In this document: in pieces, positions 1 through 64,000 of the stretch
Layout: every line of letters starts with the position of its first letter
How positions within the stretch are numbered: the stretch's first letter is position 1
Origin: Desulfatitalea alkaliphila
GTDB lineage: Bacteria; Desulfobacterota; Desulfobacteria; Desulfobacterales; Desulfosarcinaceae
Assembly: GCF_022968795.1 (NCBI RefSeq)
Contig: NZ_JALJRB010000004.1
Coordinates: 62,001-126,000 of the forward strand
Reading direction: 5' to 3'
Length of the DNA: 64,000 nt
Made by a program: the position numbers and the translations under genes
Notes under the pieces: generated by a model
Database searches by the model: none
Told to the model about the DNA's origin: nothing
Seen by the model: only the letters and a program-made list of their open reading frames with translations

Positions 1-482
1 CGGCGGGGGAAACGCCCGCGGCGCCCGAACCACCGGCGGTTGTTGCGCCACCGGCCACCGTCGCAACACCGCCCGATCCGGTGCAGCCGGTGTCCGAGGC
101 GCCGCCCGCGACAACCGGATCGGCTGCCGAAACGTTGCCGTCGGCAGCGGCACCGGCCGCCGAAACAGTAGCGCCCCCTGCACCTGCGGCCGATATGCCT
201 GCCGAACCAGAGGCCGCGGCAGCGGCGGCAGAGACGCCTTCGCCGACGAAGGTGCTGCGGATCAGCGTCGTGGAGACCAGCTGGCTCAGCGTCGCCGGCG
301 ACGGAAACCCGCCGCGGGAAGCGATCCTCGCACCGGGTGACAGCATCACCGTGGAAGCCCGCAACCATTTTGCGCTGGTCATCGGCAACGCCGGCGGCGT
401 GCGCCTGGAACTGGACGGTCAACCGGTGCCGCTGTCCGGCCGCAGCGGTCAGGTGGTCCGACTGCGGTTGCCGCGGGAATAA
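1..482 (+). CDS. RodZ-like protein, C-terminal part (5' end outside window)
   Basis: The reading frame is open from the left edge, so the start lies outside the window. The visible part begins with about 80 residues of Ala/Pro/Glu-rich low-complexity linker. It ends in a compact beta-rich domain of about 75 residues (VLRISVVETSWLSV ... LELDGQPVPL) matching the DUF4115 domain at the C-terminus of RodZ-type proteins. RodZ proteins have a cytoplasmic helix-turn-helix, one membrane segment, a proline-rich periplasmic linker and this domain, and they link MreB to the cell-wall machinery. Only the linker and terminal domain can be seen here, so the HTH and membrane segment are inferred from the family. 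Confidence 0.72.
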   Translation, partial: AGETPAAPEPPAVVAPPATVATPPDPVQPVSEAPPATTGSAAETLPSAAAPAAETVAPPAPAADMPAEPEAAAAAAETPSPTKVLRISVVETSWLSVAGDGNPPREAILAPGDSITVEARNHFALVIGNAGGVRLELDGQPVPLSGRSGQVVRLRLPRE

Positions 483-601
483 ATCGGCCTCGCGCCTCGC
501 GCACGGATGATTTGCGGTGCATGCCGCCGGCCATCCGAAACGCTTCCGTCCTTCCGGCCGCACGCCTTGCTTTGAACCTTGGACGCCGAACTGATTTTTG
601 C

Positions 602-1369
602 ATGCCCCACATCCAGAACCCCGCCATTGTACTGCGCCGGCGCGACTACGGTGATTTCGACCTGATCCTGACGGTTTTGACCGAGGATCACGGCGTTTGC
701 ACCCTGATCGCCAAAGCGGCCAAAAAGAGCACCAAGCGGTTTCCCGGGATTTTGGAGCCTTTCGCGGGGTTGCGGATCGTCTACCGTCGAGGGCGCGGCA
801 ACGGTATGGCGGTGCTGGAGGAGGCCACTCTCGATCGCGCGTTGGGCGGTGTGCGCTCCGATGTGGTCAAGGCGGCCTATGCCGGCTACTGGTCGGAACT
901 TGTCGCCCTGTGGTTGGAAGAGGGACAAGCGCGACCGGACATCTATCGGTTGTTGGCCTATGCCTTGGCCGCTTTGGGCGAAGGCCGCTTGCCCGATGCG
1001 GTGTTGAGCCTCCTGTTTCAGATGCGTTTCATCGGCCAGGAAGGCTTGCAGCCGGTCCTCGAGCGCTGTGCCTGCTGTCAAACCGCCGTGGCGGAGATAT
1101 CCCAGCAACGCTTTTGTGTCGATTTGCGCAGGGGCGGCGTGGTGTGCGCGCATTGCCCCACCGAGCGCGAGCACCATCTGCAGGTGACCAAAGGCACCTT
1201 GAAGCAGTTGCTCTGGCTCGCCGGTGGCGATTTGCAACAGGCGGTTCGCTTGCGCTTCGCCCCGGGCGTGCTGGCGGAAGCCACCACCTTTTTGGAGGCT
1301 TTCGTGCCGTACCACATCGGTCGGATACCTAAAAGTTTGGCATTCTTGCGCCAGGTACGCGATCATTGA
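602..1369 (+). CDS. recO: DNA repair protein RecO
   Basis: This is a 255-residue RecO, the RecFOR-pathway mediator that helps load RecA on SSB-coated single-stranded DNA. The N-terminal OB-fold begins AIVLRRRDYGDFDLILTVL. A central CxxC...CxxC zinc site (CACC near residue 155 and CAHC about 25 residues later) and the helical C-terminal domain follow. I chose the ATG at 602 because the OB-fold starts there. An in-frame upstream ATG at 512 would add 30 residues without family character. No strong ribosome binding site is visible at 602. The gene follows the RodZ-like gene by about 120 bp. Confidence 0.9.
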   Translation: MPHIQNPAIVLRRRDYGDFDLILTVLTEDHGVCTLIAKAAKKSTKRFPGILEPFAGLRIVYRRGRGNGMAVLEEATLDRALGGVRSDVVKAAYAGYWSELVALWLEEGQARPDIYRLLAYALAALGEGRLPDAVLSLLFQMRFIGQEGLQPVLERCACCQTAVAEISQQRFCVDLRRGGVVCAHCPTEREHHLQVTKGTLKQLLWLAGGDLQQAVRLRFAPGVLAEATTFLEAFVPYHIGRIPKSLAFLRQVRDH

Positions 1370-1427
1370 CGGCTGTCCGGGGGCAACCGGCGGGCCTTGA
1401 CCGGATGGCGCTGCAGGAGAGCACCAT

Positions 1428-2474
1428 ATGACATCGATTCACTCGTTGTTGGCCGCGGGGCCGGTTTCCGCCTCGGCGCCGTGCCGCATCGACATGGGCG
1501 GCACCCTGGATTTGAGCACCTTTCACTTGCCGCTGCAACCCCTGGGGCCTTGCACCTTCAACGCAGCCCTGAATCTGCGTACTACGGTGACATTGCGGCC
1601 CCACACCGCCGGTAAAATTCGACTGACAGCCACCGGGTTCGCGCCCATGGAGCTGGACGGCGACAAGGCCTCCTTCGATCATCCCCTGGGATTGATGGCC
1701 GCCGTGGCCGCTTTTTTCGGCGCCGACGGGGTCCATATCGACATCGACTCCGCATCCCCGCCGCGCAGCGCCTTGGGCGGCTCCTCGGTGGCCGCCGTGG
1801 CCCTCATCTGGGCTTTCAGCAAATTATGGGCCCGCCAAGGGCAGCCGATGCCCGACAAGCGATCCGTTGCTTTGCTGGCCCATGCCATCGAGCAGGGTGT
1901 GGCCGGATCGGTATGCGGGTTGCAGGATCAGCTGGCTGCCGTATACGGCGGCGTCAACGGCTGGTATTGGTCCGGCATGCTGACCGGCGAAGGGTTTCGA
2001 CGCCGCGCGATATTGGCGCCCGGCCAGGAGAAGGCGTTTGCGCAGCAAGTGATGGTGGCCTATTGCGGCGTGCCCCATGTGTCCGCCGATGTGAACGGCA
2101 CTTGGGTGCGCGATTTTCTGGCCGGCCGGCATCGCGACCTGTGGCGGGAGATCGTGGCTTGCAGCCGGACGTTCATCGATGCGTTGGCCGATGCACGCTT
2201 GGAAGCGGCCTGCGCGCAGATGAATCGAGAAACCGACCTGCGCTGTCGCATGACCCCCGAGGTGCTGGACGATATCGGTCGGATGTTGGTGGAAGAGGGG
2301 CGTCGGGCCGGATGCGGCGTCCGCTTCACCGGAGCCGGCGCCGGTGGCTGCATATGGGCCCTGGGCGCTGCGGAACGAATTCAGACCCTGCGGCCCGAAT
2401 GGGAGCGGATCACGAGCCGCCGGGAGGGCGCAGCCATCCTGGAAGCCGCGGTGGATCCCGAAGGTCTCTTGTGA
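1428..2474 (+). CDS. GHMP-family sugar kinase of unknown substrate
   Basis: This 348-residue protein has the GHMP small-molecule kinase layout. The N-terminus (CRIDMGGTLDLSTF) resembles the substrate-binding start of heptose-7-phosphate or fucose-type kinases. The ATP-binding motif 2 is PPRSALGGSSVAAVA at about residue 105-120, and the C-terminal glycine-rich motif 3 is GVRFTGAGAGGCIWALG. AGGAGAGC lies a few bases before the ATG. The family phosphorylates sugars or isoprenoid intermediates, and the substrate here cannot be read from the sequence. No sugar pathway genes are adjacent. It sits between recO and glyQ, with an in-strand gap of about 130 bp before glyQ. Confidence 0.8.
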   Translation: MTSIHSLLAAGPVSASAPCRIDMGGTLDLSTFHLPLQPLGPCTFNAALNLRTTVTLRPHTAGKIRLTATGFAPMELDGDKASFDHPLGLMAAVAAFFGADGVHIDIDSASPPRSALGGSSVAAVALIWAFSKLWARQGQPMPDKRSVALLAHAIEQGVAGSVCGLQDQLAAVYGGVNGWYWSGMLTGEGFRRRAILAPGQEKAFAQQVMVAYCGVPHVSADVNGTWVRDFLAGRHRDLWREIVACSRTFIDALADARLEAACAQMNRETDLRCRMTPEVLDDIGRMLVEEGRRAGCGVRFTGAGAGGCIWALGAAERIQTLRPEWERITSRREGAAILEAAVDPEGLL

Positions 2475-2602
2475 TTCAGAGGCGATGATGGTAATAGGCC
2501 CGAGCAATCATGGACGGATGACCGCCCTTGCGTCGATCGCCGCCCTAGGGCCGGCCGAACGCCATGCCGGGCAACGGTCTAACAGCGTGTGAGGAAGCAA
2601 AG

Positions 2603-3475
2603 ATGTACTTTCAGGATGTGATATTGGCGTTACACCATTTCTGGGCCCGCAAAGGGTGTGTCCTGGTGCAGCCCTACGACATGGAAGTGGGGGCCGGCAC
2701 CTTTCACCCCACCACCTTGTTGCGGGCCTTGGGACCCGAGCCTTGGCGGGTGGCATATGTACAGCCCTCCCGCCGGCCCACCGACGGCCGCTACGGGGAA
2801 AACCCCAATCGGCTGCAGCACTACTACCAATACCAAGTGATTCTCAAGCCCTCGCCGCGCAATGTGCAGCAGCTCTATCTGGACAGCCTCAAGGCGCTGG
2901 GCATCGATCCGCTGGAGCACGACATCCGTTTCGTGGAGGATGACTGGGAATCCCCCACCCTGGGCGCTTCCGGCCTGGGCTGGGAGGTGTGGCTGGACGG
3001 CATGGAGATCACCCAGTTCACCTATTTTCAACACGCCGGCAGCATCGAGCTCTCTCCGGTCACGGCGGAGCTCACCTATGGCCTGGAGCGCATCACCATG
3101 TATCTGCAGGGCGTGGACAACGTGTATGACCTGCAATGGAACGAGCGCATCACCTACGGCATGGTGCACCATCAGCAGGAGGTGGAGCAGTCCACCTACA
3201 ACTTCGAGCTGGCCGATGTGCCCATGCTGCTGGAGCTGTTCAACCGCTTCGAGGCGGAATCGCAACGTGTCGTGGCCGAAGGCATGGTACTGCCGGCCTA
3301 CGAGTACTGCTTGAAGTGCTCCCATGCCTTCAACCTGCTGGATGCACGGGGGGCCATCAGCGTTACCGAGCGCACCGGCTACATCGGCCGCATCCGCAAT
3401 CTGGCGCGGGCCTGTGCCGAAGCCTATTGCCGGCAGCGTGAAGCGATGGGGCATCCCTTGCTCGATCGTCCCTGA
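2603..3475 (+). CDS. glyQ: Glycyl-tRNA synthetase alpha subunit
   Basis: This 290-residue protein is the alpha subunit of the bacterial alpha2-beta2 glycyl-tRNA synthetase and carries the class II catalytic core. It starts [19 protein letters not shown], and the motif region [18 protein letters not shown] is characteristic of GlyQ. I chose the ATG at 2603, which follows GAGGAAGCAAAG. A GTG-type extension from 2564 would add unrelated residues. glyS follows after about 130 bp on the same strand, so the two subunits are probably made from one transcript. Confidence 0.97.
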
Positions 3476-3605
3476 TGAAAATCGCAACCGGCCCTCGAAA
3501 GCGGCGAACCCTATGCGTTTTCCGCTTCGTTGCTGCCATAGGCGCAGGTCGTTCGGCGGCAGTTGCCGTCCCCCGGCCGGGCGCCCCTTCTGTATAGAGG
3601 TGGTT

Positions 3606-5678
3606 ATGCAATCCTTACTGCTTGAGATCGGCACCGAAGAGATTCCCGCCGGCTACATCGAACCGGCCCTGACGGCCCTGGCGGCCGATCTGGTCCGGAA
3701 ACTGGGTCATGCGCGCATCGAACACGGCGCCGTGACCACTTGCGGCACACCGCGGCGTTTGGCGGTGATCATCGCCGATGTGGCGCCCCGTCAACGGTCC
3801 CTCACCGAGACGGTGACCGGCCCACCGGAACGGGTGGCGCTGGACGATCAAGGCAATTGGACCATGGCGGCGCGCAAGTTTGCCGAGAAGGTGGGGATGC
3901 CCGTCGAACGGCTGACAGTGGCCGATACCCCCAAGGGGCGCTACCTATGCGGCCGTTTGGTGGACAAAGGCACCACCACGGCCAGTGTGCTGCGTCAATT
4001 ACTGCCCGATGCGATTTTCAACACCCCCTTTCCCAAAACCATGCGCTGGTCCGATCTGTCCATCGCCTTCGCCCGCCCCATTCAGTCGGTGGTGGCCCTC
4101 CTGGGCCAGAGGGTGATCGGCTTCACGCTGGGTGGCGCCATTAAATGCGGTCGCCACACCCGGGGGCACCTGTTCATGCATCCCAAACGGGTTAAAATCA
4201 ATGATGCGACCAGCTACCACGAGACCCTGCGCGGGGCCTCCGTCATCGTGGATATCGCCGAGCGACGCCACATGGTGCAGGTGCGGATCGATCAGGCGGC
4301 CGCCGAGCTGGGCGGCACCATCGTCGCGGATGAGGCGCTGGTGGACACGGTGACCCACCTTGTGGAAGCGCCCTTTGCAACCGGCGGTCGGTTCGACGAT
4401 GTGTTTCTCGAGTTGCCGCGGGAGATTTTGATTACTTCCATGCGGGAGCACCAGAAGTATTTTGCCGTCACCGATGCCGATGGTCGCCTGATGCCGTGCT
4501 TCGTGGCGGTCAATAATACCGCCACCAAGGACATGGCCCTGGTGGCCCGGGGCCACGAGCGGGTGCTGCGGGCACGGTTGTCCGATGCCCGGTTTTTCTA
4601 CCGCAGCGATTTGCAGCAGCCCATGGAGAACTGGAACGAAAAGCTCAAAGGGGTGCTGTTCCAGGCCAAACTGGGCACCATGCACGCCAAAAGCCAACGC
4701 ATCGAAGAGATGGCCGGCTGGCTGGCCGACGTCGCCGGGCCGGAATTTAAAACGGACCTGCTGCAGGCCGCCCGCTTGTGCAAGGCCGATCTGGTCAGCC
4801 AGGTGGTGTACGAGTTTCCCAACCTGCAGGGCATCATGGGGCGGGTCTACGCCGCGGCGGCCGGCGCACCCGAAGCGGTGGCGGCGGCCATCGAAGAGCA
4901 TTACCGGCCCACATACTCGGGCGGCCCGCTGCCGCAACACCGCACCGGCGCCCTGCTGGCCGTTGCCGACAAGCTGGATACCATTTGCGGCTGCTTTTCC
5001 GTCGGCCTGACGCCCACCGGGGCTTCCGATCCCTATGCCTTGCGTCGCCTGGGTATCGGCATCGTGCAGATCATGCTGGCGCAACAATTGACCTTTTCGC
5101 TGCGGGCGGCCATCGAACAAGCCATGCAGCCCTTTGCCGGCGATACGACGGGTACGGCCGCCGCCGAGGCGGTGTACGGTTTTCTCCAACAGCGGATCGC
5201 CCATCTGCTGGCCGAGCAGGGGCATTACGACAAGGATTTGGTGGCGGCGGTGGTCACCGTTTCCGTAGATCATATCCCCAATGTGTGGCAACGGGCCGCC
5301 GCTTTGCAGGCCTTGAAGGGCGCCCCGGACTTCGAACCGCTGGCCGTGGCCTTCAAGCGGGCGGTCAATATTCTGCGCAAGGCCGAATCCTTGCCGGATC
5401 GGTCACCCGCGCCGACCTTGTTTACCGAATCGGCCGAACAGGCCTTGTACGATGCCTGCGGGCAGGTCAAAGGCCAAGTGGAAGCGCATCTGGCGGCCGG
5501 ACGGCCGGACGATGCCCTGCGCATCATCGCCACCTTGCGCGAACCGGTGGATCGGTTTTTCGACGAAGTGATGGTCATGGATGAAGATCCGCGCCTGCGG
5601 GACAACCGACTCGCACTGTTGCAGGCCATCGCCGATCTGTTCGGACGCATCGCCGATTTCTCCAAAATCGCTACATGA
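3606..5678 (+). CDS. glyS: Glycyl-tRNA synthetase beta subunit
   Basis: This 690-residue protein is the beta subunit, needed for tRNA(Gly) recognition by the heterotetrameric enzyme. It begins MQSLLLEIGTEEIPAGYIEPAL, the standard GlyS N-terminus, and continues with the conserved REHQKYFAV and HD-like GGPLPQHRTGALLAVADKLD segments and a C-terminal helical anticodon-binding region. The ATG at 3606 was preferred because the frame stays open upstream to 3324 only as an out-of-family extension overlapping glyQ in another frame. Length is normal for GlyS. Confidence 0.97.
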   Translation: MQSLLLEIGTEEIPAGYIEPALTALAADLVRKLGHARIEHGAVTTCGTPRRLAVIIADVAPRQRSLTETVTGPPERVALDDQGNWTMAARKFAEKVGMPVERLTVADTPKGRYLCGRLVDKGTTTASVLRQLLPDAIFNTPFPKTMRWSDLSIAFARPIQSVVALLGQRVIGFTLGGAIKCGRHTRGHLFMHPKRVKINDATSYHETLRGASVIVDIAERRHMVQVRIDQAAAELGGTIVADEALVDTVTHLVEAPFATGGRFDDVFLELPREILITSMREHQKYFAVTDADGRLMPCFVAVNNTATKDMALVARGHERVLRARLSDARFFYRSDLQQPMENWNEKLKGVLFQAKLGTMHAKSQRIEEMAGWLADVAGPEFKTDLLQAARLCKADLVSQVVYEFPNLQGIMGRVYAAAAGAPEAVAAAIEEHYRPTYSGGPLPQHRTGALLAVADKLDTICGCFSVGLTPTGASDPYALRRLGIGIVQIMLAQQLTFSLRAAIEQAMQPFAGDTTGTAAAEAVYGFLQQRIAHLLAEQGHYDKDLVAAVVTVSVDHIPNVWQRAAALQALKGAPDFEPLAVAFKRAVNILRKAESLPDRSPAPTLFTESAEQALYDACGQVKGQVEAHLAAGRPDDALRIIATLREPVDRFFDEVMVMDEDPRLRDNRLALLQAIADLFGRIADFSKIAT

Positions 5679-5746
5679 GGAGAGGGGCGTTTGGCCGCGC
5701 CCCTTTCAACGGCAGCTACAAAGAACAAAGAGAGGGAGGGACTTGC

Positions 5747-6001
5747 ATGCCTTACGATCCCAATAAAGACGAGATCCTGAAGCAGTGGCACTGCGAAGAG
5801 ACCGGTCTGGCGGTGTCCATTCAACGTTATGACGGTGGCGAGGCCAAAGTGCAGATCGGCCCCCGCCTTTTGCGGCGCAAGGACGGCGGCCAGAGAGCGC
5901 CGGCCAAGGCCGGCCGTTTGACCATCGAGGATCTGCTGTGGTTGTATGAGATCATCGACGAAGTGAAAGATGAGTTGAGCCGCTTGTCCGGCCCGCAATA
6001 A
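5747..6001 (+). CDS. Small conserved-looking protein of unknown function
   Basis: This is an 84-residue soluble protein starting MPYDPNKDEILKQW. The strong ribosome binding site GAGGGAGGG precedes the ATG at 5747, which is why I preferred it over the in-frame ATG at 5675. The N-terminal half looks like two or three beta strands (GLAVSIQRYDGGEAKVQIGPR). The C-terminal half is an acidic helix (TIEDLLWLYEIIDEVKDEL). No catalytic motif is recognised. Its stop lies 5 bases before the start of the ligase gene, so the two are almost certainly co-transcribed. A structural or DNA-related accessory role is possible but unsupported. Confidence 0.7.
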   Translation: MPYDPNKDEILKQWHCEETGLAVSIQRYDGGEAKVQIGPRLLRRKDGGQRAPAKAGRLTIEDLLWLYEIIDEVKDELSRLSGPQ

Positions 6002-6006
6002 TCGCC

Positions 6007-7881
6007 ATGGTCGACGTGGATATCGATCAGCTGGTCTCGCAACTGGAGGCTTGGAACGCCGCATACCGCGGTGGTGCGCCGCTGGTGGATGACGCCACCT
6101 ATGATCGTATGGTGGAAACCCTGCGCGAGCTGGACCCGCAACATCCCTTCCTGCAGGGGGTGGAGCCGGAGAAATTCTCCGGCCGGACCCAAGTGCGCCA
6201 TCCCCTGCCCATGCTTTCCATCGAAAAGGCCTATACCGGCGAACAATTGACCCGTTTCGTCCAGCGCGTCGCGAAAGAGGCGCAGAGCATGGGGATGGCC
6301 GAGGTGCGCTACGAGGTGACGCCCAAGCTCGATGGCCTGGCCGGTCGTGACGATGGAACGCTGTTGGCCAGTCGCGGCAACGGCCTGATGGGCTACGACA
6401 TCAGCAGCGCCTGGGATAAGGGCGTGACACCGGTGGGCGGGCGCGGCCAGGGCCTGGGCGAAATCACCGTGGTGCACTCCTACTTCGACCAACATCTGGC
6501 CGGCATTTTCGAACACCCGCGCAACATGGTGGTCGGCATTGTCTCCTCGGACACCTTGAATGCGCATGCGCGCCAAGCCCTGGAGGCGGGCATGGTCCAT
6601 TTCGTGCCTTACAGCCGGCTGCCCCACTGGGAAGGCACCGGCGATCAACTGCTTGACCGCATCGATCAGATCGTCCAGTCGTTGGCTGAGCAGACGGACT
6701 ACCCAATGGACGGCGTGGTGGTGTCGGTATGCGATCATGCACTTCGGGCCCGGATGGGGGCCACCACCCACCACTACCGATGGCAGATTGCCGTCAAACG
6801 CAAAGGCGAGACCGCCGTCACCATCGTCGAAAACATCCAGTGGCAGGTGGGCCGTACCGGCAATGTGACGCCGGTGCTGGAGGTGACGCCGGTGGCCTTG
6901 TCCGGCGCCACCATACGGCGGGTCACCGCCCACCATGCGGGCATGGTGGAAAAGCTGGGCATCGGCCCAGGTGCGCGCATCGAAGTGATTCGCAGTGGTG
7001 AAGTCATTCCCAAGCTGGAGAAGGTGCTGATGCCGGTACCGCAGGTGAACCTGCCCGGGCAGTGTCCCTCCTGCGGTAGCGATCTGACCTACCTGAATAC
7101 GGACGACAACGGCAAGGAACTGTTTCTCAACTGCAGTAATCCCGCCTGCCCCGCCCAGATCGAGCAGCGCATCAGTCACTGGTTCCGTGTGTTGGGCAAT
7201 GCCGACTGGTTCGGCATCAAGACCATCCAGCGCCTGGTGGCGGCTGGGTTCGATACCCTGGAGAAAATCTATGCCATGAACGAGGCCGATTTCAACGAGC
7301 TCGGTTTCGGCCCCGTACAATCGCGCAATCTGGCCGATGCCTTGATGCTCAGCCGCACCCAGACGGTGGAGGATTGGCGTTTTCTGGCCGCCCTGGGGGT
7401 GCCCGACCTGGGGGTGGGCGACAGCCGCAAACTGCTGCAACACCATCGCCTTGAAGCACTCCCGGCGCTGGACGCGCAAACCATCGCGGCCATCCATGGC
7501 TTCGGCGCCAAGACCAGTCAACGCATTGTGGACGGTATCACCCGGATCGGCGAGACCCTTGCCCACCTGCTCGCATTGGGATTTGAAATGGAGCGCACGC
7601 CACTGCTTTCCGAGAAGACCGCGGCGCACAGCCCCATTGCCGGCAAACGCATTGTCTTCACCGGCAAGATGCAGCGCGGCAGCCGCGAGGAAATGCAAGC
7701 CGAGGCGCGTCGCCTGGGTGCCGATGTGCAGACCGCCGTCAATCGCAGCACCGACATGCTGGTGTGCGGTGACAAGGTGGGCGCCGCCAAGCGCAGCAAA
7801 GCCGAGGCCCTCGGGGTGACTTTGTTGAGCGAGGCGGATTACCTGCGATTGATCGATGGGGGCGGGCAGGATGCAACTTGA
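6007..7881 (+). CDS. ligA: NAD-dependent DNA ligase, divergent LigA
   Basis: The 624-residue product has the LigA order: domain Ia, adenylation domain, OB-fold, Cys4 zinc finger (CPSCGS...CSNPAC), helix-hairpin-helix repeats and a C-terminal BRCT domain (IAGKRIVFTGKMQRGSREE). The nucleophile motif KLDG is present with Lys107. The GRTGNVTPVLEVTPV and RSGEVIP blocks of the OB region are well kept. The adenylation domain is unusually diverged. The Ia HxYY element is replaced by WNAAYR. The usual RGE reads LGE. The NPRNAAAGSLRQ block reads HPRNMVVGIVSSD, so one normally conserved Arg is missing. KFPA reads KRKG. Length is somewhat below the usual ~670. It is clearly a LigA homologue, but it may be a specialised paralogue rather than the replicative ligase. 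Confidence 0.85.
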   Translation: MVDVDIDQLVSQLEAWNAAYRGGAPLVDDATYDRMVETLRELDPQHPFLQGVEPEKFSGRTQVRHPLPMLSIEKAYTGEQLTRFVQRVAKEAQSMGMAEVRYEVTPKLDGLAGRDDGTLLASRGNGLMGYDISSAWDKGVTPVGGRGQGLGEITVVHSYFDQHLAGIFEHPRNMVVGIVSSDTLNAHARQALEAGMVHFVPYSRLPHWEGTGDQLLDRIDQIVQSLAEQTDYPMDGVVVSVCDHALRARMGATTHHYRWQIAVKRKGETAVTIVENIQWQVGRTGNVTPVLEVTPVALSGATIRRVTAHHAGMVEKLGIGPGARIEVIRSGEVIPKLEKVLMPVPQVNLPGQCPSCGSDLTYLNTDDNGKELFLNCSNPACPAQIEQRISHWFRVLGNADWFGIKTIQRLVAAGFDTLEKIYAMNEADFNELGFGPVQSRNLADALMLSRTQTVEDWRFLAALGVPDLGVGDSRKLLQHHRLEALPALDAQTIAAIHGFGAKTSQRIVDGITRIGETLAHLLALGFEMERTPLLSEKTAAHSPIAGKRIVFTGKMQRGSREEMQAEARRLGADVQTAVNRSTDMLVCGDKVGAAKRSKAEALGVTLLSEADYLRLIDGGGQDAT

Positions 7882-7922
7882 CCCATTGGTGAAACTGCGA
7901 CGACCGAAAGGAGGGTGGACCG

Positions 7923-8207
7923 ATGGCGGATGTGAGTGCACACGTCATTGTCAGCGGCCGGGTGCAGGGCGTTTTCTTCCGTGAAGAGACCCGTCGCGCT
8001 GCTGAACGGCTGGGGGTATCGGGATGGGTCCGTAACCGCAGCGACGGCACGGTGGAAGCGGTATTTGAAGGTCCCCGGGCGACGGTGGAGGCGGCCATCG
8101 ACTGGTGCCGCCAAGGCTCTCCCATGTCCCGGGTGGCCGACGTGCGGGTAACCTGGCAGGTCGAGGCCGGCGAGCCGCCGGGCTTCGTCATCCGGCCAAG
8201 CGCGTAA
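7923..8207 (+). CDS. acyP: Acylphosphatase
   Basis: This 94-residue protein is a complete acylphosphatase, a small alpha/beta enzyme that hydrolyses carboxyl-phosphate bonds such as those of acetyl phosphate or 1,3-bisphosphoglycerate. The signature GRVQGVFFREETRRAA contains the phosphate-binding Arg. GWVRNRSDGTVE contains the catalytic Asn. It follows the ligase gene by about 40 bp with AAAGGAGGGTGG before the start, so it is probably in the same transcript. It is the last gene before the convergent HU gene. Confidence 0.93.
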   Translation: MADVSAHVIVSGRVQGVFFREETRRAAERLGVSGWVRNRSDGTVEAVFEGPRATVEAAIDWCRQGSPMSRVADVRVTWQVEAGEPPGFVIRPSA

Positions 8208-8211
8208 ACGA

Positions 8212-8258
8212 AAAAACAATGGCGGTTCGACGACATTCGCCGCAACCGCCTTTGCTTT
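8212..8258. terminator. Bidirectional terminator between acyP and HU
   Basis: A 7-bp perfect inverted repeat, GGCGGTT (8221-8227) and AACCGCC (8244-8250), lies between two convergent genes. On the + strand it is followed by TTTGCTTT. On the - strand it is followed by ATTGTTTTTT. This fits transcription termination from both sides. Confidence 0.6.
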
Positions 8259-8282
8259 GGTGCCTTTCGAAACCGATACCGG

Positions 8283-8555
8283 CTAGATCGAATCCTTGAG
8301 TTTTTTGCCCGGACGGAACTTGACCACGTTGCCGGCCTTGATCTTGATGGCTTCACCGGTTTGCGGATTACGACCCTTCCGGGCTTTGCGGCGCAGCTTG
8401 GCGAAGGTGCCGAAACCCACCAGCGTAACCTTGCCGTCCTTTTTCTTCAAAGCTTTGGTCACTGAATCCACAAAGGAGTTCAGTGCGGCCGCGGCTGCGG
8501 TTTTGGAGATGCCCGCATCGGTTGCCATCTTTTCTACCAGTTCTGCTTTCGTCAT
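8283..8555 (-). CDS. hup: HU-family DNA-binding protein
   Basis: This 90-residue histone-like protein begins MTKAELVEKMATDAGISKTA. It contains the HU beta-arm signature GFGTFAKLRRKARKGRNPQTG, and it ends with KIKAGNVVKFRPGKKLKD. HU bends and compacts DNA as a dimer. I chose the ATG at 8555 because it gives the exact family N-terminus and follows GGGGGGAACGG. The longer in-frame ORF from 8681 is leader sequence that also contains a good promoter. It lies downstream of ftsY on the same strand but probably has its own promoter. Confidence 0.96.
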   Translation of the reverse strand: MTKAELVEKMATDAGISKTAAAAALNSFVDSVTKALKKKDGKVTLVGFGTFAKLRRKARKGRNPQTGEAIKIKAGNVVKFRPGKKLKDSI

Positions 8556-8609
8556 TGACCCGTTCCCCCCTCGGTTTGTGTGGTTGCCAACCATTCGTCT
8601 CTCTTTTGG

Positions 8610-8639
8610 CACATACAGCAGGCTTGCGGGGTGTGTCAA
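8610..8639 (-). promoter_or_regulatory. Probable sigma70-type promoter for HU
   Basis: On the minus strand a perfect -35 TTGACA (8639-8634) is separated by 18 bases from TATGTG (8615-8610). It lies about 55 bases upstream of the HU start codon. The -10 match is modest. Confidence 0.5.
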
Positions 8640-8677
8640 TACAAAAAAATCCTTGCGGGACAAAGGTTTCGGGAAGC

Positions 8678-9796
8678 TCAAAAGAGCGCATCGACGAACC
8701 GGGCGGCATCGAAGGGTTGTAGATCGTCAACGCCTTCACCGACACCGATGAAATGGAGCGGAAGCTGCAGCTGCTGACAAATGCTGATGACGATCCCGCC
8801 CTTGGCCGTGCCGTCCAGCTTGGTCAACACCAGGCCGGTGACGCCCAGTGATTCGTTGAACATCTTGGCCTGGGCGAGGGCGTTCTGACCGGTGGTGGCA
8901 TCCAACACCAGCAGGATCTCATGGGGTGCGCCGGGCATCTTCTTGGTGATGGTGCGTTGGATCTTCTTGATCTCTTCCATCAGGTTGACTTTGGTGTGCA
9001 AGCGGCCGGCGGTGTCGACGTAGACCGTATCCATTCCCCTGGCCAAGGCGGCCTCTATGCCGTCATAGGCCACGGCAGCGGGATCGGCCTGCTCTTTGTG
9101 ACGCACCAATTCCGCTCCGGCGCGCTCCGCCCAAATCGTCAACTGTTCCACGGCGGCCGCCCGGAAAGTGTCGGCGGCGGCGATCAACACTTTGCGGCCT
9201 TGATGGATCTCGCGGGCCGCCAGTTTGCCGATGGTGGTGGTTTTGCCGACGCCATTGACGCCGACCACCATGACCACATGGGGTTTTTCCTGCAAAGCGT
9301 CTGTCGGCGGTGCGGCATTCGCCAGCAGTGTTTGCAACTCCTGCTTGAGCAGTTGTTTCAGCGCATCGGGGGTTTGAATGCGGGACGCTTTGCGCGCAAT
9401 GCCGTCCATCAGATCCATGGCCGTTTGGACGCCGATATCGGCGGTGATCAGCAATTCTTCGATCTCTTCGAGCATCTCGTCGTCGATTTGACGTTTGCCG
9501 CTGAACAACTGGTCGATGTCGGTGGTCAGAATGGTCCGGGTCTTGGTAAGGCCGCGCTTCAAACGGGCGAACAGCCCCTTACCGGTTGATGCCGGAGCGC
9601 TATCGCCGGGAGCGGGCGCGGACGCTGTTTGGGCGGGGAGGGGCTCGGGGACCGGGGGCTGGGGGGCGGTCGTGTCGTTCGGGGTCGCGGGCTGCGGCGC
9701 GCCGTCATCCTTTGCCGGGGCTTGCTCCTCCTGCTCTTCGGGAGTGGGCGTTGCCACTTCGGACTTTTTTTTGCCTTTAAACCATTTCAGTGCCAT
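8678..9796 (-). CDS. ftsY: Signal recognition particle receptor FtsY
   Basis: The 372-residue FtsY is the membrane-associated GTPase receptor for SRP and delivers nascent membrane proteins to SecYEG. Residues 1 to about 80 form the acidic, Pro/Glu-rich A domain. The NG domain follows with the P-loop VVGVNGVGKTTTIGKLA, DTAGRLHTKVNLMEE (G3 region) and TKLDGTAKGG. The initial MALKWFKGKKK is a short basic segment that could touch the membrane. It begins 19 bases after the smc stop codon on the same strand, an smc-ftsY arrangement found in many bacteria. Confidence 0.97.
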   Translation of the reverse strand: MALKWFKGKKKSEVATPTPEEQEEQAPAKDDGAPQPATPNDTTAPQPPVPEPLPAQTASAPAPGDSAPASTGKGLFARLKRGLTKTRTILTTDIDQLFSGKRQIDDEMLEEIEELLITADIGVQTAMDLMDGIARKASRIQTPDALKQLLKQELQTLLANAAPPTDALQEKPHVVMVVGVNGVGKTTTIGKLAAREIHQGRKVLIAAADTFRAAAVEQLTIWAERAGAELVRHKEQADPAAVAYDGIEAALARGMDTVYVDTAGRLHTKVNLMEEIKKIQRTITKKMPGAPHEILLVLDATTGQNALAQAKMFNESLGVTGLVLTKLDGTAKGGIVISICQQLQLPLHFIGVGEGVDDLQPFDAARFVDALF

Positions 9797-9815
9797 GGGA
9801 GGGGTGTCCTGTTTG

Positions 9816-12800
9816 TCAGGCGGCTTGGGCCTGAAGGTTGACCGATACGACTTTGGAAATACCTTTGTGCTCCATGGTGACGCCGAAGAGCGTTTCGGCG
9901 AACTCCATGCTCTTTTTGTTGTGAGTGATCATGATGATCTGGGATCTTTCGCCGATCATGCGCATCAGGTTGTTGAAACGGATCACGTTGGCTTCGTCCA
10001 AGGGTGCGTCGATTTCGTCCAGCAGACAGAAGGAGGTGGGTCGGATCAGAAAGATGGCGAAGATGAAGGCAATGGCCGACAGCGCCTTCTCGCCGCCGGA
10101 GAGCAGGCTCATGCGGGTCAATTTCTTGCCCGGCGGGTGCACCATGTATTCGACGCCGGTTTCCAAGGGCTTGCCGGGCTCGGTCAACTCCAGACGGGCC
10201 GAGCCGCCCTCGAACAACTTGGGAAAGACCTCCATCAGTTTGGCGTTGACCTGCTCGAAGGTGTCCATGAAGCGTTCCTGGGTGATGCGGTTGATTTTGC
10301 GGATCACCTTGTGCAGATCTTCGATGGCTTTGACCAGATCGTCCCGCTGGGTGCCGAGGAAATCGAATCGCTCTTTAAGCACTTCGTACTCCTTGATGGC
10401 GCCCAGGTTCACATCGCCGATGTTGGCGATCTTGGTGCGCAACCGGTCCAGCTCGTCGGACATTTCCGCGTCGCTCATTTGAGCGGTGTCGCTTGCGCTC
10501 TGTTGCGCTCTCAGAACGGCAATGGTGGCATGGTAGCGTTCCTGCGCCTTGCCGGCGATGTTGTCCCGTTTGATGCGCTTTTCCGAGAGGTCCACTTCCA
10601 TGAAGCGCATTTTTTCGACTGTCTTTTCCCGCTCGGATTGGATGGCCGCCTGCTGTTCATCGCTTTCCCGGATGGTTTCGTCGATGGCGCTGTATTCGGT
10701 TTCGTTACCGGCCAGGGTCTGCTCCAGTTCCCGGAGGGTGGCGTACAGTTGTTGTAGTTTTGTCTCCTGGCTTTCCAGTTTGGCGGCCGTTGCGATGCGT
10801 TTCTCTTTTTTCTGATGGATTTCCAATCGCAACTGTTCCAACCGGGTTTGGCTGTCCCGTTCGAAGGCCTTGAGCCGCTGCAATGTGTTGCTGCCGTTTT
10901 CCAGTTTCGCCTGCAGGGAGGTGAGCTCCAGCTTCAGATCGACGACTTTCTGGTTGTGGGCTTCCAGTTGCGCCGTGAGGCGGTTGATTTCCTGGTTGGT
11001 ATCCGTGGTGTGCTGCTGCACCTGTTGCACTTCCACGGCGATCTTTTCCAGGGCTTGGTTGTACTTGCCCATCTCTTCATCCAGGTCGCTTTCTTCACCC
11101 AGCATCTGTTCCTGTTCGAGGCGGTTGATTTCAAGCCGGCGGCGGGCATTCTTGAGATCCTCGCCCAGGCGGTACAGATTCTTCTCCACATCCAGGGCTT
11201 CATCGGCGGCACCGTTTTTTTCGGCAATGGCCGTTTGCAGGGCCGTCTCGATCCGCCGTACCTCGGCTTCGAGGTCCTGTTGCCGGTGTTGGGCTTCGGC
11301 CAACTCGCCTTCAATCGCTTCGTCGCGGGCCGCCAACTGTTTCAACTCCTGCTTTTTGGCCAAAATGCCGCTGAGCTGTTCCCGGCTGCCGCCGATGAGA
11401 ACCCCTTGATGGGAGACCACGTCTCCTTGCCGGGTAACGATGGTTTGCACCCGCCCGTTGCGGTTGAAAAGCTGCAGCGCATCGTCCAGGGTGGTCACCA
11501 CCGCGACATGGCCCAGCAGTGCTTCGGCGATGGTTTGACCCTCCGGCCGCACAACGACATGGTTCAGCAGGCGCAAGGACGGGTCCACCGTCGGTGCGTT
11601 GCCGTTGGCCAACGGCTTCAGTCCGGCCACCGGGAGAAAACCGCCCCGGCCGGCACCGCTGCTTTGCAGATAATCGATGGCGGCCGCCCCGGACTGCTGG
11701 TCCTGCACTATCACATATTGCAGGGCTTCACCCAATACCGCCTCCACGGCATTCTCGTAGCCGGGGGAGGGCTCTACCAGGTCGGCCATCAGGCCCAGGA
11801 TGCCTTCCAAAGCCCCGCCGGGGGCATCGGCGGCCGCTTCATCGTCGCCGCGGCGGGCCTGCATGATCGCTTTGACGCCGTCGCGGTACCAGTCGAAGTT
11901 GGCTGCCATTTTCTTCAACGTAGCCAATTGGGAGCGCACCTTGTTGCGTTCCAGATCAAGGGTCTGGGTCTTCTTGACCTGCGCGCCCAGTTCGGTGGAC
12001 GCTTGCGCCAGCGCCTCCTTCAGTTCCCGGATGCGCGTTTCGCAGCGGCCCATGGTCACCCGGATCTCTTCCATGGCGTTTTGTTCTTCGGCGCGGTTTT
12101 TCTCCAGATCGGCGACCTGCTTGTCGGCCAGGACCAACTCTTCATCGATTCGCTTGAGCCGCCGTTTCAGGCTTTCCTTGTTGTTGGTGGCGTTGAGGTA
12201 GGTGTTTTTGTAACGGGCCTCTTCGGCCACCAGGTGCATGAGGTCGTTTTTATGGGTTTCGGCGGCTTGATGGAGCCGTTGCATCCGCTCCTGCAAGCCC
12301 TGGGCGCTGCCCCGGTCCTGATCGAGGGTTTCCTTGGCGCAGGCGATCTCTTCCCGGACCTGTTGGTTGCGAGCGGTCACCTGCTCGACCTCCGATCCCA
12401 TGGTGACCGTCTTGGCACGCAAATCGGCGTGGGCTTGTTCGAGGGCCGTGATTTCGCCGCCCAGGCGTTCCGCATCGCCATTTAAATGGCCCCGTTCGGT
12501 TTCGATGCGGTCAATGTTGCGTTGCAACTCGAAATGCTGCGATTTTTGAGTGGCGATCTCCTGATTCTTCTGCCACCGTTGCAACTTGATCGCCTCCACG
12601 GCGGCATCGATCTTCTTCAATTGGGTGACATGGGCCAGATCCGCATCCTTGAGCTCGGCCAGAAGGCTTTCGGCCTCGGCGATTTGACGGCTGTAATCGT
12701 CGTAGCTGTGGATCAACAGGCGGGTGTCGATGGCCTTGAAACGCTCTTGATACTGCTTGTAGCGTTCGGCGGTCTTGGCCTGGCGGCGCAGTCCGGCCAT

Positions 12801-13412
12801 CTGGCGATTGACCTCGGCGACGATATCGTTTATGCGCAGCAGGTTCTGCTCCGTGGCTTTGACTTTGCGCAGCGCTTCGGTTTTGCGGAACTTGTAGCGT
12901 GTGACCCCGGCCGCCTCTTCAATGAACAGGCGCCGTTCATCGGGGCCGGCATCCACGATGGCCCCGATATTGCCTTGTTGAATGATGGCAAAGGTGCGGG
13001 TGCCGACTCCGCTGCCCATGAACAGATTGTAGATGTCCTTGAGACGGCAAGGCTGCTTGTTGATCAGGTAGGCGCTTTCGCCCGAGCGATACAAGCGCCG
13101 CGTCACGCTGATTTCGCTGTAATCGCGGAAGGCTTCCGGGGCGTGGCCGTTGTCGTTGGTCATGGTGAGGGTCACTTCGGCCATGTTCAACGGCGGACGC
13201 CCGTTGGCGCCGGCAAAGATGATGTCTTCCATGCTCTTGCCGCGCAACTGCTTCACGCTTTGCTCACCCATCACCCAGCGCAGCGCGTCGATCACATTGC
13301 TCTTGCCGCACCCATTGGGGCCAACGATGGCCGAGATGCCTTCGGGGAACTGAATGCTGGCTTTGTCCAAAAACGATTTGAAACCGACAATTTCCAGCTT
13401 TTTGATTTTCAT
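9816..13412 (-). CDS. smc: Chromosome segregation protein SMC
   Basis: This 1198-residue condensin ATPase starts MKIKKLEIVGFKSFLDKASI, with the Walker A motif GPNGCGKSNVIDALRWVMG. Two long coiled coils flank a globular hinge at about residues 520-660. The C-terminal head has the signature LLSGGEKALSAIAFIFA and Walker B FCLLDEIDAPLDEAN. SMC dimers with ScpA and ScpB compact and individualise chromosomes. I chose the ATG at 13412. The frame is open to 13520, but the extra 36 residues are not SMC-like. Length is typical. Confidence 0.98.
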   Translation of the reverse strand: MKIKKLEIVGFKSFLDKASIQFPEGISAIVGPNGCGKSNVIDALRWVMGEQSVKQLRGKSMEDIIFAGANGRPPLNMAEVTLTMTNDNGHAPEAFRDYSEISVTRRLYRSGESAYLINKQPCRLKDIYNLFMGSGVGTRTFAIIQQGNIGAIVDAGPDERRLFIEEAAGVTRYKFRKTEALRKVKATEQNLLRINDIVAEVNRQMAGLRRQAKTAERYKQYQERFKAIDTRLLIHSYDDYSRQIAEAESLLAELKDADLAHVTQLKKIDAAVEAIKLQRWQKNQEIATQKSQHFELQRNIDRIETERGHLNGDAERLGGEITALEQAHADLRAKTVTMGSEVEQVTARNQQVREEIACAKETLDQDRGSAQGLQERMQRLHQAAETHKNDLMHLVAEEARYKNTYLNATNNKESLKRRLKRIDEELVLADKQVADLEKNRAEEQNAMEEIRVTMGRCETRIRELKEALAQASTELGAQVKKTQTLDLERNKVRSQLATLKKMAANFDWYRDGVKAIMQARRGDDEAAADAPGGALEGILGLMADLVEPSPGYENAVEAVLGEALQYVIVQDQQSGAAAIDYLQSSGAGRGGFLPVAGLKPLANGNAPTVDPSLRLLNHVVVRPEGQTIAEALLGHVAVVTTLDDALQLFNRNGRVQTIVTRQGDVVSHQGVLIGGSREQLSGILAKKQELKQLAARDEAIEGELAEAQHRQQDLEAEVRRIETALQTAIAEKNGAADEALDVEKNLYRLGEDLKNARRRLEINRLEQEQMLGEESDLDEEMGKYNQALEKIAVEVQQVQQHTTDTNQEINRLTAQLEAHNQKVVDLKLELTSLQAKLENGSNTLQRLKAFERDSQTRLEQLRLEIHQKKEKRIATAAKLESQETKLQQLYATLRELEQTLAGNETEYSAIDETIRESDEQQAAIQSEREKTVEKMRFMEVDLSEKRIKRDNIAGKAQERYHATIAVLRAQQSASDTAQMSDAEMSDELDRLRTKIANIGDVNLGAIKEYEVLKERFDFLGTQRDDLVKAIEDLHKVIRKINRITQERFMDTFEQVNAKLMEVFPKLFEGGSARLELTEPGKPLETGVEYMVHPPGKKLTRMSLLSGGEKALSAIAFIFAIFLIRPTSFCLLDEIDAPLDEANVIRFNNLMRMIGERSQIIMITHNKKSMEFAETLFGVTMEHKGISKVVSVNLQAQAA

Positions 13413-13837
13413 GCCGACGGCCTCCGAACGGAACGTTGAACGGATTTGCACACAATTGGCTTCGCCTCGGTAACGGAACACAAGCAGCGCCCGGGATGGC
13501 CAAGGTGAATGATGGTCCAACTACCGGGGGCGCTGCCGAAAGGCCGGGGTGTGCCAAACTCAATGGCCTTTTCATATCAAGCCGGTTCCCGATTGTAAAG
13601 GGCAAAGCCCAAGGGAGGGTATAAAAATCAGTATAGGGATACAATATATGGTGTTGGATCGTGGTGGTTGCCACCTTTTCGCCCCACAGAAAACCGTGGG
13701 TCTCCAAAAATTCCGCTTTCCCCAAATCGCTTGACTTTCCTTTTGCAGAACTGGTATTAAAAACAAATTCTTATGCGTACAGCCCGTCGGTGTTGGGCGC
13801 CTTTTCGAACCGCCAAGCCATAAAGGGGGAGGTCGCC
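13413..13837. other. Intergenic region between divergent smc and pfp
   Basis: About 425 bp without a convincing gene. It separates two divergently transcribed genes, so it must hold promoters in both directions. A good + strand promoter is visible at 13731-13760. On the minus strand several TATA-like hexamers occur around 13620-13655, but none pairs with a convincing -35. The short ORFs here lack family character. Confidence 0.5.
13731..13760 (+). promoter_or_regulatory. Probable sigma70-type promoter for the PPi-phosphofructokinase gene
   Basis: TTGACT (13731-13736) is followed after 18 bases by TATTAA (13755-13760). It lies about 75 bases upstream of the GTG start at 13838. Confidence 0.6.
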
Positions 13838-15928
13838 GTGTCGCAATCCACTCCGGATGATATTCGCCTGCTCTTGGAGAATGCCGAGGTACAACACGCC
13901 ACATCGCCGATCAGCGAATCGGTCAAGGAACGGTTGGCATACCGCCCACCGACTTGCGGGGTTTTTCAGAACGACTGGACCGGGGTCGAGCCGGCGCAAG
14001 CGTATCGTTTCGAGATCGATGTGCAAGCGCGTCGGGAACTGCCGGACATTATCGGCAATCCGGTGCAGCGCATCGTCCCGCCAGACCAGGCCGTTGAAGA
14101 TGGGCGGAAGGCATTTCAACGGGCACGCCGCATCGGCATCGTTTTTTCCGGAGGGCCCGCCCCCGGTGGGCACAATGTGATTGCAGGGCTTTACGATGCC
14201 GCCAAGCGGGCCAACCCCGACAGTCGCATTTTCGGTTTTCTGGTGGGGCCCGACGGCATCATCGAAGGGGATTATGTGGAATTGGACGACGCCCTGGTGG
14301 ATGCATACCGCAACCTGGGGGGCTTCACCATGATCAGAACCGGCCGCACCAAGATCGATACGCCCAAAAAGATGGCATTGGCCAAGGATACGATTTTGGG
14401 ATTGGGTCTGGATGCCGTGGTGGTGGTGGGCGGTGACGATTCCAATACCAATGCCGCTTTTCTGGCCCAGGAGCTGTTTGAAAGCAAGGTTCAGATCATC
14501 GGGGTGCCCAAGACCATCGACGGCGACATCCAGGTGCGCGATGCCGACGGCAAGATATTGTGCGCCATGTCCTTCGGTTTTCACTCCGCGGCCCGTGCCT
14601 TTGCCCAGGCGATCAGCAACTTGAGCAACGACAGCAGCTCGGATATCAAGTATTGGCATATTTGCCGGGTCATGGGGCGCGTGGCCAGCCATTTGGCGCT
14701 GGAGGTGGCCTTGCAGACCCACGCCAACCTGACCTTCATCGGTGAGGATTTGGCCGATTACGTCGACCGGCAACGTTTGGAAAAGGCACGGCAGGCGGGT
14801 ACCGTGGACTACACCGCCTACGGCATGACCTTGCGTCACCTGTCGCGGGTTATCTGCGATGCCATCGTCCAACGGGCGGCGGTGGGAAAAAACTATGGTA
14901 TATTGGTGATACCCGAGGGGTTGTTGGAATTCATCAACGAAATCGAGGTGTTCATTGTCAAGCTGAACACGATCATCGCAAATTACAACTTCACCCACGA
15001 CCGGGATTTCCATGCCAGTTTCCCCCTGCTCTCCCAGAAACTGGATTATTTAGGGCGTTTGGTGCGGGATCCGGCGCCGGGATTGGCACCCAACATCTGG
15101 AACGCGCGGGACGACGAACTTTTCAACGACCTGCCCGACTTTTTTCAGGAGGGCTTGTTGACCGAACGGGACAGCCACGGCAATTTTCAGTTCTCCCAGA
15201 TTCCCACGGAAAAGTTGGTCTTGGATCTGGTCAAGGATTATTTGCGGATTTTGCGGGACCAGGGAAAATACAGGATCGGGATTACCCATGATTACTATCG
15301 GAAAATACTGCACCGCGCCGGCCTGGACCCCGATTATTACGGCCCGGTGTTGTTCGCAAACTACGACCAGCCCGGGCATTTGCTGCTCAAAGAGAACATT
15401 ATTTCGTTGCGCACGCTGAAGAATGCCTTGGTGTCGGCCGATATTCTGGATGCGGAAGAGGCGGTGCCGGAAGCCATCGAAAAAATCTACAAGGCCTCCG
15501 TGCCCCAGTTCAAAACGCAAACCCATTTTTACGGGTATGACGGTCGGGGAACCGATCCCACCTGGTTCGACTGCACCTATACCTATAACTTGGGGTTGAC
15601 GGTTTTCAGCCTGATTGCCAATGGTGCCACCGGCCAGATGGCCACCATACGCAATTTGGAGCATGGGTTCGACCAGTGGGAGCCGTTGGGCGTGCCCATC
15701 GCCCCTTTGATGCGGCTCGAAGAGCGCAAGGGGCGGCTGACGCTGGTACTGGAAAAGAGTCTGGTGGATATCAAATCGCCGGCCTTCAAAGTGGTAAAGG
15801 CCTTCCGCGAGCCGTGGCTGGCAGCCGTGCCCGGGGGCGATCAATTTCGAAGGCCGGGTCCCATCCTGCTCCAAAGCGACAAGGAGGAGGATCGGCCCAT
15901 CACCCTGCGGCTCAACGCCATTGCGTGA
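13838..15928 (+). CDS. pfp: Pyrophosphate-dependent 6-phosphofructokinase (PFP), long form
   Basis: The 696-residue protein is a PFK-family enzyme that reversibly phosphorylates fructose 6-phosphate using pyrophosphate. FSGGPAPGGHNVIAG is the phosphate-binding loop. GGDDS (about residues 198-202) and PKTIDGD (about 224-230) carry the Asp and Gly/Asp pattern of PPi-dependent enzymes rather than ATP-PFK. The start is a GTG at 13838 preceded by AAAGGGGGAGG; no better ATG exists in frame. It is longer than common bacterial PFPs (about 400-560 residues), with an extended C-terminal half. PPi dependence is predicted from motifs only. It is monocistronic as far as can be seen. Confidence 0.92.
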   Translation: MSQSTPDDIRLLLENAEVQHATSPISESVKERLAYRPPTCGVFQNDWTGVEPAQAYRFEIDVQARRELPDIIGNPVQRIVPPDQAVEDGRKAFQRARRIGIVFSGGPAPGGHNVIAGLYDAAKRANPDSRIFGFLVGPDGIIEGDYVELDDALVDAYRNLGGFTMIRTGRTKIDTPKKMALAKDTILGLGLDAVVVVGGDDSNTNAAFLAQELFESKVQIIGVPKTIDGDIQVRDADGKILCAMSFGFHSAARAFAQAISNLSNDSSSDIKYWHICRVMGRVASHLALEVALQTHANLTFIGEDLADYVDRQRLEKARQAGTVDYTAYGMTLRHLSRVICDAIVQRAAVGKNYGILVIPEGLLEFINEIEVFIVKLNTIIANYNFTHDRDFHASFPLLSQKLDYLGRLVRDPAPGLAPNIWNARDDELFNDLPDFFQEGLLTERDSHGNFQFSQIPTEKLVLDLVKDYLRILRDQGKYRIGITHDYYRKILHRAGLDPDYYGPVLFANYDQPGHLLLKENIISLRTLKNALVSADILDAEEAVPEAIEKIYKASVPQFKTQTHFYGYDGRGTDPTWFDCTYTYNLGLTVFSLIANGATGQMATIRNLEHGFDQWEPLGVPIAPLMRLEERKGRLTLVLEKSLVDIKSPAFKVVKAFREPWLAAVPGGDQFRRPGPILLQSDKEEDRPITLRLNAIA

Positions 15929-16101
15929 CAGCCGGCGGTGCAACGGGATGGCGGTTTTCAACGCACGAGTGTCGGAACCCGTTAAGGGACACGAAGGGCT
16001 GTGGTCGAAAGCGATTGTCGATAACAGGTGATTCTTGGTGTTTGAAGGAAAACGGCCGGGTATTGAACAGGAGCGTTGGTGATGCTCCGACGGATGGCAC
16101 G

Positions 16102-17190
16102 ATGAGCTTTACAGAAGCGATTTTCAGAGTGGTGGACGTTTCCGGTTGCCCTTTTTACCAGGAGGGCGATGAGTTCAAGATCACCGGCAATGCCTTGCTG
16201 CTGGAACATAACAAGGGCAGTAAGTTCATATCGACGGTGATTATCGACATGCCCCCCAAGCGGCGGGAGTGCCGCACCCTGATCACGGCGTTGACCCGAA
16301 TCCTGGTGGAGCATGAGCGGGTGGACCGCATTCCGGACCGGGTGGTCTCCTGCGGCAAATGCCAAGGAGAGATCAAGCTGGAGCACAAAAAAGGCGTGGC
16401 AATCGCCCTGGTTGAGGACATCAAGCAGCACGGCACCGACGTGGCCACGATCGCCGCCATTCTCAGCAATTTTTCCATTTTCAAGACGTTGGATGAGAGG
16501 AGCTTGCGCGATTTTGTCTCTTTGTTGCGTCTGAAAAAGTACCGTCCGGGCGAGACCATCATCAGCAAAGGCGATCTGGGCAAGAATCTTTATATCATCC
16601 TTTCCGGAGTGGTCAATGTGATGGATCAGGACGGCATCAGTATCACCAAGCTGCGCAACGGAGAGGTGTTCGGCGAGATGAGCCTGATCAGCGGCGATCC
16701 CGTCGGCGCCACCATCAAGGTGGTCGAGCCGACCACGGTGCTGTTCATCAAGGGGCAGGATTTCCTGAAGGTACTCAATCGCTTCCCATCACTGCAAATG
16801 TATTTCGCCCGGCTGCTGTCAAGGCGTTTGGCCAGGTCCAATGTGATGATCTCTAAGGAGTTTTCATCGGGCATGACCGGTACGCTGTCGCAAATGCCGC
16901 CGGTGGAGCTGTTTCAAACACTCAATTACAATCAGAAAACCGGTACGTTGCGGCTCAATTTACCCAAGGGGCCCGCCACCATCTTGTTCCGCGGTGGTGC
17001 CGTCGTCGAGGCCGCTTACGGCCGCCAAATCGACAAGGAAGCTTTCTTCGGCATTTTGAGCGAAAAGCAGGGCCGCTTTCAATTCGTGCCCGGTCTGACG
17101 GAGCAGCAGATGGCCTTGCCGGAACTGGGCATGTTCATGGAATTGCTGATGGAAGGGCTGCGCAAGTTGGACGAAGCGGTCCAAGCATAA
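16102..17190 (+). CDS. TIGR04076-like / cyclic-nucleotide-binding / DUF4388 (PATAN) regulator
   Basis: A three-part, 362-residue cytoplasmic protein. Residues 1-100 resemble small TIGR04076-type domains (VVDVSGCPFYQEGDEFKITG) and include a CxxC pair (SCGKC). Residues 125-255 form a cNMP-binding fold (RPGETIISKGD ... GEVFGEMSLISGDP). Residues 260-360 form a DUF4388/PATAN domain beginning GMTGTLSQMPPVELFQTL. The family knowledge is that PATAN domains act as interaction modules in phosphorelay outputs, some linked to type IV pili. Whether cAMP or another ligand binds is unknown; the phosphate-binding cassette GEMSLISGDPVGATI lacks the usual Arg. The start is uncertain, and an in-frame TTG at 16063 is possible. 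It heads the chemosensory-like cluster. Confidence 0.8.
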   Translation: MSFTEAIFRVVDVSGCPFYQEGDEFKITGNALLLEHNKGSKFISTVIIDMPPKRRECRTLITALTRILVEHERVDRIPDRVVSCGKCQGEIKLEHKKGVAIALVEDIKQHGTDVATIAAILSNFSIFKTLDERSLRDFVSLLRLKKYRPGETIISKGDLGKNLYIILSGVVNVMDQDGISITKLRNGEVFGEMSLISGDPVGATIKVVEPTTVLFIKGQDFLKVLNRFPSLQMYFARLLSRRLARSNVMISKEFSSGMTGTLSQMPPVELFQTLNYNQKTGTLRLNLPKGPATILFRGGAVVEAAYGRQIDKEAFFGILSEKQGRFQFVPGLTEQQMALPELGMFMELLMEGLRKLDEAVQA

Positions 17191-17493
17191 AAGTCCAGGC
17201 TTTCATTAAAGATTTGTACAAGACGGACCGATAAAGGGAATGATGCGGTATCCTTCAAAGGGTGCCGGGGGATGAATTGCGTTGCCGCCCCAAGGACGAC
17301 GCATGCCGGCTGTTCGGCGTGGGGCGGAACATGGTTCCGCGCAAAACGCCCCGTTCGCCGCAAGGAAGGCGTGCGGTGACCGAGGGTAGGCGAACCCGAA
17401 AGCAACTTCGAACCGCCGCCACAGGATCCGGTGGGTTGCGTCGGATGTTTCAAGAGTGCGAATTGCCGGTGGCGGAGGTGTTGGGCGGACAAG
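17191..17493. other. Intergenic region before the first CheB-like gene
   Basis: About 300 bp without a supported gene on either strand. Overlapping short ORFs on both strands look like shadows of GC-rich sequence. No clear promoter, terminator or repeat was recognised. Confidence 0.4.
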
Positions 17494-18735
17494 ATGATTC
17501 TGTTTTGCGAAGAGTGCGGCACCCGGCTCAATGTCGATCCATCCCGGATTCGGGATGGCGATTGCCGCGTTGAGTGCCATGTGTGTCACGAAGTGCTCAC
17601 GGTGACCGGCGGTCGCAAACCCGGCGGCAAGACGGCCCAGGCCAATTTAATCAGCGGCGGCAATCCACCCCGGACGGCGGGCAAACCGTTGTCGATTCTG
17701 GTGGTGGACGATTCCAAAATGATTCGCAGGGTTTTACGCGAAATCATCGAATCGGACAGTCGCAAAAAGGTGGTGGGCGAGGCCGAGGATGGTCGTAAGG
17801 CTTTGGAATTGCTTGGTTCCTTGAAGCCCGATGTGGTGACCCTGGACATCAATATGCCGGTCATGGATGGATTGACGACCCTCAAGCACATCATGATTCA
17901 GCATCCCGTACCCACGGTGATGATCAGTGCCTTGACACAGGAAGGGGCCACGGAAACCTTCGAGTCCCTCAAGTATGGGGCCATCGATTTCCTACCCAAG
18001 CCATCCCGCGCCCGGGGGGGCGATCTGCAGGCGCAGCGCTTGGAGATCATTCGCAAGATCGAAATGGCGGCGGCTGTCCAGATGGAATCGGTCCGCTATC
18101 TGCGGCGCCCATCACAGGAAAAGGCGCCGTTGTCGGACCCCTCCTCGCCCTTTCGATCCCTGGTGGTTATGGGCGTGGCGGAGGGGGGATACGGCGCCCT
18201 GCTCAACGTCATCCCGCGTCTCAACCCCCGCTTGCCGGCGGCCTATGTGGCGGTGATGCACCAGCCGGCACAACACCTGGACGGTTTTGCCCGCTACTTG
18301 GACCAATGCAGCCGATTGACCATCGAGCGCGCGGCGGACGGGGTGGCGATCCACCCGGGAAGATGCTATTTGGCGGCGGCCGGCGAACCCTTGACCTTTA
18401 TACGGGAGGTCGGGCAGATTCGATTCAAGCGGTACCACGAGGCGAATTGCCGGCCGGACGGCGCCATCGACCGAGTTATGGGCGACGCGGCCCGTTTGAT
18501 GGGCACCAACACCACCGGTATCATTTTAACCGGTGCCGGCGATGACGGTTTGGCGGGCTTGGGGACTGTGATCGGCGGCGGTGGGACCGTTTTCATTCAA
18601 GATCCCGGCAGCTGCCTGTTCAAGGAAACACCCATGAAGGCTGCCGATCAATACGATATGGCCAACCTGGTGAGCGACAAACGGATGGCCGGCGCCATCA
18701 ACGCCCATTTGACGGCCCTTGGCAATGGGGGTTAG
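17494..18735 (+). CDS. Zinc-ribbon / REC / CheB-like protein with catalytic Ser replaced
   Basis: 413 residues in three parts. Residues 1-45 are a zinc-ribbon of the MJ0042 type (CEEC...CHVC). Residues 68-190 form an intact receiver domain (VVDDS, phosphoacceptor in VTLDINMPVMDG, Lys in LPKPS). From 220 there is a CheB methylesterase-like domain. The catalytic loop that reads GASTGG in CheB is GVAEGG here, so the nucleophile Ser is Ala229. The equivalents of the catalytic His (H256, VMHQP) and Asp (D351, GAGDDG) remain. It is therefore unlikely to hydrolyse receptor methyl esters and may act as a phosphorylation-controlled binding protein. I chose the ATG at 17494 because the zinc-ribbon starts there. 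It precedes cheW. Confidence 0.85.
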   Translation: MILFCEECGTRLNVDPSRIRDGDCRVECHVCHEVLTVTGGRKPGGKTAQANLISGGNPPRTAGKPLSILVVDDSKMIRRVLREIIESDSRKKVVGEAEDGRKALELLGSLKPDVVTLDINMPVMDGLTTLKHIMIQHPVPTVMISALTQEGATETFESLKYGAIDFLPKPSRARGGDLQAQRLEIIRKIEMAAAVQMESVRYLRRPSQEKAPLSDPSSPFRSLVVMGVAEGGYGALLNVIPRLNPRLPAAYVAVMHQPAQHLDGFARYLDQCSRLTIERAADGVAIHPGRCYLAAAGEPLTFIREVGQIRFKRYHEANCRPDGAIDRVMGDAARLMGTNTTGIILTGAGDDGLAGLGTVIGGGGTVFIQDPGSCLFKETPMKAADQYDMANLVSDKRMAGAINAHLTALGNGG

Positions 18736-18800
18736 TGCCCGTTCGGCAATGGACCGGCAGCGGCCCGTTGTTGCGCGGCGACGGACGAGGAGAGCGATGC

Positions 18801-19355
18801 ATGAACGAGTTGAATGAAATCCCGGTCATTTCCGATGAGGATCTGCTCGATATGGATGACGGGGCTTTCGCGGTCCAGGAAGAGCAGGACATGGTGCAGA
18901 TGGTGGGCTTTTTCCTCGCCGAAGCACTTTTCGGGACGGACATCCTGGCGGTTCAAGAGATTTTAAAGGAGGTCGCCATTACCACCGTTCCGGACACACC
19001 CGATTTCATCGGTGGCGTGATCAACCTGCGGGGGCGTATCGTGCCGGTCTTTGATTTGCGGCGCCGCCTGGACTTGGCGGCCTCCGCCGGTGAGGGGGCG
19101 GAGGCATGGACCCTCATCCTGAATATCGGCGGACGGGTCACTGGGTTTCTCGTGGATCGTGTCACCCGCGTACTGAAAGTGCCGGCCGCCGCCATCGAGC
19201 CGCCGGCCGATACCATCCCCGGGGAGGTGAAGCGGGAATACGTCGCCGGGTTGGCGCCGGTGGCCGATCAGACCATGGTCATTCTCGACTTCAACCGGGT
19301 TTTGGCTGTGGACGAAATCAAGCGTTTGGCGGAACAGAAGCGGCAACAGGGGTAA
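18801..19355 (+). CDS. cheW: CheW-type chemosensory coupling protein
   Basis: This 184-residue protein has a short acidic N-terminal extension (about 30 residues) followed by a complete CheW domain: MVGFFLAEALFGTDILAVQEIL, TPDFIGGVINLRGRIVPVFDLRRRL and GFLVDRVTRVLKVP. CheW normally couples chemoreceptors to CheA. The ATG at 18801 follows GACGAGGAGAGCG. The GTG-type ORF start at 18735 overlaps the previous stop and adds unrelated residues. It lies about 60 bp before cheY. No receptor gene is present in the window, so its receptor must be encoded elsewhere or be non-canonical. Confidence 0.95.
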   Translation: MNELNEIPVISDEDLLDMDDGAFAVQEEQDMVQMVGFFLAEALFGTDILAVQEILKEVAITTVPDTPDFIGGVINLRGRIVPVFDLRRRLDLAASAGEGAEAWTLILNIGGRVTGFLVDRVTRVLKVPAAAIEPPADTIPGEVKREYVAGLAPVADQTMVILDFNRVLAVDEIKRLAEQKRQQG

Positions 19356-19418
19356 CCAAAGACAGAATACCGTTGACCGCCGTGGACCTGCGGCAATCAT
19401 CCAGCAGGAATTATCAAA

Positions 19419-19772
19419 ATGGGAAAAAGCATTTTAATCGTCGACGATTCTTCCATCATGCGCAAAATGATCCGGCAGACACTGATGGATGAAAACCATA
19501 TCGTGGCCGGTGAAGCCAAGAGCGGCAAGGAGGCGATCGAACTGTACATCGTCCTTAAGCCCGATGTCGTCACCATGGACATCACCATGCGCGAAATGGA
19601 TGGTTTCGAAGCGGCTCGCGAGATTCGCGCCATCGATCCGGAGGCACACATCATTTTCTTATCCAACCTGGATGAAGACAAATACAGCGAGGATGTCAAA
19701 CGGCTTGGCGCCTTGGGATACGTCAACAAACACAATGCCCGGGCCATCATCGAGCTGATCGGGAAACTGTAA
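19419..19772 (+). CDS. cheY: CheY-like response regulator
   Basis: A stand-alone receiver domain of 117 residues. The acidic pair is in LIVDDSSIM, the phosphoacceptor Asp in VTMDITMREMDG, the switch Ser in IIFLSNLDED and the Lys in YVNKHNA. AGGA lies 8 bases before the ATG. It ends 11 bases before cheA, so the two are translationally close and this is the likely direct phosphate acceptor of that kinase. Its output target is not evident from sequence. The SNLDEDKYSEDV stretch after the switch Ser is longer and more acidic than in flagellar CheY. Confidence 0.93.
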   Translation: MGKSILIVDDSSIMRKMIRQTLMDENHIVAGEAKSGKEAIELYIVLKPDVVTMDITMREMDGFEAAREIRAIDPEAHIIFLSNLDEDKYSEDVKRLGALGYVNKHNARAIIELIGKL

Positions 19773-19783
19773 AGGAGAACGGC

Positions 19784-22700
19784 ATGGCCGACCAGTCCCT
19801 GTTGCAGGATTTCATTGAAGAGACCGGCGAGCATCTGGAGGGCGCGGAGCGCAACCTGTTGCGTTTGGAACAGGAGCCGGGCAACGGGCAGGTGCTCAAC
19901 GAGGTGTTTCGAGCGATTCACACCATCAAGGGATCTGCGGAATATTTGGGGTTGGTGCGGATTTCGGAGCTGACGCATCGGCTGGAGAGTTTTCTGGACC
20001 TGCTGCGGCGCGGAGAACGGGTGCTGGACGGCGCGGGGATCGATCTGCTGATCGGCGCCAATGATCGGTTGGGTCGTTTGGTGGACGATTTGACGCGCCA
20101 TCATGCCGAGCGGACCGGCATCGACGATTTGGTGGCACGCATCGACGGTTTTTGCGGCGCTGAGGTGCCGGTGACGGCCGAGCAGGGCGCCGGTGACACG
20201 GAAGGTGAGGTGGACAGCGACCCATTCGGGGACGAGTACGATGAGGAGTTGTTCGGTATCTTCGCCGATCAGCTCAAGGAGGGCTTGTCGGCCCTGGTGG
20301 CCGAAAGCGGTTCGCTGGCCGCTGCGTCTGCGCCGGCGGAGGTACTGGGTCGTTACGCGGACCGGTTGCAGACGCTGCGGGCGTCGGCCAATTACATGGG
20401 GTACGACAAGCTTCGGCAGGTGTATGATCAGTGGGCCGGTGCGCTGACGGCGACCGAAGAGCGGTTGTCCGCGGGCCGATCGGTGGATTGGCCGGCTTTT
20501 GAACAGGAAGTGACCCGGCACTACATGGATCGTGTGCGCGGGATGTTCGCCAAGGTGCCGGCCCTGGCCGCCCTGGACGTGATCCCGCCGGCTGCGGCAG
20601 CGCCGGCCACCGATGCCGATGGATCGGAGGGGGCTGCCTCTGATCTTTGGGCCTTGGACGATATTGGATTGGAATTGGCGCCGGCGGATGCGCAGGCCGT
20701 TGGGGAGGATGACGCCGCGGCCGGCCCAGAACTGGCCTTGTTTTCCGACGGAGCCTTGCTCGAGGAGGACACCGAGCCGACGCCGGAAGACAGCGGGGGG
20801 ATCGGGTTGGACCAAACGAATGGTTTGGACCGGTCCCTGTTGCAGGATTTCATTGAAGAGACCGGCGAGCATCTGGAGGGCGCGGAGCGCAACCTGTTGC
20901 GTTTGGAACAGGAGCCGGGCAACGGGCAGGTGCTCAACGAGGTGTTTCGAGCGATTCACACCATCAAGGGATCTGCGGAATATTTGGGGTTGGTGCGGAT
21001 TTCGGAGCTGACGCATCGGCTGGAGAGTTTTCTGGACCTGCTGCGGCGCGGAGAACGGGTGCTGGACGGCGCGGGGATCGATCTGCTGATCGGCGCCAAT
21101 GATCGGTTGGGTCGTTTGGTGGACGATTTGACGCGCCATCATGCCGAGCGGACCGGCATCGACGATTTGGTGGCACGCATCGACGGTTTTTGCGGCGCTG
21201 AGGTGCCGGTGACGGCCGAGCAGGGCGCCGGTGACACGGAAGGTGAGGTGGACAGCGACCCATTCGGGGACGAGTACGATGAGGAGTTGTTCGGTATCTT
21301 CGCCGATCAGCTCAAGGAGGGCTTGTCGGCCCTGGTGGCCGAAAGCGGTTCGCTGGCCGCTGCGTCTGCGCCGGCGGAGGTACTGGGTCGTTACGCGGAC
21401 CGGTTGCAGACGCTGCGGGCGTCGGCCAATTACATGGGGTACGACAAGCTTCGGCAGGTGTATGATCAGTGGGCCGGTGCGCTGACGGCGACCGAAGAGC
21501 GGTTGTCCGCGGGCCGATCGGTGGATTGGCCGGCTTTTGAACAGGAAGTGACCCGGCACTACATGGATCGTGTGCGCGGGATGTTCGCCAAGGTGCCGGC
21601 CCTGGCCGCCCTGGACGTGATCCCGCCGGCCGAGGAAGCGCCGGCTACCGCAGCGCCGTCCGATGCCGGGACGGCTGACACCGGTACGGAAGACACCCCG
21701 CTGGTGGACGGCATTTTTTCGGAGGAGCGTGCGGCTTCGGAGGAGCGTGCGGCCGAAGCCACGGAAGTGTCGGCGGACGGCGGGTTGCTCAACGATTTTA
21801 TCGAAGAGGCCACCGAGCATCTGGAGGCCGTAGAGGGCAACCTGTTGGGGCTGGCCCACCAGTCCGATCCTCGCGAGAGCCTCAATGATCTGTTTCGAGC
21901 GGTTCACACCATAAAAGGTGCATCGGAGTATCTGGGCATGGCCCGCATCGCCGATTTGGCCCACAAGCTGGAAAGCCTGCTGGACCTTTTGCGGCGCGGG
22001 GAGCGAACCATCGATGCCGCCGTCGGCGATCTGTTGATGGCCGGCCATGACCGGATGGGGGCATTGGTCGGCGATTTGATGCACCATGGCCAAGAACAGT
22101 CACCCATTGATGATCTGGTGGCGGGTATCGACAGTTGGTTGGCATCAACGCCGGTGGAAGCCCCTCCCTGCGAACCGCCGGCGGTCGCAGCACAGAGCGA
22201 GGTGTTCACCGAGCCACTCCCGGAAGCCCCTTCCGCGGTATCGCCACCGGAGCAAGCGGCTGTCTACGAGGAACCCCATGACGCGCCGTTGTTCGCCATA
22301 TTCATGGCACAGCTCAACGAAGGTCTATCCGCCATGGCGGGTGCCACCGCGCAATGGGGCGCGGGAGCATCCGCAGGGCCGGTCATTGCTCTATCCCGGG
22401 AATGGCTTGCTCGGCTGCGCGCCGCCGCCAACTATATGGGGTATGATGACCTCATGGCGATTTATGATGCGTGGCACGAGGATCTGCAGAATTGGGAGCA
22501 GGGGGTTCCCGGGGCCGTGTCGCAGTCGGCAATGGCGGACTGGGACCGCCTGACACACTCCCGCGCGGCGCAGGTTCGCGCTTATTTCAGCGCTTCGCCC
22601 GAAACCGCTGCGTCGCCGGAGGTGTTGGAAGCACCCGGTACGGTTGTTACGGAAGTCGACGATGCAATCCAGGCGGCGTCGGTGCAAACGCCTGCACCCG

Positions 22701-24436
22701 AATCGTTGCCGTCACTGGAAGCCGAGGAACCGCCGGCGACACTGGCCCCCTTTGCGGTGGAAGACCCGGGCGATGAAGAACAGGCGTTGCTGGCACTGCT
22801 GGAAAACGCTTTCGATGCCAAGATCGCCGTGGACGACAACGAGGATGGGGATCGTTTGGCCGATATGGATGTGGCCAAGGAGTTGTTGTCCGAGGTGGAG
22901 GGGGTGTCGGACCATTTGCCACCGGTTGCGCGGTCGTTTGCCGCGACACCGCCACAGGCCGATCGCACCCCATCCGATGGAATCGACCTGGAATCGCTTC
23001 TGTTTTCCGATGGCCAAGGCAGCCGGATTCCGCGCAAACCCTTGACCCCCATGCCATTGGCCGAAATGCTGGGCACCGCCGAGATGGCCGCCTCATCTTC
23101 GCTGGAAGGGGACCGCCCCACCGGCGGTTACATGGCGGGGCGCCGCCGCAGCGATCGGTTGCATGATCGACTGGCCAGACAGAGCATTCGGGTGGATGCC
23201 GCCAAGATCGACACATTGATGAACCAGGTGGGGGAGTTGGTCGTCAACAGGGCCGGTTTCAACCAGCTTTTCATGGAGATGCGTGAGATGCAGCTGGATC
23301 TCAAGCAGTCCAAAAGGTTGAACAACGCTGAGTTGAAAATCATCCAATCGCTGACCAATCGCGTCAACGAGGCCACGGTCGCCCTGGGGCGTGTCACATC
23401 GGAGCTGCAGGAAAATGTCATGAAGGTGCGCATGTTGCCCATTGCACAGTTGTTCAGCAGATATCCGCGATTGGTGCACGACCTGGTGCGCAACACGGAC
23501 AAAAAGGTGTCTTTGGAGATTCAAGGTGAAGAGACCGAGCTGGACCGCATGGTGATCGAACAGATTGCCGATCCGTTGGTGCATTTGATTCGCAATGCCG
23601 TCGACCATGGTATCGAACCGGTGTCCGAACGGACGCGCAAAGGCAAGCCGGAAACCGGTACACTGCGTCTGGAGGCGTATTACGAGGGCAACTACGTTGT
23701 GCTGGAGGCCGGTGACGACGGGCGCGGCATCGATGCCGAACAGATCAAGGCGCGTGCCTTGACCAAAGGATTCGTCTCTTCCGCCGAGTTGGCGGAGATG
23801 AGTGACGATCAGGTTCGCGCCCTGATCATGCAACCGGGCTTCTCCACCGCCGATGCGGTGACCCACACCTCGGGTCGCGGGGTCGGTATGGATGTGGTCA
23901 AGGACAATATCGAAAAACTCAACGGCACCATCGAAATCATCAGCACCCCCGGCCACAGCACAGTGTTCCGGGTCCGCATCCCCTTGACCCTGGCCATCAT
24001 TCAGGCCCTGCTGGTCCGGGTGGCCGGGTCGACCTTCACCATCCCGCTGTCCGCCGTGGATGAGACGCTGCGCATCCACCAGAACGAAATCTCGACCCTG
24101 GAAGGCATGGAGATCTACTATTTACGGGAAACCACGCTGCCGCTGATCCGCGTCGCCCGGGTGTTTAAAATGGCCGAAACGGCTGCGGATACCCGGGAAC
24201 TGTTCGTCGTGGTGGTCAATGTCGGTTCGCGACAGGTGGGGCTGGTGGTGGATGAGTTGCGTGGACGTCAGGAGGTGGTGATCAAGCCGCTTGAGGACTA
24301 TTTGCAGGAGCGAAGTGGTTTTTCGGGCGCCACCATTTTGGGCGACGGCAGTATTTCCCTGATTTTGGATGTGGCGGAAGTGATCCATCTGGCCATCGCC
24401 CAACATACCCGTAGAACGAAAGCGGTTGCCTTATGA
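19784..24436 (+). CDS. cheA: Giant CheA histidine kinase with three Hpt and three degenerate Hpt domains
   Basis: The 1550-residue kinase contains three repeated modules. Each has an Hpt domain with the phosphorylatable His (IHTIKGSAEYLG; His46, His392, His708) followed by an Hpt-like domain in which the His motif is degenerate (QTLRASANYMGY, Gln196 and Gln542; Ala876 in module 3). A Pro/Ala/Glu-rich linker (about 930-1110) leads to the P3 dimerisation helix (from about 1130, KIDTLMNQVGELVVNRAG), the P4 ATPase (HLIRNAVDHGIE, N-box Asn1271; GRGVGMDVV) and a P5 CheW-like domain (about 1415-1545). There is no C-terminal receiver. Modules 1 and 2 are identical in DNA (19795-20592 and 20833-21630); module 3 is diverged. 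AAAGGAG precedes the ATG. Multi-Hpt CheAs of the ChpA type control type IV pili, so a similar role is plausible but unproven. Confidence 0.95.
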   Translation: MADQSLLQDFIEETGEHLEGAERNLLRLEQEPGNGQVLNEVFRAIHTIKGSAEYLGLVRISELTHRLESFLDLLRRGERVLDGAGIDLLIGANDRLGRLVDDLTRHHAERTGIDDLVARIDGFCGAEVPVTAEQGAGDTEGEVDSDPFGDEYDEELFGIFADQLKEGLSALVAESGSLAAASAPAEVLGRYADRLQTLRASANYMGYDKLRQVYDQWAGALTATEERLSAGRSVDWPAFEQEVTRHYMDRVRGMFAKVPALAALDVIPPAAAAPATDADGSEGAASDLWALDDIGLELAPADAQAVGEDDAAAGPELALFSDGALLEEDTEPTPEDSGGIGLDQTNGLDRSLLQDFIEETGEHLEGAERNLLRLEQEPGNGQVLNEVFRAIHTIKGSAEYLGLVRISELTHRLESFLDLLRRGERVLDGAGIDLLIGANDRLGRLVDDLTRHHAERTGIDDLVARIDGFCGAEVPVTAEQGAGDTEGEVDSDPFGDEYDEELFGIFADQLKEGLSALVAESGSLAAASAPAEVLGRYADRLQTLRASANYMGYDKLRQVYDQWAGALTATEERLSAGRSVDWPAFEQEVTRHYMDRVRGMFAKVPALAALDVIPPAEEAPATAAPSDAGTADTGTEDTPLVDGIFSEERAASEERAAEATEVSADGGLLNDFIEEATEHLEAVEGNLLGLAHQSDPRESLNDLFRAVHTIKGASEYLGMARIADLAHKLESLLDLLRRGERTIDAAVGDLLMAGHDRMGALVGDLMHHGQEQSPIDDLVAGIDSWLASTPVEAPPCEPPAVAAQSEVFTEPLPEAPSAVSPPEQAAVYEEPHDAPLFAIFMAQLNEGLSAMAGATAQWGAGASAGPVIALSREWLARLRAAANYMGYDDLMAIYDAWHEDLQNWEQGVPGAVSQSAMADWDRLTHSRAAQVRAYFSASPETAASPEVLEAPGTVVTEVDDAIQAASVQTPAPESLPSLEAEEPPATLAPFAVEDPGDEEQALLALLENAFDAKIAVDDNEDGDRLADMDVAKELLSEVEGVSDHLPPVARSFAATPPQADRTPSDGIDLESLLFSDGQGSRIPRKPLTPMPLAEMLGTAEMAASSSLEGDRPTGGYMAGRRRSDRLHDRLARQSIRVDAAKIDTLMNQVGELVVNRAGFNQLFMEMREMQLDLKQSKRLNNAELKIIQSLTNRVNEATVALGRVTSELQENVMKVRMLPIAQLFSRYPRLVHDLVRNTDKKVSLEIQGEETELDRMVIEQIADPLVHLIRNAVDHGIEPVSERTRKGKPETGTLRLEAYYEGNYVVLEAGDDGRGIDAEQIKARALTKGFVSSAELAEMSDDQVRALIMQPGFSTADAVTHTSGRGVGMDVVKDNIEKLNGTIEIISTPGHSTVFRVRIPLTLAIIQALLVRVAGSTFTIPLSAVDETLRIHQNEISTLEGMEIYYLRETTLPLIRVARVFKMAETAADTRELFVVVVNVGSRQVGLVVDELRGRQEVVIKPLEDYLQERSGFSGATILGDGSISLILDVAEVIHLAIAQHTRRTKAVAL
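19795..20592 (+). repeat. Perfect 798-bp tandem duplication, copy 1 (within cheA)
   Basis: Line-by-line comparison shows no mismatch between 19795-20592 and 20833-21630, an offset of 1038 bases (346 codons, frame preserved). Each copy encodes one Hpt plus one degenerate Hpt domain. The two copies are separated by 240 bp of unique Ala/Asp-rich linker. Confidence 0.93.
20833..21630 (+). repeat. Perfect 798-bp tandem duplication, copy 2 (within cheA)
   Basis: Second identical copy of the Hpt module. Sequence identity stops abruptly after GATCCCGCCGGC at both ends (TGCGGCAG against CGAGGAAG). The absence of even synonymous differences points to a very recent duplication or ongoing gene conversion. 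Confidence 0.93.
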
Positions 24437-25872
24437 TGAACTCCGTGAAGCGAACGGTCGAAGAAGAGCGCTCCGGCGGATTCGCCGGCACCCTGCGCAA
24501 TATCCAATTGACCGATATCATACAGATGTGCTGCCTGGCTGGTGCCAGTCTCTGCATTCGTGTGCGTCAGGAGGATGAACAGGGCACCATATATGTGCGT
24601 GATGGGGAGTTGGTTCATGCCGAATACGGTTCGGTCACCGGCGTGGATGCCTTTTTCACCATTCTTGGATGGCAAAGCGGTCGGTTTGAAACCTTGGATG
24701 CCCCCTGGCAGAGCAGCGCCACGATCAAGGAACCTTATCAATTTTTACTGATGGAGGCCGCGCGACGGGCCGATGAGAAAGCGCAGGTTGACCGGACCGT
24801 TGACGCCCAAGCGGCGACGGCCGACGCAAAAGCCCCGATCCGGGTCCTGATTGTGGACGATTCGGCCATCATGTCCAAGATTTTGGGCAGCATGTTGGAA
24901 GCCGACGCCGGCATTCAGGTGGTGGGCAATGCCAAGAACGGGGAAGAGGCCTTGGCCATGATGAAGCGACTCGAACCCGATCTGATCACCATGGATGTCA
25001 ACATGCCGGTGATGGACGGCAGCACGGCGTTGAAACATATCATGATCGAAAGCCCCTGCCCGGTCCTGATCATGAGCAACCTGGCCTCCTCGTCCTACGC
25101 CACGATTCTATCGTTCCTGAACCTCGGAGCGGTGGATTTTATGAGCAAGCCGGTGAAGAACCGCAACATCCTGCTCCAGCAACAACGCATCGTCGAAAGG
25201 GTCCATCTGGCCGTGGACACTCGGGTGGACCGGTTTCGGCGGTTGCGTATGCCGCGGTTGCGCCCCGAGGAGAAGATCCGTGTGGATGATACGGTGCCCG
25301 GCGACACCTTGCTGGTGACCCTTTCAGGGGTGGGCGGGTACTTGGAAATGGTCAACACCCTCACCTCCCTGCCGCGCCAGGCGCGGGCCGTCGTGGTTTC
25401 GTTGCAATCGGTTCCCCCTCAATTCGCGCCGACTTTGTCCGAATACCTCGACGCGCGCTCCCCGTACGATGTCAAGGTGTTGGCCGCCGGTTCGCCGCTG
25501 TGCGCCGGGCGTTGCTATGTGGGCACCACCGGGCAGGGATGGACGGTGCGGGATTTAGGCGGTCGCAGGATGTTGCAACCGCTTCTGGGCCCCCGACCGG
25601 AAGGCGATCATGACACCACCTTGGATCTCTTTTTGAGCAAGGCGGCCGAGATCTATGGACGGCGGACCGTCGTGTGCCTGCTGTCCGGCGGACCACCGGA
25701 CGCCCTTGCAGGCCTGCGGGCGGTTCGTGATGCCGGGGGAAGGGTGTTGTCGCCCAAAGTCGAAAAGGCGATTTTGCCGGCCACAATGGCGCCGGCGATG
25801 GCCCACGATCTGATCACGGAGCTGTTCGACCCCAAGGATCTGGCCCACGTGCTGTCGCGCCATTGTACTTGA
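24433..25872 (+). CDS. DUF4388 (PATAN) / REC / degenerate CheB-like protein
   Basis: 479 residues. Residues 12-110 form a DUF4388/PATAN domain (GGFAGTLRNIQLTDIIQM ... GTIYVRDGELVHAEYG). Residues 135-260 form an intact receiver (IVDDSAIM, ITMDVNMPVMDG, MSKPVK). The remainder is CheB-like but strongly eroded. The nucleophile loop reads TLSGVGG, with Gly299 where the catalytic Ser should be and a Ser one position earlier. The His site reads QSVPP (Ser in place of His). An Asp (D423, GGPPDA) remains. The start codon overlaps the cheA stop (ATGA), so synthesis is coupled to the kinase. A phosphorylation-switched adaptor is more likely than an esterase. Confidence 0.85.
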   Translation: MMNSVKRTVEEERSGGFAGTLRNIQLTDIIQMCCLAGASLCIRVRQEDEQGTIYVRDGELVHAEYGSVTGVDAFFTILGWQSGRFETLDAPWQSSATIKEPYQFLLMEAARRADEKAQVDRTVDAQAATADAKAPIRVLIVDDSAIMSKILGSMLEADAGIQVVGNAKNGEEALAMMKRLEPDLITMDVNMPVMDGSTALKHIMIESPCPVLIMSNLASSSYATILSFLNLGAVDFMSKPVKNRNILLQQQRIVERVHLAVDTRVDRFRRLRMPRLRPEEKIRVDDTVPGDTLLVTLSGVGGYLEMVNTLTSLPRQARAVVVSLQSVPPQFAPTLSEYLDARSPYDVKVLAAGSPLCAGRCYVGTTGQGWTVRDLGGRRMLQPLLGPRPEGDHDTTLDLFLSKAAEIYGRRTVVCLLSGGPPDALAGLRAVRDAGGRVLSPKVEKAILPATMAPAMAHDLITELFDPKDLAHVLSRHCT

Positions 25873-25909
25873 AGGGACGGCGTTCAATCCAAACAGAGAG
25901 TCTGATGCC

Positions 25910-26947
25910 ATGCAAGAAGCGATCAAAGTTTTAGTTGTCGACGATGCCCTGTTCATGCGCAAGGCCATCACCGAGATCCTGCAATCGGATCCCGGCCTGA
26001 ATGTGGTCGGCACCGCCCGTGACGGCCTCGACGGCCTGGAAAAGATCAAGGCCCTTGCACCCCATGTGATCACCCTGGACATCGATATGCCACGGATGGA
26101 CGGATTGGAAGCCATCCGCCACATCATGATCGAATCGCCCGTGCCGGTGGTGGTGCTCAGCTCCCTTTTTAGCGACGGCGCGGTGACTTTCGAAGCGCTG
26201 CGCCTGGGGGTGGTCGATTTCGTGCCCAAGCCATCGGGCGGTATGTCCGATGATATGGACAAGGCCCGCCGCCAGATCATCGACCGCGTCAAGATCGCCA
26301 GCGGCGTCAATTTCGATAACATTCGCCGGGTGCGCATGCAGACCCAGCCGGACGGTTCGGCGTGGGATGAAAGCAACCCGCCGCCCGTCGCCCGGAACCT
26401 GGTGGCCTTGGGCACCAGTTTGACCGGCCCCAACACCGTCATCCGCCTGTTGACCCGTTTGGCACCCACCTTGCCGGCCGCCGTTGTGGTGGTCCAGGAA
26501 ATCGCACCCCAAATATTGCCGGCCTTTGCCAAGCAGTTCGACCAGCACGTACCCTGGTGCATCGAACCTGCGGAGGATGGTCGTGTTTTGCGTCAGGGCT
26601 GTTGTTACATCGGTTCCAATCGCAGCGCTTTGCGCATCGGGAAAAACGAAGAGGGAATACCCTGCATACGTTTGGGAACCGCGGTGGATCGGCCTCTGGA
26701 CCAGTTTTTCAGCTCGGCGGCCGATGTGTTCGCCCAACATGCCATCGGTGTTTTGTTGACCGGCATCGGCGACGACGGTGCGGTCGGCTTCGCCCATATC
26801 CGCTCGCGGGGCGGCCACACCATCGCCCAGGATGCCAGTTGCTGCGTCTACCCCAACTTGACCGAACACGCCATTGCCCAAGGCACGGTCAATACCATAG
26901 TGGACGAAGTCCAATTGCCCGGCACCATTGAAACCTGTTTGTCCTAA
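25910..26947 (+). CDS. REC / CheB-like protein with catalytic His replaced
   Basis: 345 residues with the normal CheB layout. The receiver is intact at residues 5-125 (VVDDALFM, ITLDIDMPRMDG, VPKPSGG). A methylesterase-like domain begins at about 160. The nucleophile Ser is kept (Ser170, GTSLTGP) and so is the Asp (D289, GIGDDG), but the His position of VQHMP reads VQEIAP, with Glu197. This is the least eroded of the three CheB-like proteins of the cluster and might retain some activity with an altered triad. It lies 38 bp after the DUF4388-REC-CheB gene. No cheR accompanies it. Confidence 0.87.
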   Translation: MQEAIKVLVVDDALFMRKAITEILQSDPGLNVVGTARDGLDGLEKIKALAPHVITLDIDMPRMDGLEAIRHIMIESPVPVVVLSSLFSDGAVTFEALRLGVVDFVPKPSGGMSDDMDKARRQIIDRVKIASGVNFDNIRRVRMQTQPDGSAWDESNPPPVARNLVALGTSLTGPNTVIRLLTRLAPTLPAAVVVVQEIAPQILPAFAKQFDQHVPWCIEPAEDGRVLRQGCCYIGSNRSALRIGKNEEGIPCIRLGTAVDRPLDQFFSSAADVFAQHAIGVLLTGIGDDGAVGFAHIRSRGGHTIAQDASCCVYPNLTEHAIAQGTVNTIVDEVQLPGTIETCLS

Positions 26948-26972
26948 CCCGATTTTCAAGGGGGAGCTGTCC

Positions 26973-27938
26973 ATGATTGTCGTGTGCCCCAATTGCCAAA
27001 CCCAATACGACCTGGAAGACCGACTCGTTCAGGAGCCTCGGTTCATTGCCCGCTGTACCAAATGCCGGCATCTTTTCTCCGCTTATCGCCCGGTGCGGGT
27101 CGAAGAGATTCGTTTTCTGGATCTGGCGGCCACCAAGCGGCGGACAGACATGGCCAACATCGTGGCGGTCAGCAATCAAAAGGGGGGCGTGGCCAAAACC
27201 TCCACCTGCCTCAACCTCGGGTTCTCTCTGGCACGCGAGGGCAAAAGGGTGCTGTTGGTCGATTTCGATGTTCAGGCCAACCTGACCATCTCCCTGGGGT
27301 ACAAAGAGACCGTCTCCTTTTACGAAGTGCTCAGCGGTGGCGCCGAGAGTCTGGAAGAGTCCCTGGTGCAAACAAAGTACCAGAATTTATGGCTTTTTCC
27401 TTCAAATAAGAACATGGTCCTGCTCAACAAGAAGTATTTCGGCGCCCCCAACTTCGAATTCGTTCTCAAGGATCGGTTGTTGCCCATCAAGGAGCGGTTC
27501 GACTACATCGTCATCGATACGCCGCCTTCCATTGAGTTTCTGACCCTCAATGCGCTGACCACCGCCCATCAGGTGGTGATTCCCAGCCAGTGCGACTACC
27601 TGTCCACCCACGGCATCGACCAGATTTTGAAGTTGATCGGACTGATCAAGGCCAAAACCAATCCGGCCATCACCGCCAAGGTGTTGATCACCATGTTCGA
27701 GAAAGAGAACACGGCTTCCAAGATGATCTGTGCCAAACTCAACCGGATGTATGCGGACAGGACCTTCGAGACGATCATTGAACTGGATCCGCGTGTCCGG
27801 GAGGCCCAGATTATGGGTGCCCCGGTGTTGGCGTACAACGCTCAGAGCAAGGCCGGTTTGCAATATGGGCAACTGGCAAAGGAGATGATCAGGGCGTCCG
27901 ATCCGTCACAGGAAGCGGCCCGACCCATTGCGCGATGA
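26973..27938 (+). CDS. ParA/MinD-family ATPase with N-terminal zinc-ribbon
   Basis: 321 residues. Residues 1-40 form an MJ0042-type zinc-ribbon (MIVVCPNCQTQYDL ... CTKCRHLF), the same kind of domain as in the first CheB-like protein. From about 55 a ParA ATPase follows with the deviant Walker A KGGVAKTSTCLNLG, Walker B-like DYIVIDTPPS and VLLVDFDVQANLT. Family members position cargo, and some (ParC, PpfA) place chemosensory arrays at cell poles or mid-cell. No parB-like gene is next to it. The ATG at 26973 follows AAGGGGGAGC and precedes the zinc-ribbon exactly. Placing this system's CheA/CheW assembly is the most economical role, but it is inferred from context. Confidence 0.9.
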   Translation: MIVVCPNCQTQYDLEDRLVQEPRFIARCTKCRHLFSAYRPVRVEEIRFLDLAATKRRTDMANIVAVSNQKGGVAKTSTCLNLGFSLAREGKRVLLVDFDVQANLTISLGYKETVSFYEVLSGGAESLEESLVQTKYQNLWLFPSNKNMVLLNKKYFGAPNFEFVLKDRLLPIKERFDYIVIDTPPSIEFLTLNALTTAHQVVIPSQCDYLSTHGIDQILKLIGLIKAKTNPAITAKVLITMFEKENTASKMICAKLNRMYADRTFETIIELDPRVREAQIMGAPVLAYNAQSKAGLQYGQLAKEMIRASDPSQEAARPIAR

Positions 27939-28567
27939 AAAAAAGATCCGGCTACAGCCTGCAGCGTACCATGATCATCTATTTTTTGTTGATCGGCTTT
28001 GCCGCCGCCATGGTCGGCGTGGAGTTCCTGGTCGATTTCCATCGCGGTGCGCTCAAAACCGAGATTTGGGACAACATCCGGCTTTATGGCCTGGAAGAGC
28101 AGCACCAGGAGGCCATCTTCGCCCCCATCGACCGCATGCGCAGCAAAGCATTGCTGATGGTGGTGATCATTCTGATGGTCAGCCTGATCGTGCTGATCAT
28201 GTTCATCAAGTACATCACCGAACCATTGCAGCACATGATCGATTTGGCCCGTAAAATTTCCGGGGGCGATTTGAGCCGGACCATCCGCATCCATTCCGAC
28301 AACGAGTTGGCGGAACTGGGCGGGGTCATCAATGAAATGGCCAGTAATCTGCAAGAGATCATTCTGTTGTCCCAGGGGACCTGTGCCAACGGGCGGGAAC
28401 TGACCCGCCAGGCCCGGCAAGAACTGACCATGGCATCGGCGCAAGAGGATCGTTTGCGGCGACTCACCGAGTTGATCGACCGGCTGGAGCAGGAATTGGC
28501 CTTGCTGGAGGAAGTGATCACCTATTTTCGATTTTACAGCGTGGAGGGCCGGCATGCCGCTGGATAG
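27935..28567 (+). CDS. HAMP-domain membrane protein without a methyl-accepting domain
   Basis: 210 residues. A first membrane segment lies at about 11-33 and a short periplasmic part of about 40 residues follows. The second membrane segment is at about 72-93 (LLMVVIILMVSLIVLIMFI). A HAMP domain is at about 94-145 (TEPLQHMIDLARKISGGD...NELAELGGVINEM) and a C-terminal coiled coil at about 160-195. The long hairpin of chemoreceptors (EISxI...NLLALNAAIEAARAGE) is absent, as are kinase and cyclase domains. It overlaps the ParA stop by 4 bases. It may be a minimal sensor or an anchor for the chemosensory complex. Confidence 0.85.
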   Translation: MKKRSGYSLQRTMIIYFLLIGFAAAMVGVEFLVDFHRGALKTEIWDNIRLYGLEEQHQEAIFAPIDRMRSKALLMVVIILMVSLIVLIMFIKYITEPLQHMIDLARKISGGDLSRTIRIHSDNELAELGGVINEMASNLQEIILLSQGTCANGRELTRQARQELTMASAQEDRLRRLTELIDRLEQELALLEEVITYFRFYSVEGRHAAG

Positions 28568-29315
28568 TTGGTCGGCCTTTCCCGTGGGCATTCTCATTGC
28601 CACGGTCTCCTCCACCGTGGGCATCGGCGGCGGCATCTTCTGGATGCCGTTTCTGATGTTGGTGCTGCACATCAGCCCGGGCACTGCGGTGCTCACCAGT
28701 CTGCTCATCCAAACCGCCGGCATGGGTTCGGGCACCATCGCCTACTGGCGGAAAAGCAGCATCGATGGCCGACTGGTGCTGCTGCTGCTGGTTTTCACGC
28801 TGCCCGGTATCGCGGTCGGCGCCTGGTTGACAAGAAACATGTCGCCGCCCCACATCCAGTTGTTGCTCGGCCTGCTCACCCTGGTCACGGCCCTGGTGTT
28901 CGTGTCGGTGCATCAAGCTTATGACGATAGCGGGAAAGCACGGGCCGAGCCGAAACGCGCCGTGCGTTACGGCTGGGCGGTGTCCGGCATGGCGGTGGCC
29001 AGCGGCATGCTCAGTGTGAGTATCGGAGAATGGATCGTGCCCTTGATGCGCCACAAGCTGGGGATGCGCATGGCCGTGGCCGTCGCCACCAGTATCGCCA
29101 CGATCTTGGGAACGTGCATTATCGGGGTTGGCTTTCACTTCGCCATGGGAGCGCGGGTGGATGGCGCCCTGCTGATGTGGGCGGTGCCCGGGGTGTTGAT
29201 CGGCGGCCAGATCGGACCCAAAATCGCGTTACGGATCAATGAACGGGTGTTGAAGGAGATCTTTATCTTTTTACTGACCCTGATCGGCATCCATCTGATC
29301 TACAACTCTTATTGA
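28554..29315 (+). CDS. TauE/SafE-family sulfite/sulfonate exporter-like permease
   Basis: This 253-residue integral membrane protein has about eight hydrophobic segments and the TauE/SafE N-terminal signature (STVGIGGGIFWMPFLMLVL) with its paired repeat later (ATILGTCIIGVGFH, GVLIGGQIGPKIA). Family members export sulfite, sulfoacetate or other small anions. The start codon lies 14 bases inside the HAMP gene and follows GGAGGG, so translation may be coupled. The next three genes encode an SsuABC/TauABC-type uptake system, which fits organosulfur metabolism, although the substrate is not shown by the sequence. Confidence 0.85.
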   Translation: MPLDSWSAFPVGILIATVSSTVGIGGGIFWMPFLMLVLHISPGTAVLTSLLIQTAGMGSGTIAYWRKSSIDGRLVLLLLVFTLPGIAVGAWLTRNMSPPHIQLLLGLLTLVTALVFVSVHQAYDDSGKARAEPKRAVRYGWAVSGMAVASGMLSVSIGEWIVPLMRHKLGMRMAVAVATSIATILGTCIIGVGFHFAMGARVDGALLMWAVPGVLIGGQIGPKIALRINERVLKEIFIFLLTLIGIHLIYNSY

Positions 29316-29325
29316 TGTTGCCACC

Positions 29326-30141
29326 ATGGATGATGACGGTAAACCGACATTGAAGGAGACCCCGTTGTACGAACGGGAAACGGGCAACCGCTTTGTACGC
29401 TCGGGCTTGCTTTCGTTTTTGTCGATCGTGGTGATATGGGAATTGTTGGCGCGGGCCAGCGGTTGGAGCGTGCATGTTTTTCCGGACCCTTGGGCGGTCA
29501 TCCTCAGCTTCATCGAGTTGTTGCGCGACGGCACGCTGGTGCGGCACACGGTCGCCAGCCTTTACCGGGTGACCGTCGGCTTCTATTTGGCGGTGCTGCT
29601 CGGCGTGCCTTTGGGGATTTGTCTCGGGCGCAATCTCACCGCTCGTTCGTTTCTCAATCCGGTGATCCATTTTCTGCGCCCGATTTCGCCCCTGGCGTGG
29701 ATCCCACTGGCCATGCTCTGGTTCGGCATCGGCGATCCACCCGCTATTTTTCTGATTTTCCTTGCCAGCTTTTTTCCCATGGTGGTGGGCACCACCATCG
29801 CGGTGCAAAACATCAATCCCACCTTTTTCCAGGTGGCCGCCAACTTCCGTTTCAGTCGCCGGGAAACTTTGACGCGGCTGATTTTGCCCGCCATTATGCC
29901 CGAGGTGATCACCGCGCTACGCATGACGGTGACCATTGCCTGGCTGGTGGTGGTGGCCGCCGAAATGATCGCCGTGCAGTCCGGTTTGGGTTATCTGATT
30001 CTGGACGCCCGCAATGCCTTGCGAATGGATTTTGTGATGAACGGGATGATCGTCATCGGTTTGATCGGCTTGATGTTGGACGGCATCATGAAACGCCTGG
30101 GCCAAGTTGAGTCTTCCCAATGGGGGCGCCACGAAAGGTGA
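29326..30141 (+). CDS. ABC transporter permease, SsuC/TauC/NrtB type
   Basis: 271 residues with about six membrane segments and the BPD_transp_1 domain. The EAA-like coupling loop sits around ANFRFSRRETLTRLILPAIMPEVIT, and PISPLAWIPLAMLWFGIGDPP is characteristic of the nitrate/sulfonate/taurine subfamily. It begins 10 bases after the TauE-like gene. The ATPase and the solute-binding protein follow directly. The substrate class (sulfonate, nitrate, bicarbonate or a pyrimidine precursor) cannot be decided from the permease. Confidence 0.9.
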   Translation: MDDDGKPTLKETPLYERETGNRFVRSGLLSFLSIVVIWELLARASGWSVHVFPDPWAVILSFIELLRDGTLVRHTVASLYRVTVGFYLAVLLGVPLGICLGRNLTARSFLNPVIHFLRPISPLAWIPLAMLWFGIGDPPAIFLIFLASFFPMVVGTTIAVQNINPTFFQVAANFRFSRRETLTRLILPAIMPEVITALRMTVTIAWLVVVAAEMIAVQSGLGYLILDARNALRMDFVMNGMIVIGLIGLMLDGIMKRLGQVESSQWGRHER

Positions 30142-30151
30142 CGGGGATGGT

Positions 30152-30949
30152 ATGAGCCATATCCAAATCGATAATCTGACCAAGATCTATGTGGGACGCC
30201 GCACCCAACCGCGCACCATGCACGACCCCGAGGAGCATTCCGGTGACAACGTGCTGGTGCTCAACAATATCAACCTGGCCTTTGAAGAGGGCGAAATGGT
30301 TTGCATCCTGGGGCCTTCGGGTTGCGGTAAATCCACCTTGTTGCGCATCATTGCCGGCTTCGAAGCGCCTACCTACGGCACCGTGAAGGTGGGCGGGAGA
30401 AAAGTGCGCGGCCCTTCGGATCAATCGATCTTCGTTTTTCAACACAGCGGCCTCTATCCGTGGATGACGGTCTACGAGAACGTGGGGCTGGGACTGCGTC
30501 ATATCGACGATGAGGAAGACAAACATTCCCGGATCCAGGAACATGTGGAGATGGTCGAATTGGAAGGGTTCGAACACTACTACCCTCACCAACTGTCCGG
30601 CGGCATGCAGCGACGGGCTGAGTTGGCCAGGGCCATCGCGGTCAATCCCGACCTGTTGATCATGGACGAACCGTTCAGCGGCCTGGACTTTCTGACCCAC
30701 ATGAAGATGCGTGAAGAGGTGGTCAACATGCACGAATTCTTACGCAAGACCACCCTGGTCGTGACCCATGACATCGATGACGCATTGATCATGGGGGACC
30801 GCATCGTGGTGCTCAGCGGCCGGCCATCGGCCATCAAGCTGGTGCATGTGCTTGATTTTCCGCGTCCGCGGAACTTTGAAAAAGACCCCGGATTAAGTCG
30901 TCTGCGCAGCGAAATCTTCCTGATGCTGGGAGTGCCGTATGCCGTTTAA
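30152..30949 (+). CDS. ABC transporter ATP-binding protein, SsuB/TauB type
   Basis: 265 residues with a full set of ABC motifs: Walker A GPSGCGKSTLLRI, Q-loop around FVFQHSGLYPWMTV, signature LSGGMQRRAELARAI, Walker B LLIMDEPFSGLD and the H-loop VVTHDIDDAL. The PWMTVYENV segment after the Q-loop is typical of the taurine/nitrate/sulfonate group. The stretch VGRRTQPRTMHDPEEHSGDN before the Walker A is longer than usual. It overlaps the downstream gene by 11 bases. I chose the ATG at 30152 because the domain starts there (MSHIQIDNLTKIY). Confidence 0.93.
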   Translation: MSHIQIDNLTKIYVGRRTQPRTMHDPEEHSGDNVLVLNNINLAFEEGEMVCILGPSGCGKSTLLRIIAGFEAPTYGTVKVGGRKVRGPSDQSIFVFQHSGLYPWMTVYENVGLGLRHIDDEEDKHSRIQEHVEMVELEGFEHYYPHQLSGGMQRRAELARAIAVNPDLLIMDEPFSGLDFLTHMKMREEVVNMHEFLRKTTLVVTHDIDDALIMGDRIVVLSGRPSAIKLVHVLDFPRPRNFEKDPGLSRLRSEIFLMLGVPYAV

Positions 30950-31985
30950 AGGCCTTTCCATGCTGTCTCGTCTCAAAAAATCCCATCCCTGGCGGGTTTT
31001 CTGGATGGCCGTTGCCTGGGCCGTGGCGATCAGTGCCGCCCATTACGCCTTCAACACCGATCATGAGCAGCGGCCCACCGTTCGGATGGGGTACATGCCG
31101 GTCATCACCAATTTGGCCGCCCCCCTTTTGGACGCCGCCAGTGGCCCACAGACCGCCCCGGTGCGCTTTCGCGCGGTCAAGTTCTCCTCATTCGCCGAGA
31201 TGGCCGAAGCATTGCGCGGCGGGAACATTCAAGCCGCCTTCATCATCGCCCCCCTGTCCATCGTGCTGCACCAGCAGGGGGCCGATGTGCGGGTGGTTTA
31301 CATCGGCAACCGACATGAAAGCACCTTCGTGGTCCGCAAGGATTTGGCGGTGCGCACCCTCAATGACCTGGACGGTCGCAGTGTTGCCGTGCCGATGCGT
31401 TTTTCGGGCCATCACCTGGCCCTGTTGCGGATGATGCGCGATGCGGGAACCGCACCCGGGTTGCGCATTGTTGAGATGAACCCGCCCGACATGGCTTCCG
31501 CGCTGGCCGCCGGCGCCCTGGATGGCTACCTTGTGGGTGAACCGTTCGCCGCCCAAAGCATGAAGAGCGGCGACGGTGAGGTCCTGACCTATTTGGAGGA
31601 TGTTTGGCCCGGCTTTATATGCAACCTGCTGCTGGTGAACCAGCGGTTCATCGACACACAGCCTGATCTGGTGCAAGCATTGGTGCAGGGGGCGGTGCGT
31701 TCCGGTTTGTGGGCCCGGGACCATTTGCAGGAGGCCGCCGGAATCGCCGCCCGTTACTGGGGACAACCTTTAGAGCTGGTTGAATTCGCTTTGACCACCC
31801 CTGCCGACCGTGTCGTGTTCGATCAATATCGGCCGCGGCAGGAGGAGATGCAAGAATTGGCCGATCTGATGACGGCCTTCGGCCTAGCGGGCAGTGCGCG
31901 GATCGAAGGGTTGGTGGAGGACCGTTTCGCCCGCGAGGTCGACCTTTCCGGTATCCGTCAGTTGCAGGATATTCTGATGCCTTAG
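30939..31985 (+). CDS. ABC transporter substrate-binding protein (NMT1/TauA-like)
   Basis: 348 residues. An N-terminal basic and hydrophobic segment (about 18-36, VFWMAVAWAVAISAAHYAF) looks like a signal anchor rather than a clear lipoprotein signal, because no lipobox Cys is present. The mature part has the NMT1/SsuA-like periplasmic-binding pattern (VRMGYMPVITNLAAPLL, AEALRGGNIQAAFIIAP, YLVGEPFAA). It completes the transporter encoded by the two preceding genes. Its ligand is unknown. It is the last + strand gene before the convergent Roadblock/MglA operon. Confidence 0.88.
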   Translation: MPFKGLSMLSRLKKSHPWRVFWMAVAWAVAISAAHYAFNTDHEQRPTVRMGYMPVITNLAAPLLDAASGPQTAPVRFRAVKFSSFAEMAEALRGGNIQAAFIIAPLSIVLHQQGADVRVVYIGNRHESTFVVRKDLAVRTLNDLDGRSVAVPMRFSGHHLALLRMMRDAGTAPGLRIVEMNPPDMASALAAGALDGYLVGEPFAAQSMKSGDGEVLTYLEDVWPGFICNLLLVNQRFIDTQPDLVQALVQGAVRSGLWARDHLQEAAGIAARYWGQPLELVEFALTTPADRVVFDQYRPRQEEMQELADLMTAFGLAGSARIEGLVEDRFAREVDLSGIRQLQDILMP

Positions 31986-32009
31986 GGCTCGCGAAACAAT
32001 AAAGTCGCA

Positions 32010-32642
32010 TTAATGCTTCAGCGTCTTGATCTCCTCTTGCAAAGAGGCCAATTCGGCCTTGAGGGCGGCGACTTGTGAACTGAGGCGGGCTTCAACGGCA
32101 TTCACCGCATCTTGGAATTGCCGGTGCTCCAGGATGGCGTGCACATCGAGGGACGCTTTTTCTCCCGTCGCCGCGCCATCGGCCGCCGACGCGGCGACGC
32201 GCCGCTGCTCCACCTGCTCTTTGAGTTTTTTAAAGGCGATGATCTCTTTGCTCACCAATTGCCGCCGCCGGGATTCGTCCATCTGCGGGTTGTTCACCAG
32301 GGACTCGAGGCTGGCGAAAACCGACATCACCCGCTTGATGGCGTCCTGATGGGCTTGTGCTTTGCGTTTGCGAATATAGCCGCCCAGGGCGCGCAGCATG
32401 CGCAGCAGGGCGTGGGTCACCGGTTCCTTTTCATAATAGGGCAGCAGAGATTCGACTTCGCTTTTCAGATCGTTGAGACATGCATCGGTGATTTCCCAAT
32501 CGATGGAGAGAACCGCCGATTTCAGTTTTTCCATTGATGGGCGCACCTCGGCAGTTGGTTCCGGATCGTCCTCGTCTCCGAAGAAGTCGTCCAAACGGTT
32601 TTCAATATCGTTCACCAGTTGGTCTTTCGCTGATTTGTCCAA
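32010..32642 (-). CDS. Coiled-coil protein of unknown function in the MglA operon
   Basis: 210 residues, mostly helical and charged, with no catalytic motif recognised. A central segment (LLPYYEKEPVTHALLRMLRALGGYIRKRK) looks like a helical bundle. The last 40 residues form a coiled coil (AVEARLSSQVAALKAELASLQEEIKTLK). The start is a TTG at 32642, supported by AGGAGG six bases upstream; the in-frame ATG at 32714 lies inside mglA. It starts 11 bases after the mglA stop and is the third gene of the Roadblock-MglA operon, so an effector or scaffold for the GTPase is likely. That role is inferred only from position. Confidence 0.78.
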   Translation of the reverse strand: MDKSAKDQLVNDIENRLDDFFGDEDDPEPTAEVRPSMEKLKSAVLSIDWEITDACLNDLKSEVESLLPYYEKEPVTHALLRMLRALGGYIRKRKAQAHQDAIKRVMSVFASLESLVNNPQMDESRRRQLVSKEIIAFKKLKEQVEQRRVAASAADGAATGEKASLDVHAILEHRQFQDAVNAVEARLSSQVAALKAELASLQEEIKTLKH

Positions 32643-32652
32643 TGCCGACCTC

Positions 32653-33261
32653 CTATCCAAGGTGCTCTTGAATCGAAACGATCGTTGTGGATATGGCCTT
32701 TTTGGCAGTAGCAATCACATTGACCCCATTTACGGCGCTGGCTTCATAGAAGGGCGCTTGCAATCGGGCATTCAAGTCCTGCTGCAGGGTATCCACATCG
32801 AGTATATCAATACCGTTTTCCGCCAGGTCTCGCTTGTTGTATTGCAAGATGATCGGGAACCGATCATACAGGTCGATATCGTAGAAGGCCAGGTTTTCCT
32901 CGAGGTTTTTCAGGGCCACGATGTTCTTCTCGCGCATGGCGACCATCGAGTCGGCGACGAAGACCACGCCGTCCACCCCTTTGAGGACAAGCTTGCGGGT
33001 TGCGTTGTATTTTACCTGGCCCGGTACGGTGTAAAGCTGGGTCTTGATCTGATAACCCTGGATCTGGCCCAGTTCGAAGGGTAGGAAATCGAAGAACAGC
33101 GTCCGATCCCCCTGGGTTTTGATGCTGACCATGTCCGATTCGATGCGGTGCCGGATTTTGCTGAAGAGGTATTCCAGATTGGTGGTTTTGCCGCCTCGAC
33201 CCGGTCCGACGTAAACGATCTTGATCTGCACTTCCTTTTTGCGAATATTAACAACCGCCAC
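32653..33261 (-). CDS. mglA: MglA-type small GTPase
   Basis: This 202-residue Ras-like GTPase closely matches MglA. The P-loop is GPGRGGKTTN (residues 19-28). The switch region TQGDRTLFFDFLPFELGQIQGY is present, with LYTVPGQVKYNATRKLVLKGVDGVVFVADS and the base-recognition motif QYNKRDL. MglA sets cell polarity and motility direction in Myxococcus, with MglB (Roadblock) as its GAP. The start is GTG at 33261, preceded by AAGGA. The upstream neighbour is a Roadblock protein, so a GTPase/GAP pair is encoded in order. The Gly-Gly in place of the Leu-Cys of myxobacterial MglA in the P-loop is a difference. Confidence 0.93.
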   Translation of the reverse strand: MAVVNIRKKEVQIKIVYVGPGRGGKTTNLEYLFSKIRHRIESDMVSIKTQGDRTLFFDFLPFELGQIQGYQIKTQLYTVPGQVKYNATRKLVLKGVDGVVFVADSMVAMREKNIVALKNLEENLAFYDIDLYDRFPIILQYNKRDLAENGIDILDVDTLQQDLNARLQAPFYEASAVNGVNVIATAKKAISTTIVSIQEHLG

Positions 33262-33326
33262 GCGGCCATCCTTGCGTTAGGGTTATGCGTCTTTCGCGAA
33301 GACACCACCGATGGGTGGCCGGGGGG

Positions 33327-33731
33327 TTACACTTGCCGGGTGGTTTCGAATATCTTACCCAGCTTGGTGATGGATTCGTCGACCTTCAGGCGCAGATACC
33401 CCAGGGAAACGTCGTTGCCGAAGATGGTTACCAGCAGGAAATCATCCATGACCTTGCTGAAGTGGATGTTTTCGCTCTTGCCCTTGTGGAACAGCAAGGC
33501 GAAGTCGTCCTCTCCGATGATGGCCGCCATGGCGCAAACCGCACCGAAATTGCCGGCGGCCAGGGCCGCCAGGGAATAGACGTCATGCCCGACTTGTCCG
33601 TTATCCAAATTGGCGATGATGTTGCCGGCCATGTCAATGAGAATCACGCACTTCAAGCCCAGGTCCATCAGGTCCTTTTGCAGGACCTCTTCGATGCCCT
33701 CCAACTGTTCTTGGTCAAGTATATAAGACAA
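33327..33731 (-). CDS. Roadblock/LC7-domain protein (MglB-like GTPase regulator)
   Basis: This 134-residue protein has the Roadblock/LC7 fold pattern: an N-terminal helix (LEGIEEVLQKDLMD), a strand pair CVILIDMAGNIIANLD, the helix SLAALAAGNFGAVCAMA and later strands. In MglA systems such proteins are GTPase-activating or platform partners. The start is a TTG at 33731 with AAAGGAGG eight bases upstream. An ATG at 33806 in the same frame would add 25 residues but has only a weak ribosome binding site. It is the first gene of the operon driven by the promoter at 33864-33892. Confidence 0.88.
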   Translation of the reverse strand: MSYILDQEQLEGIEEVLQKDLMDLGLKCVILIDMAGNIIANLDNGQVGHDVYSLAALAAGNFGAVCAMAAIIGEDDFALLFHKGKSENIHFSKVMDDFLLVTIFGNDVSLGYLRLKVDESITKLGKIFETTRQV

Positions 33732-34133
33732 TGATCTTCCTCCTTTAGGAATGAATTGAATAACCTGTGTCGAGCCTAATCCTTTGCGTGCGGTGGCGCC
33801 AATCATTGCCTTCGGAGGGAGCGTATGCCCCTGAAAGGCTAGAATACGCTTTTAGTTCAGGCAAGTATAATGAAATGCGGCAATGGTGTCAAACAAAAAC
33901 AAGGATTCGGCTTCGAATAGTGGACCAGGGGTGGGATGCGATGGTGTGTTGCCTGCCGATCTTTCGAAACCCAGCGACCGGACCAAGGGCGAAGGGCATG
34001 GCGATGCCTGTCGCAGGTCATTCAAGCGCCGCACCGACCATCTCAAGGAGCTGATGAGGCTTGCTTTTTTACTCAACTGTGCGATATGGATATAAAAAAC
34101 CAGCAAACGCCCGGGAGGGCAAGGAGACGCGCC
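33732..34133. other. Divergent regulatory region between Roadblock/mglA operon and PilZ gene
   Basis: About 400 bp without a supported gene. It holds a strong minus-strand promoter and a leader of about 125 nt. Within that leader, AGCGTAT (33820-33826) and ATACGCT (33844-33850) form a 7-bp perfect inverted repeat with a 17-nt loop. No matching + strand promoter for the PilZ gene was recognised with confidence. Confidence 0.55.
33864..33892 (-). promoter_or_regulatory. Strong sigma70-type promoter for the Roadblock-mglA operon
   Basis: On the minus strand a perfect -35 TTGACA (33892-33887) is followed after exactly 17 bases by TATACT (33869-33864). This is the best-matching promoter I see in the window. 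Confidence 0.75.
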
Positions 34134-34727
34134 ATGACCCATCCCGCTGAATCGATCGAGAAGCAGACCCTAATCACGCGCCTGGCGGTTTCCATTTACA
34201 AAATGGATGCAGAGCACTTGGCTCAACTTCTGGAGACGCTCCAGCCCCAAGAAGGGGCGGACGCCGGAAACCCGGAAAGCCGGGTGCCGCAACCCGCCGG
34301 CGGTGACAGTCCGCAGTTGCGGCGGCAGATGACCATCGCCAGGATCTTTGTTTTGCTGCAACAGATGGACAAGGCCACCTTGCTGCAGCGTTTGGGCAAC
34401 ATGGACGGTCCCCAATTCAATTGGGTGCGCCAATTTCCGCGTATTCCGTGTTATCTGCTGGTGGATTTTGCGACAGGGGGGCGGGCTTATCGCAGCACGA
34501 TCCGGGACATCAGTGCCAACGGCGTCTTTATCGAGACCTCCCAGCCGTTCGAGAAGGGCCAGGAGGTGGCCCTTTGCTTCACGTTCTCGGAAGCCGGTGA
34601 AACCTTGCCTTTCAAAATCAAGGGGTACGTCTCACGTGTGTATGCCGATGGTATCGGCGTCCATTACGCGCAAATGACCCACTACCGACGGGACATCCTC
34701 AATACTTTGATTCACAAGATTTGCTGA
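34134..34727 (+). CDS. PilZ-domain protein
   Basis: 197 residues. The N-terminal part (about 1-95) is helical with two similar segments (ITRLAVSIYKMDAEHLAQLLETL and IARIFVLLQQMDKATLLQRLG), suggesting an internal repeat. The C-terminal PilZ-type domain (about 100-197) contains RIPCYLLVDFATGGRAYRSTIRDISANGVFIETSQPF. The D/NxSxxG-type element is ISANGVFIE. The canonical RxxxR c-di-GMP switch is not obvious, so ligand binding is uncertain. AAGGAGACG precedes the ATG at 34134. It is divergent from the Roadblock/mglA operon. Confidence 0.85.
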   Translation: MTHPAESIEKQTLITRLAVSIYKMDAEHLAQLLETLQPQEGADAGNPESRVPQPAGGDSPQLRRQMTIARIFVLLQQMDKATLLQRLGNMDGPQFNWVRQFPRIPCYLLVDFATGGRAYRSTIRDISANGVFIETSQPFEKGQEVALCFTFSEAGETLPFKIKGYVSRVYADGIGVHYAQMTHYRRDILNTLIHKIC

Positions 34728-34738
34728 TAACGAAACGT

Positions 34739-34775
34739 GCCGCGGCCCACCGGGGCTGCGGCCTTCCTTTCATTC
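34739..34775. terminator. Terminator-like hairpin between convergent PilZ genes
   Basis: GCCGCGGCCC (from 34740) and GGGGCTGCGGC (to about 34762) form a GC-rich stem with a short loop. It is followed on the + strand by CTTCCTTTC. It sits between the + strand PilZ gene and the convergent minus-strand gene. Confidence 0.5.
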
Positions 34776-34786
34776 GCCACTCGACG

Positions 34787-35926
34787 TTATTCAAGGTTGT
34801 TTTTAATGTATTCGGCGATGCGGTCGCGGTCCGCGATGTTCAGGGTGTCGAAACGGATGCCGATCAGTGCTGCGGAACTTGCCGTACCGCCGGCTTTGCG
34901 CCCCTGCCATACGATCTTGCCGCTTAAATTGGACAGCAGCGCGTCGGGGAACTCCAGATTGAGTTTAGCGAGACGTCCTTTCAAATCGGGAAGTGCTTCG
35001 TCGTCGGTGGTATTCAGCTGAACACAGATGCCGCCGATGGAGATGTCTACCGCCATGCCATCGTGGTACCAGCTGCGGGTGTCCGCACGGTTGGGAGGGG
35101 AGGCGATATCCACCCGGGCGGGCAGTCGGCAGCGCGTGGCGCGGCGCACCGTCTGCCAGGAACGCTCGCAATGGGCGGACGGATCGGCCTTGTATAGCGC
35201 CTCCAGTAGGGTTTGGACCCGTTGATGAACGGCGCAGATGGCGGTCAGGGCCGTTTTGGGAATTTTTACCAACTCGACCTGGGAGACGGCCAGGATCTCA
35301 TTGGCATTCTCCGTCGGTTGATCCAAGGGAAACACTTCACCGAAAATGTCGTTGGTGCCCAGCAGGGTCGGCTCCACCTCGACCCCGGTCCTTCGGGCTT
35401 CGCTTTGACACTCCGGCGACGGCATTTCGGCAACGGTGCCGTCCACCACGAAAAAGAGCGCATCCGCCGGCTGATCCGCTTGGACGATGCGGCGTCCCGG
35501 CGCAAACCGTTTGCGCACCAACCGCTGCATCAAAGCCACCAGTTCGGGGTAATCCAGGCCGGCCCAAAAACGTTGCAAGGGGGTGTGACGCCCGCCGGTG
35601 GCTTGCAGTTGCCCGTGGAAAGTCCGCCCTTGTTGGTGGTTCGGTTTGGTCAGTCGCCACTGCAAGATTTTGGCGACGATGGCCTGCAGGTTCATGCCGT
35701 GATCGATGAACAGATCCACCGTCCGTTGATAGGATTGAGCCGCTTCTCGCGCTCGTCCCAAACGGTTCAATAGATCCGCGTACCTGCGGTGCAAAAAAGG
35801 ATCATCCGGGTAGATCTCCAGTATTTCGGCGAACTCATCCGGTGACTCGATGGCCAGCCGGCCGTCGAGAATACGTTGCATCACACTGAACTGATGCTCG
35901 TCGGGAGCGTTGATGGCGATTTTCAT
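34787..35926 (-). CDS. Helical/TPR-like, cNMP-binding and PilZ domain protein
   Basis: 379 residues. Residues 15-85 are TPR-like helices (DDPFLHRRYADLLNRLGRAREAAQSY). Residues 125-245 form a cyclic-nucleotide-binding fold (FAPGRRIVQADQPADALFFVVDG ... NDIFGEVFPL). Residues 258-379 form a PilZ domain starting RRATRCRLPARVDI, with the D/NxSxxG motif DISIGGICVQ. The RR..R segment before the barrel is compatible with c-di-GMP binding. The protein could therefore integrate two nucleotide signals. It is transcribed toward the + strand PilZ gene and lies next to the CBS-ACT gene on the same strand. Confidence 0.85.
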   Translation of the reverse strand: MKIAINAPDEHQFSVMQRILDGRLAIESPDEFAEILEIYPDDPFLHRRYADLLNRLGRAREAAQSYQRTVDLFIDHGMNLQAIVAKILQWRLTKPNHQQGRTFHGQLQATGGRHTPLQRFWAGLDYPELVALMQRLVRKRFAPGRRIVQADQPADALFFVVDGTVAEMPSPECQSEARRTGVEVEPTLLGTNDIFGEVFPLDQPTENANEILAVSQVELVKIPKTALTAICAVHQRVQTLLEALYKADPSAHCERSWQTVRRATRCRLPARVDIASPPNRADTRSWYHDGMAVDISIGGICVQLNTTDDEALPDLKGRLAKLNLEFPDALLSNLSGKIVWQGRKAGGTASSAALIGIRFDTLNIADRDRIAEYIKNNLE

Positions 35927-35957
35927 GGGCTGCGCCGCTTTCGGGTCACGGGTCGGT

Positions 35958-36560
35958 TCAATCCACCGCCGGCACCACGAAACCGCTGTGTTCCAGGGCG
36001 TGTTTGATCGACTGCGTGTTGCAGGGTGCCAGACGGAAATAGTAAGTGCGCTGGTCGGTTTTTTGGGTGGTCATGCCCACATTGATGATATCACCGCCCT
36101 GATCCTGGATGATTTGAATGGCTTTGTTCAATCCGGCCGGATCTTCGCCGGTGATGACATCCAACCGGGCGCAATTGAACAAGATACCCATCATATCGAT
36201 GAAGGTGCGCAACAGATCCGATTCGGTGATGATGCCCACCAACCGCTGACCTTGCACCACCGGCAGGCCGCCGATTTTGTGTTTGTAAATCAACCGGGCG
36301 GCCGTTTCCACATCCTCTTCGGGAGAAACGGTGATGGGATGTTTGATCATCATGTCGGCCAGGGTGAAATCACTGATCATGGAAGGAATCAGTGCCTGCT
36401 TGAGATCGGCCAGGGTCAGGAGGCCTTGTAGATGCTGCTGATCGTCCACTACCGGTAGATGACGAATTCCGTTGACCTTCATCAGTTCAAGGGCTTCCTG
36501 CACCGTTTGGCGGGTACTTACGGTGATGGGCGCGGGCACCATCAAGGATCGAATTTTCAT
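35958..36560 (-). CDS. CBS-pair and ACT-like domain protein
   Basis: 200 residues. Residues 1-125 hold two CBS motifs (MKIRSLMVPAPITVSTRQTV ... GIRHLPVVDDQ and MIKHPITVSPEEDV ... IGGLPVVQGQRLVGIITESDLL). Residues 135-200 look like an ACT domain (RLDVITGEDPAGLNKAIQII ... GGDIINVGM). Such proteins sense adenine nucleotides and small ligands and resemble AcuB-type regulators. The ATG at 36560 begins the first CBS strand and follows AAAGGACCGG. A gap of about 100 bp separates it from the upstream ahbD gene. Confidence 0.88.
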   Translation of the reverse strand: MKIRSLMVPAPITVSTRQTVQEALELMKVNGIRHLPVVDDQQHLQGLLTLADLKQALIPSMISDFTLADMMIKHPITVSPEEDVETAARLIYKHKIGGLPVVQGQRLVGIITESDLLRTFIDMMGILFNCARLDVITGEDPAGLNKAIQIIQDQGGDIINVGMTTQKTDQRTYYFRLAPCNTQSIKHALEHSGFVVPAVD

Positions 36561-36666
36561 GGACCGGTCCTTTCCGTTGAAGGGCACACCTGTCTGTCAA
36601 TCATATGTATTCATAACATCCGGGTTGAATGTCGAACAACAAGTTTTTGAAGGGCGTTCAGCAGTC

Positions 36667-37764
36667 TCACTTGGCGGCGACGGGTTCGTAGAGGCACAGC
36701 GGCTCTTCCGCCATGAAATCGCCCACCGCCTCGTAGGCCCTGGCACGACAGCCGCCGCAGACTTTGCGGAACGCGCACAGGCCGCATTTCCCCTTGAGCA
36801 GGTTGGGGTCGCGCAGGGTTTGGAAGTGCTCGGCGTTGCGCCAGATGTCTGCGAAATCCGCTTTGGTGACATCGCCGCAAGGCAAGTCAAGAAAGCCGCA
36901 CGGTTGTACGATCCCCCGGTGGGAGACGAAACAGAAACCGCTGCCGGCCAGGCAGCCCCGGGTGACGGCATCCAAGCCGTGGGTCTGAAAGGTGACCGAC
37001 TTTCCTTCTTCCTTGGCGCGTTGGCGCAGAATGCGGTGGTAGTGGGGGGCACAGGTGGCCTTGAGTTGCAGCGCAGTGCGGTCGCGTTGATCGTAGAACC
37101 AGTTGAGGGTTCGCTCATATTCCCGAGCATCGATGGCTTGGTCCACGATGTATTTGCCGCGGCCGGTGGGCACCAGCAGAAAAATATGGTGTGCCACCGC
37201 ACCAAGCTGTTCGGCCAGGGCAAGGATCTTTGGGATTTGATCCAGGTTGGTTTTGGTGATAGTGGTGTTGATTTGAAATTCGATGCCGGCCGCCTTGGCA
37301 TGGGTGATGCCGCGCAGGGCGCCGTCGAAGGCGCCGCTGACGCCGCGAAAGCGGTCGTGGCTTTCGGCCGTGGCGCCGTCCAGGCTGATGCTGATGCGCT
37401 TGATCCCGGATGCGGCCATTTTGGCGGCGATGTCGGGGGTGATCAAAGTGCCGTTGGGCGCCATCACCATGCGCAAACCCAACTGCGTGCCGTAGGCCGC
37501 GATGTCGAAGATATCTTCCCGCAGCAGCGGTTCGCCGCCGGTGAGAATGATAATGGGTTGCCCCACCCGGGCGATTTGGGACAGCAGGCGATGGGCCGCC
37601 GCGGTATCCAGCTCGCCGCTGTACGGGCCGCAAGTGGCCGAGGCGCGGCAGTGCACGCAGGACAAGTTGCAGTTGCGCGTGGTTTCCCAGGCGACCAGAC
37701 GCAGCGGGGGAATGCCGTCGCCGGCATCGGTCGGATGCGTGTTTGCGGAGTGTGGATGTGGCAT
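36667..37764 (-). CDS. ahbD: Radical SAM Fe-coproporphyrin III decarboxylase AhbD (heme synthesis)
   Basis: This 365-residue radical SAM enzyme has the cluster motif CNLSCVHC (Cys32, Cys36, Cys39), the GGEP motif (LTGGEPLLRED) and a C-terminal SPASM-like auxiliary cluster region (CGFLDLPCGD ... CGLCAFRKVCGGCRARAYE). The C-terminal pattern and gene order ahbC-hemB-ahbD match the siroheme-dependent heme pathway of sulfate reducers, where AhbD oxidatively decarboxylates the two propionates of Fe-coproporphyrin III to give heme b. I chose the ATG at 37764, preceded by AGGAAG. An in-frame ATG at 37794 overlaps hemB but lacks a ribosome binding site. Confidence 0.88.
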   Translation of the reverse strand: MPHPHSANTHPTDAGDGIPPLRLVAWETTRNCNLSCVHCRASATCGPYSGELDTAAAHRLLSQIARVGQPIIILTGGEPLLREDIFDIAAYGTQLGLRMVMAPNGTLITPDIAAKMAASGIKRISISLDGATAESHDRFRGVSGAFDGALRGITHAKAAGIEFQINTTITKTNLDQIPKILALAEQLGAVAHHIFLLVPTGRGKYIVDQAIDAREYERTLNWFYDQRDRTALQLKATCAPHYHRILRQRAKEEGKSVTFQTHGLDAVTRGCLAGSGFCFVSHRGIVQPCGFLDLPCGDVTKADFADIWRNAEHFQTLRDPNLLKGKCGLCAFRKVCGGCRARAYEAVGDFMAEEPLCLYEPVAAK

Positions 37765-37783
37765 GGTAACGCTTCCTGTCGAT

Positions 37784-38761
37784 TTAGCGATCATTGAGCA
37801 CTTTGGCGGCTTCCACGGCGAAATAGGTCAGAATCAGATCGGCGCCGGCACGTTTGATGGCCGTCAGCGTCTCCATCATCACGCGCGGGCCGTCGAGCCA
37901 CCCTTTTTCGGCGGCGGCCTTGATCATCGCATATTCGCCGCTGACATTATAGGCGGCCACGGGAAGATCGAACTCCTCCTTGATGCGGTAGACGATATCC
38001 AAATAGGGCAGGGCCGGCTTGACCATAACGATGTCGGCGCCTTCCTCCACGTCCATGGAGACTTCGCGAAGGGCCTCCCGGGCGTTGGCCGGATCCATCT
38101 GGTAGGTGCTCCGATCACCGAATCGGGGCGCCGACTCAGCCGCTTGGCGAAAAGGGCCGTAGTAAGCCGAGCAATATTTGGCGGCATAGGACATGATGGG
38201 CACGTGGCTCAGTTCGGCTTCGTCCAGCACGTTGCGGATCTCGGTGACACGGCCGTCCATCATGTCCGAAGGGGCCACCATGTCGGCGCCGGCCTTGGCA
38301 TGGGAAAGCGCGGTCTGCGCGATCAGATCGAGGGACAGATCATTGTCGATGGTCTGCCCCTTGACCACACCGCAATGGCCGTGGTCGGTATATTCGCAAA
38401 GGCACACATCGGTGATCACCGTCAGCTCGGGTAGTTTGGATTTGATTGCCCGCACGGCCCGCTGCACGATGCCGTCCTTGGCATAGGCCTGGGTGCCCAT
38501 GGGATCCTTTTTGGTCGGGATACCGAAGAGAATTACCGCCGGAACGCCCAGTTCGTGGGCCTCGCGCGCCACGGCGACCAGGTGGTCGAGGGAAAGCTGG
38601 AAGTGACCCGGCATGGAGGCGATGGCGTTCTTCACATCCTTGCCTTCGACGGCGAACAGCGGCAGTATCAGGTCTTGCACCTGTAACTGGGTTTCACGTA
38701 CCATGCGGCGCAAGGACGCGCTTTGTCGCAGTCGACGGGGGCGGTAATCGGGAAAAAGCAT
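37784..38761 (-). CDS. hemB: Porphobilinogen synthase (delta-aminolevulinic acid dehydratase)
   Basis: The 325-residue HemB condenses two 5-aminolevulinate molecules to porphobilinogen. DVCLCEYTDHGHCG is the metal-site segment. SAYYGPFRQA and MVKPALPYLDI carry the two Schiff-base Lys regions, and AYNVSGEYAMIKAA is the conserved C-terminal block. AAAGGAGAACCCG precedes the ATG. It lies between ahbC and ahbD on the same strand, so tetrapyrrole precursor supply and the last heme steps are co-transcribed. Confidence 0.97.
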   Translation of the reverse strand: MLFPDYRPRRLRQSASLRRMVRETQLQVQDLILPLFAVEGKDVKNAIASMPGHFQLSLDHLVAVAREAHELGVPAVILFGIPTKKDPMGTQAYAKDGIVQRAVRAIKSKLPELTVITDVCLCEYTDHGHCGVVKGQTIDNDLSLDLIAQTALSHAKAGADMVAPSDMMDGRVTEIRNVLDEAELSHVPIMSYAAKYCSAYYGPFRQAAESAPRFGDRSTYQMDPANAREALREVSMDVEEGADIVMVKPALPYLDIVYRIKEEFDLPVAAYNVSGEYAMIKAAAEKGWLDGPRVMMETLTAIKRAGADLILTYFAVEAAKVLNDR

Positions 38762-38871
38762 CGGGTTCTCCTTTGTTTCCGGCCGCTCAGCCGGGATGCA
38801 CGAACACGTTTCGTGACCGGTTGCGCCGGCAAGTCTTGAACATGCCGGATGCCGAATCAGGGCATGCCCTT

Positions 38872-40059
38872 TCAGACCGTTTGGGCGATCTCTTCATCGG
38901 TCAGGTAGCAGGCGGGGTCCGGGGCCCACACATTGCCGGTGACGGCTTCGGCGCGCACGCGGAAATTGCCGCCGCAAATGTCCAGCCAGCGGCAGGTGGC
39001 GCATCGGCCCTGAACATACTTTTTCTTTTCCTTGAGTTGGCGCAACAAGGGGTCTTCGGGGTCTGTCCAGATCTCGGAGAAGGGGCGCCGGCGCACATTG
39101 CCGAAACTGTGGTGGCGCCAGAACTGGTCGGCATAAACCTCACCGTCCCAACTGACGCAGCCGATGCCGCGGCCCGAATTGTTACCCTCGTTCATTTCGA
39201 GCAGTTCCAGAACCTCCGCCGCCCGTCTATGATCTTCTTTCAGCAGTCGCAGGTAGAGGTACGGGCCATCGGCGTGGTTGTCCACGGTCAGTACCTCCTT
39301 GGGCTTGCCGGCGGCGTGCAGACGTTGGGTGCGGTCGATGATCAGGTCCACGGCGGCGCGGGTTTCGGCATGGGTCAAATCGTCCACCTGCAGGGCCGAT
39401 CCCCGGCCGGCATAGACCAGGTGATAGAAGCAGACCCGCGGGATCTCCATCTCCTCGAGCAGATCGAAAATGCCGTCGATCTCCTGCACATTGCGTTTGT
39501 TCATGGTAAAGCGCAGCCCCACCTTGATCCCTTCCGCCTGGCAATGTTCAATCGCGGCGATGGCCTTGTCGAATGCGCCGGGAACGCCCCGGAAGTGATC
39601 GTTGACCGTTTTCATGCCGTCCAGGCTGATGCCCACGTAGGAAAGCCCGATCTGCTTGAGGGTCTTTGCCATGTCGCGCGATATGAGGGTGCCGTTGGTG
39701 GAGATGACGGCGCGCATTCCCTTTTCCACCGCATAGGCCGCAAGATCGGGCAGATCCTTGCGCACCAGGGGCTCGCCGCCGGAAAAGAGCAGCACCGGGA
39801 CGCCGAAGGCGGCCAGATCGTCGATCAGCCGGCGCCCTTCGGCATGGGACAACTCGTCGGCGGTCCCGTCGTCGGTGGCGTGGGCGTAGCAGTGCACGCA
39901 TTTGAGATTGCAGGCACGGGTGACATTCCACACCACCACGGGGCGCTTGTCGGCGGAAAATTGAAGCAGGTGGCTCGGTAGTTGGGAAGAATGGCGGCCG
40001 TAGCGCAGGGCGTCGGAAGGTTCCACCGTGCCGCAGTAGAGCTTGGAGATCCCGATCAT
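38872..40059 (-). CDS. ahbC: Radical SAM 12,18-didecarboxysiroheme deacetylase AhbC
   Basis: 395 residues. The radical SAM motif is CNLKCVHC (Cys50, Cys54, Cys57), followed by FSGGEPLVRKD. The SPASM-like C-terminal clusters are in GRCATCRWLDICGGNFRVRAEA and the final PACYL. The N-terminal start MIGISKLYCGTVEPSDALRYG is characteristic of AhbC, which removes the acetate side chains of didecarboxysiroheme to give Fe-coproporphyrin III. The ATG overlaps the stop of the ClpX-like gene (ATGA), so its translation is coupled to that unfoldase. hemB follows after about 110 bp. Confidence 0.9.
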   Translation of the reverse strand: MIGISKLYCGTVEPSDALRYGRHSSQLPSHLLQFSADKRPVVVWNVTRACNLKCVHCYAHATDDGTADELSHAEGRRLIDDLAAFGVPVLLFSGGEPLVRKDLPDLAAYAVEKGMRAVISTNGTLISRDMAKTLKQIGLSYVGISLDGMKTVNDHFRGVPGAFDKAIAAIEHCQAEGIKVGLRFTMNKRNVQEIDGIFDLLEEMEIPRVCFYHLVYAGRGSALQVDDLTHAETRAAVDLIIDRTQRLHAAGKPKEVLTVDNHADGPYLYLRLLKEDHRRAAEVLELLEMNEGNNSGRGIGCVSWDGEVYADQFWRHHSFGNVRRRPFSEIWTDPEDPLLRQLKEKKKYVQGRCATCRWLDICGGNFRVRAEAVTGNVWAPDPACYLTDEEIAQTV

Positions 40060-41861
40060 GGGGTGTCGTTCCTTTCCGGGTCCGCTGCCTTGGCCGCATC
40101 CGGCGCGGCCGTTTCCGGTTCGGCCCGGGTCTGTTTGAGCAGTTGCGCGATGAAGGCTTCGGGCGCTTCCAACGCCTGGCGGGTCAGAAAGAAACGGTTG
40201 CGCCCGGTCTTTTCGCGCACCAGTTTCAAGCCATACTCCAGATCGGCGCTGAGGCGTTTGTAGATGGCGTCCAGGTCCGGCGAGGCGTGCAGCCACTGCT
40301 CGATGAAAAAGTCGATCGCCTCCTCTTCAAAGACGATGTTGATACCATGCTTTTTCAAAAAATGCATCTCTATGGTTTTGATCTGTTCATAGAAATGGGT
40401 GAAGGCATCGAACACCCCGTTGATGTCGGTGGTGTGGCCGGCATAATACTCGGCGATCAAGGCCGTGCGCACATCGGTCAAGGGCAAACCGAACTTCTCG
40501 CTCAGATGGCGATGGTTTGCCTTGACGTAGCGTGCCAGGGCGCCGATTTCCTCGTTCCGGACGGCCTGGAATGTACTGTGCATCTCCGGATGGTCGGGTG
40601 CCGCTTCCAGCTTGGCCAACCACTTGTCGGGATGGATCAGTATCTCCCGCGAGACGGCGAAGTGTTGCACCTTGGTGGAAGGCAGGCGTTTCTCGAAACC
40701 CAACAGGAACCGCTCAACGGCACTGACCAGGCCACGGGCACCCGTATTTTCGTCAAAGGCCTGTTTGGCGATGAGCTGCAAGGCGCTGCGGGCGAATTTG
40801 GCGGTGATGCCGTAGGCGGCGAAATCCAGCTTTTTGCCCAGAATGATCGGGTTGTTGGGGTTTTCCAGAATCGTGAAAAGATCCTGCTCGGTCAGATGCT
40901 CGAAAACCGCACGCACCGGCAGACGACCCACGAATTCCGATTCGAACCCGTAGCTGATCAGATCCTCCGACTTGACGCGGGTCAGAATGTCCGCCTGATC
41001 TTCCGCGCGCGTGAAGGTGGCACCGAAACCGATGGCCTGATCGGTCAGCCGCTTCTTGATGATTTTGTCCAACTCGCTGAAGGCGCCGCTCATGATGAAC
41101 AGGATGTTTTTGGTGTTGACAGTGGAACGGTCCCGCTGACCGGTTTTGCGGAAGCGTTCGATCTCCTGCAGCATAGCGATGGGGTCGTGGGGCACCTTCA
41201 AATCGACCTCGGTCTCCTCCATGGGCTTGAGCAGGGCCCGTTGAACGCCGGTCCGGGAGACATCGGCACCCACCAGGTTGTGGGACGAAGCGATCTTGTC
41301 GATTTCGTCGATATAGATGATGCCGTATTGGGCCTTTTCGATATCGCCGTCGGCTTCGCGCACCAGGTCGCGCACCAGGTCCTCCACATCGCCGCCCACG
41401 TAACCGGTTTCGCTGAACTTGGTGGCATCCCCTTTGATAAAGGGCACGCCGAGCTTGTGGGCGATCAGTCGGATCATGTAGGTCTTGCCCACGCCGGTGG
41501 GCCCCAACATCAGGATGTTGTTCTTGATGCCACCCACCATGGGGCTGAAACGATCCGGTGTCGCTTGCATGTGGCGGATGCGATTGAAATGGGTGCAGAT
41601 CTTGGTGGCCAGGATCGCTTTGGCGCGCTCCTGCTTGATGATGTATTGGTCCAGATAGGCGACCAGCTCTTCCGGTTTGAGGTCGAAATGGATTTCCTTG
41701 TCCGGCGGCACCTGTCTCTCGACGGTGTCCGACGCCTCTGCCTGGGGCAATACGATGGGGGTCGCCAGCTTGACCGACCCGCCGTATCTCTTGGTCAGAA
41801 AATCGCCCAGTTCTTTTTCCAACTCTTTGGGGTCCGGGAATTTTTCGTTGTTTGTTTTCAT
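40056..41861 (-). CDS. ClpX-like AAA+ unfoldase lacking the zinc-binding domain
   Basis: 601 residues. The AAA+ core has Walker A GPTGVGKTYMIR (about residue 120), pore loop GYVGGDVEDLV, Walker B IIYIDEIDKIASS and the IGF-type loop DQAIGFGATF that lets ClpX dock on ClpP. The N-terminal Cys4 zinc domain of ordinary ClpX is absent; an acidic helical segment replaces it. A C-terminal helical extension of about 150 residues exceeds ClpX (about 420 residues). It is the first gene of the operon with ahbC, hemB and ahbD. The ATG at 41861 has no ribosome binding site and lies about 10 bases from a good -10 box, so the message may be nearly leaderless. The substrate is unknown. Confidence 0.87.
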   Translation of the reverse strand: MKTNNEKFPDPKELEKELGDFLTKRYGGSVKLATPIVLPQAEASDTVERQVPPDKEIHFDLKPEELVAYLDQYIIKQERAKAILATKICTHFNRIRHMQATPDRFSPMVGGIKNNILMLGPTGVGKTYMIRLIAHKLGVPFIKGDATKFSETGYVGGDVEDLVRDLVREADGDIEKAQYGIIYIDEIDKIASSHNLVGADVSRTGVQRALLKPMEETEVDLKVPHDPIAMLQEIERFRKTGQRDRSTVNTKNILFIMSGAFSELDKIIKKRLTDQAIGFGATFTRAEDQADILTRVKSEDLISYGFESEFVGRLPVRAVFEHLTEQDLFTILENPNNPIILGKKLDFAAYGITAKFARSALQLIAKQAFDENTGARGLVSAVERFLLGFEKRLPSTKVQHFAVSREILIHPDKWLAKLEAAPDHPEMHSTFQAVRNEEIGALARYVKANHRHLSEKFGLPLTDVRTALIAEYYAGHTTDINGVFDAFTHFYEQIKTIEMHFLKKHGINIVFEEEAIDFFIEQWLHASPDLDAIYKRLSADLEYGLKLVREKTGRNRFFLTRQALEAPEAFIAQLLKQTRAEPETAAPDAAKAADPERNDTP

Positions 41862-41870
41862 AATGGCCGG

Positions 41871-41899
41871 ACTATAATCACCGGTTTTTCGGTTTGCAA
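41871..41899 (-). promoter_or_regulatory. Promoter for the ClpX-like/ahbC/hemB/ahbD operon
   Basis: On the minus strand TTGCAA (41899-41894) is separated by 17 bases from TATAGT (41876-41871). Predicted transcription starts about three bases before the ATG at 41861, which implies almost no 5' leader. Confidence 0.65.
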
Positions 41900-41907
41900 G
41901 ACAGCAA

Positions 41908-41995
41908 AGGGGGACATCCATGGCGCTTGGATTTTCCCGTGACCGAGTTTTCAGGGAAAATCAAAAAGCGATGAAGGTCCCCCTACGCTTTTTGA
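41908..41995. repeat. 77-nt long hairpin with an overlapping alternative hairpin, next to tRNA-Arg
   Basis: Two 31-nt arms, 41908-41938 and 41954-41984, are inverted copies with 25 of 31 positions complementary and a 15-nt loop. An overlapping perfect 10-bp inverted repeat, TCAAAAAGCG (41961-41970) and CGCTTTTTGA (41986-41995), is mutually exclusive with it. The smaller hairpin follows the tRNA 3' end by one base on the minus strand and is followed by ATTTT, so it could terminate the tRNA transcript. Confidence 0.7.
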
Positions 41996-41996
41996 A

Positions 41997-42072
41997 TGGT
42001 ACGCCCGGTTGGGATCGAACCAACGACTCCCAGCTCCGGAGGCTGGTGCTCTATCCACTGAGCTACGGGCGC
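41997..42072 (-). tRNA. tRNA-Arg (anticodon CCG)
   Basis: On the minus strand GCGCCCG pairs with CGGGCGT in the acceptor stem (first pair G-U). The D arm contains AGCTCAGTGGATAGAGC. The anticodon stem-loop CCAGC-CTCCGGA-GCTGG gives anticodon CCG. The T arm GTTGG-TTCGATC-CCAAC is complete. The discriminator is A and the CCA end is encoded (41999-41997). The gene is isolated, with its own promoter. Confidence 0.95.
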
Positions 42073-42084
42073 GTTGCGTGACAC

Positions 42085-42113
42085 CTTCTAAACGAAACAG
42101 GTGGTGAAGTCAA
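42085..42113 (-). promoter_or_regulatory. Promoter for tRNA-Arg
   Basis: TTGACT (42113-42108) is separated by 17 bases from TAGAAG (42090-42085) on the minus strand. It lies 12 bases upstream of the tRNA 5' end. Confidence 0.6.
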
Positions 42114-42189
42114 GCGATCAGTCGGTGCACCGTATATTGGGTATATTGCGTTATTTGGGTTTGTCGGGTTGGTTGGGTTTATTTTAAGA

Positions 42190-42535
42190 TTTTGAAATTA
42201 TAAGTTTTAAGTTTTAAGTGTTAAGTTAAGGTATTCTATCGCTTGTAGGGGCACGGTGCCGTGCCCGGACCGGCCCGATCATCATGGGTCGGAAGCATGC
42301 ACTCTTTATCGGCAACCACCATCCACCATGGTTCGCGCTCTATCTATTCTGGGTGGAATCAATCCTTCAGGGCCTTGATGCGCTTCCTTCGTCAGCAAAT
42401 CCTATGGTTCATGGTCGGAATATGGTTTCTTCGCTATTGGTTAGAAGGATCTATCCGCTCGTCCACGCCGCCACCCATTAAAATCGATAAAATTCATTGC
42501 TTTAAACTTTAGACTTAAACTTTAAACTATCTTTT
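42190..42535. repeat. AT-rich AGTTTTA-type intergenic repeat region
   Basis: The 480-bp spacer 42073-42555 holds no supported gene. Near its left side AAGTTTTAAGTTTTAAGTGTTAAGT (about 42200-42226) is followed by GTATTCTATCG. Near its right side CTTTAAACTTTAGACTTAAACTTTAAACT (about 42500-42528) reads as a similar motif inverted. An 18-base palindrome, GGGCACGGTGCCGTGCCC, lies at 42249-42266. A homologous left-type segment recurs at about 51395-51485. The small ORF at 42261-42512 looks spurious. Confidence 0.6.
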
Positions 42536-42555
42536 TAAAAATTGCATAGGATGTT

Positions 42556-43842
42556 CTAAGACAAAGAAATATCGGCCAGCGCAGTTTTCGCTTCACCCAC
42601 AACATAAAGAGAGCCGGCGACGCAGATGACATCCGTGGGGCGGCTGGTTCGGATGGCGTGGCGTGCTGCGTCGCCCACGTCGGGCACGATCTCCACGTTG
42701 CTGCTCAGGGTGCGCGCCGTCTCGGCCAGGCGGTCGGCGGGCATGGCGCGGTTGATTTTGGGCTGGGTGACGATGGTGCGGTGGCAGGGGGCCATCAGGT
42801 CTTTGAGTATGGAGCGGTAGGGCTTGTCATCCAGGATGCCGACCACCAGCGTGATGTTGCGCTGCTTGAAGGTCTCCCGCAGATAGCGGCCCAGCACGCG
42901 GGCGGCCATCAGGTTGTGGGCGCCGTCCAGCACGATGTAGGGCTCGGTGGAAACCACTTCCAGGCGGCCGGGCCAGCGGGTCTCGCGCAGGCCGCTGCGT
43001 ACATCCGCCTCGGTCACGGCGACCGTGGCCGTGCGTTGCAGCAGTTCACAGGCGGCCAGGGCCAAGGGGGCGTTTTGCAGCTGATGTGCTCCGGGCAGAC
43101 CGAGCAGAAGTTTTCGCCAAGTGTGGTCCAGGCCGTAGTAATCGAATTGATCGCCTTCCCTGCGGCGGGCGCGAAAATCGCGACCCAATTGAAAAAGGGG
43201 GGCTGTGCGGGTGACGGCCTGGGCATGAATGACCGCCTTGGCTGCCTTTTGCCGGACACCGCTGACCACGGGGGTGTTTTGCTTGATGATGCCCGCTTTC
43301 TCGGCGGCGATGGCCGCCAGCGTGTCGCCAAGATAGCTGCGGTGTTCCAGGGAGATGTTGGTGATGACCGAAAGGGCGGGCCGGAGGATGTTGGTGGCGT
43401 CCAGGCGTCCGCCCATGCCGGTTTCGATGACCGCCCACTGCACCTTTTGCCGGGCGAATTGATCCAAGGCCATGGCGGTGGTGAATTCAAAGAAGGTCGG
43501 CTGGCGGGGCAGATCGTCGATGGCGAACACCCGCTGACACGCTTCGACCACTTGTGCGTCGTCGATGGGCTGCTCGTTGACGCAAATGCGTTCGTTGAAG
43601 CGCTCCAAATGGGGGGATGTGTACCGGCCGACGGTGTAGCCGGCGGTGGTCAGAATGCGGGAAAGCATTGCGGCCACCGACCCTTTGCCGTTGGTGCCGG
43701 CGATGTGAATGCAGCGAAGGCGCATCTCCGGATGGCCAAGGGCGGCCAGCATGGCACCGATGGTCTCCAGGCCCAGTTTGATGCCGAAGCGTTGCAGGCG
43801 GAACATCCGCTCCAGGTAGCCGTTGTAGGTGTCGTCAGACAC
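42556..43842 (-). CDS. folC: Bifunctional folylpolyglutamate/dihydrofolate synthase FolC
   Basis: This 428-residue Mur-ligase-like enzyme adds glutamate to dihydropteroate or folates. The ATP-binding loop is IHIAGTNGKGSVAAMLSRIL. The FolC-specific segment YTSPHLERFNERICVN, the metal/phosphate region ETGMGGRLDATNILRP and a C-terminal domain with LDGAHNLMAARVL are all present. The start is GTG at 43842, preceded by GGGAGG. The frame is open upstream to 43938, but the extra Arg-rich stretch is probably untranslated and contains the rpsU terminator's far side. Confidence 0.93.
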   Translation of the reverse strand: MSDDTYNGYLERMFRLQRFGIKLGLETIGAMLAALGHPEMRLRCIHIAGTNGKGSVAAMLSRILTTAGYTVGRYTSPHLERFNERICVNEQPIDDAQVVEACQRVFAIDDLPRQPTFFEFTTAMALDQFARQKVQWAVIETGMGGRLDATNILRPALSVITNISLEHRSYLGDTLAAIAAEKAGIIKQNTPVVSGVRQKAAKAVIHAQAVTRTAPLFQLGRDFRARRREGDQFDYYGLDHTWRKLLLGLPGAHQLQNAPLALAACELLQRTATVAVTEADVRSGLRETRWPGRLEVVSTEPYIVLDGAHNLMAARVLGRYLRETFKQRNITLVVGILDDKPYRSILKDLMAPCHRTIVTQPKINRAMPADRLAETARTLSSNVEIVPDVGDAARHAIRTSRPTDVICVAGSLYVVGEAKTALADISLS

Positions 43843-43938
43843 GCACACCTCCCGTGATGTCCTTCTCGAACGCCTGACCGAACGCATTACAAGGGATCGC
43901 CGCCGGGCGCGGGTGCGCTGCCGGCGCCGGTTCGCCAT

Positions 43939-43976
43939 AGAAAAAACCCGGCAGCATCAACGCGGATGGCCGGGTT
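43939..43976 (-). terminator. Intrinsic terminator downstream of rpsU
   Basis: On the minus strand AACCCGGC (43976-43969) and GCCGGGTT (43952-43945) form an 8-bp perfect stem followed immediately by a run of six T (four beyond the stem), then CT. It lies 24 bases after the rpsU stop. Confidence 0.8.
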
Positions 43977-43999
43977 CATCAGGCATTCTAATGTCGTGT

Positions 44000-44206
44000 C
44001 TATCGGTAGCGTTTGCGGCGGGCCGCGGCGATGCGCTGGCGCCGGAGTGCTTCGCGCTGCTTGCGGCGACGGTACTCACTGGGCTTTTCATAGCTCTTTT
44101 TGAGTTTCAAGCGCTTGAAAAGACCGTCGTTTTGGATCTTTTTCTTCAAGATCCGCATGGCTTTTTCAAGATCGTTGTCTTGAACTTTAACCGTAATAGC
44201 CTTCAA
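44000..44206 (-). CDS. rpsU: 30S ribosomal protein S21
   Basis: This basic protein of 68 residues matches S21 through ITVKVQDNDLEKAMRILKKKIQNDG and YEKPSEYRRRKQREALRR. S21 helps start-site selection on the 30S subunit. I prefer the TTG at 44206, which gives the family N-terminus and has AAAGGGG about nine bases upstream. The ATG at 44230 gives 76 residues with an unusual MERKGRIR prefix and is the alternative. The gene is monocistronic, with its own terminator. Confidence 0.9.
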   Translation of the reverse strand: MKAITVKVQDNDLEKAMRILKKKIQNDGLFKRLKLKKSYEKPSEYRRRKQREALRRQRIAAARRKRYR

Positions 44207-44247
44207 CCTAATTCGCCCCTTTCGTTCCATCCAGGTTGATCGTCAAG

Positions 44248-44276
44248 CATATCAAACATTAGGGATGGTTAGTCAA
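44248..44276 (-). promoter_or_regulatory. Probable promoter for rpsU
   Basis: TTGACT (44276-44271) is separated by 17 bases from GATATG (44253-44248) on the minus strand. The -10 match is weak. Confidence 0.4.
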
Positions 44277-44499
44277 GATCCGTGATTCGGATAAAGAGGC
44301 ACATATACACAGATGCGGGTGGAATTGCAAATATAAAATTTGGCGCTCGAAGGAAAAGCAGCAATCTCGGTTCAGCTGCATGCCTGATCGGGTAAGCATA
44401 CCATCGAAAATGAAATATAAGCATGCCGTCGTGCTTTTTGGGTTGGAAGAAAACGATCCCGATCCCGATAGCGATTTCGATCTGAAGCAACCAAATGGG
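44277..44499. other. Intergenic spacer between rpsU and adk with repeat fragment
   Basis: No gene is supported between 44231 and 44641. At about 44454-44480 the sequence GATCCCGATCCCGATAGCG followed by ATTTCGATCT is a fragment of the same ATCG-rich repeat family seen at 46.9-47.4 kb and 62.8 kb. Short ORFs in both directions lack family character. Confidence 0.5.
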
Positions 44500-44527
44500 T
44501 TGACACGCATTTCGCTTTCGGTAATAT
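44500..44527 (+). promoter_or_regulatory. Probable sigma70-type promoter for adk
   Basis: A perfect -35 TTGACA (44500-44505) is followed after 16 bases by TAATAT (44522-44527). It lies about 115 bases upstream of the adk ATG. Confidence 0.6.
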
Positions 44528-44623
44528 TCTCCTTTTTTGGTAATCTTTTGGTGTCTTTTCGAAATTTTGACGGCAGTGTCCAGTGACGGACATCTTAATA
44601 ATGGATCCATCCATGCACATTAA

Positions 44624-45304
<681 letters not shown>

Positions 45305-45346
45305 CTGTTTCTGAAGTCCGCCCGCAGGCGGATTTGAAAGTTGGAT

Positions 45347-45390
45347 AAACGTCCCGCATGGTGCGACCATGCGGGACGTTTGCGTTTTTA
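45347..45390 (+). terminator. Intrinsic terminator of adk
   Basis: AAACGTCCCGCATGGT (45347-45362) and ACCATGCGGGACGTTT (45366-45381) form a perfect 16-bp stem with a 3-nt loop, followed by GCGTTTTTA. It may also act on the convergent cca gene. Confidence 0.85.
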
Positions 45391-45491
45391 AATGATCGGC
45401 CACCCGCTGGTGTATTCCTTTCGAGTTGTCGGCGGCCATTTCAAAGGTCCAATCCGCTGCCCTCCTGTTCTTTGACCGTTTCATCGCGCCT

Positions 45492-46880
45492 TCAATGCTG
45501 GTTGTTCAACAGCGCTTTCATCCATCGCAAGGCCGACGGCTTGTCACGCAATTGGCCGGCCAAACGGGCTTCCTCCACGGCATCGAGCAGTTGGGCGAAA
45601 CGGGCGGAGGGCTTCAGACCGAAATGATCGATCAGGTCCCTGCCGGTCAACAGCGGCGGCTCCCGGCGCCTGTGCTGAATCTCGGTCACATAGTGGGTGA
45701 GGCGATCGGACAAAAAGGCCTGCAAGGGATCTTGCGCGGGGGTGGGCGGCGGCTTTTTGCCCATGGTGTCGGCGATGGCGTGCAACAGGATGGATGGGGT
45801 TTGCGCGCCGCACACACGGAAAAAACGGCCTTCCGCTCGGGTGGAATAGTTGAGGAAAAGGTGCAACGGCCTTTGATGGTGCCGGATCAAGAAACAGGCG
45901 GCATTGCGAATGCGGTTGGGTGCCCGCAGCCGGCGCAGCACCGAATCGGCCAATTGTGCACCTGATGCGGCGTGGCCGTGGTAGTGGTACGCGCCATCGG
46001 GGCCTTTGGCGCGGCTGTCCGGCTTGCCGATGTCGTGCAACAGCATGGCCAGTTGCAAGGCGTGGCGGGCGGGGGGCGCCAGACCGGCCACGAAGTCGGC
46101 CGCGGCCGGGGGCAACTGTTGCGCCGGCTTGAACAGTAGTTCTTCCAGTGCTTTGAAAGCCTTCAAGGTGTGGGTCAGTGCGTCGTAGGCATGGTGCCGG
46201 TCGGGTCCACAGTCCCGCAGGGGCGTCAATTCAGGCAACAGGGCCGTCAGCAGGCCGTCGTCGGCCATGGCGCGCACCCGGTCTGCGGCGGTCGGACAGT
46301 CGAGCATGGATTGCAATTCGGTCCAGATGCGTTCACCGGCGGCGTTCCGGATCAGGTGGGCGTATCGGTGGATGGCACGGTCGGTGGCCGGCGCGATCTG
46401 GAAGTCCAAAACCGCCGCCAAGCGGTGGGCCCGCAGCAAACGGACCGGATCGTTTTGCAGGTTGGCCGCCGATACCATTCGGACCATCCGCCTTTGCAGA
46501 TCCTTCATTCCTGCGAGCGGATCGATGATTTCACCGCTGTCCAGGCGGCACGCCAGGGCGTTGATGGTAAAGTCCCTGGTGTGCAAATCGGTTTCCAAGT
46601 CGTTTTGTTGCAGCGGTGTGATGTCAATCCAAACGCCCGTGGCGGACACGACACGATACAGGGCGAACGCTTCCCGGCCCAGCTCCACCACCCGCCCACC
46701 ACCCGCACGGTCTGCCAGGAAGCGGGCAAAACGTTGCGCATCACCGGGTACTGCCACATCGTAGTCCGCCGGCTGTCTGCCCAGCGCCAGATCGCGAACC
46801 GCGCCACCCACCAAATAGGCGTCGGGCGCGGGGGGCAACAGATGTCGGGGCAGTTTAAGATACTTATCAACGGGCTGCAT
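45492..46880 (-). CDS. cca: CCA-adding/poly(A) polymerase-type nucleotidyltransferase with HD domain
   Basis: 462 residues. The N-terminal class II nucleotidyltransferase head has YLVGGAVRDLALGRQPADYDVAV (GG...DxD). ETDLHTRDFTINALAC and DPVRLLRAHRLAA are the RRD-type and neck motifs. A C-terminal HD domain contains LLHDIGKPDSRAK. This layout fits a tRNA CCA-adding enzyme or its CC- or A-adding derivative, and poly(A) polymerase is the other option. The tRNA-Arg of this window encodes its CCA end, so in this genome the enzyme may mostly repair tRNAs. Confidence 0.88.
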   Translation of the reverse strand: MQPVDKYLKLPRHLLPPAPDAYLVGGAVRDLALGRQPADYDVAVPGDAQRFARFLADRAGGGRVVELGREAFALYRVVSATGVWIDITPLQQNDLETDLHTRDFTINALACRLDSGEIIDPLAGMKDLQRRMVRMVSAANLQNDPVRLLRAHRLAAVLDFQIAPATDRAIHRYAHLIRNAAGERIWTELQSMLDCPTAADRVRAMADDGLLTALLPELTPLRDCGPDRHHAYDALTHTLKAFKALEELLFKPAQQLPPAAADFVAGLAPPARHALQLAMLLHDIGKPDSRAKGPDGAYHYHGHAASGAQLADSVLRRLRAPNRIRNAACFLIRHHQRPLHLFLNYSTRAEGRFFRVCGAQTPSILLHAIADTMGKKPPPTPAQDPLQAFLSDRLTHYVTEIQHRRREPPLLTGRDLIDHFGLKPSARFAQLLDAVEEARLAGQLRDKPSALRWMKALLNNQH

Positions 46881-46940
46881 GCCGGAGCCTTTTTATTGCG
46901 TGGTACCCAATTAATGGGCCGACGGTGCGCTGGATATCAT

Positions 46941-47121
46941 AAAATGGTGACCCACAAAGCCTAAGTCGGGGCGTTCCCCGTTGGAAATCGGGATTGGTAT
47001 CGCTATCGAAATCGATTCGAACTGAGGCGCAAAACGGAATTGAGCCGATTTCGATCCCGATCCCGATTTCGACGCTGCTTTCGCCCGCTTCTGATTTTGT
47101 TTGGGCTTTGTGCATTACCGC
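46941..47121. repeat. MITE-like palindromic element, copy 1
   Basis: About 180 bp, similar over its length to 47194-47379: GGGGC.TTCCCCGTTGG, then ATCG-rich tracts, GATCCCGATCCCGATTTCGA, GCCCGCTTCT and a terminal TTGGGCTTTGTGCATTACCGCA. It is flanked by the 7-bp direct repeat ATATCAT (46934-46940 and 47122-47128), compatible with a target-site duplication. The left terminus is decayed. Confidence 0.65.
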
Positions 47122-47193
47122 ATATCATGAAAAGGGTGATTATGGGTGCATCTATTCCCCATGAAAACCGGCTGTGATGCTTGCAAAACAGGA

Positions 47194-47379
47194 TGCGGTT
47201 ATGCACAAAACCCAAGTTGGGGCTTGCCCCGTTGGCAATCGAAATCGCTATCGGGATCGCTGTCGAAATCGAAGCGAAACAAGGCGTAAAACGGACCTGA
47301 ATCGATCCCGATCCCGATTTCGATTTCGATACGGCTTTTGCCCGCTTCTCATCGTATTTGGGCTTAGTGCATAACCGCA
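47194..47379. repeat. MITE-like palindromic element, copy 2
   Basis: This 186-bp element has terminal inverted repeats of about 23 bp. The left end TGCGGTTATGCACAAAACCC matches the inverse of the right end GGGCTTAGTGCATAACCGCA with few mismatches. The interior holds many ATCGAAATCG and GATCCCGATC units that can fold back. No ORF of size is inside. Confidence 0.75.
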
Positions 47380-47741
47380 AATCTGGATGCCCGAAAATAC
47401 TTGACACTCCATAAACCTTAAGATAAGCATCGTCGTTAAGGTTGAACCTGCCCGGTCGCGAGCAATGGGACACCGTTTGCTCACTGAACCCAAAAACAAA
47501 ACATCATATTCCTCCATCGCTATCAACAGTTCCACCATCATCGGAAGGGTAAATCACCCGGAATCATATGCAGGTTGGGTCTTTACGGCGGTTTGGTACG
47601 GGATTTGGGCGTTGGACTCCCTTTTTGCGGTAATACCGGTTCGGTCGAACAAGAGCCATTTGCTATTCATCTGCTATTGCGGGTGTGGTGGGGACCATGC
47701 CCGGGAAGTGCATCAAGAGACCTTGTCATGGAGAGCGTTCA

Positions 47742-48989
47742 ATGAATGTTTCTGAATTGAAAAACCTGAAAATCAACGAACTCACCCAAATGGCCAAGAA
47801 GTTGAAGATCGAAGGCTATGCCGGGATGCGCAAGCAGGAGCTGATCTTCGCGCTGCTTCAGGGACAGATCGAGAAAAACGGTCTGCTCTATGGAGAGGGC
47901 ACGCTGGAAATTTTGCCGGACGGATTCGGCTTTTTGAGGGCGCCCAGTTCCAACTACCTGCCCGGTCCGGACGATATTTATGTGTCGCCTTCCCAGATTC
48001 GCCGATTCAATATTCGCACCGGCGACACGGTTTCCGGTCAGATCCGCCAACCCAAGGAGTCCGAACGCTACTTCGCCCTGCTCAAGGTTGAAGGCATCAA
48101 CTACGAAGACCCCGAAGTCGCACGCGAAAAGATTCTGTTCGACAACCTGACCCCCCTTTACCCCGAATACAAAATCAATCTGGAGACCGACCCGGAGAAC
48201 TATTCCGCGCGGATCATGGATCTTCTAACGCCCATCGGTTTCGGCCAACGCGGGCTGATTGTTTCGCCGCCCCGTTCGGGCAAGACCATGCTTTTGCAGT
48301 CCATCGCCAACAGCATCGCCCGCAATCACAAGGACATCATTTTGTTCGTCCTGCTCATCGATGAGCGGCCCGAGGAGGTGACGGACATGCAGCGGTCGGT
48401 CAAGGGTGAAGTGATCAGCTCCACCTTCGACGAGCCGGCCGAACGGCACGTGCAGGTGGCGGAGATGGTGATCGAGAAAGCCAAGCGATTGGTGGAACAT
48501 AAAAAGGACGTGGTGATATTGCTGGACAGCATCACCCGCCTGGCCCGGGCGTACAACTCGGTCATGCCGCCCTCGGGTAAAATCTTGTCCGGTGGTGTGG
48601 ATTCCAACGCCCTGCAGCGTCCCAAACGTTTCTTTGGCGCGGCCCGCAATATAGAGGATGGCGGCAGCCTCACCATCATCGCCACCGCTCTCATCGACAC
48701 GGGCAGCCGCATGGACGAGGTGATATTCGAGGAGTTCAAAGGCACCGGCAATATGGAGATCCAATTGGATCGTCGCCTGGCCGACAAGCGCATTTTCCCG
48801 GCCATCGACATCAAAAAGTCGGGTACCCGCAAGGAGGAACTGTTGTTGGACGAGCACACCCTCAACCGGGTCTGGATCATTCGCAAGTTGCTCGCCTCTC
48901 TCAATCCGGCCGATGCCTTGGAATTTATACTTGAAAAAATGAAAGGAACCGGGAATAATAAAGAGTTTCTGGATTCCATGAATGCTTAA
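47742..48989 (+). CDS. rho: Transcription termination factor Rho
   Basis: The 415-residue Rho is a hexameric RNA helicase. The N-terminal Rho_N helices ([24 protein letters not shown]) are followed by the RNA-binding domain ([25 protein letters not shown]). The RecA-like ATPase has P-loop [12 protein letters not shown], Walker [18 protein letters not shown] and the Q/R loops. I chose the ATG at 47742, which gives the family N-terminus MNVSELKNL. An upstream in-frame start at 47685 adds unrelated residues. It is followed by rpmE after 23 bases. Confidence 0.97.
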
Positions 48990-49012
48990 TTACTCAGGGG
49001 GTTGAAATTATT

Positions 49013-49228
49013 ATGAAAGCGGATATCCATCCCAAATATGAGGAAACGACCATCAAGTGCGCCTGCGGCAACACCATCGAAGTGGGCTCCACCAAGGAGG
49101 GTATTTCCGTCGAAATCTGTTCCGCGTGTCATCCTTTTTTTACAGGTAAACAGAAACTGGTCGACACAGCCGGTCGCATCGAGCGTTTCCGAAAAAAATA
49201 CGCTGGATTTCAACAGAACAAAAAATAG
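49013..49228 (+). CDS. rpmE: 50S ribosomal protein L31
   Basis: This 71-residue L31 starts [20 protein letters not shown] and ends with the family block [30 protein letters not shown]. The CxC and CxxC pairs indicate the zinc-binding (C+) form. It follows rho and precedes prfA, the rho-rpmE-prfA-prmC order common in bacteria. Confidence 0.97.
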
Positions 49229-49395
49229 CGTCGCCTGTTCCGGTCGCATATGACGACCACGGTCAAGCTGTCTCCCCCTTCGCGTGGTGGCAGCTTGAGC
49301 TGTTTTGGGGCGGCCGTCGGCTGAATCTCTTTTCAGCATGCGCTGCCGTCGGTCTTGAACCGGGATCGGAATGATCATGCGAGGGATTTTGCGTC

Positions 49396-50466
49396 GTGTC
49401 CATGTTTGAAAAACTCATCGGTGTCGAGGACCGTTTTAAAGAGTTGGAGGGGTTGTTGAGCGATCCCAAGATTCTGCAGGACCGGTCTGCCTACCAGCAA
49501 TTGGCCCGGGAGCATGCCGAACTCAATCCCATCGTGGAGGCGTTCAGGGCCTACCGCCGGATCGATGGCGAGCTGGACGAGAGTTATGAGCTGCTCAAGG
49601 ACAACGACCCGGAGATGAAGCACTTGGCCAAGGAAGAGGTCGAGCGGCTGGAAAACCGCAAGCAGGACCTGGAGCAGGAGCTCAAAAAGCTGCTGGTGCC
49701 CAAGGATCCGCTGGATGCCAAGAACGTGCTTTTGGAGATCCGGGCCGGCACCGGTGGGGACGAGGCCGGATTGTTTGCCGGCGATCTGTTCAAGATGTAC
49801 AGCCGCTACGCCGAGGCGCGGGGTTGGCGGATCGAGATCATGGACCTGCACAGCACCGGGGTTGGGGGCATCAAGGAGGTTGTGGCGCTGGTCAAGGGCA
49901 AGGACGCTTACAGCCGGTTGAAATATGAAAGCGGCACCCACCGGGTGCAGCGGGTGCCCCAGACCGAAACCCAAGGGCGCATCCACACTTCGGCCGTCAC
50001 CGTGGCCGTCCTGCCCGAAGCCGAGGAGGTGGAGGTGCAGGTGGATCCCAATGATTTGCGCATCGATGTCTTCCGTTCCTCGGGACCCGGCGGGCAGTCC
50101 GTGAACACCACCGACTCGGCGGTGCGCATCACCCATCTGCCCACAGGCCTGGTGGTCATCTGTCAGGATGAAAAATCCCAGCACAAAAACAAGGCCAAGG
50201 CCATGACCGTGCTGCGGGCGCGGCTCTTGGACAAAATCACCCAGGAACAGGACGCGGAACGTTCCCAGCAGCGCAAGAGCCAGGTGGGCAGCGGGGATCG
50301 CAGTGAACGGATCCGCACCTACAACTTTCCCCAGGGGCGGGTGACCGACCATCGCATCGGTTTGACCCTCTATCGACTGGAGTCGGTGCTGCAAGGCGAT
50401 ATGGACGAGATCGTCGATGGGTTGATCACCTTCCACCAGAGCCAGGCCCTGCAGCATGCCCACTGA
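49396..50466 (+). CDS. prfA: Peptide chain release factor 1
   Basis: The 356-residue RF1 terminates translation at UAA and UAG. The catalytic GGQ motif is in [20 protein letters not shown]. The anticodon-like PxT motif region sits in [23 protein letters not shown], with PQT as expected for RF1. The GGQ glutamine is normally methylated by PrmC, which is encoded by the overlapping next gene. Confidence 0.97.
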
Positions 50467-51355
50467 TCCACCGCCGGCCGGGCCGCCCTGGACGGTCATC
50501 GGGGTGCTGGAGTGGACCGCGGCCTATTTCAAGCGTCATCAACTGGATCATGCCCGCGGTGATGCCGATCTCTTGCTGGCCCACGTTCTGGGGTGCCGTC
50601 GCATCGATCTATACCTGCGTCACGATCAACCGTTGAATGAGGCGGAACTGGCGCGCTTTAAATTGCTCGTACAGCGCCGCGCCGGGCGTGAACCGGTGGC
50701 CTACATTTTGGGGGAAAAAGAGTTTTGGTCATTGCCCCTGACCGTTACCCACGATGTATTGATCCCGCGGCCCGACACCGAGTGTTTGGTGGAGCAGGCC
50801 CTGGCCTTTCTGCCGGAAGTGGCCGGCGACGCGCCCCATCGTGTGCTTGACCTGGGCGTCGGCTCCGGAGCCATTACCGTGGCCTTGGCCCATGAACGTC
50901 CAATACACCGCTTCTGGGCCTCCGATGCATCGTTGCGCGCCTTGCGGGTGGCCCGCGCAAATGCGCGACGCCACCATGTGGACCACTTGATTCACTTCTT
51001 TGCGGGCCGCTGGCTGGACCCGGTGGCGCCGGACGGGCAGGGGTTCGATCTCATCGTGTCCAACCCGCCCTATGTGCGCCGCGATGAGATAGCCCGCTTG
51101 GCGCCTGAAATTCGGGATTACGAGCCCATGGCCGCCTTGGACGGCGGTCCGCAGGGGGTGTCGGAGGTCGCCGACATCATCGCCGCCGCGCCGGCGCATA
51201 TGCGGCCCGGCGCTCGGCTGCTGCTGGAAATCGGTTTCGATCAGCGTCCGGCGGTGGAAGCGTTGGCACAGAAGAGCGGCGCTTACGACCGGATCGATTT
51301 TCACAAGGATTATGCCGGGCATTACCGGGTGGCGCAGATGCGGCGGCGTGGGTAG
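50456..51355 (+). CDS. prmC: Release factor glutamine methyltransferase PrmC (HemK)
   Basis: 299 residues. The N-terminal helical domain precedes a class I SAM-methyltransferase domain with motif [16 protein letters not shown] and the catalytic NPPY motif ([13 protein letters not shown]). PrmC methylates the GGQ Gln of RF1 and RF2. The start overlaps the prfA stop by 11 bases. The phrase [14 protein letters not shown] before motif I is also a family hallmark. Confidence 0.96.
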
Positions 51356-51737
51356 GTGTGGATGTTGTTTTTTTCGGGCTTGCTCGGTTTGGTGTATCGG
51401 GTGGGTTGGGTTTTGGCGTAAGGATTCGAAATATATAGTTTTAAGTTTTAAGTGTTAAGTTTTAAGTTGAGGAATTCTATCGATTATTGAAGGTCGCTGT
51501 CGGAATTGAGTGGGTACACTGAAAAAGGTTGCATTCAAGTAATCGATTTGATACTAATCCACGGTTTTAGGGCAAGTCTGCGCAAGCGGGCTGCCTGCAA
51601 CGGTTTCGGGGCGATGGGCCCTGGACCCGAAATTCAATTCGCACGCCCATGGACCCGGCGCTCCCGGTGCTTTCGCGAGAAAGTCGGAGCAGGGGATGAG
51701 ATGGGCGCAGGCCGAACCAAAAAAGAAGGAGCGAACA
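51356..51737. repeat. Intergenic region before rpsB with AGTTTTA-type repeat
   Basis: 382 bp without a supported gene. About 51395-51485 is homologous to the repeat at 42160-42245. Both contain GGGTTGGGTTT, then AGTTTTAAGTTTTAAGTGTT with AAG after it, and then ATTCTATCG. The rpsB promoter should lie to its right. TTGCAT (51529-51534) followed by GATACT at 15-base spacing is a weak candidate. Confidence 0.6.
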
Positions 51738-52631
<894 letters not shown>

Positions 52632-52649
52632 ACAGGAGAAGAAGATAGC

Positions 52650-53249
52650 ATGGCAGAGATCAGTGCAACAATGGTCAAGGCGCTCCGGGAGAAATCCGGA
52701 GCCGGGATTATGGATTGTAAAGAAGCGCTGGCCCAGTGTGACGGCGATATGGAAAAGGCCGTCGATTTTCTGCGCAAGAAAGGTCTGGCCACCGCCGCCA
52801 AGCGGGCCGGCCGGGCCACCAGCGAAGGCACCATTCAGTCCTATATCCACATGGGCGGCAAAATCGGTGTGATGGTGGAAGTGGACTGCGAAACCGACTT
52901 CGTGGCCAAAACCGACGATTTCGTCGAGTTTGCGCGCAATCTGGCGATGCACATCGCCGCCACCAATCCCGTGGCCATCACGCCGGAAGAAGTGCCCGAG
53001 GAAACCCTGGCCCGCGAGCGAGAGATTTATCGCGCCCAGGCCCTGGAGACCGGCAAGCCCGAGAAGATGCTGGACAAGATCGTCGAGGGCAAGATCAACA
53101 AGTTCTACAAGGAGAGCTGTCTGCTCAATCAGGCCTATGTGCGCGAGCCGGACAAGACCATCAGCGACTATTTGAACGAAGTGGTGGCCAAGACCGGCGA
53201 GAAGATCACCGTCAAGCGCTTTGCGCGATTCCAGGTGGGAGCCGAATAG
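52650..53249 (+). CDS. tsf: Elongation factor Ts (short form)
   Basis: The 199-residue EF-Ts is the nucleotide exchange factor of EF-Tu. The N-terminal UBA-like part has [19 protein letters not shown], and the core has [19 protein letters not shown]. At about 200 residues it is the short type, which lacks one of the duplicated core subdomains of E. coli EF-Ts. AGGAGAAG precedes the ATG. It starts 18 bases after rpsB. Confidence 0.97.
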
Positions 53250-53250
53250 T

Positions 53251-53973
53251 TTGCAAACAACTCCGCGACGATACAAGCGCATCCTGCTGAAACTCAGCGG
53301 CGAGGCGTTGATGGGCGACCAGCAGTTCGGCATCGGGGCGGACATGCTCCGCTACGTGGCCGACGAGATCAAAAGGACTCACGATCTGGGCGTGGAGATG
53401 GCCGTAGTGGTCGGCGGCGGCAATATTTTCCGTGGCGTCAAGGCCAGTTCTCTGGGCATGGAACGGACCTCCGCCGATCACATGGGCATGCTGGCCACGG
53501 TGATCAACAGCCTGGCTTTGCAGGATGCGCTGGAGAAAACGGGCATTCAGACCCGCGTGCAGAGCGCCATATCCATGCATGAAGTGGCCGAGCCGTATAT
53601 CCTGCGACGCGCCCTGCGGCATTTGGAAAAGGGGCGCGTGGTCATCTTCGCCGCGGGCACGGGCAATCCCTATTTCACAACCGATACGGCCGCCGTGCTC
53701 CGGGCCCAGGAGATTCACGCCGAGGTACTGCTCAAGGCCACCAAGGTGGATGGCCTGTACGATGCCGATCCCGCCCTGCAAGCCGATGCCGAATTCATCG
53801 AATCCATCTCCTACATGGAGGTCCTCGAGCGGCAACTCAAAGTGATGGACATGACCGCCATCTCCCTTGCCATGGACAACGATTTGCCTCTGGTGGTGTT
53901 CAATCTCAAAGAGGCGGGCAATATCATCGGAGTGGCCCGCGGGGAGCGCATCGGTACCCTCATCGGCAATTGA
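53251..53973 (+). CDS. pyrH: UMP kinase
   Basis: The 240-residue hexameric UMP kinase phosphorylates UMP to UDP. It contains [42 protein letters not shown] and [13 protein letters not shown]. The start is a TTG at 53251, one base after the tsf stop, with GGTGGGAG about 11 bases upstream. It gives the exact family length. Confidence 0.96.
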
Positions 53974-54019
53974 TCGGGCGCTGCCGCCCCTTTTCAACAA
54001 CCGTAAAGAGGTGACACCC

Positions 54020-54577
54020 ATGATTGAAGAGACCTACCAGGAGACCCGGGACCGGATGGCCAAGACCATCACCGCCCTGCAGGCCGAGCTCAAGCGCATT
54101 CGCACGGGGCGGGCCTCCACATCGGTTTTGGATGGCATCAAGGCGAACTACTACGGCACCTTGACCCCGTTGAACCAGATGGCCACCATCGCGGTGCCTG
54201 AAAGCCGTTTGATCACCGTGCAGCCTTGGGATGTGTCGGCCATCAAGGAGATCGAAAAGGCGATTCTAAAATCGGACCTCGGCCTGACTCCCTCCAATGA
54301 CGGTAAGCTGATTCGCATCGCCATTCCTCCCCTTTCTGAGCAGCGGCGCAAGGAGATGGTCAAGCTGGTGCAAAAGACCGGCGAAGACCACAAAGTGGCC
54401 GTACGCAACATCCGGCGCGATGCCAATGAGTTGATCAAGGGATTTAAAAAGGACGGCGACGTCTCCGAAGACGACGCCTTCAAAGCCCAGGATCAAATCC
54501 AGAAATTCACCGACGAATTCATTCAGCGCATCGACGACATTTGCAAAGAAAAAGAGAAGGAAGTCCTTGAGTTCTGA
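54020..54577 (+). CDS. frr: Ribosome recycling factor
   Basis: The 185-residue RRF splits post-termination ribosomes with EF-G. It has the hallmark RIRTGRASTSVLDGIKANYYG and LTPSNDGKLIRIAIPPL segments and the long three-helix bundle. The ATG at 54020 follows AAAGAGGTG. The final codons overlap the start of uppS. Confidence 0.97.
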   Translation: MIEETYQETRDRMAKTITALQAELKRIRTGRASTSVLDGIKANYYGTLTPLNQMATIAVPESRLITVQPWDVSAIKEIEKAILKSDLGLTPSNDGKLIRIAIPPLSEQRRKEMVKLVQKTGEDHKVAVRNIRRDANELIKGFKKDGDVSEDDAFKAQDQIQKFTDEFIQRIDDICKEKEKEVLEF

Positions 54578-55322
54578 AAGCGCTCAGGCCGGCCTCGACA
54601 GCGGTATGGTGCTGCCCCGTCACGTGGCGATCATCATGGACGGCAACGGACGCTGGGCCAAGAAGCGCCTGCTCAACCGTGTCATGGGTCACGAGAAGGG
54701 GGCCGACACGGTACGCACCGTGGTGCGCACCTGCCGAGAGCTGGGTATTTCCGTATTGACCTTGTACGCCTTTTCCACCGAGAATTGGCAGCGCCCGCCG
54801 GCGGAGGTCAATGCCCTGATGGCGTTGTTGAAGCGTTTTCTCAACAGCGAGGAGGCGGAACTCAAGGCCCGGAACATACGGTTGGGCGTGATCGGTCAAC
54901 GCCATCGCCTGCCGGGGGATGTCAACAGTGTTATCGACCGGGTACAGGCCGCCACCGCCGCCAACAGCGGACTGCTGCTGAACCTGGCGCTCAGTTACGG
55001 TGGGCGCGCGGAGATCACCGAAATGGTGCAGGCCATTGCCACGAAAGCGGCCCAAGGGCAACTGGACCCCGCCCGGATCGACGCGCAGACGGTGGCGGAC
55101 CACCTTTACACCCGGGGCATACCGGATCCGGATCTGTTGATCCGCACCAGCGGCGAAATGCGCATCAGCAACTTTCTGCTTTGGCAATTGGCCTATACCG
55201 AGATTTTCGTCACGCCGACCCTTTGGCCCGACTTCACCGCCGAAGAATTCATCCGTATCCTGCAGGATTTCTCCCAACGCGACCGCCGTTTCGGCGGGGT
55301 CGATCCACCGAACAACGGATGA
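54567..55322 (+). CDS. uppS: Undecaprenyl diphosphate synthase (UppS)
   Basis: This 251-residue cis-prenyltransferase makes the C55 lipid carrier for peptidoglycan. It contains HVAIIMDGNGRWAKKR (catalytic Asp), TLYAFSTENWQRP and DLLIRTSGEMRISNFLLWQ. The start is a TTG at 54567 preceded by AGAAGGAAG and overlapping frr by 11 bases. An internal ATG at 54606 is the alternative. Confidence 0.96.
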   Translation: MSSESAQAGLDSGMVLPRHVAIIMDGNGRWAKKRLLNRVMGHEKGADTVRTVVRTCRELGISVLTLYAFSTENWQRPPAEVNALMALLKRFLNSEEAELKARNIRLGVIGQRHRLPGDVNSVIDRVQAATAANSGLLLNLALSYGGRAEITEMVQAIATKAAQGQLDPARIDAQTVADHLYTRGIPDPDLLIRTSGEMRISNFLLWQLAYTEIFVTPTLWPDFTAEEFIRILQDFSQRDRRFGGVDPPNNG

Positions 55323-55398
55323 TTGGCGTGCCGACCCGTTGCTTCGTTGAACCCTGACCGGCGTTGCGAAAACCAACGCCGCACCCATCGGATGGCCC

Positions 55399-56211
55399 AT
55401 GCACTGGAAACGTTGGATCACCGCCCTCGTCGGGCTGCCGCTGCTCATTCTCCTGGTCTTGAAAGGGGGCCCCACCCTTTTCGCCCTGGCCATTGCCGCC
55501 GTCGCCGTAATCGCCATGTGGGAGTACTTCCGCATCGTCTTAGCGGAACACAGCCCCCGCGTGCCCGGATATTTTCTTCTCTGGAGCTATATCGCAGGGG
55601 CCGCCGTGGTGCTGGTGGTGCCCTACCACGGTTTTCAAGCGGTCATGGCTCTCTTCGCCCTTCATCTGATCGGTGCCGCGGCCATGTCCATTCTGCGCTA
55701 CAAACAGAGCACCGATGCCCCGGCGGTGGTGCTCAAGCAGGTCTTCGGCGTGCTGTACATCGCCGGTTTCCTCGCTTTCTTCGTGCTGCTCTATCACGAT
55801 CCCCATGGCGTTCATTGGGTATTTTTCCTGTTCGTCGTGGTGGCCGCCGGCGACACCGGCGCCTATTACGCGGGGCGCACATTTGGACGCCGTAAACTCT
55901 GTCCGGCCGTCAGCCCCAAGAAGACCGTGGAGGGGGCCCTGGGCGGTTTGGTGGGCAGTTTGGTGCTGGCGGTGGCCTACAAGCTGGTGTTCATGCCGTT
56001 CCTGTCCCTGCCCGGCTGCGTACTTTTCGCCCTGCTGGTGGGCAGCGTGGGACAGATCGGCGACCTGTTCGAGTCGGAGTTCAAGCGCAGCGCCGGCGTC
56101 AAGGATTCCAGTAATCTGCTGCCCGGGCACGGCGGCTTTCTCGACCGCATCGACGCGCTACTGTTCGCCCTGCCGGTGGCCTATCTGCTCAAGGAATATC
56201 TGTTGACATGA
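55399..56211 (+). CDS. cdsA: Phosphatidate cytidylyltransferase CdsA
   Basis: This 270-residue membrane protein has about seven to eight hydrophobic segments. The C-terminal CDP-alcohol signature region is SVGQIGDLFESEFKRSAGVKDSSNLLPGHGGFLDRIDAL. It makes CDP-diacylglycerol for phospholipid synthesis. It sits in the usual place between uppS and dxr. Its stop overlaps the dxr start. Confidence 0.95.
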   Translation: MHWKRWITALVGLPLLILLVLKGGPTLFALAIAAVAVIAMWEYFRIVLAEHSPRVPGYFLLWSYIAGAAVVLVVPYHGFQAVMALFALHLIGAAAMSILRYKQSTDAPAVVLKQVFGVLYIAGFLAFFVLLYHDPHGVHWVFFLFVVVAAGDTGAYYAGRTFGRRKLCPAVSPKKTVEGALGGLVGSLVLAVAYKLVFMPFLSLPGCVLFALLVGSVGQIGDLFESEFKRSAGVKDSSNLLPGHGGFLDRIDALLFALPVAYLLKEYLLT

Positions 56212-57362
56212 TACGCAACCTCGCCATTCTGGGATCCACCGGTTCCATCGGCCGCAGCACGCTCAAGGTGGTGGACCGATTTCCGGACCGATTCGCCGTC
56301 AAGGTCCTGGCTGCCAAACACAGCGTCGACCGTTTGGCCGATCAGGTGCAGCGGTTCGGTCCCGAAGCGGCCATCGTTTTCGATGCCGCAACTGCCCGCG
56401 CATTGCGGGACAAACTGCCGGGCGACTGTTCCGTCGAGATCCTGCACGGGGCGGAGGGCTATTGCGCGGCGGCCCGCTGGCCGACGACGGACATGGTGGT
56501 GGGCGCCATGGTGGGGGCGGCCGGACTGGCGCCGACCATGGCGGCCATCGAAGCCGGCAAGGATATCGCCCTGGCCAACAAGGAGACCCTGGTCATGGCC
56601 GGCGGTATCGTCACCGCCGCCGTGGCCCGCCGCGGCGTGCGGCTGCTGCCGGTGGACAGCGAACACAGCGCCATCTTCCAGTGCCTTCAGGGACAGCGGC
56701 GGCAAGACCTGGACCGAATTCTGCTGACCGCCTCGGGCGGTCCCTTCCGCACCACCCCGGCGGAGCAATTCGAGACCATCGAACCGGCCCGGGCACTCAG
56801 GCACCCCAACTGGCAGATGGGCGCCAAGATCACCATCGATTCGGCCACCTTGATGAACAAGGGGCTGGAGGTGATCGAGGCCAAGTGGCTCTTCGATCTT
56901 ACCCCCGCACAGATCGAGGTGGTGGTTCATCCCCAGAGCATCGTGCACTCCATGGTCGCCTTTCGCGACGGCTCCCTTCTGGCCCAGATGGGCATTCCCG
57001 ATATGCAGGGGGCCATCTCCTACGCCTTGTCTTGCCCCGAACGCCTGGCCTTGCATCAGCCCTTGCCCGACCTGACCCTTGCCGGCGGTTTGACCTTCGA
57101 ACCGCCCGATCTGGAGCGTTTCCCATGCCTGGGGCTGGCCTTCGAAGCCTGTCGTGCGGGCGGCACCCTGCCGGCGGTGCTCAACGCCGCCAATGAGGTG
57201 GCGGTGGAAGCCTTCCTGGCCAAACGGCTGGGTTTCACAGGCATCCACAAGGTGATTCAGGCCACCATGGAAGCCCATGCCAACGCAACGGCACCGGATA
57301 TGGAAACCATCATCGCGGCCGATCGATGGGCGCGGGGGGTGGCGGCGAACTTGATAAAATGA
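56208..57362 (+). CDS. dxr: 1-deoxy-D-xylulose 5-phosphate reductoisomerase
   Basis: The 384-residue DXR makes methylerythritol phosphate, the first committed step of the MEP isoprenoid pathway. It has the NADPH-binding start LAILGSTGSIGRSTL, LANKETLVMAG, PVDSEHSAIFQCL and WQMGAKITIDSATLMNKGLE. It overlaps cdsA by 4 bases. With uppS it links isoprenoid supply to cell-wall lipid carrier synthesis in one operon. Confidence 0.97.
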   Translation: MIRNLAILGSTGSIGRSTLKVVDRFPDRFAVKVLAAKHSVDRLADQVQRFGPEAAIVFDAATARALRDKLPGDCSVEILHGAEGYCAAARWPTTDMVVGAMVGAAGLAPTMAAIEAGKDIALANKETLVMAGGIVTAAVARRGVRLLPVDSEHSAIFQCLQGQRRQDLDRILLTASGGPFRTTPAEQFETIEPARALRHPNWQMGAKITIDSATLMNKGLEVIEAKWLFDLTPAQIEVVVHPQSIVHSMVAFRDGSLLAQMGIPDMQGAISYALSCPERLALHQPLPDLTLAGGLTFEPPDLERFPCLGLAFEACRAGGTLPAVLNAANEVAVEAFLAKRLGFTGIHKVIQATMEAHANATAPDMETIIAADRWARGVAANLIK

Positions 57363-57522
57363 TAAAGCGGTTTAGAATGTGGGGCAGCGGCGCTTCGTGC
57401 ATCGCTTGAAGGGCTGGAACGGGTTCGGCCATCAACCGGAGCACCGCGGCGCCTGTGCCGACAGTTCACACAAATCGCGAATTCGCGCTTAAACAGAAAT
57501 CCATCATGTTCAGCGGAGCATT

Positions 57523-58884
57523 ATGAGCAGCGTTCTGATCTTCATCGTCGTCCTGGGCGTGCTGATCTTCTTTCACGAATTGGGACACTTCCTGGTGGCT
57601 CGTTTGTTCGGCGTGGGCGTCGAGCGGTTCTCCCTGGGTTTCGGCCCGCGCCTGTTCGGCGCCACCGTCGGGCGCACCGATTACCGGGTCTCCGCCGTTC
57701 CCCTGGGTGGCTATGTGAAAATGGTGGGCGAGGAGCCCGATGCGCCCTTGCCGCCGGAGGACCTGCCCCTCTCCTTCACCCACAAGCCGGTGGGCAAACG
57801 GGCCTTGATCGTTTTTGCCGGTCCCTTCTTCAACATCCTGCTGGCCGTCGCCATTTTCACCCTCGGGCTCTACATCGCCGGGCTGCCGAGCATCCGGCCC
57901 GTGGTGCGGGCCGTTGAAAGCGGCGGGCCGGCCGAGCAAGCCGGCATCCAGGAAGGGGACTTGATCCGGGCCATCGAAGGCCGGCCGGTGGTCTCCTGGC
58001 GCGACATCGATGCGGCGGCGGATGAGAGCGGCGGTCAACCCATGCGGGTGACCGTGCAACGCCATGACGATGTGCTGGAGGTGACACTGCGACCCGAACC
58101 GGCCAGCGCCAAGAATTTGCTGGGCGACACGGTGACCTACCATGAACTGGGGATCCGGGGCTACGCGGCGCCCCGTGCCATGGTGGACGGCGTGATGGAA
58201 GGCATGCCGGCCGCCGAGGCGGGCGTGCAAAAAGGGGATCGCATCGTGGCCATCGACGGCACGCCCATCGATGGCTGGGAGCAGATGCAGGAGATGGTGG
58301 CCGCATCGAAGGGGCGCCCCTTGAACTTCAGCATCGAGCGCGATCAAGCCCTTATCGAGCTTTCAATTGCGCCGGATGAAATCCAGGAAACCGATCTGCT
58401 GGGCATCAAGCAGAGTGTTTATCGCATCGGCATCCGCGGCTCGGGAGTGGTGATCCCCGAGCAGGACCGGGTGAACGTGCGCCTGGGGCCGGTGCAGGCC
58501 ATCGGCATGGGATTGGGTGAAACGTGGCGCATCATTCGGATCACGGGCCACTTCTTCGTTAAGATGTTCCAGCGCCAAGTGGGCAGCGAGGCCATCGGCG
58601 GTCCCATCCGCATCGCCCAGATGGCCAATCAGCAGGCCCAGGAGGGGCTGCTCTCCCTGCTCTATTTCATCGCCATCATCAGCGTCAACCTGGCGGTGAT
58701 CAATCTGCTGCCCATTCCGGTGCTGGACGGGGGCCATTTGCTTTTCTTCGCCATCGAGGCGGTCCAGGGCAAGCCGGTCAGCGTGCGTACGCGTGAAGCC
58801 GCCCAGCAGGTCGGGCTCTTTCTGCTGCTGCTGTTGATGGTCTTTGTGTTTTACAACGATATCGTGATTACCTGGTTCCGATAA
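57523..58884 (+). CDS. rseP: RseP-type site-2 intramembrane zinc metalloprotease
   Basis: This 453-residue protein has the zinc motif HELGH (residues 18-22) in the first membrane segment. Two PDZ domains lie at about 115-200 and 210-290 (GPAEQAGIQEGDLI and MPAAEAGVQKGDRI). The second active-site motif NLLPIPVLDGGH is in a C-terminal membrane segment. Family members cleave anti-sigma factors or signal-peptide remnants inside the membrane. A 160-bp gap separates it from dxr, but the order is conserved. Confidence 0.95.
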   Translation: MSSVLIFIVVLGVLIFFHELGHFLVARLFGVGVERFSLGFGPRLFGATVGRTDYRVSAVPLGGYVKMVGEEPDAPLPPEDLPLSFTHKPVGKRALIVFAGPFFNILLAVAIFTLGLYIAGLPSIRPVVRAVESGGPAEQAGIQEGDLIRAIEGRPVVSWRDIDAAADESGGQPMRVTVQRHDDVLEVTLRPEPASAKNLLGDTVTYHELGIRGYAAPRAMVDGVMEGMPAAEAGVQKGDRIVAIDGTPIDGWEQMQEMVAASKGRPLNFSIERDQALIELSIAPDEIQETDLLGIKQSVYRIGIRGSGVVIPEQDRVNVRLGPVQAIGMGLGETWRIIRITGHFFVKMFQRQVGSEAIGGPIRIAQMANQQAQEGLLSLLYFIAIISVNLAVINLLPIPVLDGGHLLFFAIEAVQGKPVSVRTREAAQQVGLFLLLLLMVFVFYNDIVITWFR

Positions 58885-58931
58885 GATGATCGGTTGCCAC
58901 GGGTGAATGGCAATATCCCATTCATGGATGG

Positions 58932-61900
58932 ATGCCGGAACGGATCGAGCAAATGGCAAGTCGCATTGAAATCACTCTGAAGCCGGAATTGATCGACGCC
59001 GAAGGCGAGTTGTTGCGCCGCAAGGCCGGGGACTATTTCGGTATTCAAATCGATGGTGTGCGCACCGTGCACATCGTCACCGTGGATGCCGACCTGGCGG
59101 TGGATCAGATCGAGCGGGCGCGCAACGAGATTTTCACCAATCCCGTCACCCAGATCTCCTCCCTGGCGCCGCTGCCCGTTGCGGCCGATTGGATCATCTG
59201 GGTGGGGTTTCGTCCCGGTGTGCGCGACAATCCCGGCGCCACGGCGGTGGAAGCCATGGCGGATTTGCTGGGCAAGCGCTTCGCCCAAGGCGAAGCCGTC
59301 TACACGTCCCGTCGCTACTGCCTGCAAGGCAAGCATTTGACCGCCGCGGACGTGGAGCGCATCGCCAACCAACTGCTGGCCAACGACATCATCCAGCAGT
59401 GGCGGATCTACAGCGCGGCGGACTGGGATCCAGCCCAAGGGGTGGGTCTGATCGTGCCCAAGGTGCGCCTGGACCACACCCCCACCTTGACCGTGCTGCC
59501 CATCGATAGTGACGCGACCTTGCAGCGCCTGAGCAAAGAGCGCAACCTGGCCCTCAATCCCAACGACATTCCGGTGATCCGGGCCTACTTCCTCGACCCA
59601 CGGGTGCAGGCCGAGCGGGCGCAGGTGGGGCTCTCCGATCCCACCGACCTGGAGCTGGAGTATATTTCCCAGGCCCGCAGCGACCATTGCAATCACAACA
59701 CCTTCCGCGGTCTGTTTCACTATACCGATGCGACCAGCGGGCAGCGGGAGACCATCGACAACCTGTTCAAGAGCTGCATCCAGACCCCCACACGGCAATT
59801 GCAGCAGCAAAAGCCGTGGGTGGTATCGGTGCTCTGGGACAATGCCGGCGTGGGCCGGTTCGACGATGCCCACTACTACACCATCACCGGCGAGACCCAC
59901 AACTCTCCATCCAACATGGAAGCCTACGGCGGCGCCATCACCGGCATCGTCGGCATCTACCGCGACCCGCTGGGCACAGGGTTGGGATCCCGTCTGATCA
60001 TGGGCAGCTACGGTTTTTGCGTGGGCCCGCGGGACTATGCCGGCGATCTCAAGCCGCGTCTGCATCCCCGCCGGCTGCTGGACGGGGTCATCGAAGGCGT
60101 GCGCGACGGCGGCAACAAAAGCGGCATTCCCACCCCTTTCGGCCAGGTGCTGTTCGATCACGGGTACATGGGCAAGTGCCTGGTCTATGTGACCGCTCTG
60201 GGCATCATGCCGGCCGAGGTGGCCGGTCGTCCTTCCGAGCAAAAGACCATCCTGCCTGGTGACGCGGTCATCATGTGCGGCGGTCGGGTGGGCAAGGACG
60301 GCATCCACGGCGTGACCGCCTCGTCGGAAACCTTTTCGGCCCACACGCCGGCCGGCCATGTACAGATCGGCGACCCCTACACCCAGAAGAAGATGCACGA
60401 CTTCCTGCTGGAGGCCCGGGACCGGGGGTTGATTCGCTTCATCACCGACAACGGCGGCGGGGGGCTCTCCAGCTCGGTGGGCGAGACGGCCCGTTTCTCC
60501 AATGGGTGCGAGATTCAGTTGGAAAAGGTGCCGCTCAAATATGCCGGCCTGGACCAGTGGGAGATATGGGTGTCCGAATCCCAGGAGCGCATGACCGTGG
60601 CCGTGGCACCGGCGCATGTGGAAGCGTTTCTGGCCCTTTCGGCCCGCCACGGTGTGGAAAGCACGGTGATCGGAGAGTACACCGACAGCGGCAAGCTGCA
60701 CATCACCTACGAAGGCCGTCCCTGCGCCTACGTGGATCTCGATCTGCTGACCGCCGGTTTTCCCCAATGGACCTTCGCGGCCGAATGGCGCGACCCCCAA
60801 GCGCGGGGCCTCATCGAGCCGGTGTTGGGTGTTCCCGGCGACCAGAACCGATTGTTGCTGGACATGCTGGCCCGTCCCAACATTTGCAGCAAGGAGTGGA
60901 TCAGCCGCCAGTACGACCACGAGGTGCAAGGCACCAGCGTGATCAAACCCCTGGTGGGGGTGGGGCGCGATGTGGTCAGCGACGCCGCCGTGCTGCGGCC
61001 GGTGCTCGGTTCCCGTCGCGGCCTGGCCTTTTCCCAGGCTTTACTGCCGTTTTACTCGCGCATCGACGCCTACCACATGACCGCCTGCACCATCGACGAA
61101 GCGGTGCGCCGGCTGATCGCCGTGGGCGGCGACCCGGAGCACCTCGGCGGAGTGGACAACTTCTGCTGGCCCACCATCGAGTACGATCCGCTGACCAACC
61201 CCGACGGCCGGTTCAAAGCCGCCCAACTGGTGCGTTCCTGCCAGGCGCTGCGGGATATGTGCCTGGCCTATGAAATTCCCCTGCTGTCCGGCAAGGACAG
61301 CATGTATGTGGACGGCCATCTGCCGGGCCGCTATGGTGAAACGCACAAGGTGTCGGCCTTGGAGAGCCTGCAATTTTCGGCCACCAGCGTGATCCCGGAC
61401 ATCGAGCGCTGTGTCACGTTGGACCCCAAGGTCCCTGGTGACCGGGTTTACCTACTGGGCGATACACGCGACGAGCTCGGAGGGTCCGAATACTACGACC
61501 TGCTCGGGTACGTGGGCTGCCAAGTCCCCCGGGTGTGGCCCGAACCTTTCATGGCGCGCTACCGTGCCCTGGCCGAGGCCGTCGAACAAGGGTGGATCGC
61601 CTCGGCCCACGGTATTTTTCGCGGCGGCTTGGGCGTCCATCTGGCCATGAAGGCCATGGCGGGGCAAATGGGGTTGGCCGTGGATTTGGCCCGGGTGCCG
61701 GTGGAAGGCAATCCGACCAGGGACGACGTGCTGCTCTACGCCGAATCGGCCGGTCGCTTCATCCTCACCGTGGACCCGCGCCATGCCGAAGCCTTCGAGA
61801 CCCTTTGCAAGGATCTGCCCCTGGCCTGCATCGGCCGGACCGTGGCCGAACCGCGGCTGACGGTTCAGGGATCGACCGGACAGACCATCATCGACCTTTC

Positions 61901-61952
61901 CGTCGCCGCCCTCAAGGAGGCCTGGCGCAAACCCTTTGGTGACTTGATATGA
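58932..61952 (+). CDS. purL: Phosphoribosylformylglycinamidine synthase, PurS-PurL fusion
   Basis: 1006 residues. The first 80 or so (ASRIEITLKPELIDAEGELL ... HIVTVDADLAVDQIERARNEIF) resemble a PurS subunit. The remainder has the PurL pattern, with the N-terminal linker and SDHCNHNTFRG, YTITGETHNSPSNMEAYGGA, GGRVGKDGIHGVTASS and LLSGKDSMYVDG. It makes FGAM in purine synthesis with ammonia from PurQ. It is larger than free PurL (about 740) and lacks the C-terminal glutaminase of the long form (about 1290). The ATG at 58953 is an alternative start. Its stop overlaps purQ. Confidence 0.92.
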   Translation: MPERIEQMASRIEITLKPELIDAEGELLRRKAGDYFGIQIDGVRTVHIVTVDADLAVDQIERARNEIFTNPVTQISSLAPLPVAADWIIWVGFRPGVRDNPGATAVEAMADLLGKRFAQGEAVYTSRRYCLQGKHLTAADVERIANQLLANDIIQQWRIYSAADWDPAQGVGLIVPKVRLDHTPTLTVLPIDSDATLQRLSKERNLALNPNDIPVIRAYFLDPRVQAERAQVGLSDPTDLELEYISQARSDHCNHNTFRGLFHYTDATSGQRETIDNLFKSCIQTPTRQLQQQKPWVVSVLWDNAGVGRFDDAHYYTITGETHNSPSNMEAYGGAITGIVGIYRDPLGTGLGSRLIMGSYGFCVGPRDYAGDLKPRLHPRRLLDGVIEGVRDGGNKSGIPTPFGQVLFDHGYMGKCLVYVTALGIMPAEVAGRPSEQKTILPGDAVIMCGGRVGKDGIHGVTASSETFSAHTPAGHVQIGDPYTQKKMHDFLLEARDRGLIRFITDNGGGGLSSSVGETARFSNGCEIQLEKVPLKYAGLDQWEIWVSESQERMTVAVAPAHVEAFLALSARHGVESTVIGEYTDSGKLHITYEGRPCAYVDLDLLTAGFPQWTFAAEWRDPQARGLIEPVLGVPGDQNRLLLDMLARPNICSKEWISRQYDHEVQGTSVIKPLVGVGRDVVSDAAVLRPVLGSRRGLAFSQALLPFYSRIDAYHMTACTIDEAVRRLIAVGGDPEHLGGVDNFCWPTIEYDPLTNPDGRFKAAQLVRSCQALRDMCLAYEIPLLSGKDSMYVDGHLPGRYGETHKVSALESLQFSATSVIPDIERCVTLDPKVPGDRVYLLGDTRDELGGSEYYDLLGYVGCQVPRVWPEPFMARYRALAEAVEQGWIASAHGIFRGGLGVHLAMKAMAGQMGLAVDLARVPVEGNPTRDDVLLYAESAGRFILTVDPRHAEAFETLCKDLPLACIGRTVAEPRLTVQGSTGQTIIDLSVAALKEAWRKPFGDLI

Positions 61953-62767
61953 ACCAGATCAACGCCCTCGTTCTGACCGGCTATGGACTCAACTGCGACC
62001 ACGAAACCGCCTACGTTTTCGAACAGGCCGGCGCCCGTGCCGAAAGGGTGCACATCAACGCCCTGATCGACGGTTCGGTCTCCTTGGACCGTTTCCAGAT
62101 TATGAGCTTCATCGGCGGTTTCAGCTGGGGTGACGATCACGGCGCCGGGGTGGTGCAGGCGGTGCGCATGCGCACCCGCATCGGCGATCAACTGCTGCGC
62201 TTCGTCGAACAGGGCAAGCTGGTCATCGGCATTTGCAACGGGTTTCAGTGCCTGGTCAACCTGGGGTTGCTGCCGGGGCTCGACGGCGACTACACCCGGC
62301 GCAGCGTGGCGCTGACCTTCAACGATTGCGGTAATTTTCGCGACGATTGGGTGCACCTGGCGGTGGATGCCGAGAGCCCGTGTGTTTTCACCCGGGGCAT
62401 CGATCATTTGGAATTGCCCGTGCGCCATGGCGAGGGCAAGTTTGTCACCGACCGTGACACCCAACGGGCGCTGAACGCCAACCGCCAGATCGTGCTGCGT
62501 TACGCATTGCCCGACGGCCGACCGGCCAAGGGCGCCTTTCCGCACAATCCCAACGGCGCCATGGACGACGTGGCCGGCATCTGCGACCCCACCGGCCGGG
62601 TGTTCGGGCTCATGCCCCACCCCGAAGCCTTCAACCACTGGACCAACCATCCCGACTGGACCCGCACCAGGGAACTGGCCAAGCGGGGCCGAATCCCCAT
62701 GCCCGCTGGCTTGACGCCCGGCGTTCGTGTTTTCAAGAATGCGGTGGACTATTTTGCGGCCGGATAG
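61949..62767 (+). CDS. purQ: Phosphoribosylformylglycinamidine synthase glutaminase subunit PurQ
   Basis: This 272-residue class I glutamine amidotransferase has the nucleophile Cys96 in GICNGFQCLVN, and the His-Glu pair is in GLMPHPEAFNHW. The N-terminal GYGLNCDHETAYVFEQAGA is PurQ-like. It overlaps purSL by 4 bases (ATGA), consistent with a stoichiometric complex that channels ammonia. Confidence 0.95.
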   Translation: MNQINALVLTGYGLNCDHETAYVFEQAGARAERVHINALIDGSVSLDRFQIMSFIGGFSWGDDHGAGVVQAVRMRTRIGDQLLRFVEQGKLVIGICNGFQCLVNLGLLPGLDGDYTRRSVALTFNDCGNFRDDWVHLAVDAESPCVFTRGIDHLELPVRHGEGKFVTDRDTQRALNANRQIVLRYALPDGRPAKGAFPHNPNGAMDDVAGICDPTGRVFGLMPHPEAFNHWTNHPDWTRTRELAKRGRIPMPAGLTPGVRVFKNAVDYFAAG

Positions 62768-63073
62768 GCCGACAATGATAGGATTTCGAACCCGATCCCG
62801 ATTTCGATTTCGATGAACCGCAATCCCGACAAGCGGCAGGCACGGGACGTGCTTGCTTCGGGCTTGTGATGCGGGGTGTCGGGCGTATTCTTCATTGACG
62901 AAGTGAATCGGGTTCTGTTAATGAATAACCGAAACCGGTTGCGGTCGATTGTCTCGCTCTGAATATTTTTCGTAATAACAGGATGTAAAGTTATTTCATG
63001 GCTTGTGTGTATTACGAGCGTTCGTTCGATTCGACCATTGGCGAAACCGCATAGCATACGGGAGGAAGTGTCC
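62768..63073. other. Intergenic region with ATCG-rich repeat fragment
   Basis: About 305 bp without a gene. At about 62790-62815 the run GAACCCGATCCCGATTTCG, continuing ATTTCGATG, is a fragment of the repeat family found at 46.9-47.4 kb. A weak promoter candidate, TTGCGG (62939-62944) with AATATT 17 bases on, precedes the dehydrogenase gene. Confidence 0.45.
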
Positions 63074-63892
63074 ATGTTCGACCTGTCTTGGTTTTCGTTG
63101 GAAGGCAAAGTGGCCGTGGTGACCGGCGGCAGCCGCGGTATCGGCCAGGCCATTGCCCAGGGGTTCGCCAAAGCGGGCGCCACGGTGGTGGTCACCAGCC
63201 GCAAGATCGACGATCTGGAAGAGACCGCCTCCCGGATCAAGGCCGCCGGCGGCGAGGCCCTGGCGGTTCAGGCCCATTTGGGCAAAATGCCGGAAATCGC
63301 GCGGTTGGTCGATACCGTAATGGAACGTTACGGACGCATCGACATTCTGGTCAACAACGCCGGCGCCAGCCCGGCCATGGCCTCGGTGCTCGATGCCGAG
63401 GAACGGCTCTGGGACACCATCATGAACCTGAACATGAAGGGGCTTTACTTCCTCAGCCAGGCCGCCGCGCGGATCATGAAGGAGAAAGGGGGCGGCAAGA
63501 TCATAAATGTCGCCTCCATCGACGGCTTCCATCCCGAACGTACGGTGAGCATATACTCCATTTCCAAGGCCGGGGTGCGCATGATCACCAAAGCCTTTGC
63601 CTCGGAGCTGGCATCATTCAATATCCAGGTCAACACCATCGCGCCGGGCCCCATCCGCACCAAGATGATGGACTCCCACTGGCACGACCTGAGCCCGGAA
63701 GAAAAAGAAAAGGCGGTCAAGGCGACGGACCGCCTGATCCCCATGGGCCGCATCGGCGTGCCGGACGACATCGTGGGGGCCGCCGTCTACCTGGCGTCCT
63801 CCGCCTCCAACTACACCACCGGCACCGAAATCGTCATCGATGGCGCGGTGCTGCTGGCGCCGCTGATCGACGCGCCGGGGGTGCCGATTTAG
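63074..63892 (+). CDS. Short-chain dehydrogenase/reductase (SDR)
   Basis: The 272-residue classical SDR has the NAD(P)-binding loop VTGGSRGIGQAIAQGFAKAGA, the structural motif NNAGAS, the catalytic Ser in NVASIDGF and the YSISK Tyr/Lys pair. The PG motif (IAPGPIRTKMM) is present. The Arg after the first Gly-rich loop (TSRKID) suggests NADPH preference. GGAGGAAG precedes the ATG at 63074; the ORF from 63005 adds an unlikely extension. The substrate is unknown. Many such enzymes act on 3-oxoacyl or alcohol substrates. Confidence 0.9.
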   Translation: MFDLSWFSLEGKVAVVTGGSRGIGQAIAQGFAKAGATVVVTSRKIDDLEETASRIKAAGGEALAVQAHLGKMPEIARLVDTVMERYGRIDILVNNAGASPAMASVLDAEERLWDTIMNLNMKGLYFLSQAAARIMKEKGGGKIINVASIDGFHPERTVSIYSISKAGVRMITKAFASELASFNIQVNTIAPGPIRTKMMDSHWHDLSPEEKEKAVKATDRLIPMGRIGVPDDIVGAAVYLASSASNYTTGTEIVIDGAVLLAPLIDAPGVPI

Positions 63893-64000
63893 CCAGGACG
63901 GCCCTCTGATGAAATGGGTTGTGGCTTTCGTTGCTGTTTGGGTCTAAAGTGATCCGACAATCGGTTACAAGTTCCGTTCATCAAAGATGCATGCGGCAGA
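63893..64000. other. Right edge, no gene seen
   Basis: The last 108 bases contain no supported coding sequence, terminator or promoter. The next gene must lie beyond the window. Confidence 0.4.

Follow-up and report, generated by a model that had tools for sequence, protein, structure and literature searches.

CheB is the textbook response regulator with an enzyme as effector, and methylation the textbook mechanism of chemosensory adaptation. What purpose is served, then, by three CheB-like proteins encoded in a single chemosensory gene cluster, each with a broken Ser-His-Asp catalytic triad? The cluster lies in a 64,000-nucleotide stretch of the Desulfatitalea alkaliphila genome (the window), in which Pfam identifies both CheA and CheW. 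Its genes, in window coordinates and all on the forward strand, are:

15676 to 17190, forward: protein with cNMP-binding and DUF4388 (PATAN) domains (Pfam cNMP_binding 4.9e-21, DUF4388 7.2e-21); start codon uncertain
17494 to 18735, forward: B1, with a weak zinc ribbon, a receiver (REC) and a CheB-like domain (Pfam); triad positions Ala229, His256, Asp351
18735 to 19355, forward: CheW (Pfam CheW 1.5e-30)
19419 to 19772, forward: single-domain CheY (Pfam Response_reg 3.2e-24)
19784 to 24436, forward: CheA with three Hpt domains (Pfam Hpt three times, H-kinase_dim, HATPase_c, CheW)
24433 to 25872, forward: B2, with DUF4388 (PATAN), REC and CheB-like domains; triad positions Gly299, Ser326, Asp423 (Pfam, profile alignment)
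25910 to 26947, forward: B3, with REC and CheB-like domains; triad positions Ser170, Glu197, Asp289 (Pfam, model)
26928 to 27938, forward: ParA/MinD-like ATPase with an MJ0042-type zinc ribbon (Pfam AAA_31 8.5e-51, Zn_ribbon_4 1.5e-11)
27935 to 28567, forward: small protein with a HAMP domain but no receptor signalling domain (Pfam HAMP 6.9e-12; transmembrane helices by eye)
28554 to 29315, forward: TauE/SafE-type permease (Pfam TauE 1.6e-42)
29326 to 30141, forward: ABC permease of nitrate/sulfonate type (domain/family profile match)
30107 to 30949, forward: ABC ATPase (domain match, scanned from 30143)
30939 to 31985, forward: SsuA/NMT1-like substrate-binding protein (domain/family profile match)

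The cNMP-binding/DUF4388 gene is the first of the cluster in the genus Desulfatitalea, and some relatives have an orthologue in the same place. An Rfam search returned a sole match, one tRNA.

Both Response_reg and CheB_methylest are found by Pfam in B1, B2 and B3, the CheB domain with E-values of 3e-33, 4e-19 and 4e-39 respectively. Re-reading of the sequence and alignment to solved CheBs (pairwise for B1 and B3, by profile for B2) put the triad residues at the positions first read, confirming the open reading frames and substitutions of the initial annotation. The three proteins, the only ones scored against the NCBIfam CheB model NF001965, all fall below its cut-off of 293 bits (B1 260.2, B2 193.2, B3 272.0). 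They have the domain make-up of CheB, REC plus CheB_methylest, and its fold, but not its triad. A search for a substitute Ser or His in the site yielded, in B1, His261, which is 79% conserved and lies five residues past the triad His position, in the next helix; what the window B1 lacks, however, is the triad Ser and not the triad His.

We rejected both a sequencing error and an oddity of a single genome, because orthologues showing corresponding losses turn up repeatedly in the order: B1, B2 and B3 families occupy matching gene clusters throughout Desulfobacterales and in some neighbours. An intact Ser-His-Asp set is present in 4 of 39 B1, 0 of 50 B2 and 0 of 53 B3 orthologues, some of these sequences being interrupted by contig ends. 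For comparison we used ordinary CheBs hand-picked from the homologue search list together with own-genome loci; as the motif filter applied to 24 of them for the tree is biased towards intact triads, all 27 loci (26 distinct proteins) were re-read without it, and 27 of 27 have the triad. The four B1s that retain it might, from their residues, be active. The replacements differ between families. The His position of B3 is Glu or Asp in 52 of 53 orthologues and its Ser position is Asn in nine, where no serine nucleophile is possible; B1 orthologues show a wide variety of residues at both positions, so that the nucleophile position varies within B1 as it does within B3; and most members of B2, the most divergent family, have lost all three residues. 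Asp423 of B2, initially noted as retained, is indeed present in the window protein but is no conserved remnant, for the position is Asp in only 3 of 50 B2s and Gly in 35, and we discarded it as a meaningful part of a triad. Searching with B3 at E up to 1e-40 gave matches in 25 of 146 sampled genomes of the order, the window's own included (G144 gave a partial match only), and in 10 of 297 genomes of the phylum sample, again counting its own; matches at 1e-41 to 1e-53 in the latter are candidate B3s. The carriers of the cluster are a group of sulfate-reducing bacteria.

Variation of this kind might be taken as relaxed decay, the esterase having become useless once methylation was lost and its domain left to drift; the many residues at the B1 Ser and His positions and the divergence of B2 would fit. 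Decay is nevertheless disfavoured, and we consider it very improbable, since the proteins keep their full domain make-up across the order (B3 is absent from one genus) and purifying selection acts on the CheB domains. Their dN/dS is 0.03-0.08 in one close pair, and 0.20 for B2 and 0.13 for B3 between the window and locus L042; all these ratios are rough, the pairs compared having a dS of about 1 or higher. Moreover, conservation is higher in the loops of the former active site than elsewhere in the domain (B3 0.85 vs 0.64; B1 0.67 vs 0.53; B2 0.59 vs 0.45), and those of B3 are as conserved as the loops of ordinary CheBs (0.85 vs 0.66 in 15 sequences matching a stricter motif). The fold too appears to be kept, in B1 and B3 as modelled and in B2 as judged by sequence profile: AlphaFold models superpose over both domains on the solved full-length CheB 1a2o (B1, Z 40.1, 2.5 Å over 337 residues; B3, TM 0.88/0.87), although they derive from shallow alignments of 18 and 21 rows and the closed CheB arrangement may be favoured. 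All three families are pseudoenzymes in the sense that they retain fold and constraint but have lost the catalytic residues.

The receivers are intact, as first described, and the orthologue alignments uphold this beyond the window. Among rows with a letter at the position, the phospho-Asp is present in 37/37 B1, 49/49 B2 and 53/53 B3, and the Lys in 38/38, 50/50 and 53/53; for the acidic pair, all 36 B1 and all 53 B3 rows read DD, and the first residue in the 49 B2 rows is Asp (41) or Glu (8); and at the T/S position Ser stands in 37/37 B1, 48/49 B2 and 53/53 B3. Three CheB-type regulators with such receivers, placed with CheY beside one CheA bearing three Hpt domains, could simply drain phosphoryl groups from that kinase and so shape CheY signalling, their CheB domains being remnants. 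A sink, however, needs no effector domain, yet these are under purifying selection with the former active-site loops the most constrained part, in B3 to the level of ordinary CheBs, and there are additional domains at the N-termini of B1 and B2. We think a pure sink unlikely.

Common origin and repeated loss probably both have a part in the history of the three families. In a tree made by quick search with SH-aLRT support only, and covering 64 of the 142 CheB-like sequences (24 of 39 B1, 20 of 50 B2, 20 of 53 B3), each family forms one group, apart from the 24 ordinary CheBs. All three share a Cys, found in 38 of 39 B1, 42 of 50 B2 and 52 of 53 B3 but in none of the 24 ordinary proteins. One group per family and a derived Cys argue that B1, B2 and B3 probably descend from a single ancestral CheB-like protein. 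The family-specific replacements, the four B1s that still have the triad, and the number of changes that the tree requires (Ser position, 12 or more; His position, 9 or more) indicate that the triad then broke down repeatedly; independent loss in three paralogues, as originally put, thus stands as to the breakage and needs qualifying as to ancestry. The shared Cys might have taken on a catalytic or redox role, and, with the B3 Glu/Asp at the His position and the constraint on the cleft loops, it is what speaks for neofunctionalised enzymes, whose cleft would have acquired new chemistry, or for a weak esterase in those B1s with Ser-His-Asp. Set against this are the variable nucleophile position in B1 and B3, the loss of all three residues from most B2s, and the location of the Cys, which in B3 falls in a predicted strand; there is, in our estimate, only a slim chance that new enzymes are the answer.

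Is there methylation for these proteins to act upon? CheR is usual, though not universal, in che clusters. It was found in the cluster at 0 of 65 distinct loci, many of them broken by contig ends, which could hide a CheR lying a little further out; a search of this kind did detect CheR in the ordinary locus L073, a positive control excluded from the locus counts. The absence of CheR reported at the outset is thus true of the cluster but not of the genome, which encodes four CheR and seven CheB domains, four of the CheBs lying elsewhere with intact triads; an organism without CheR is rejected, and these four CheR and four ordinary CheBs could act in trans on the module. Where 1.5 kb or more of sequence is available upstream of CheW, 27 of 37 distinct loci have a receptor gene within the cluster, while the cognate receptor of D. 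alkaliphila (Cache-HAMP) is encoded elsewhere in the genome. We applied a sequence motif rule for methylation sites to the cluster receptors plus all nine receptor loci of the own genome and 30 of the 92 loci matched in seven genomes, sorting receptors into cognate and other by tip signature; among these 39 loci, four showed no receptor-tip pattern and were left out. Cognate receptors average 0.22 strict motifs (n=32; shuffled 0.32), which is chance level, and 6 of the 32 have at least one; other receptors average 2.21 (n=28; shuffled 0.17), a difference with a Mann-Whitney p of 8e-10, a value that comes out too small given the shared descent of the receptors. As far as a sequence motif can tell, this counts against methyl-accepting receptors as the substrate of the three proteins.

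Downstream of the chemosensory genes the linkage extends to transport. Of the 40 distinct loci whose sequence runs on for 4.5 kb or more, 31 have an ABC permease and ATPase following on the same strand; a TauE/SafE-type permease lies downstream at 17 of 40 distinct loci with enough sequence. This recurrent association points to the SsuA/TauA-like ABC transporter as input or target of the module.

Taken together, lost catalytic residues and receptors without recognisable methylation sites imply that B1, B2 and B3 probably work as phosphorylation-switched binding proteins, not as enzymes. The repurposing proposed in the initial annotation is supported, at the level of sequence, by the orthologue families, the receptors lacking the consensus, the lack of a cluster CheR, purifying selection and the kept cleft loops. 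The account we favour, and hold to be reasonably though not strongly probable, is of a chemosensory module that runs without methylation and contains three phospho-gated CheB pseudoenzymes. These would be response regulators in which a one-time esterase domain now serves for binding. The Cache-HAMP receptor and CheW would drive the multi-Hpt CheA, which, given intact receivers and a shared cluster, would phosphorylate CheY and the three REC domains. As in ordinary CheB, phosphorylation would move REC away from the cleft, in keeping with the superposition of the B1 and B3 models, and the cleft so exposed would bind a partner but not hydrolyse it. Stoichiometric binding of B1 and B3 to receptor or CheA may replace methylation feedback, and B2 may carry output through its PATAN domain; ParA, by analogy, would position the complex in the cell. 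It is a more doubtful step, and one we take only tentatively, to see here a distinct, methylation-free chemosensory class of Desulfobacterota, in which adaptation has moved from covalent to stoichiometric. The phospho-opened pseudoenzymes would then clamp receptor or CheA (B1, B3) or convey the output (B2), and the dedicated SsuA/TauA-type ABC transporter would supply the signal through uptake or binding.

Three triad-broken CheB-type regulators and receptors without the methylation consensus are thus kept in many genomes of one bacterial order. They offer a natural test of the roles of the CheB fold other than demethylation, and of the way in which a chemosensory pathway can adapt without methylation, and they caution that the name "CheB" given by family searches need not mean methylesterase. 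In the open-licence literature of PubMed Central, screened by title and start of abstract, we recognised no description of the cluster or of conserved triad-less CheB families.

Among known systems, the CheB methylesterase/deamidases (Salmonella 1a2o/1chd, Pectobacterium 6ymz) resemble the three proteins in REC-CheB architecture, in full-length fold as modelled for B1 and B3, and in the intact receiver; here, in contrast, the triad is broken, scores fall under the NCBIfam cut-off, no cluster CheR was found and the receptors lack the methylation consensus. ParA ATPases of the ParC/PpfA type place chemosensory arrays, and the cluster ATPase is like them in being a ParA-like protein in a che cluster, but bears an MJ0042 zinc ribbon. 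Several Hpt domains are a feature shared with the CheAs of Tfp and ACF systems; according to PMC10782961, these two classes make up about 93% of multi-Hpt CheAs and more than 90% of multi-Hpt CheAs have a C-terminal receiver, whereas a Pfam scan found no receiver domain, C-terminal or other, in the cluster CheA. B2 combines PATAN (DUF4388) and receiver as do cyanobacterial PATAN-REC regulators such as PixE, which act on type IV pili (PMC7690835); it differs in its added CheB-like domain, and no pilus gene was found among the scanned cluster proteins. The proposed operation without methylation has a counterpart in Helicobacter pylori, whose chemotaxis, according to PMC11634455, has no CheR/CheB methylation cycle and no CheB homologue, but three CheV proteins; the Desulfobacterales cluster, by contrast, has kept three proteins of the CheB fold without the triad.

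The three CheB-like proteins B1, B2 and B3 lie in a che gene cluster whose members are all encoded on the forward strand.

Genes of the cluster in the window, in order
Start of cluster, before B1; plus strand; cNMP-DUF4388 protein
17494-18735; plus strand; B1: weak zinc ribbon, receiver (REC) and CheB-like domains
Between B1 and CheA; plus strand; CheW, then CheY
Before B2; plus strand; CheA with three Hpt domains
24433-25872, after CheA; plus strand; B2: DUF4388/PATAN, receiver and CheB-like domains
25910-26947, after B2; plus strand; B3: receiver and CheB-like domains
After B3; plus strand; zinc-ribbon ParA, then a small HAMP protein

The Hpt-bearing segment of the CheA gene is present in tandem copy (19796-20592 and 20834-21630; identity over 797 nt, period 1038 nt). 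The copy may have arisen very recently by duplication, or may reflect gene conversion or an artefact of assembly. Related locus L103 carries a second set of CheA, B2, B3 and ParA, inverted, beside the first.

The initial annotation named the triad residues of three differently broken Ser-His-Asp triads, and named them correctly: Ala229/His256/Asp351 in B1, Gly299/Ser326/Asp423 in B2 and Ser170/Glu197/Asp289 in B3, the same residues that fall on the triad positions when aligned with solved CheB sequences. The fold is retained: the AlphaFold model of B3 (mean pLDDT 89) matches full-length CheB 1a2o with TM 0.88/0.87, that of B1 (mean pLDDT 81) with Z 40.1 and 2.5 A over 337 residues, and a profile search with B2 picks up solved CheBs (top E 3e-24). 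The receivers, said to be intact, are so in orthologue sequences of all three families.

Searched against 60 genomes, its own and those of relatives, B2 gave matches at E < 1e-80 in 26, own genome included; at E 1e-20 some match appeared in 47, and paralogues or ordinary CheBs account for the weaker of these. A B3-domain scan of named genomes found 49 loci, mostly from records titled Desulfobacterales, Desulfobacteraceae or deltaproteobacteria, a few from Desulfobulbaceae, Desulfocapsa or Desulfobulbus, and some whose title gives just Proteobacteria, Gammaproteobacteria or bacterium; the named strains include Desulfonema magnum and Desulfobulbus rhabdoformis DSM 8777. In five loci from a single genus of the window's own family (L054, L056, L057, L059 and L060, in genomes G029, G023, G017, G028 and G022), B1 and B2 are present but the cluster lacks B3.

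With duplicates removed, triads were read in 39 B1, 50 B2 and 53 B3 sequences. B1 reads S-H-D in 4, A-H-D in 12, S-Y-D in 8 and A-Y-D in 8, the rest being rarer forms. No B2 triad is intact, Gly occupying the Ser position in 50/50, and none of the 53 in B3, where the His position holds Glu (48), Asp (4) or Ser (1) and the Ser position Thr (24), Ser (20) or Asn (9). For comparison, ordinary CheBs were chosen by hand from the own genome and its relatives, as matches of the B2 genome search plus the own genome's four; read without a motif filter, they have S-H-D in 27/27 (26 distinct proteins).

Read from sequence, the B1, B2 and B3 genes are not decaying. For the CheB-like domain, dN/dS between two closely related loci (L043 and L044) is 0.033 in B1, 0.083 in B2 and 0.044 in B3, and between the window and same-genus locus L042 it is 0.196 in B2 and 0.129 in B3, values which are rough because dS exceeds 1 in these comparisons. 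The former active-site loops, picked by us from the alignment, are conserved above the rest of the domain in all three families; in B3 (0.85 against 0.64) they equal those of ordinary CheBs (0.85 against 0.66, n=15). Circular shifts matched the observed difference in 0/189 cases for B3, 6/198 for B1, 1/194 for B2 and 2/192 for ordinary CheBs.

With the triad columns left out, a tree gathers each family into a single group (SH-aLRT 99 for B1, 100 for B2 and 100 for B3), apart from 24 ordinary CheBs (SH-aLRT 89). A Cys is common to the three (38/39 B1, 42/50 B2 and 52/53 B3); at this place the 24 ordinary CheBs carry Ala, Val or Ile. Since the tree has no root and comes from a quick search, we infer only the simplest account: one diverged CheB would have duplicated, and the triad would afterwards have been lost in a different way in each descendant line. 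The proposal of independent loss thus holds for the final breakdown, which on this tree takes a minimum of 12, 9 and 2 changes at the Ser, His and Asp positions, respectively, but not for the origin, since the shared Cys and the grouping fit one ancestor. This Cys is Cys232 in B3; a second Cys is common in all groups, and the two may be paired in a redox or structural role.

The suggested absence of CheR is borne out for the cluster, where none was found in 65 distinct loci, many of which end at contig ends; the same kind of search does detect CheR in L073, an ordinary CheB locus. It does not extend to the whole genome (98 contigs, completeness 99.7%), which has four CheR and four ordinary CheB, so that methylation probably exists in the cell to serve other pathways. 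A receptor gene lies within the cluster in 27 of the 37 distinct loci that reach far enough upstream; none was found in the same-genus cluster loci examined (L042-L048, L071 and L072). In the own genome, a cognate receptor (dCache-HAMP-MCPsignal, with the tip sequence of the cluster receptors) is encoded outside the cluster, at 155617-156072 of contig C67, where it adjoins a small HAMP protein gene with a PilZ gene near (L165:6796-10750, on the same contig). A PilZ gene also occurs in the Desulfobulbus rhabdoformis cluster (L120:14325-14774). Among the matches listed, the strict methylation consensus averages 0.22 per cognate receptor (shuffled 0.32; at least one in 6/32) and 2.21 per other receptor (shuffled 0.17; at least one in 26/28).

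Downstream, a TauE/SafE permease gene begins before the small HAMP gene has ended; it is followed by a nitrate/sulfonate-type ABC transporter (28554-31985 from TauE to the binding protein) whose binding protein is SsuA-like, its top NCBIfam match being the SsuA family at a score under the cut-off. Of the 40 distinct loci whose sequence extends 4.5 kb or more downstream, 31 have the ABC permease and ATPase genes behind the cluster and on its strand, 17 have TauE, 19 have the HAMP protein and 33 have ParA. The remaining nine do not have both ABC genes together on that strand (L062, L066, L080, L084, L091, L095, L097, L098 and L103); in L095 they are on the opposite one. From this gene order we take the transporter as a putative part of the che module.

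Going beyond triad loss and constraint, we infer every step of the mechanism that seems most likely, in which the three proteins are pseudoenzymes whose binding is phospho-gated. Until phosphorylated, the receiver would cover the CheB-like cleft, as the B1 and B3 models superpose on solved CheB over both receiver and effector domains. Once opened, the cleft would hold a bound partner, for which its conservation argues; for B1 and B3, the most obvious candidates are the receptor and CheA. Output of B2 may pass through PATAN, proposed because a PATAN regulator is reported to bind a pilus motor in cyanobacteria, a hypothesis that PMC7690835 presents with a cited interaction study.

No description of the cluster was found in the open-licence papers searched, which is weak evidence of novelty. 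B1, B2 and B3 belong within the che framework but lack the defining catalytic feature of the CheB methylesterase, and are therefore not classed as methylesterases; that identity was set aside on the broken triad as read from the residues. The H. pylori che pathway, according to PMC11634455, can do without CheR and CheB; there the CheB fold is absent rather than repurposed, whereas here it is present.
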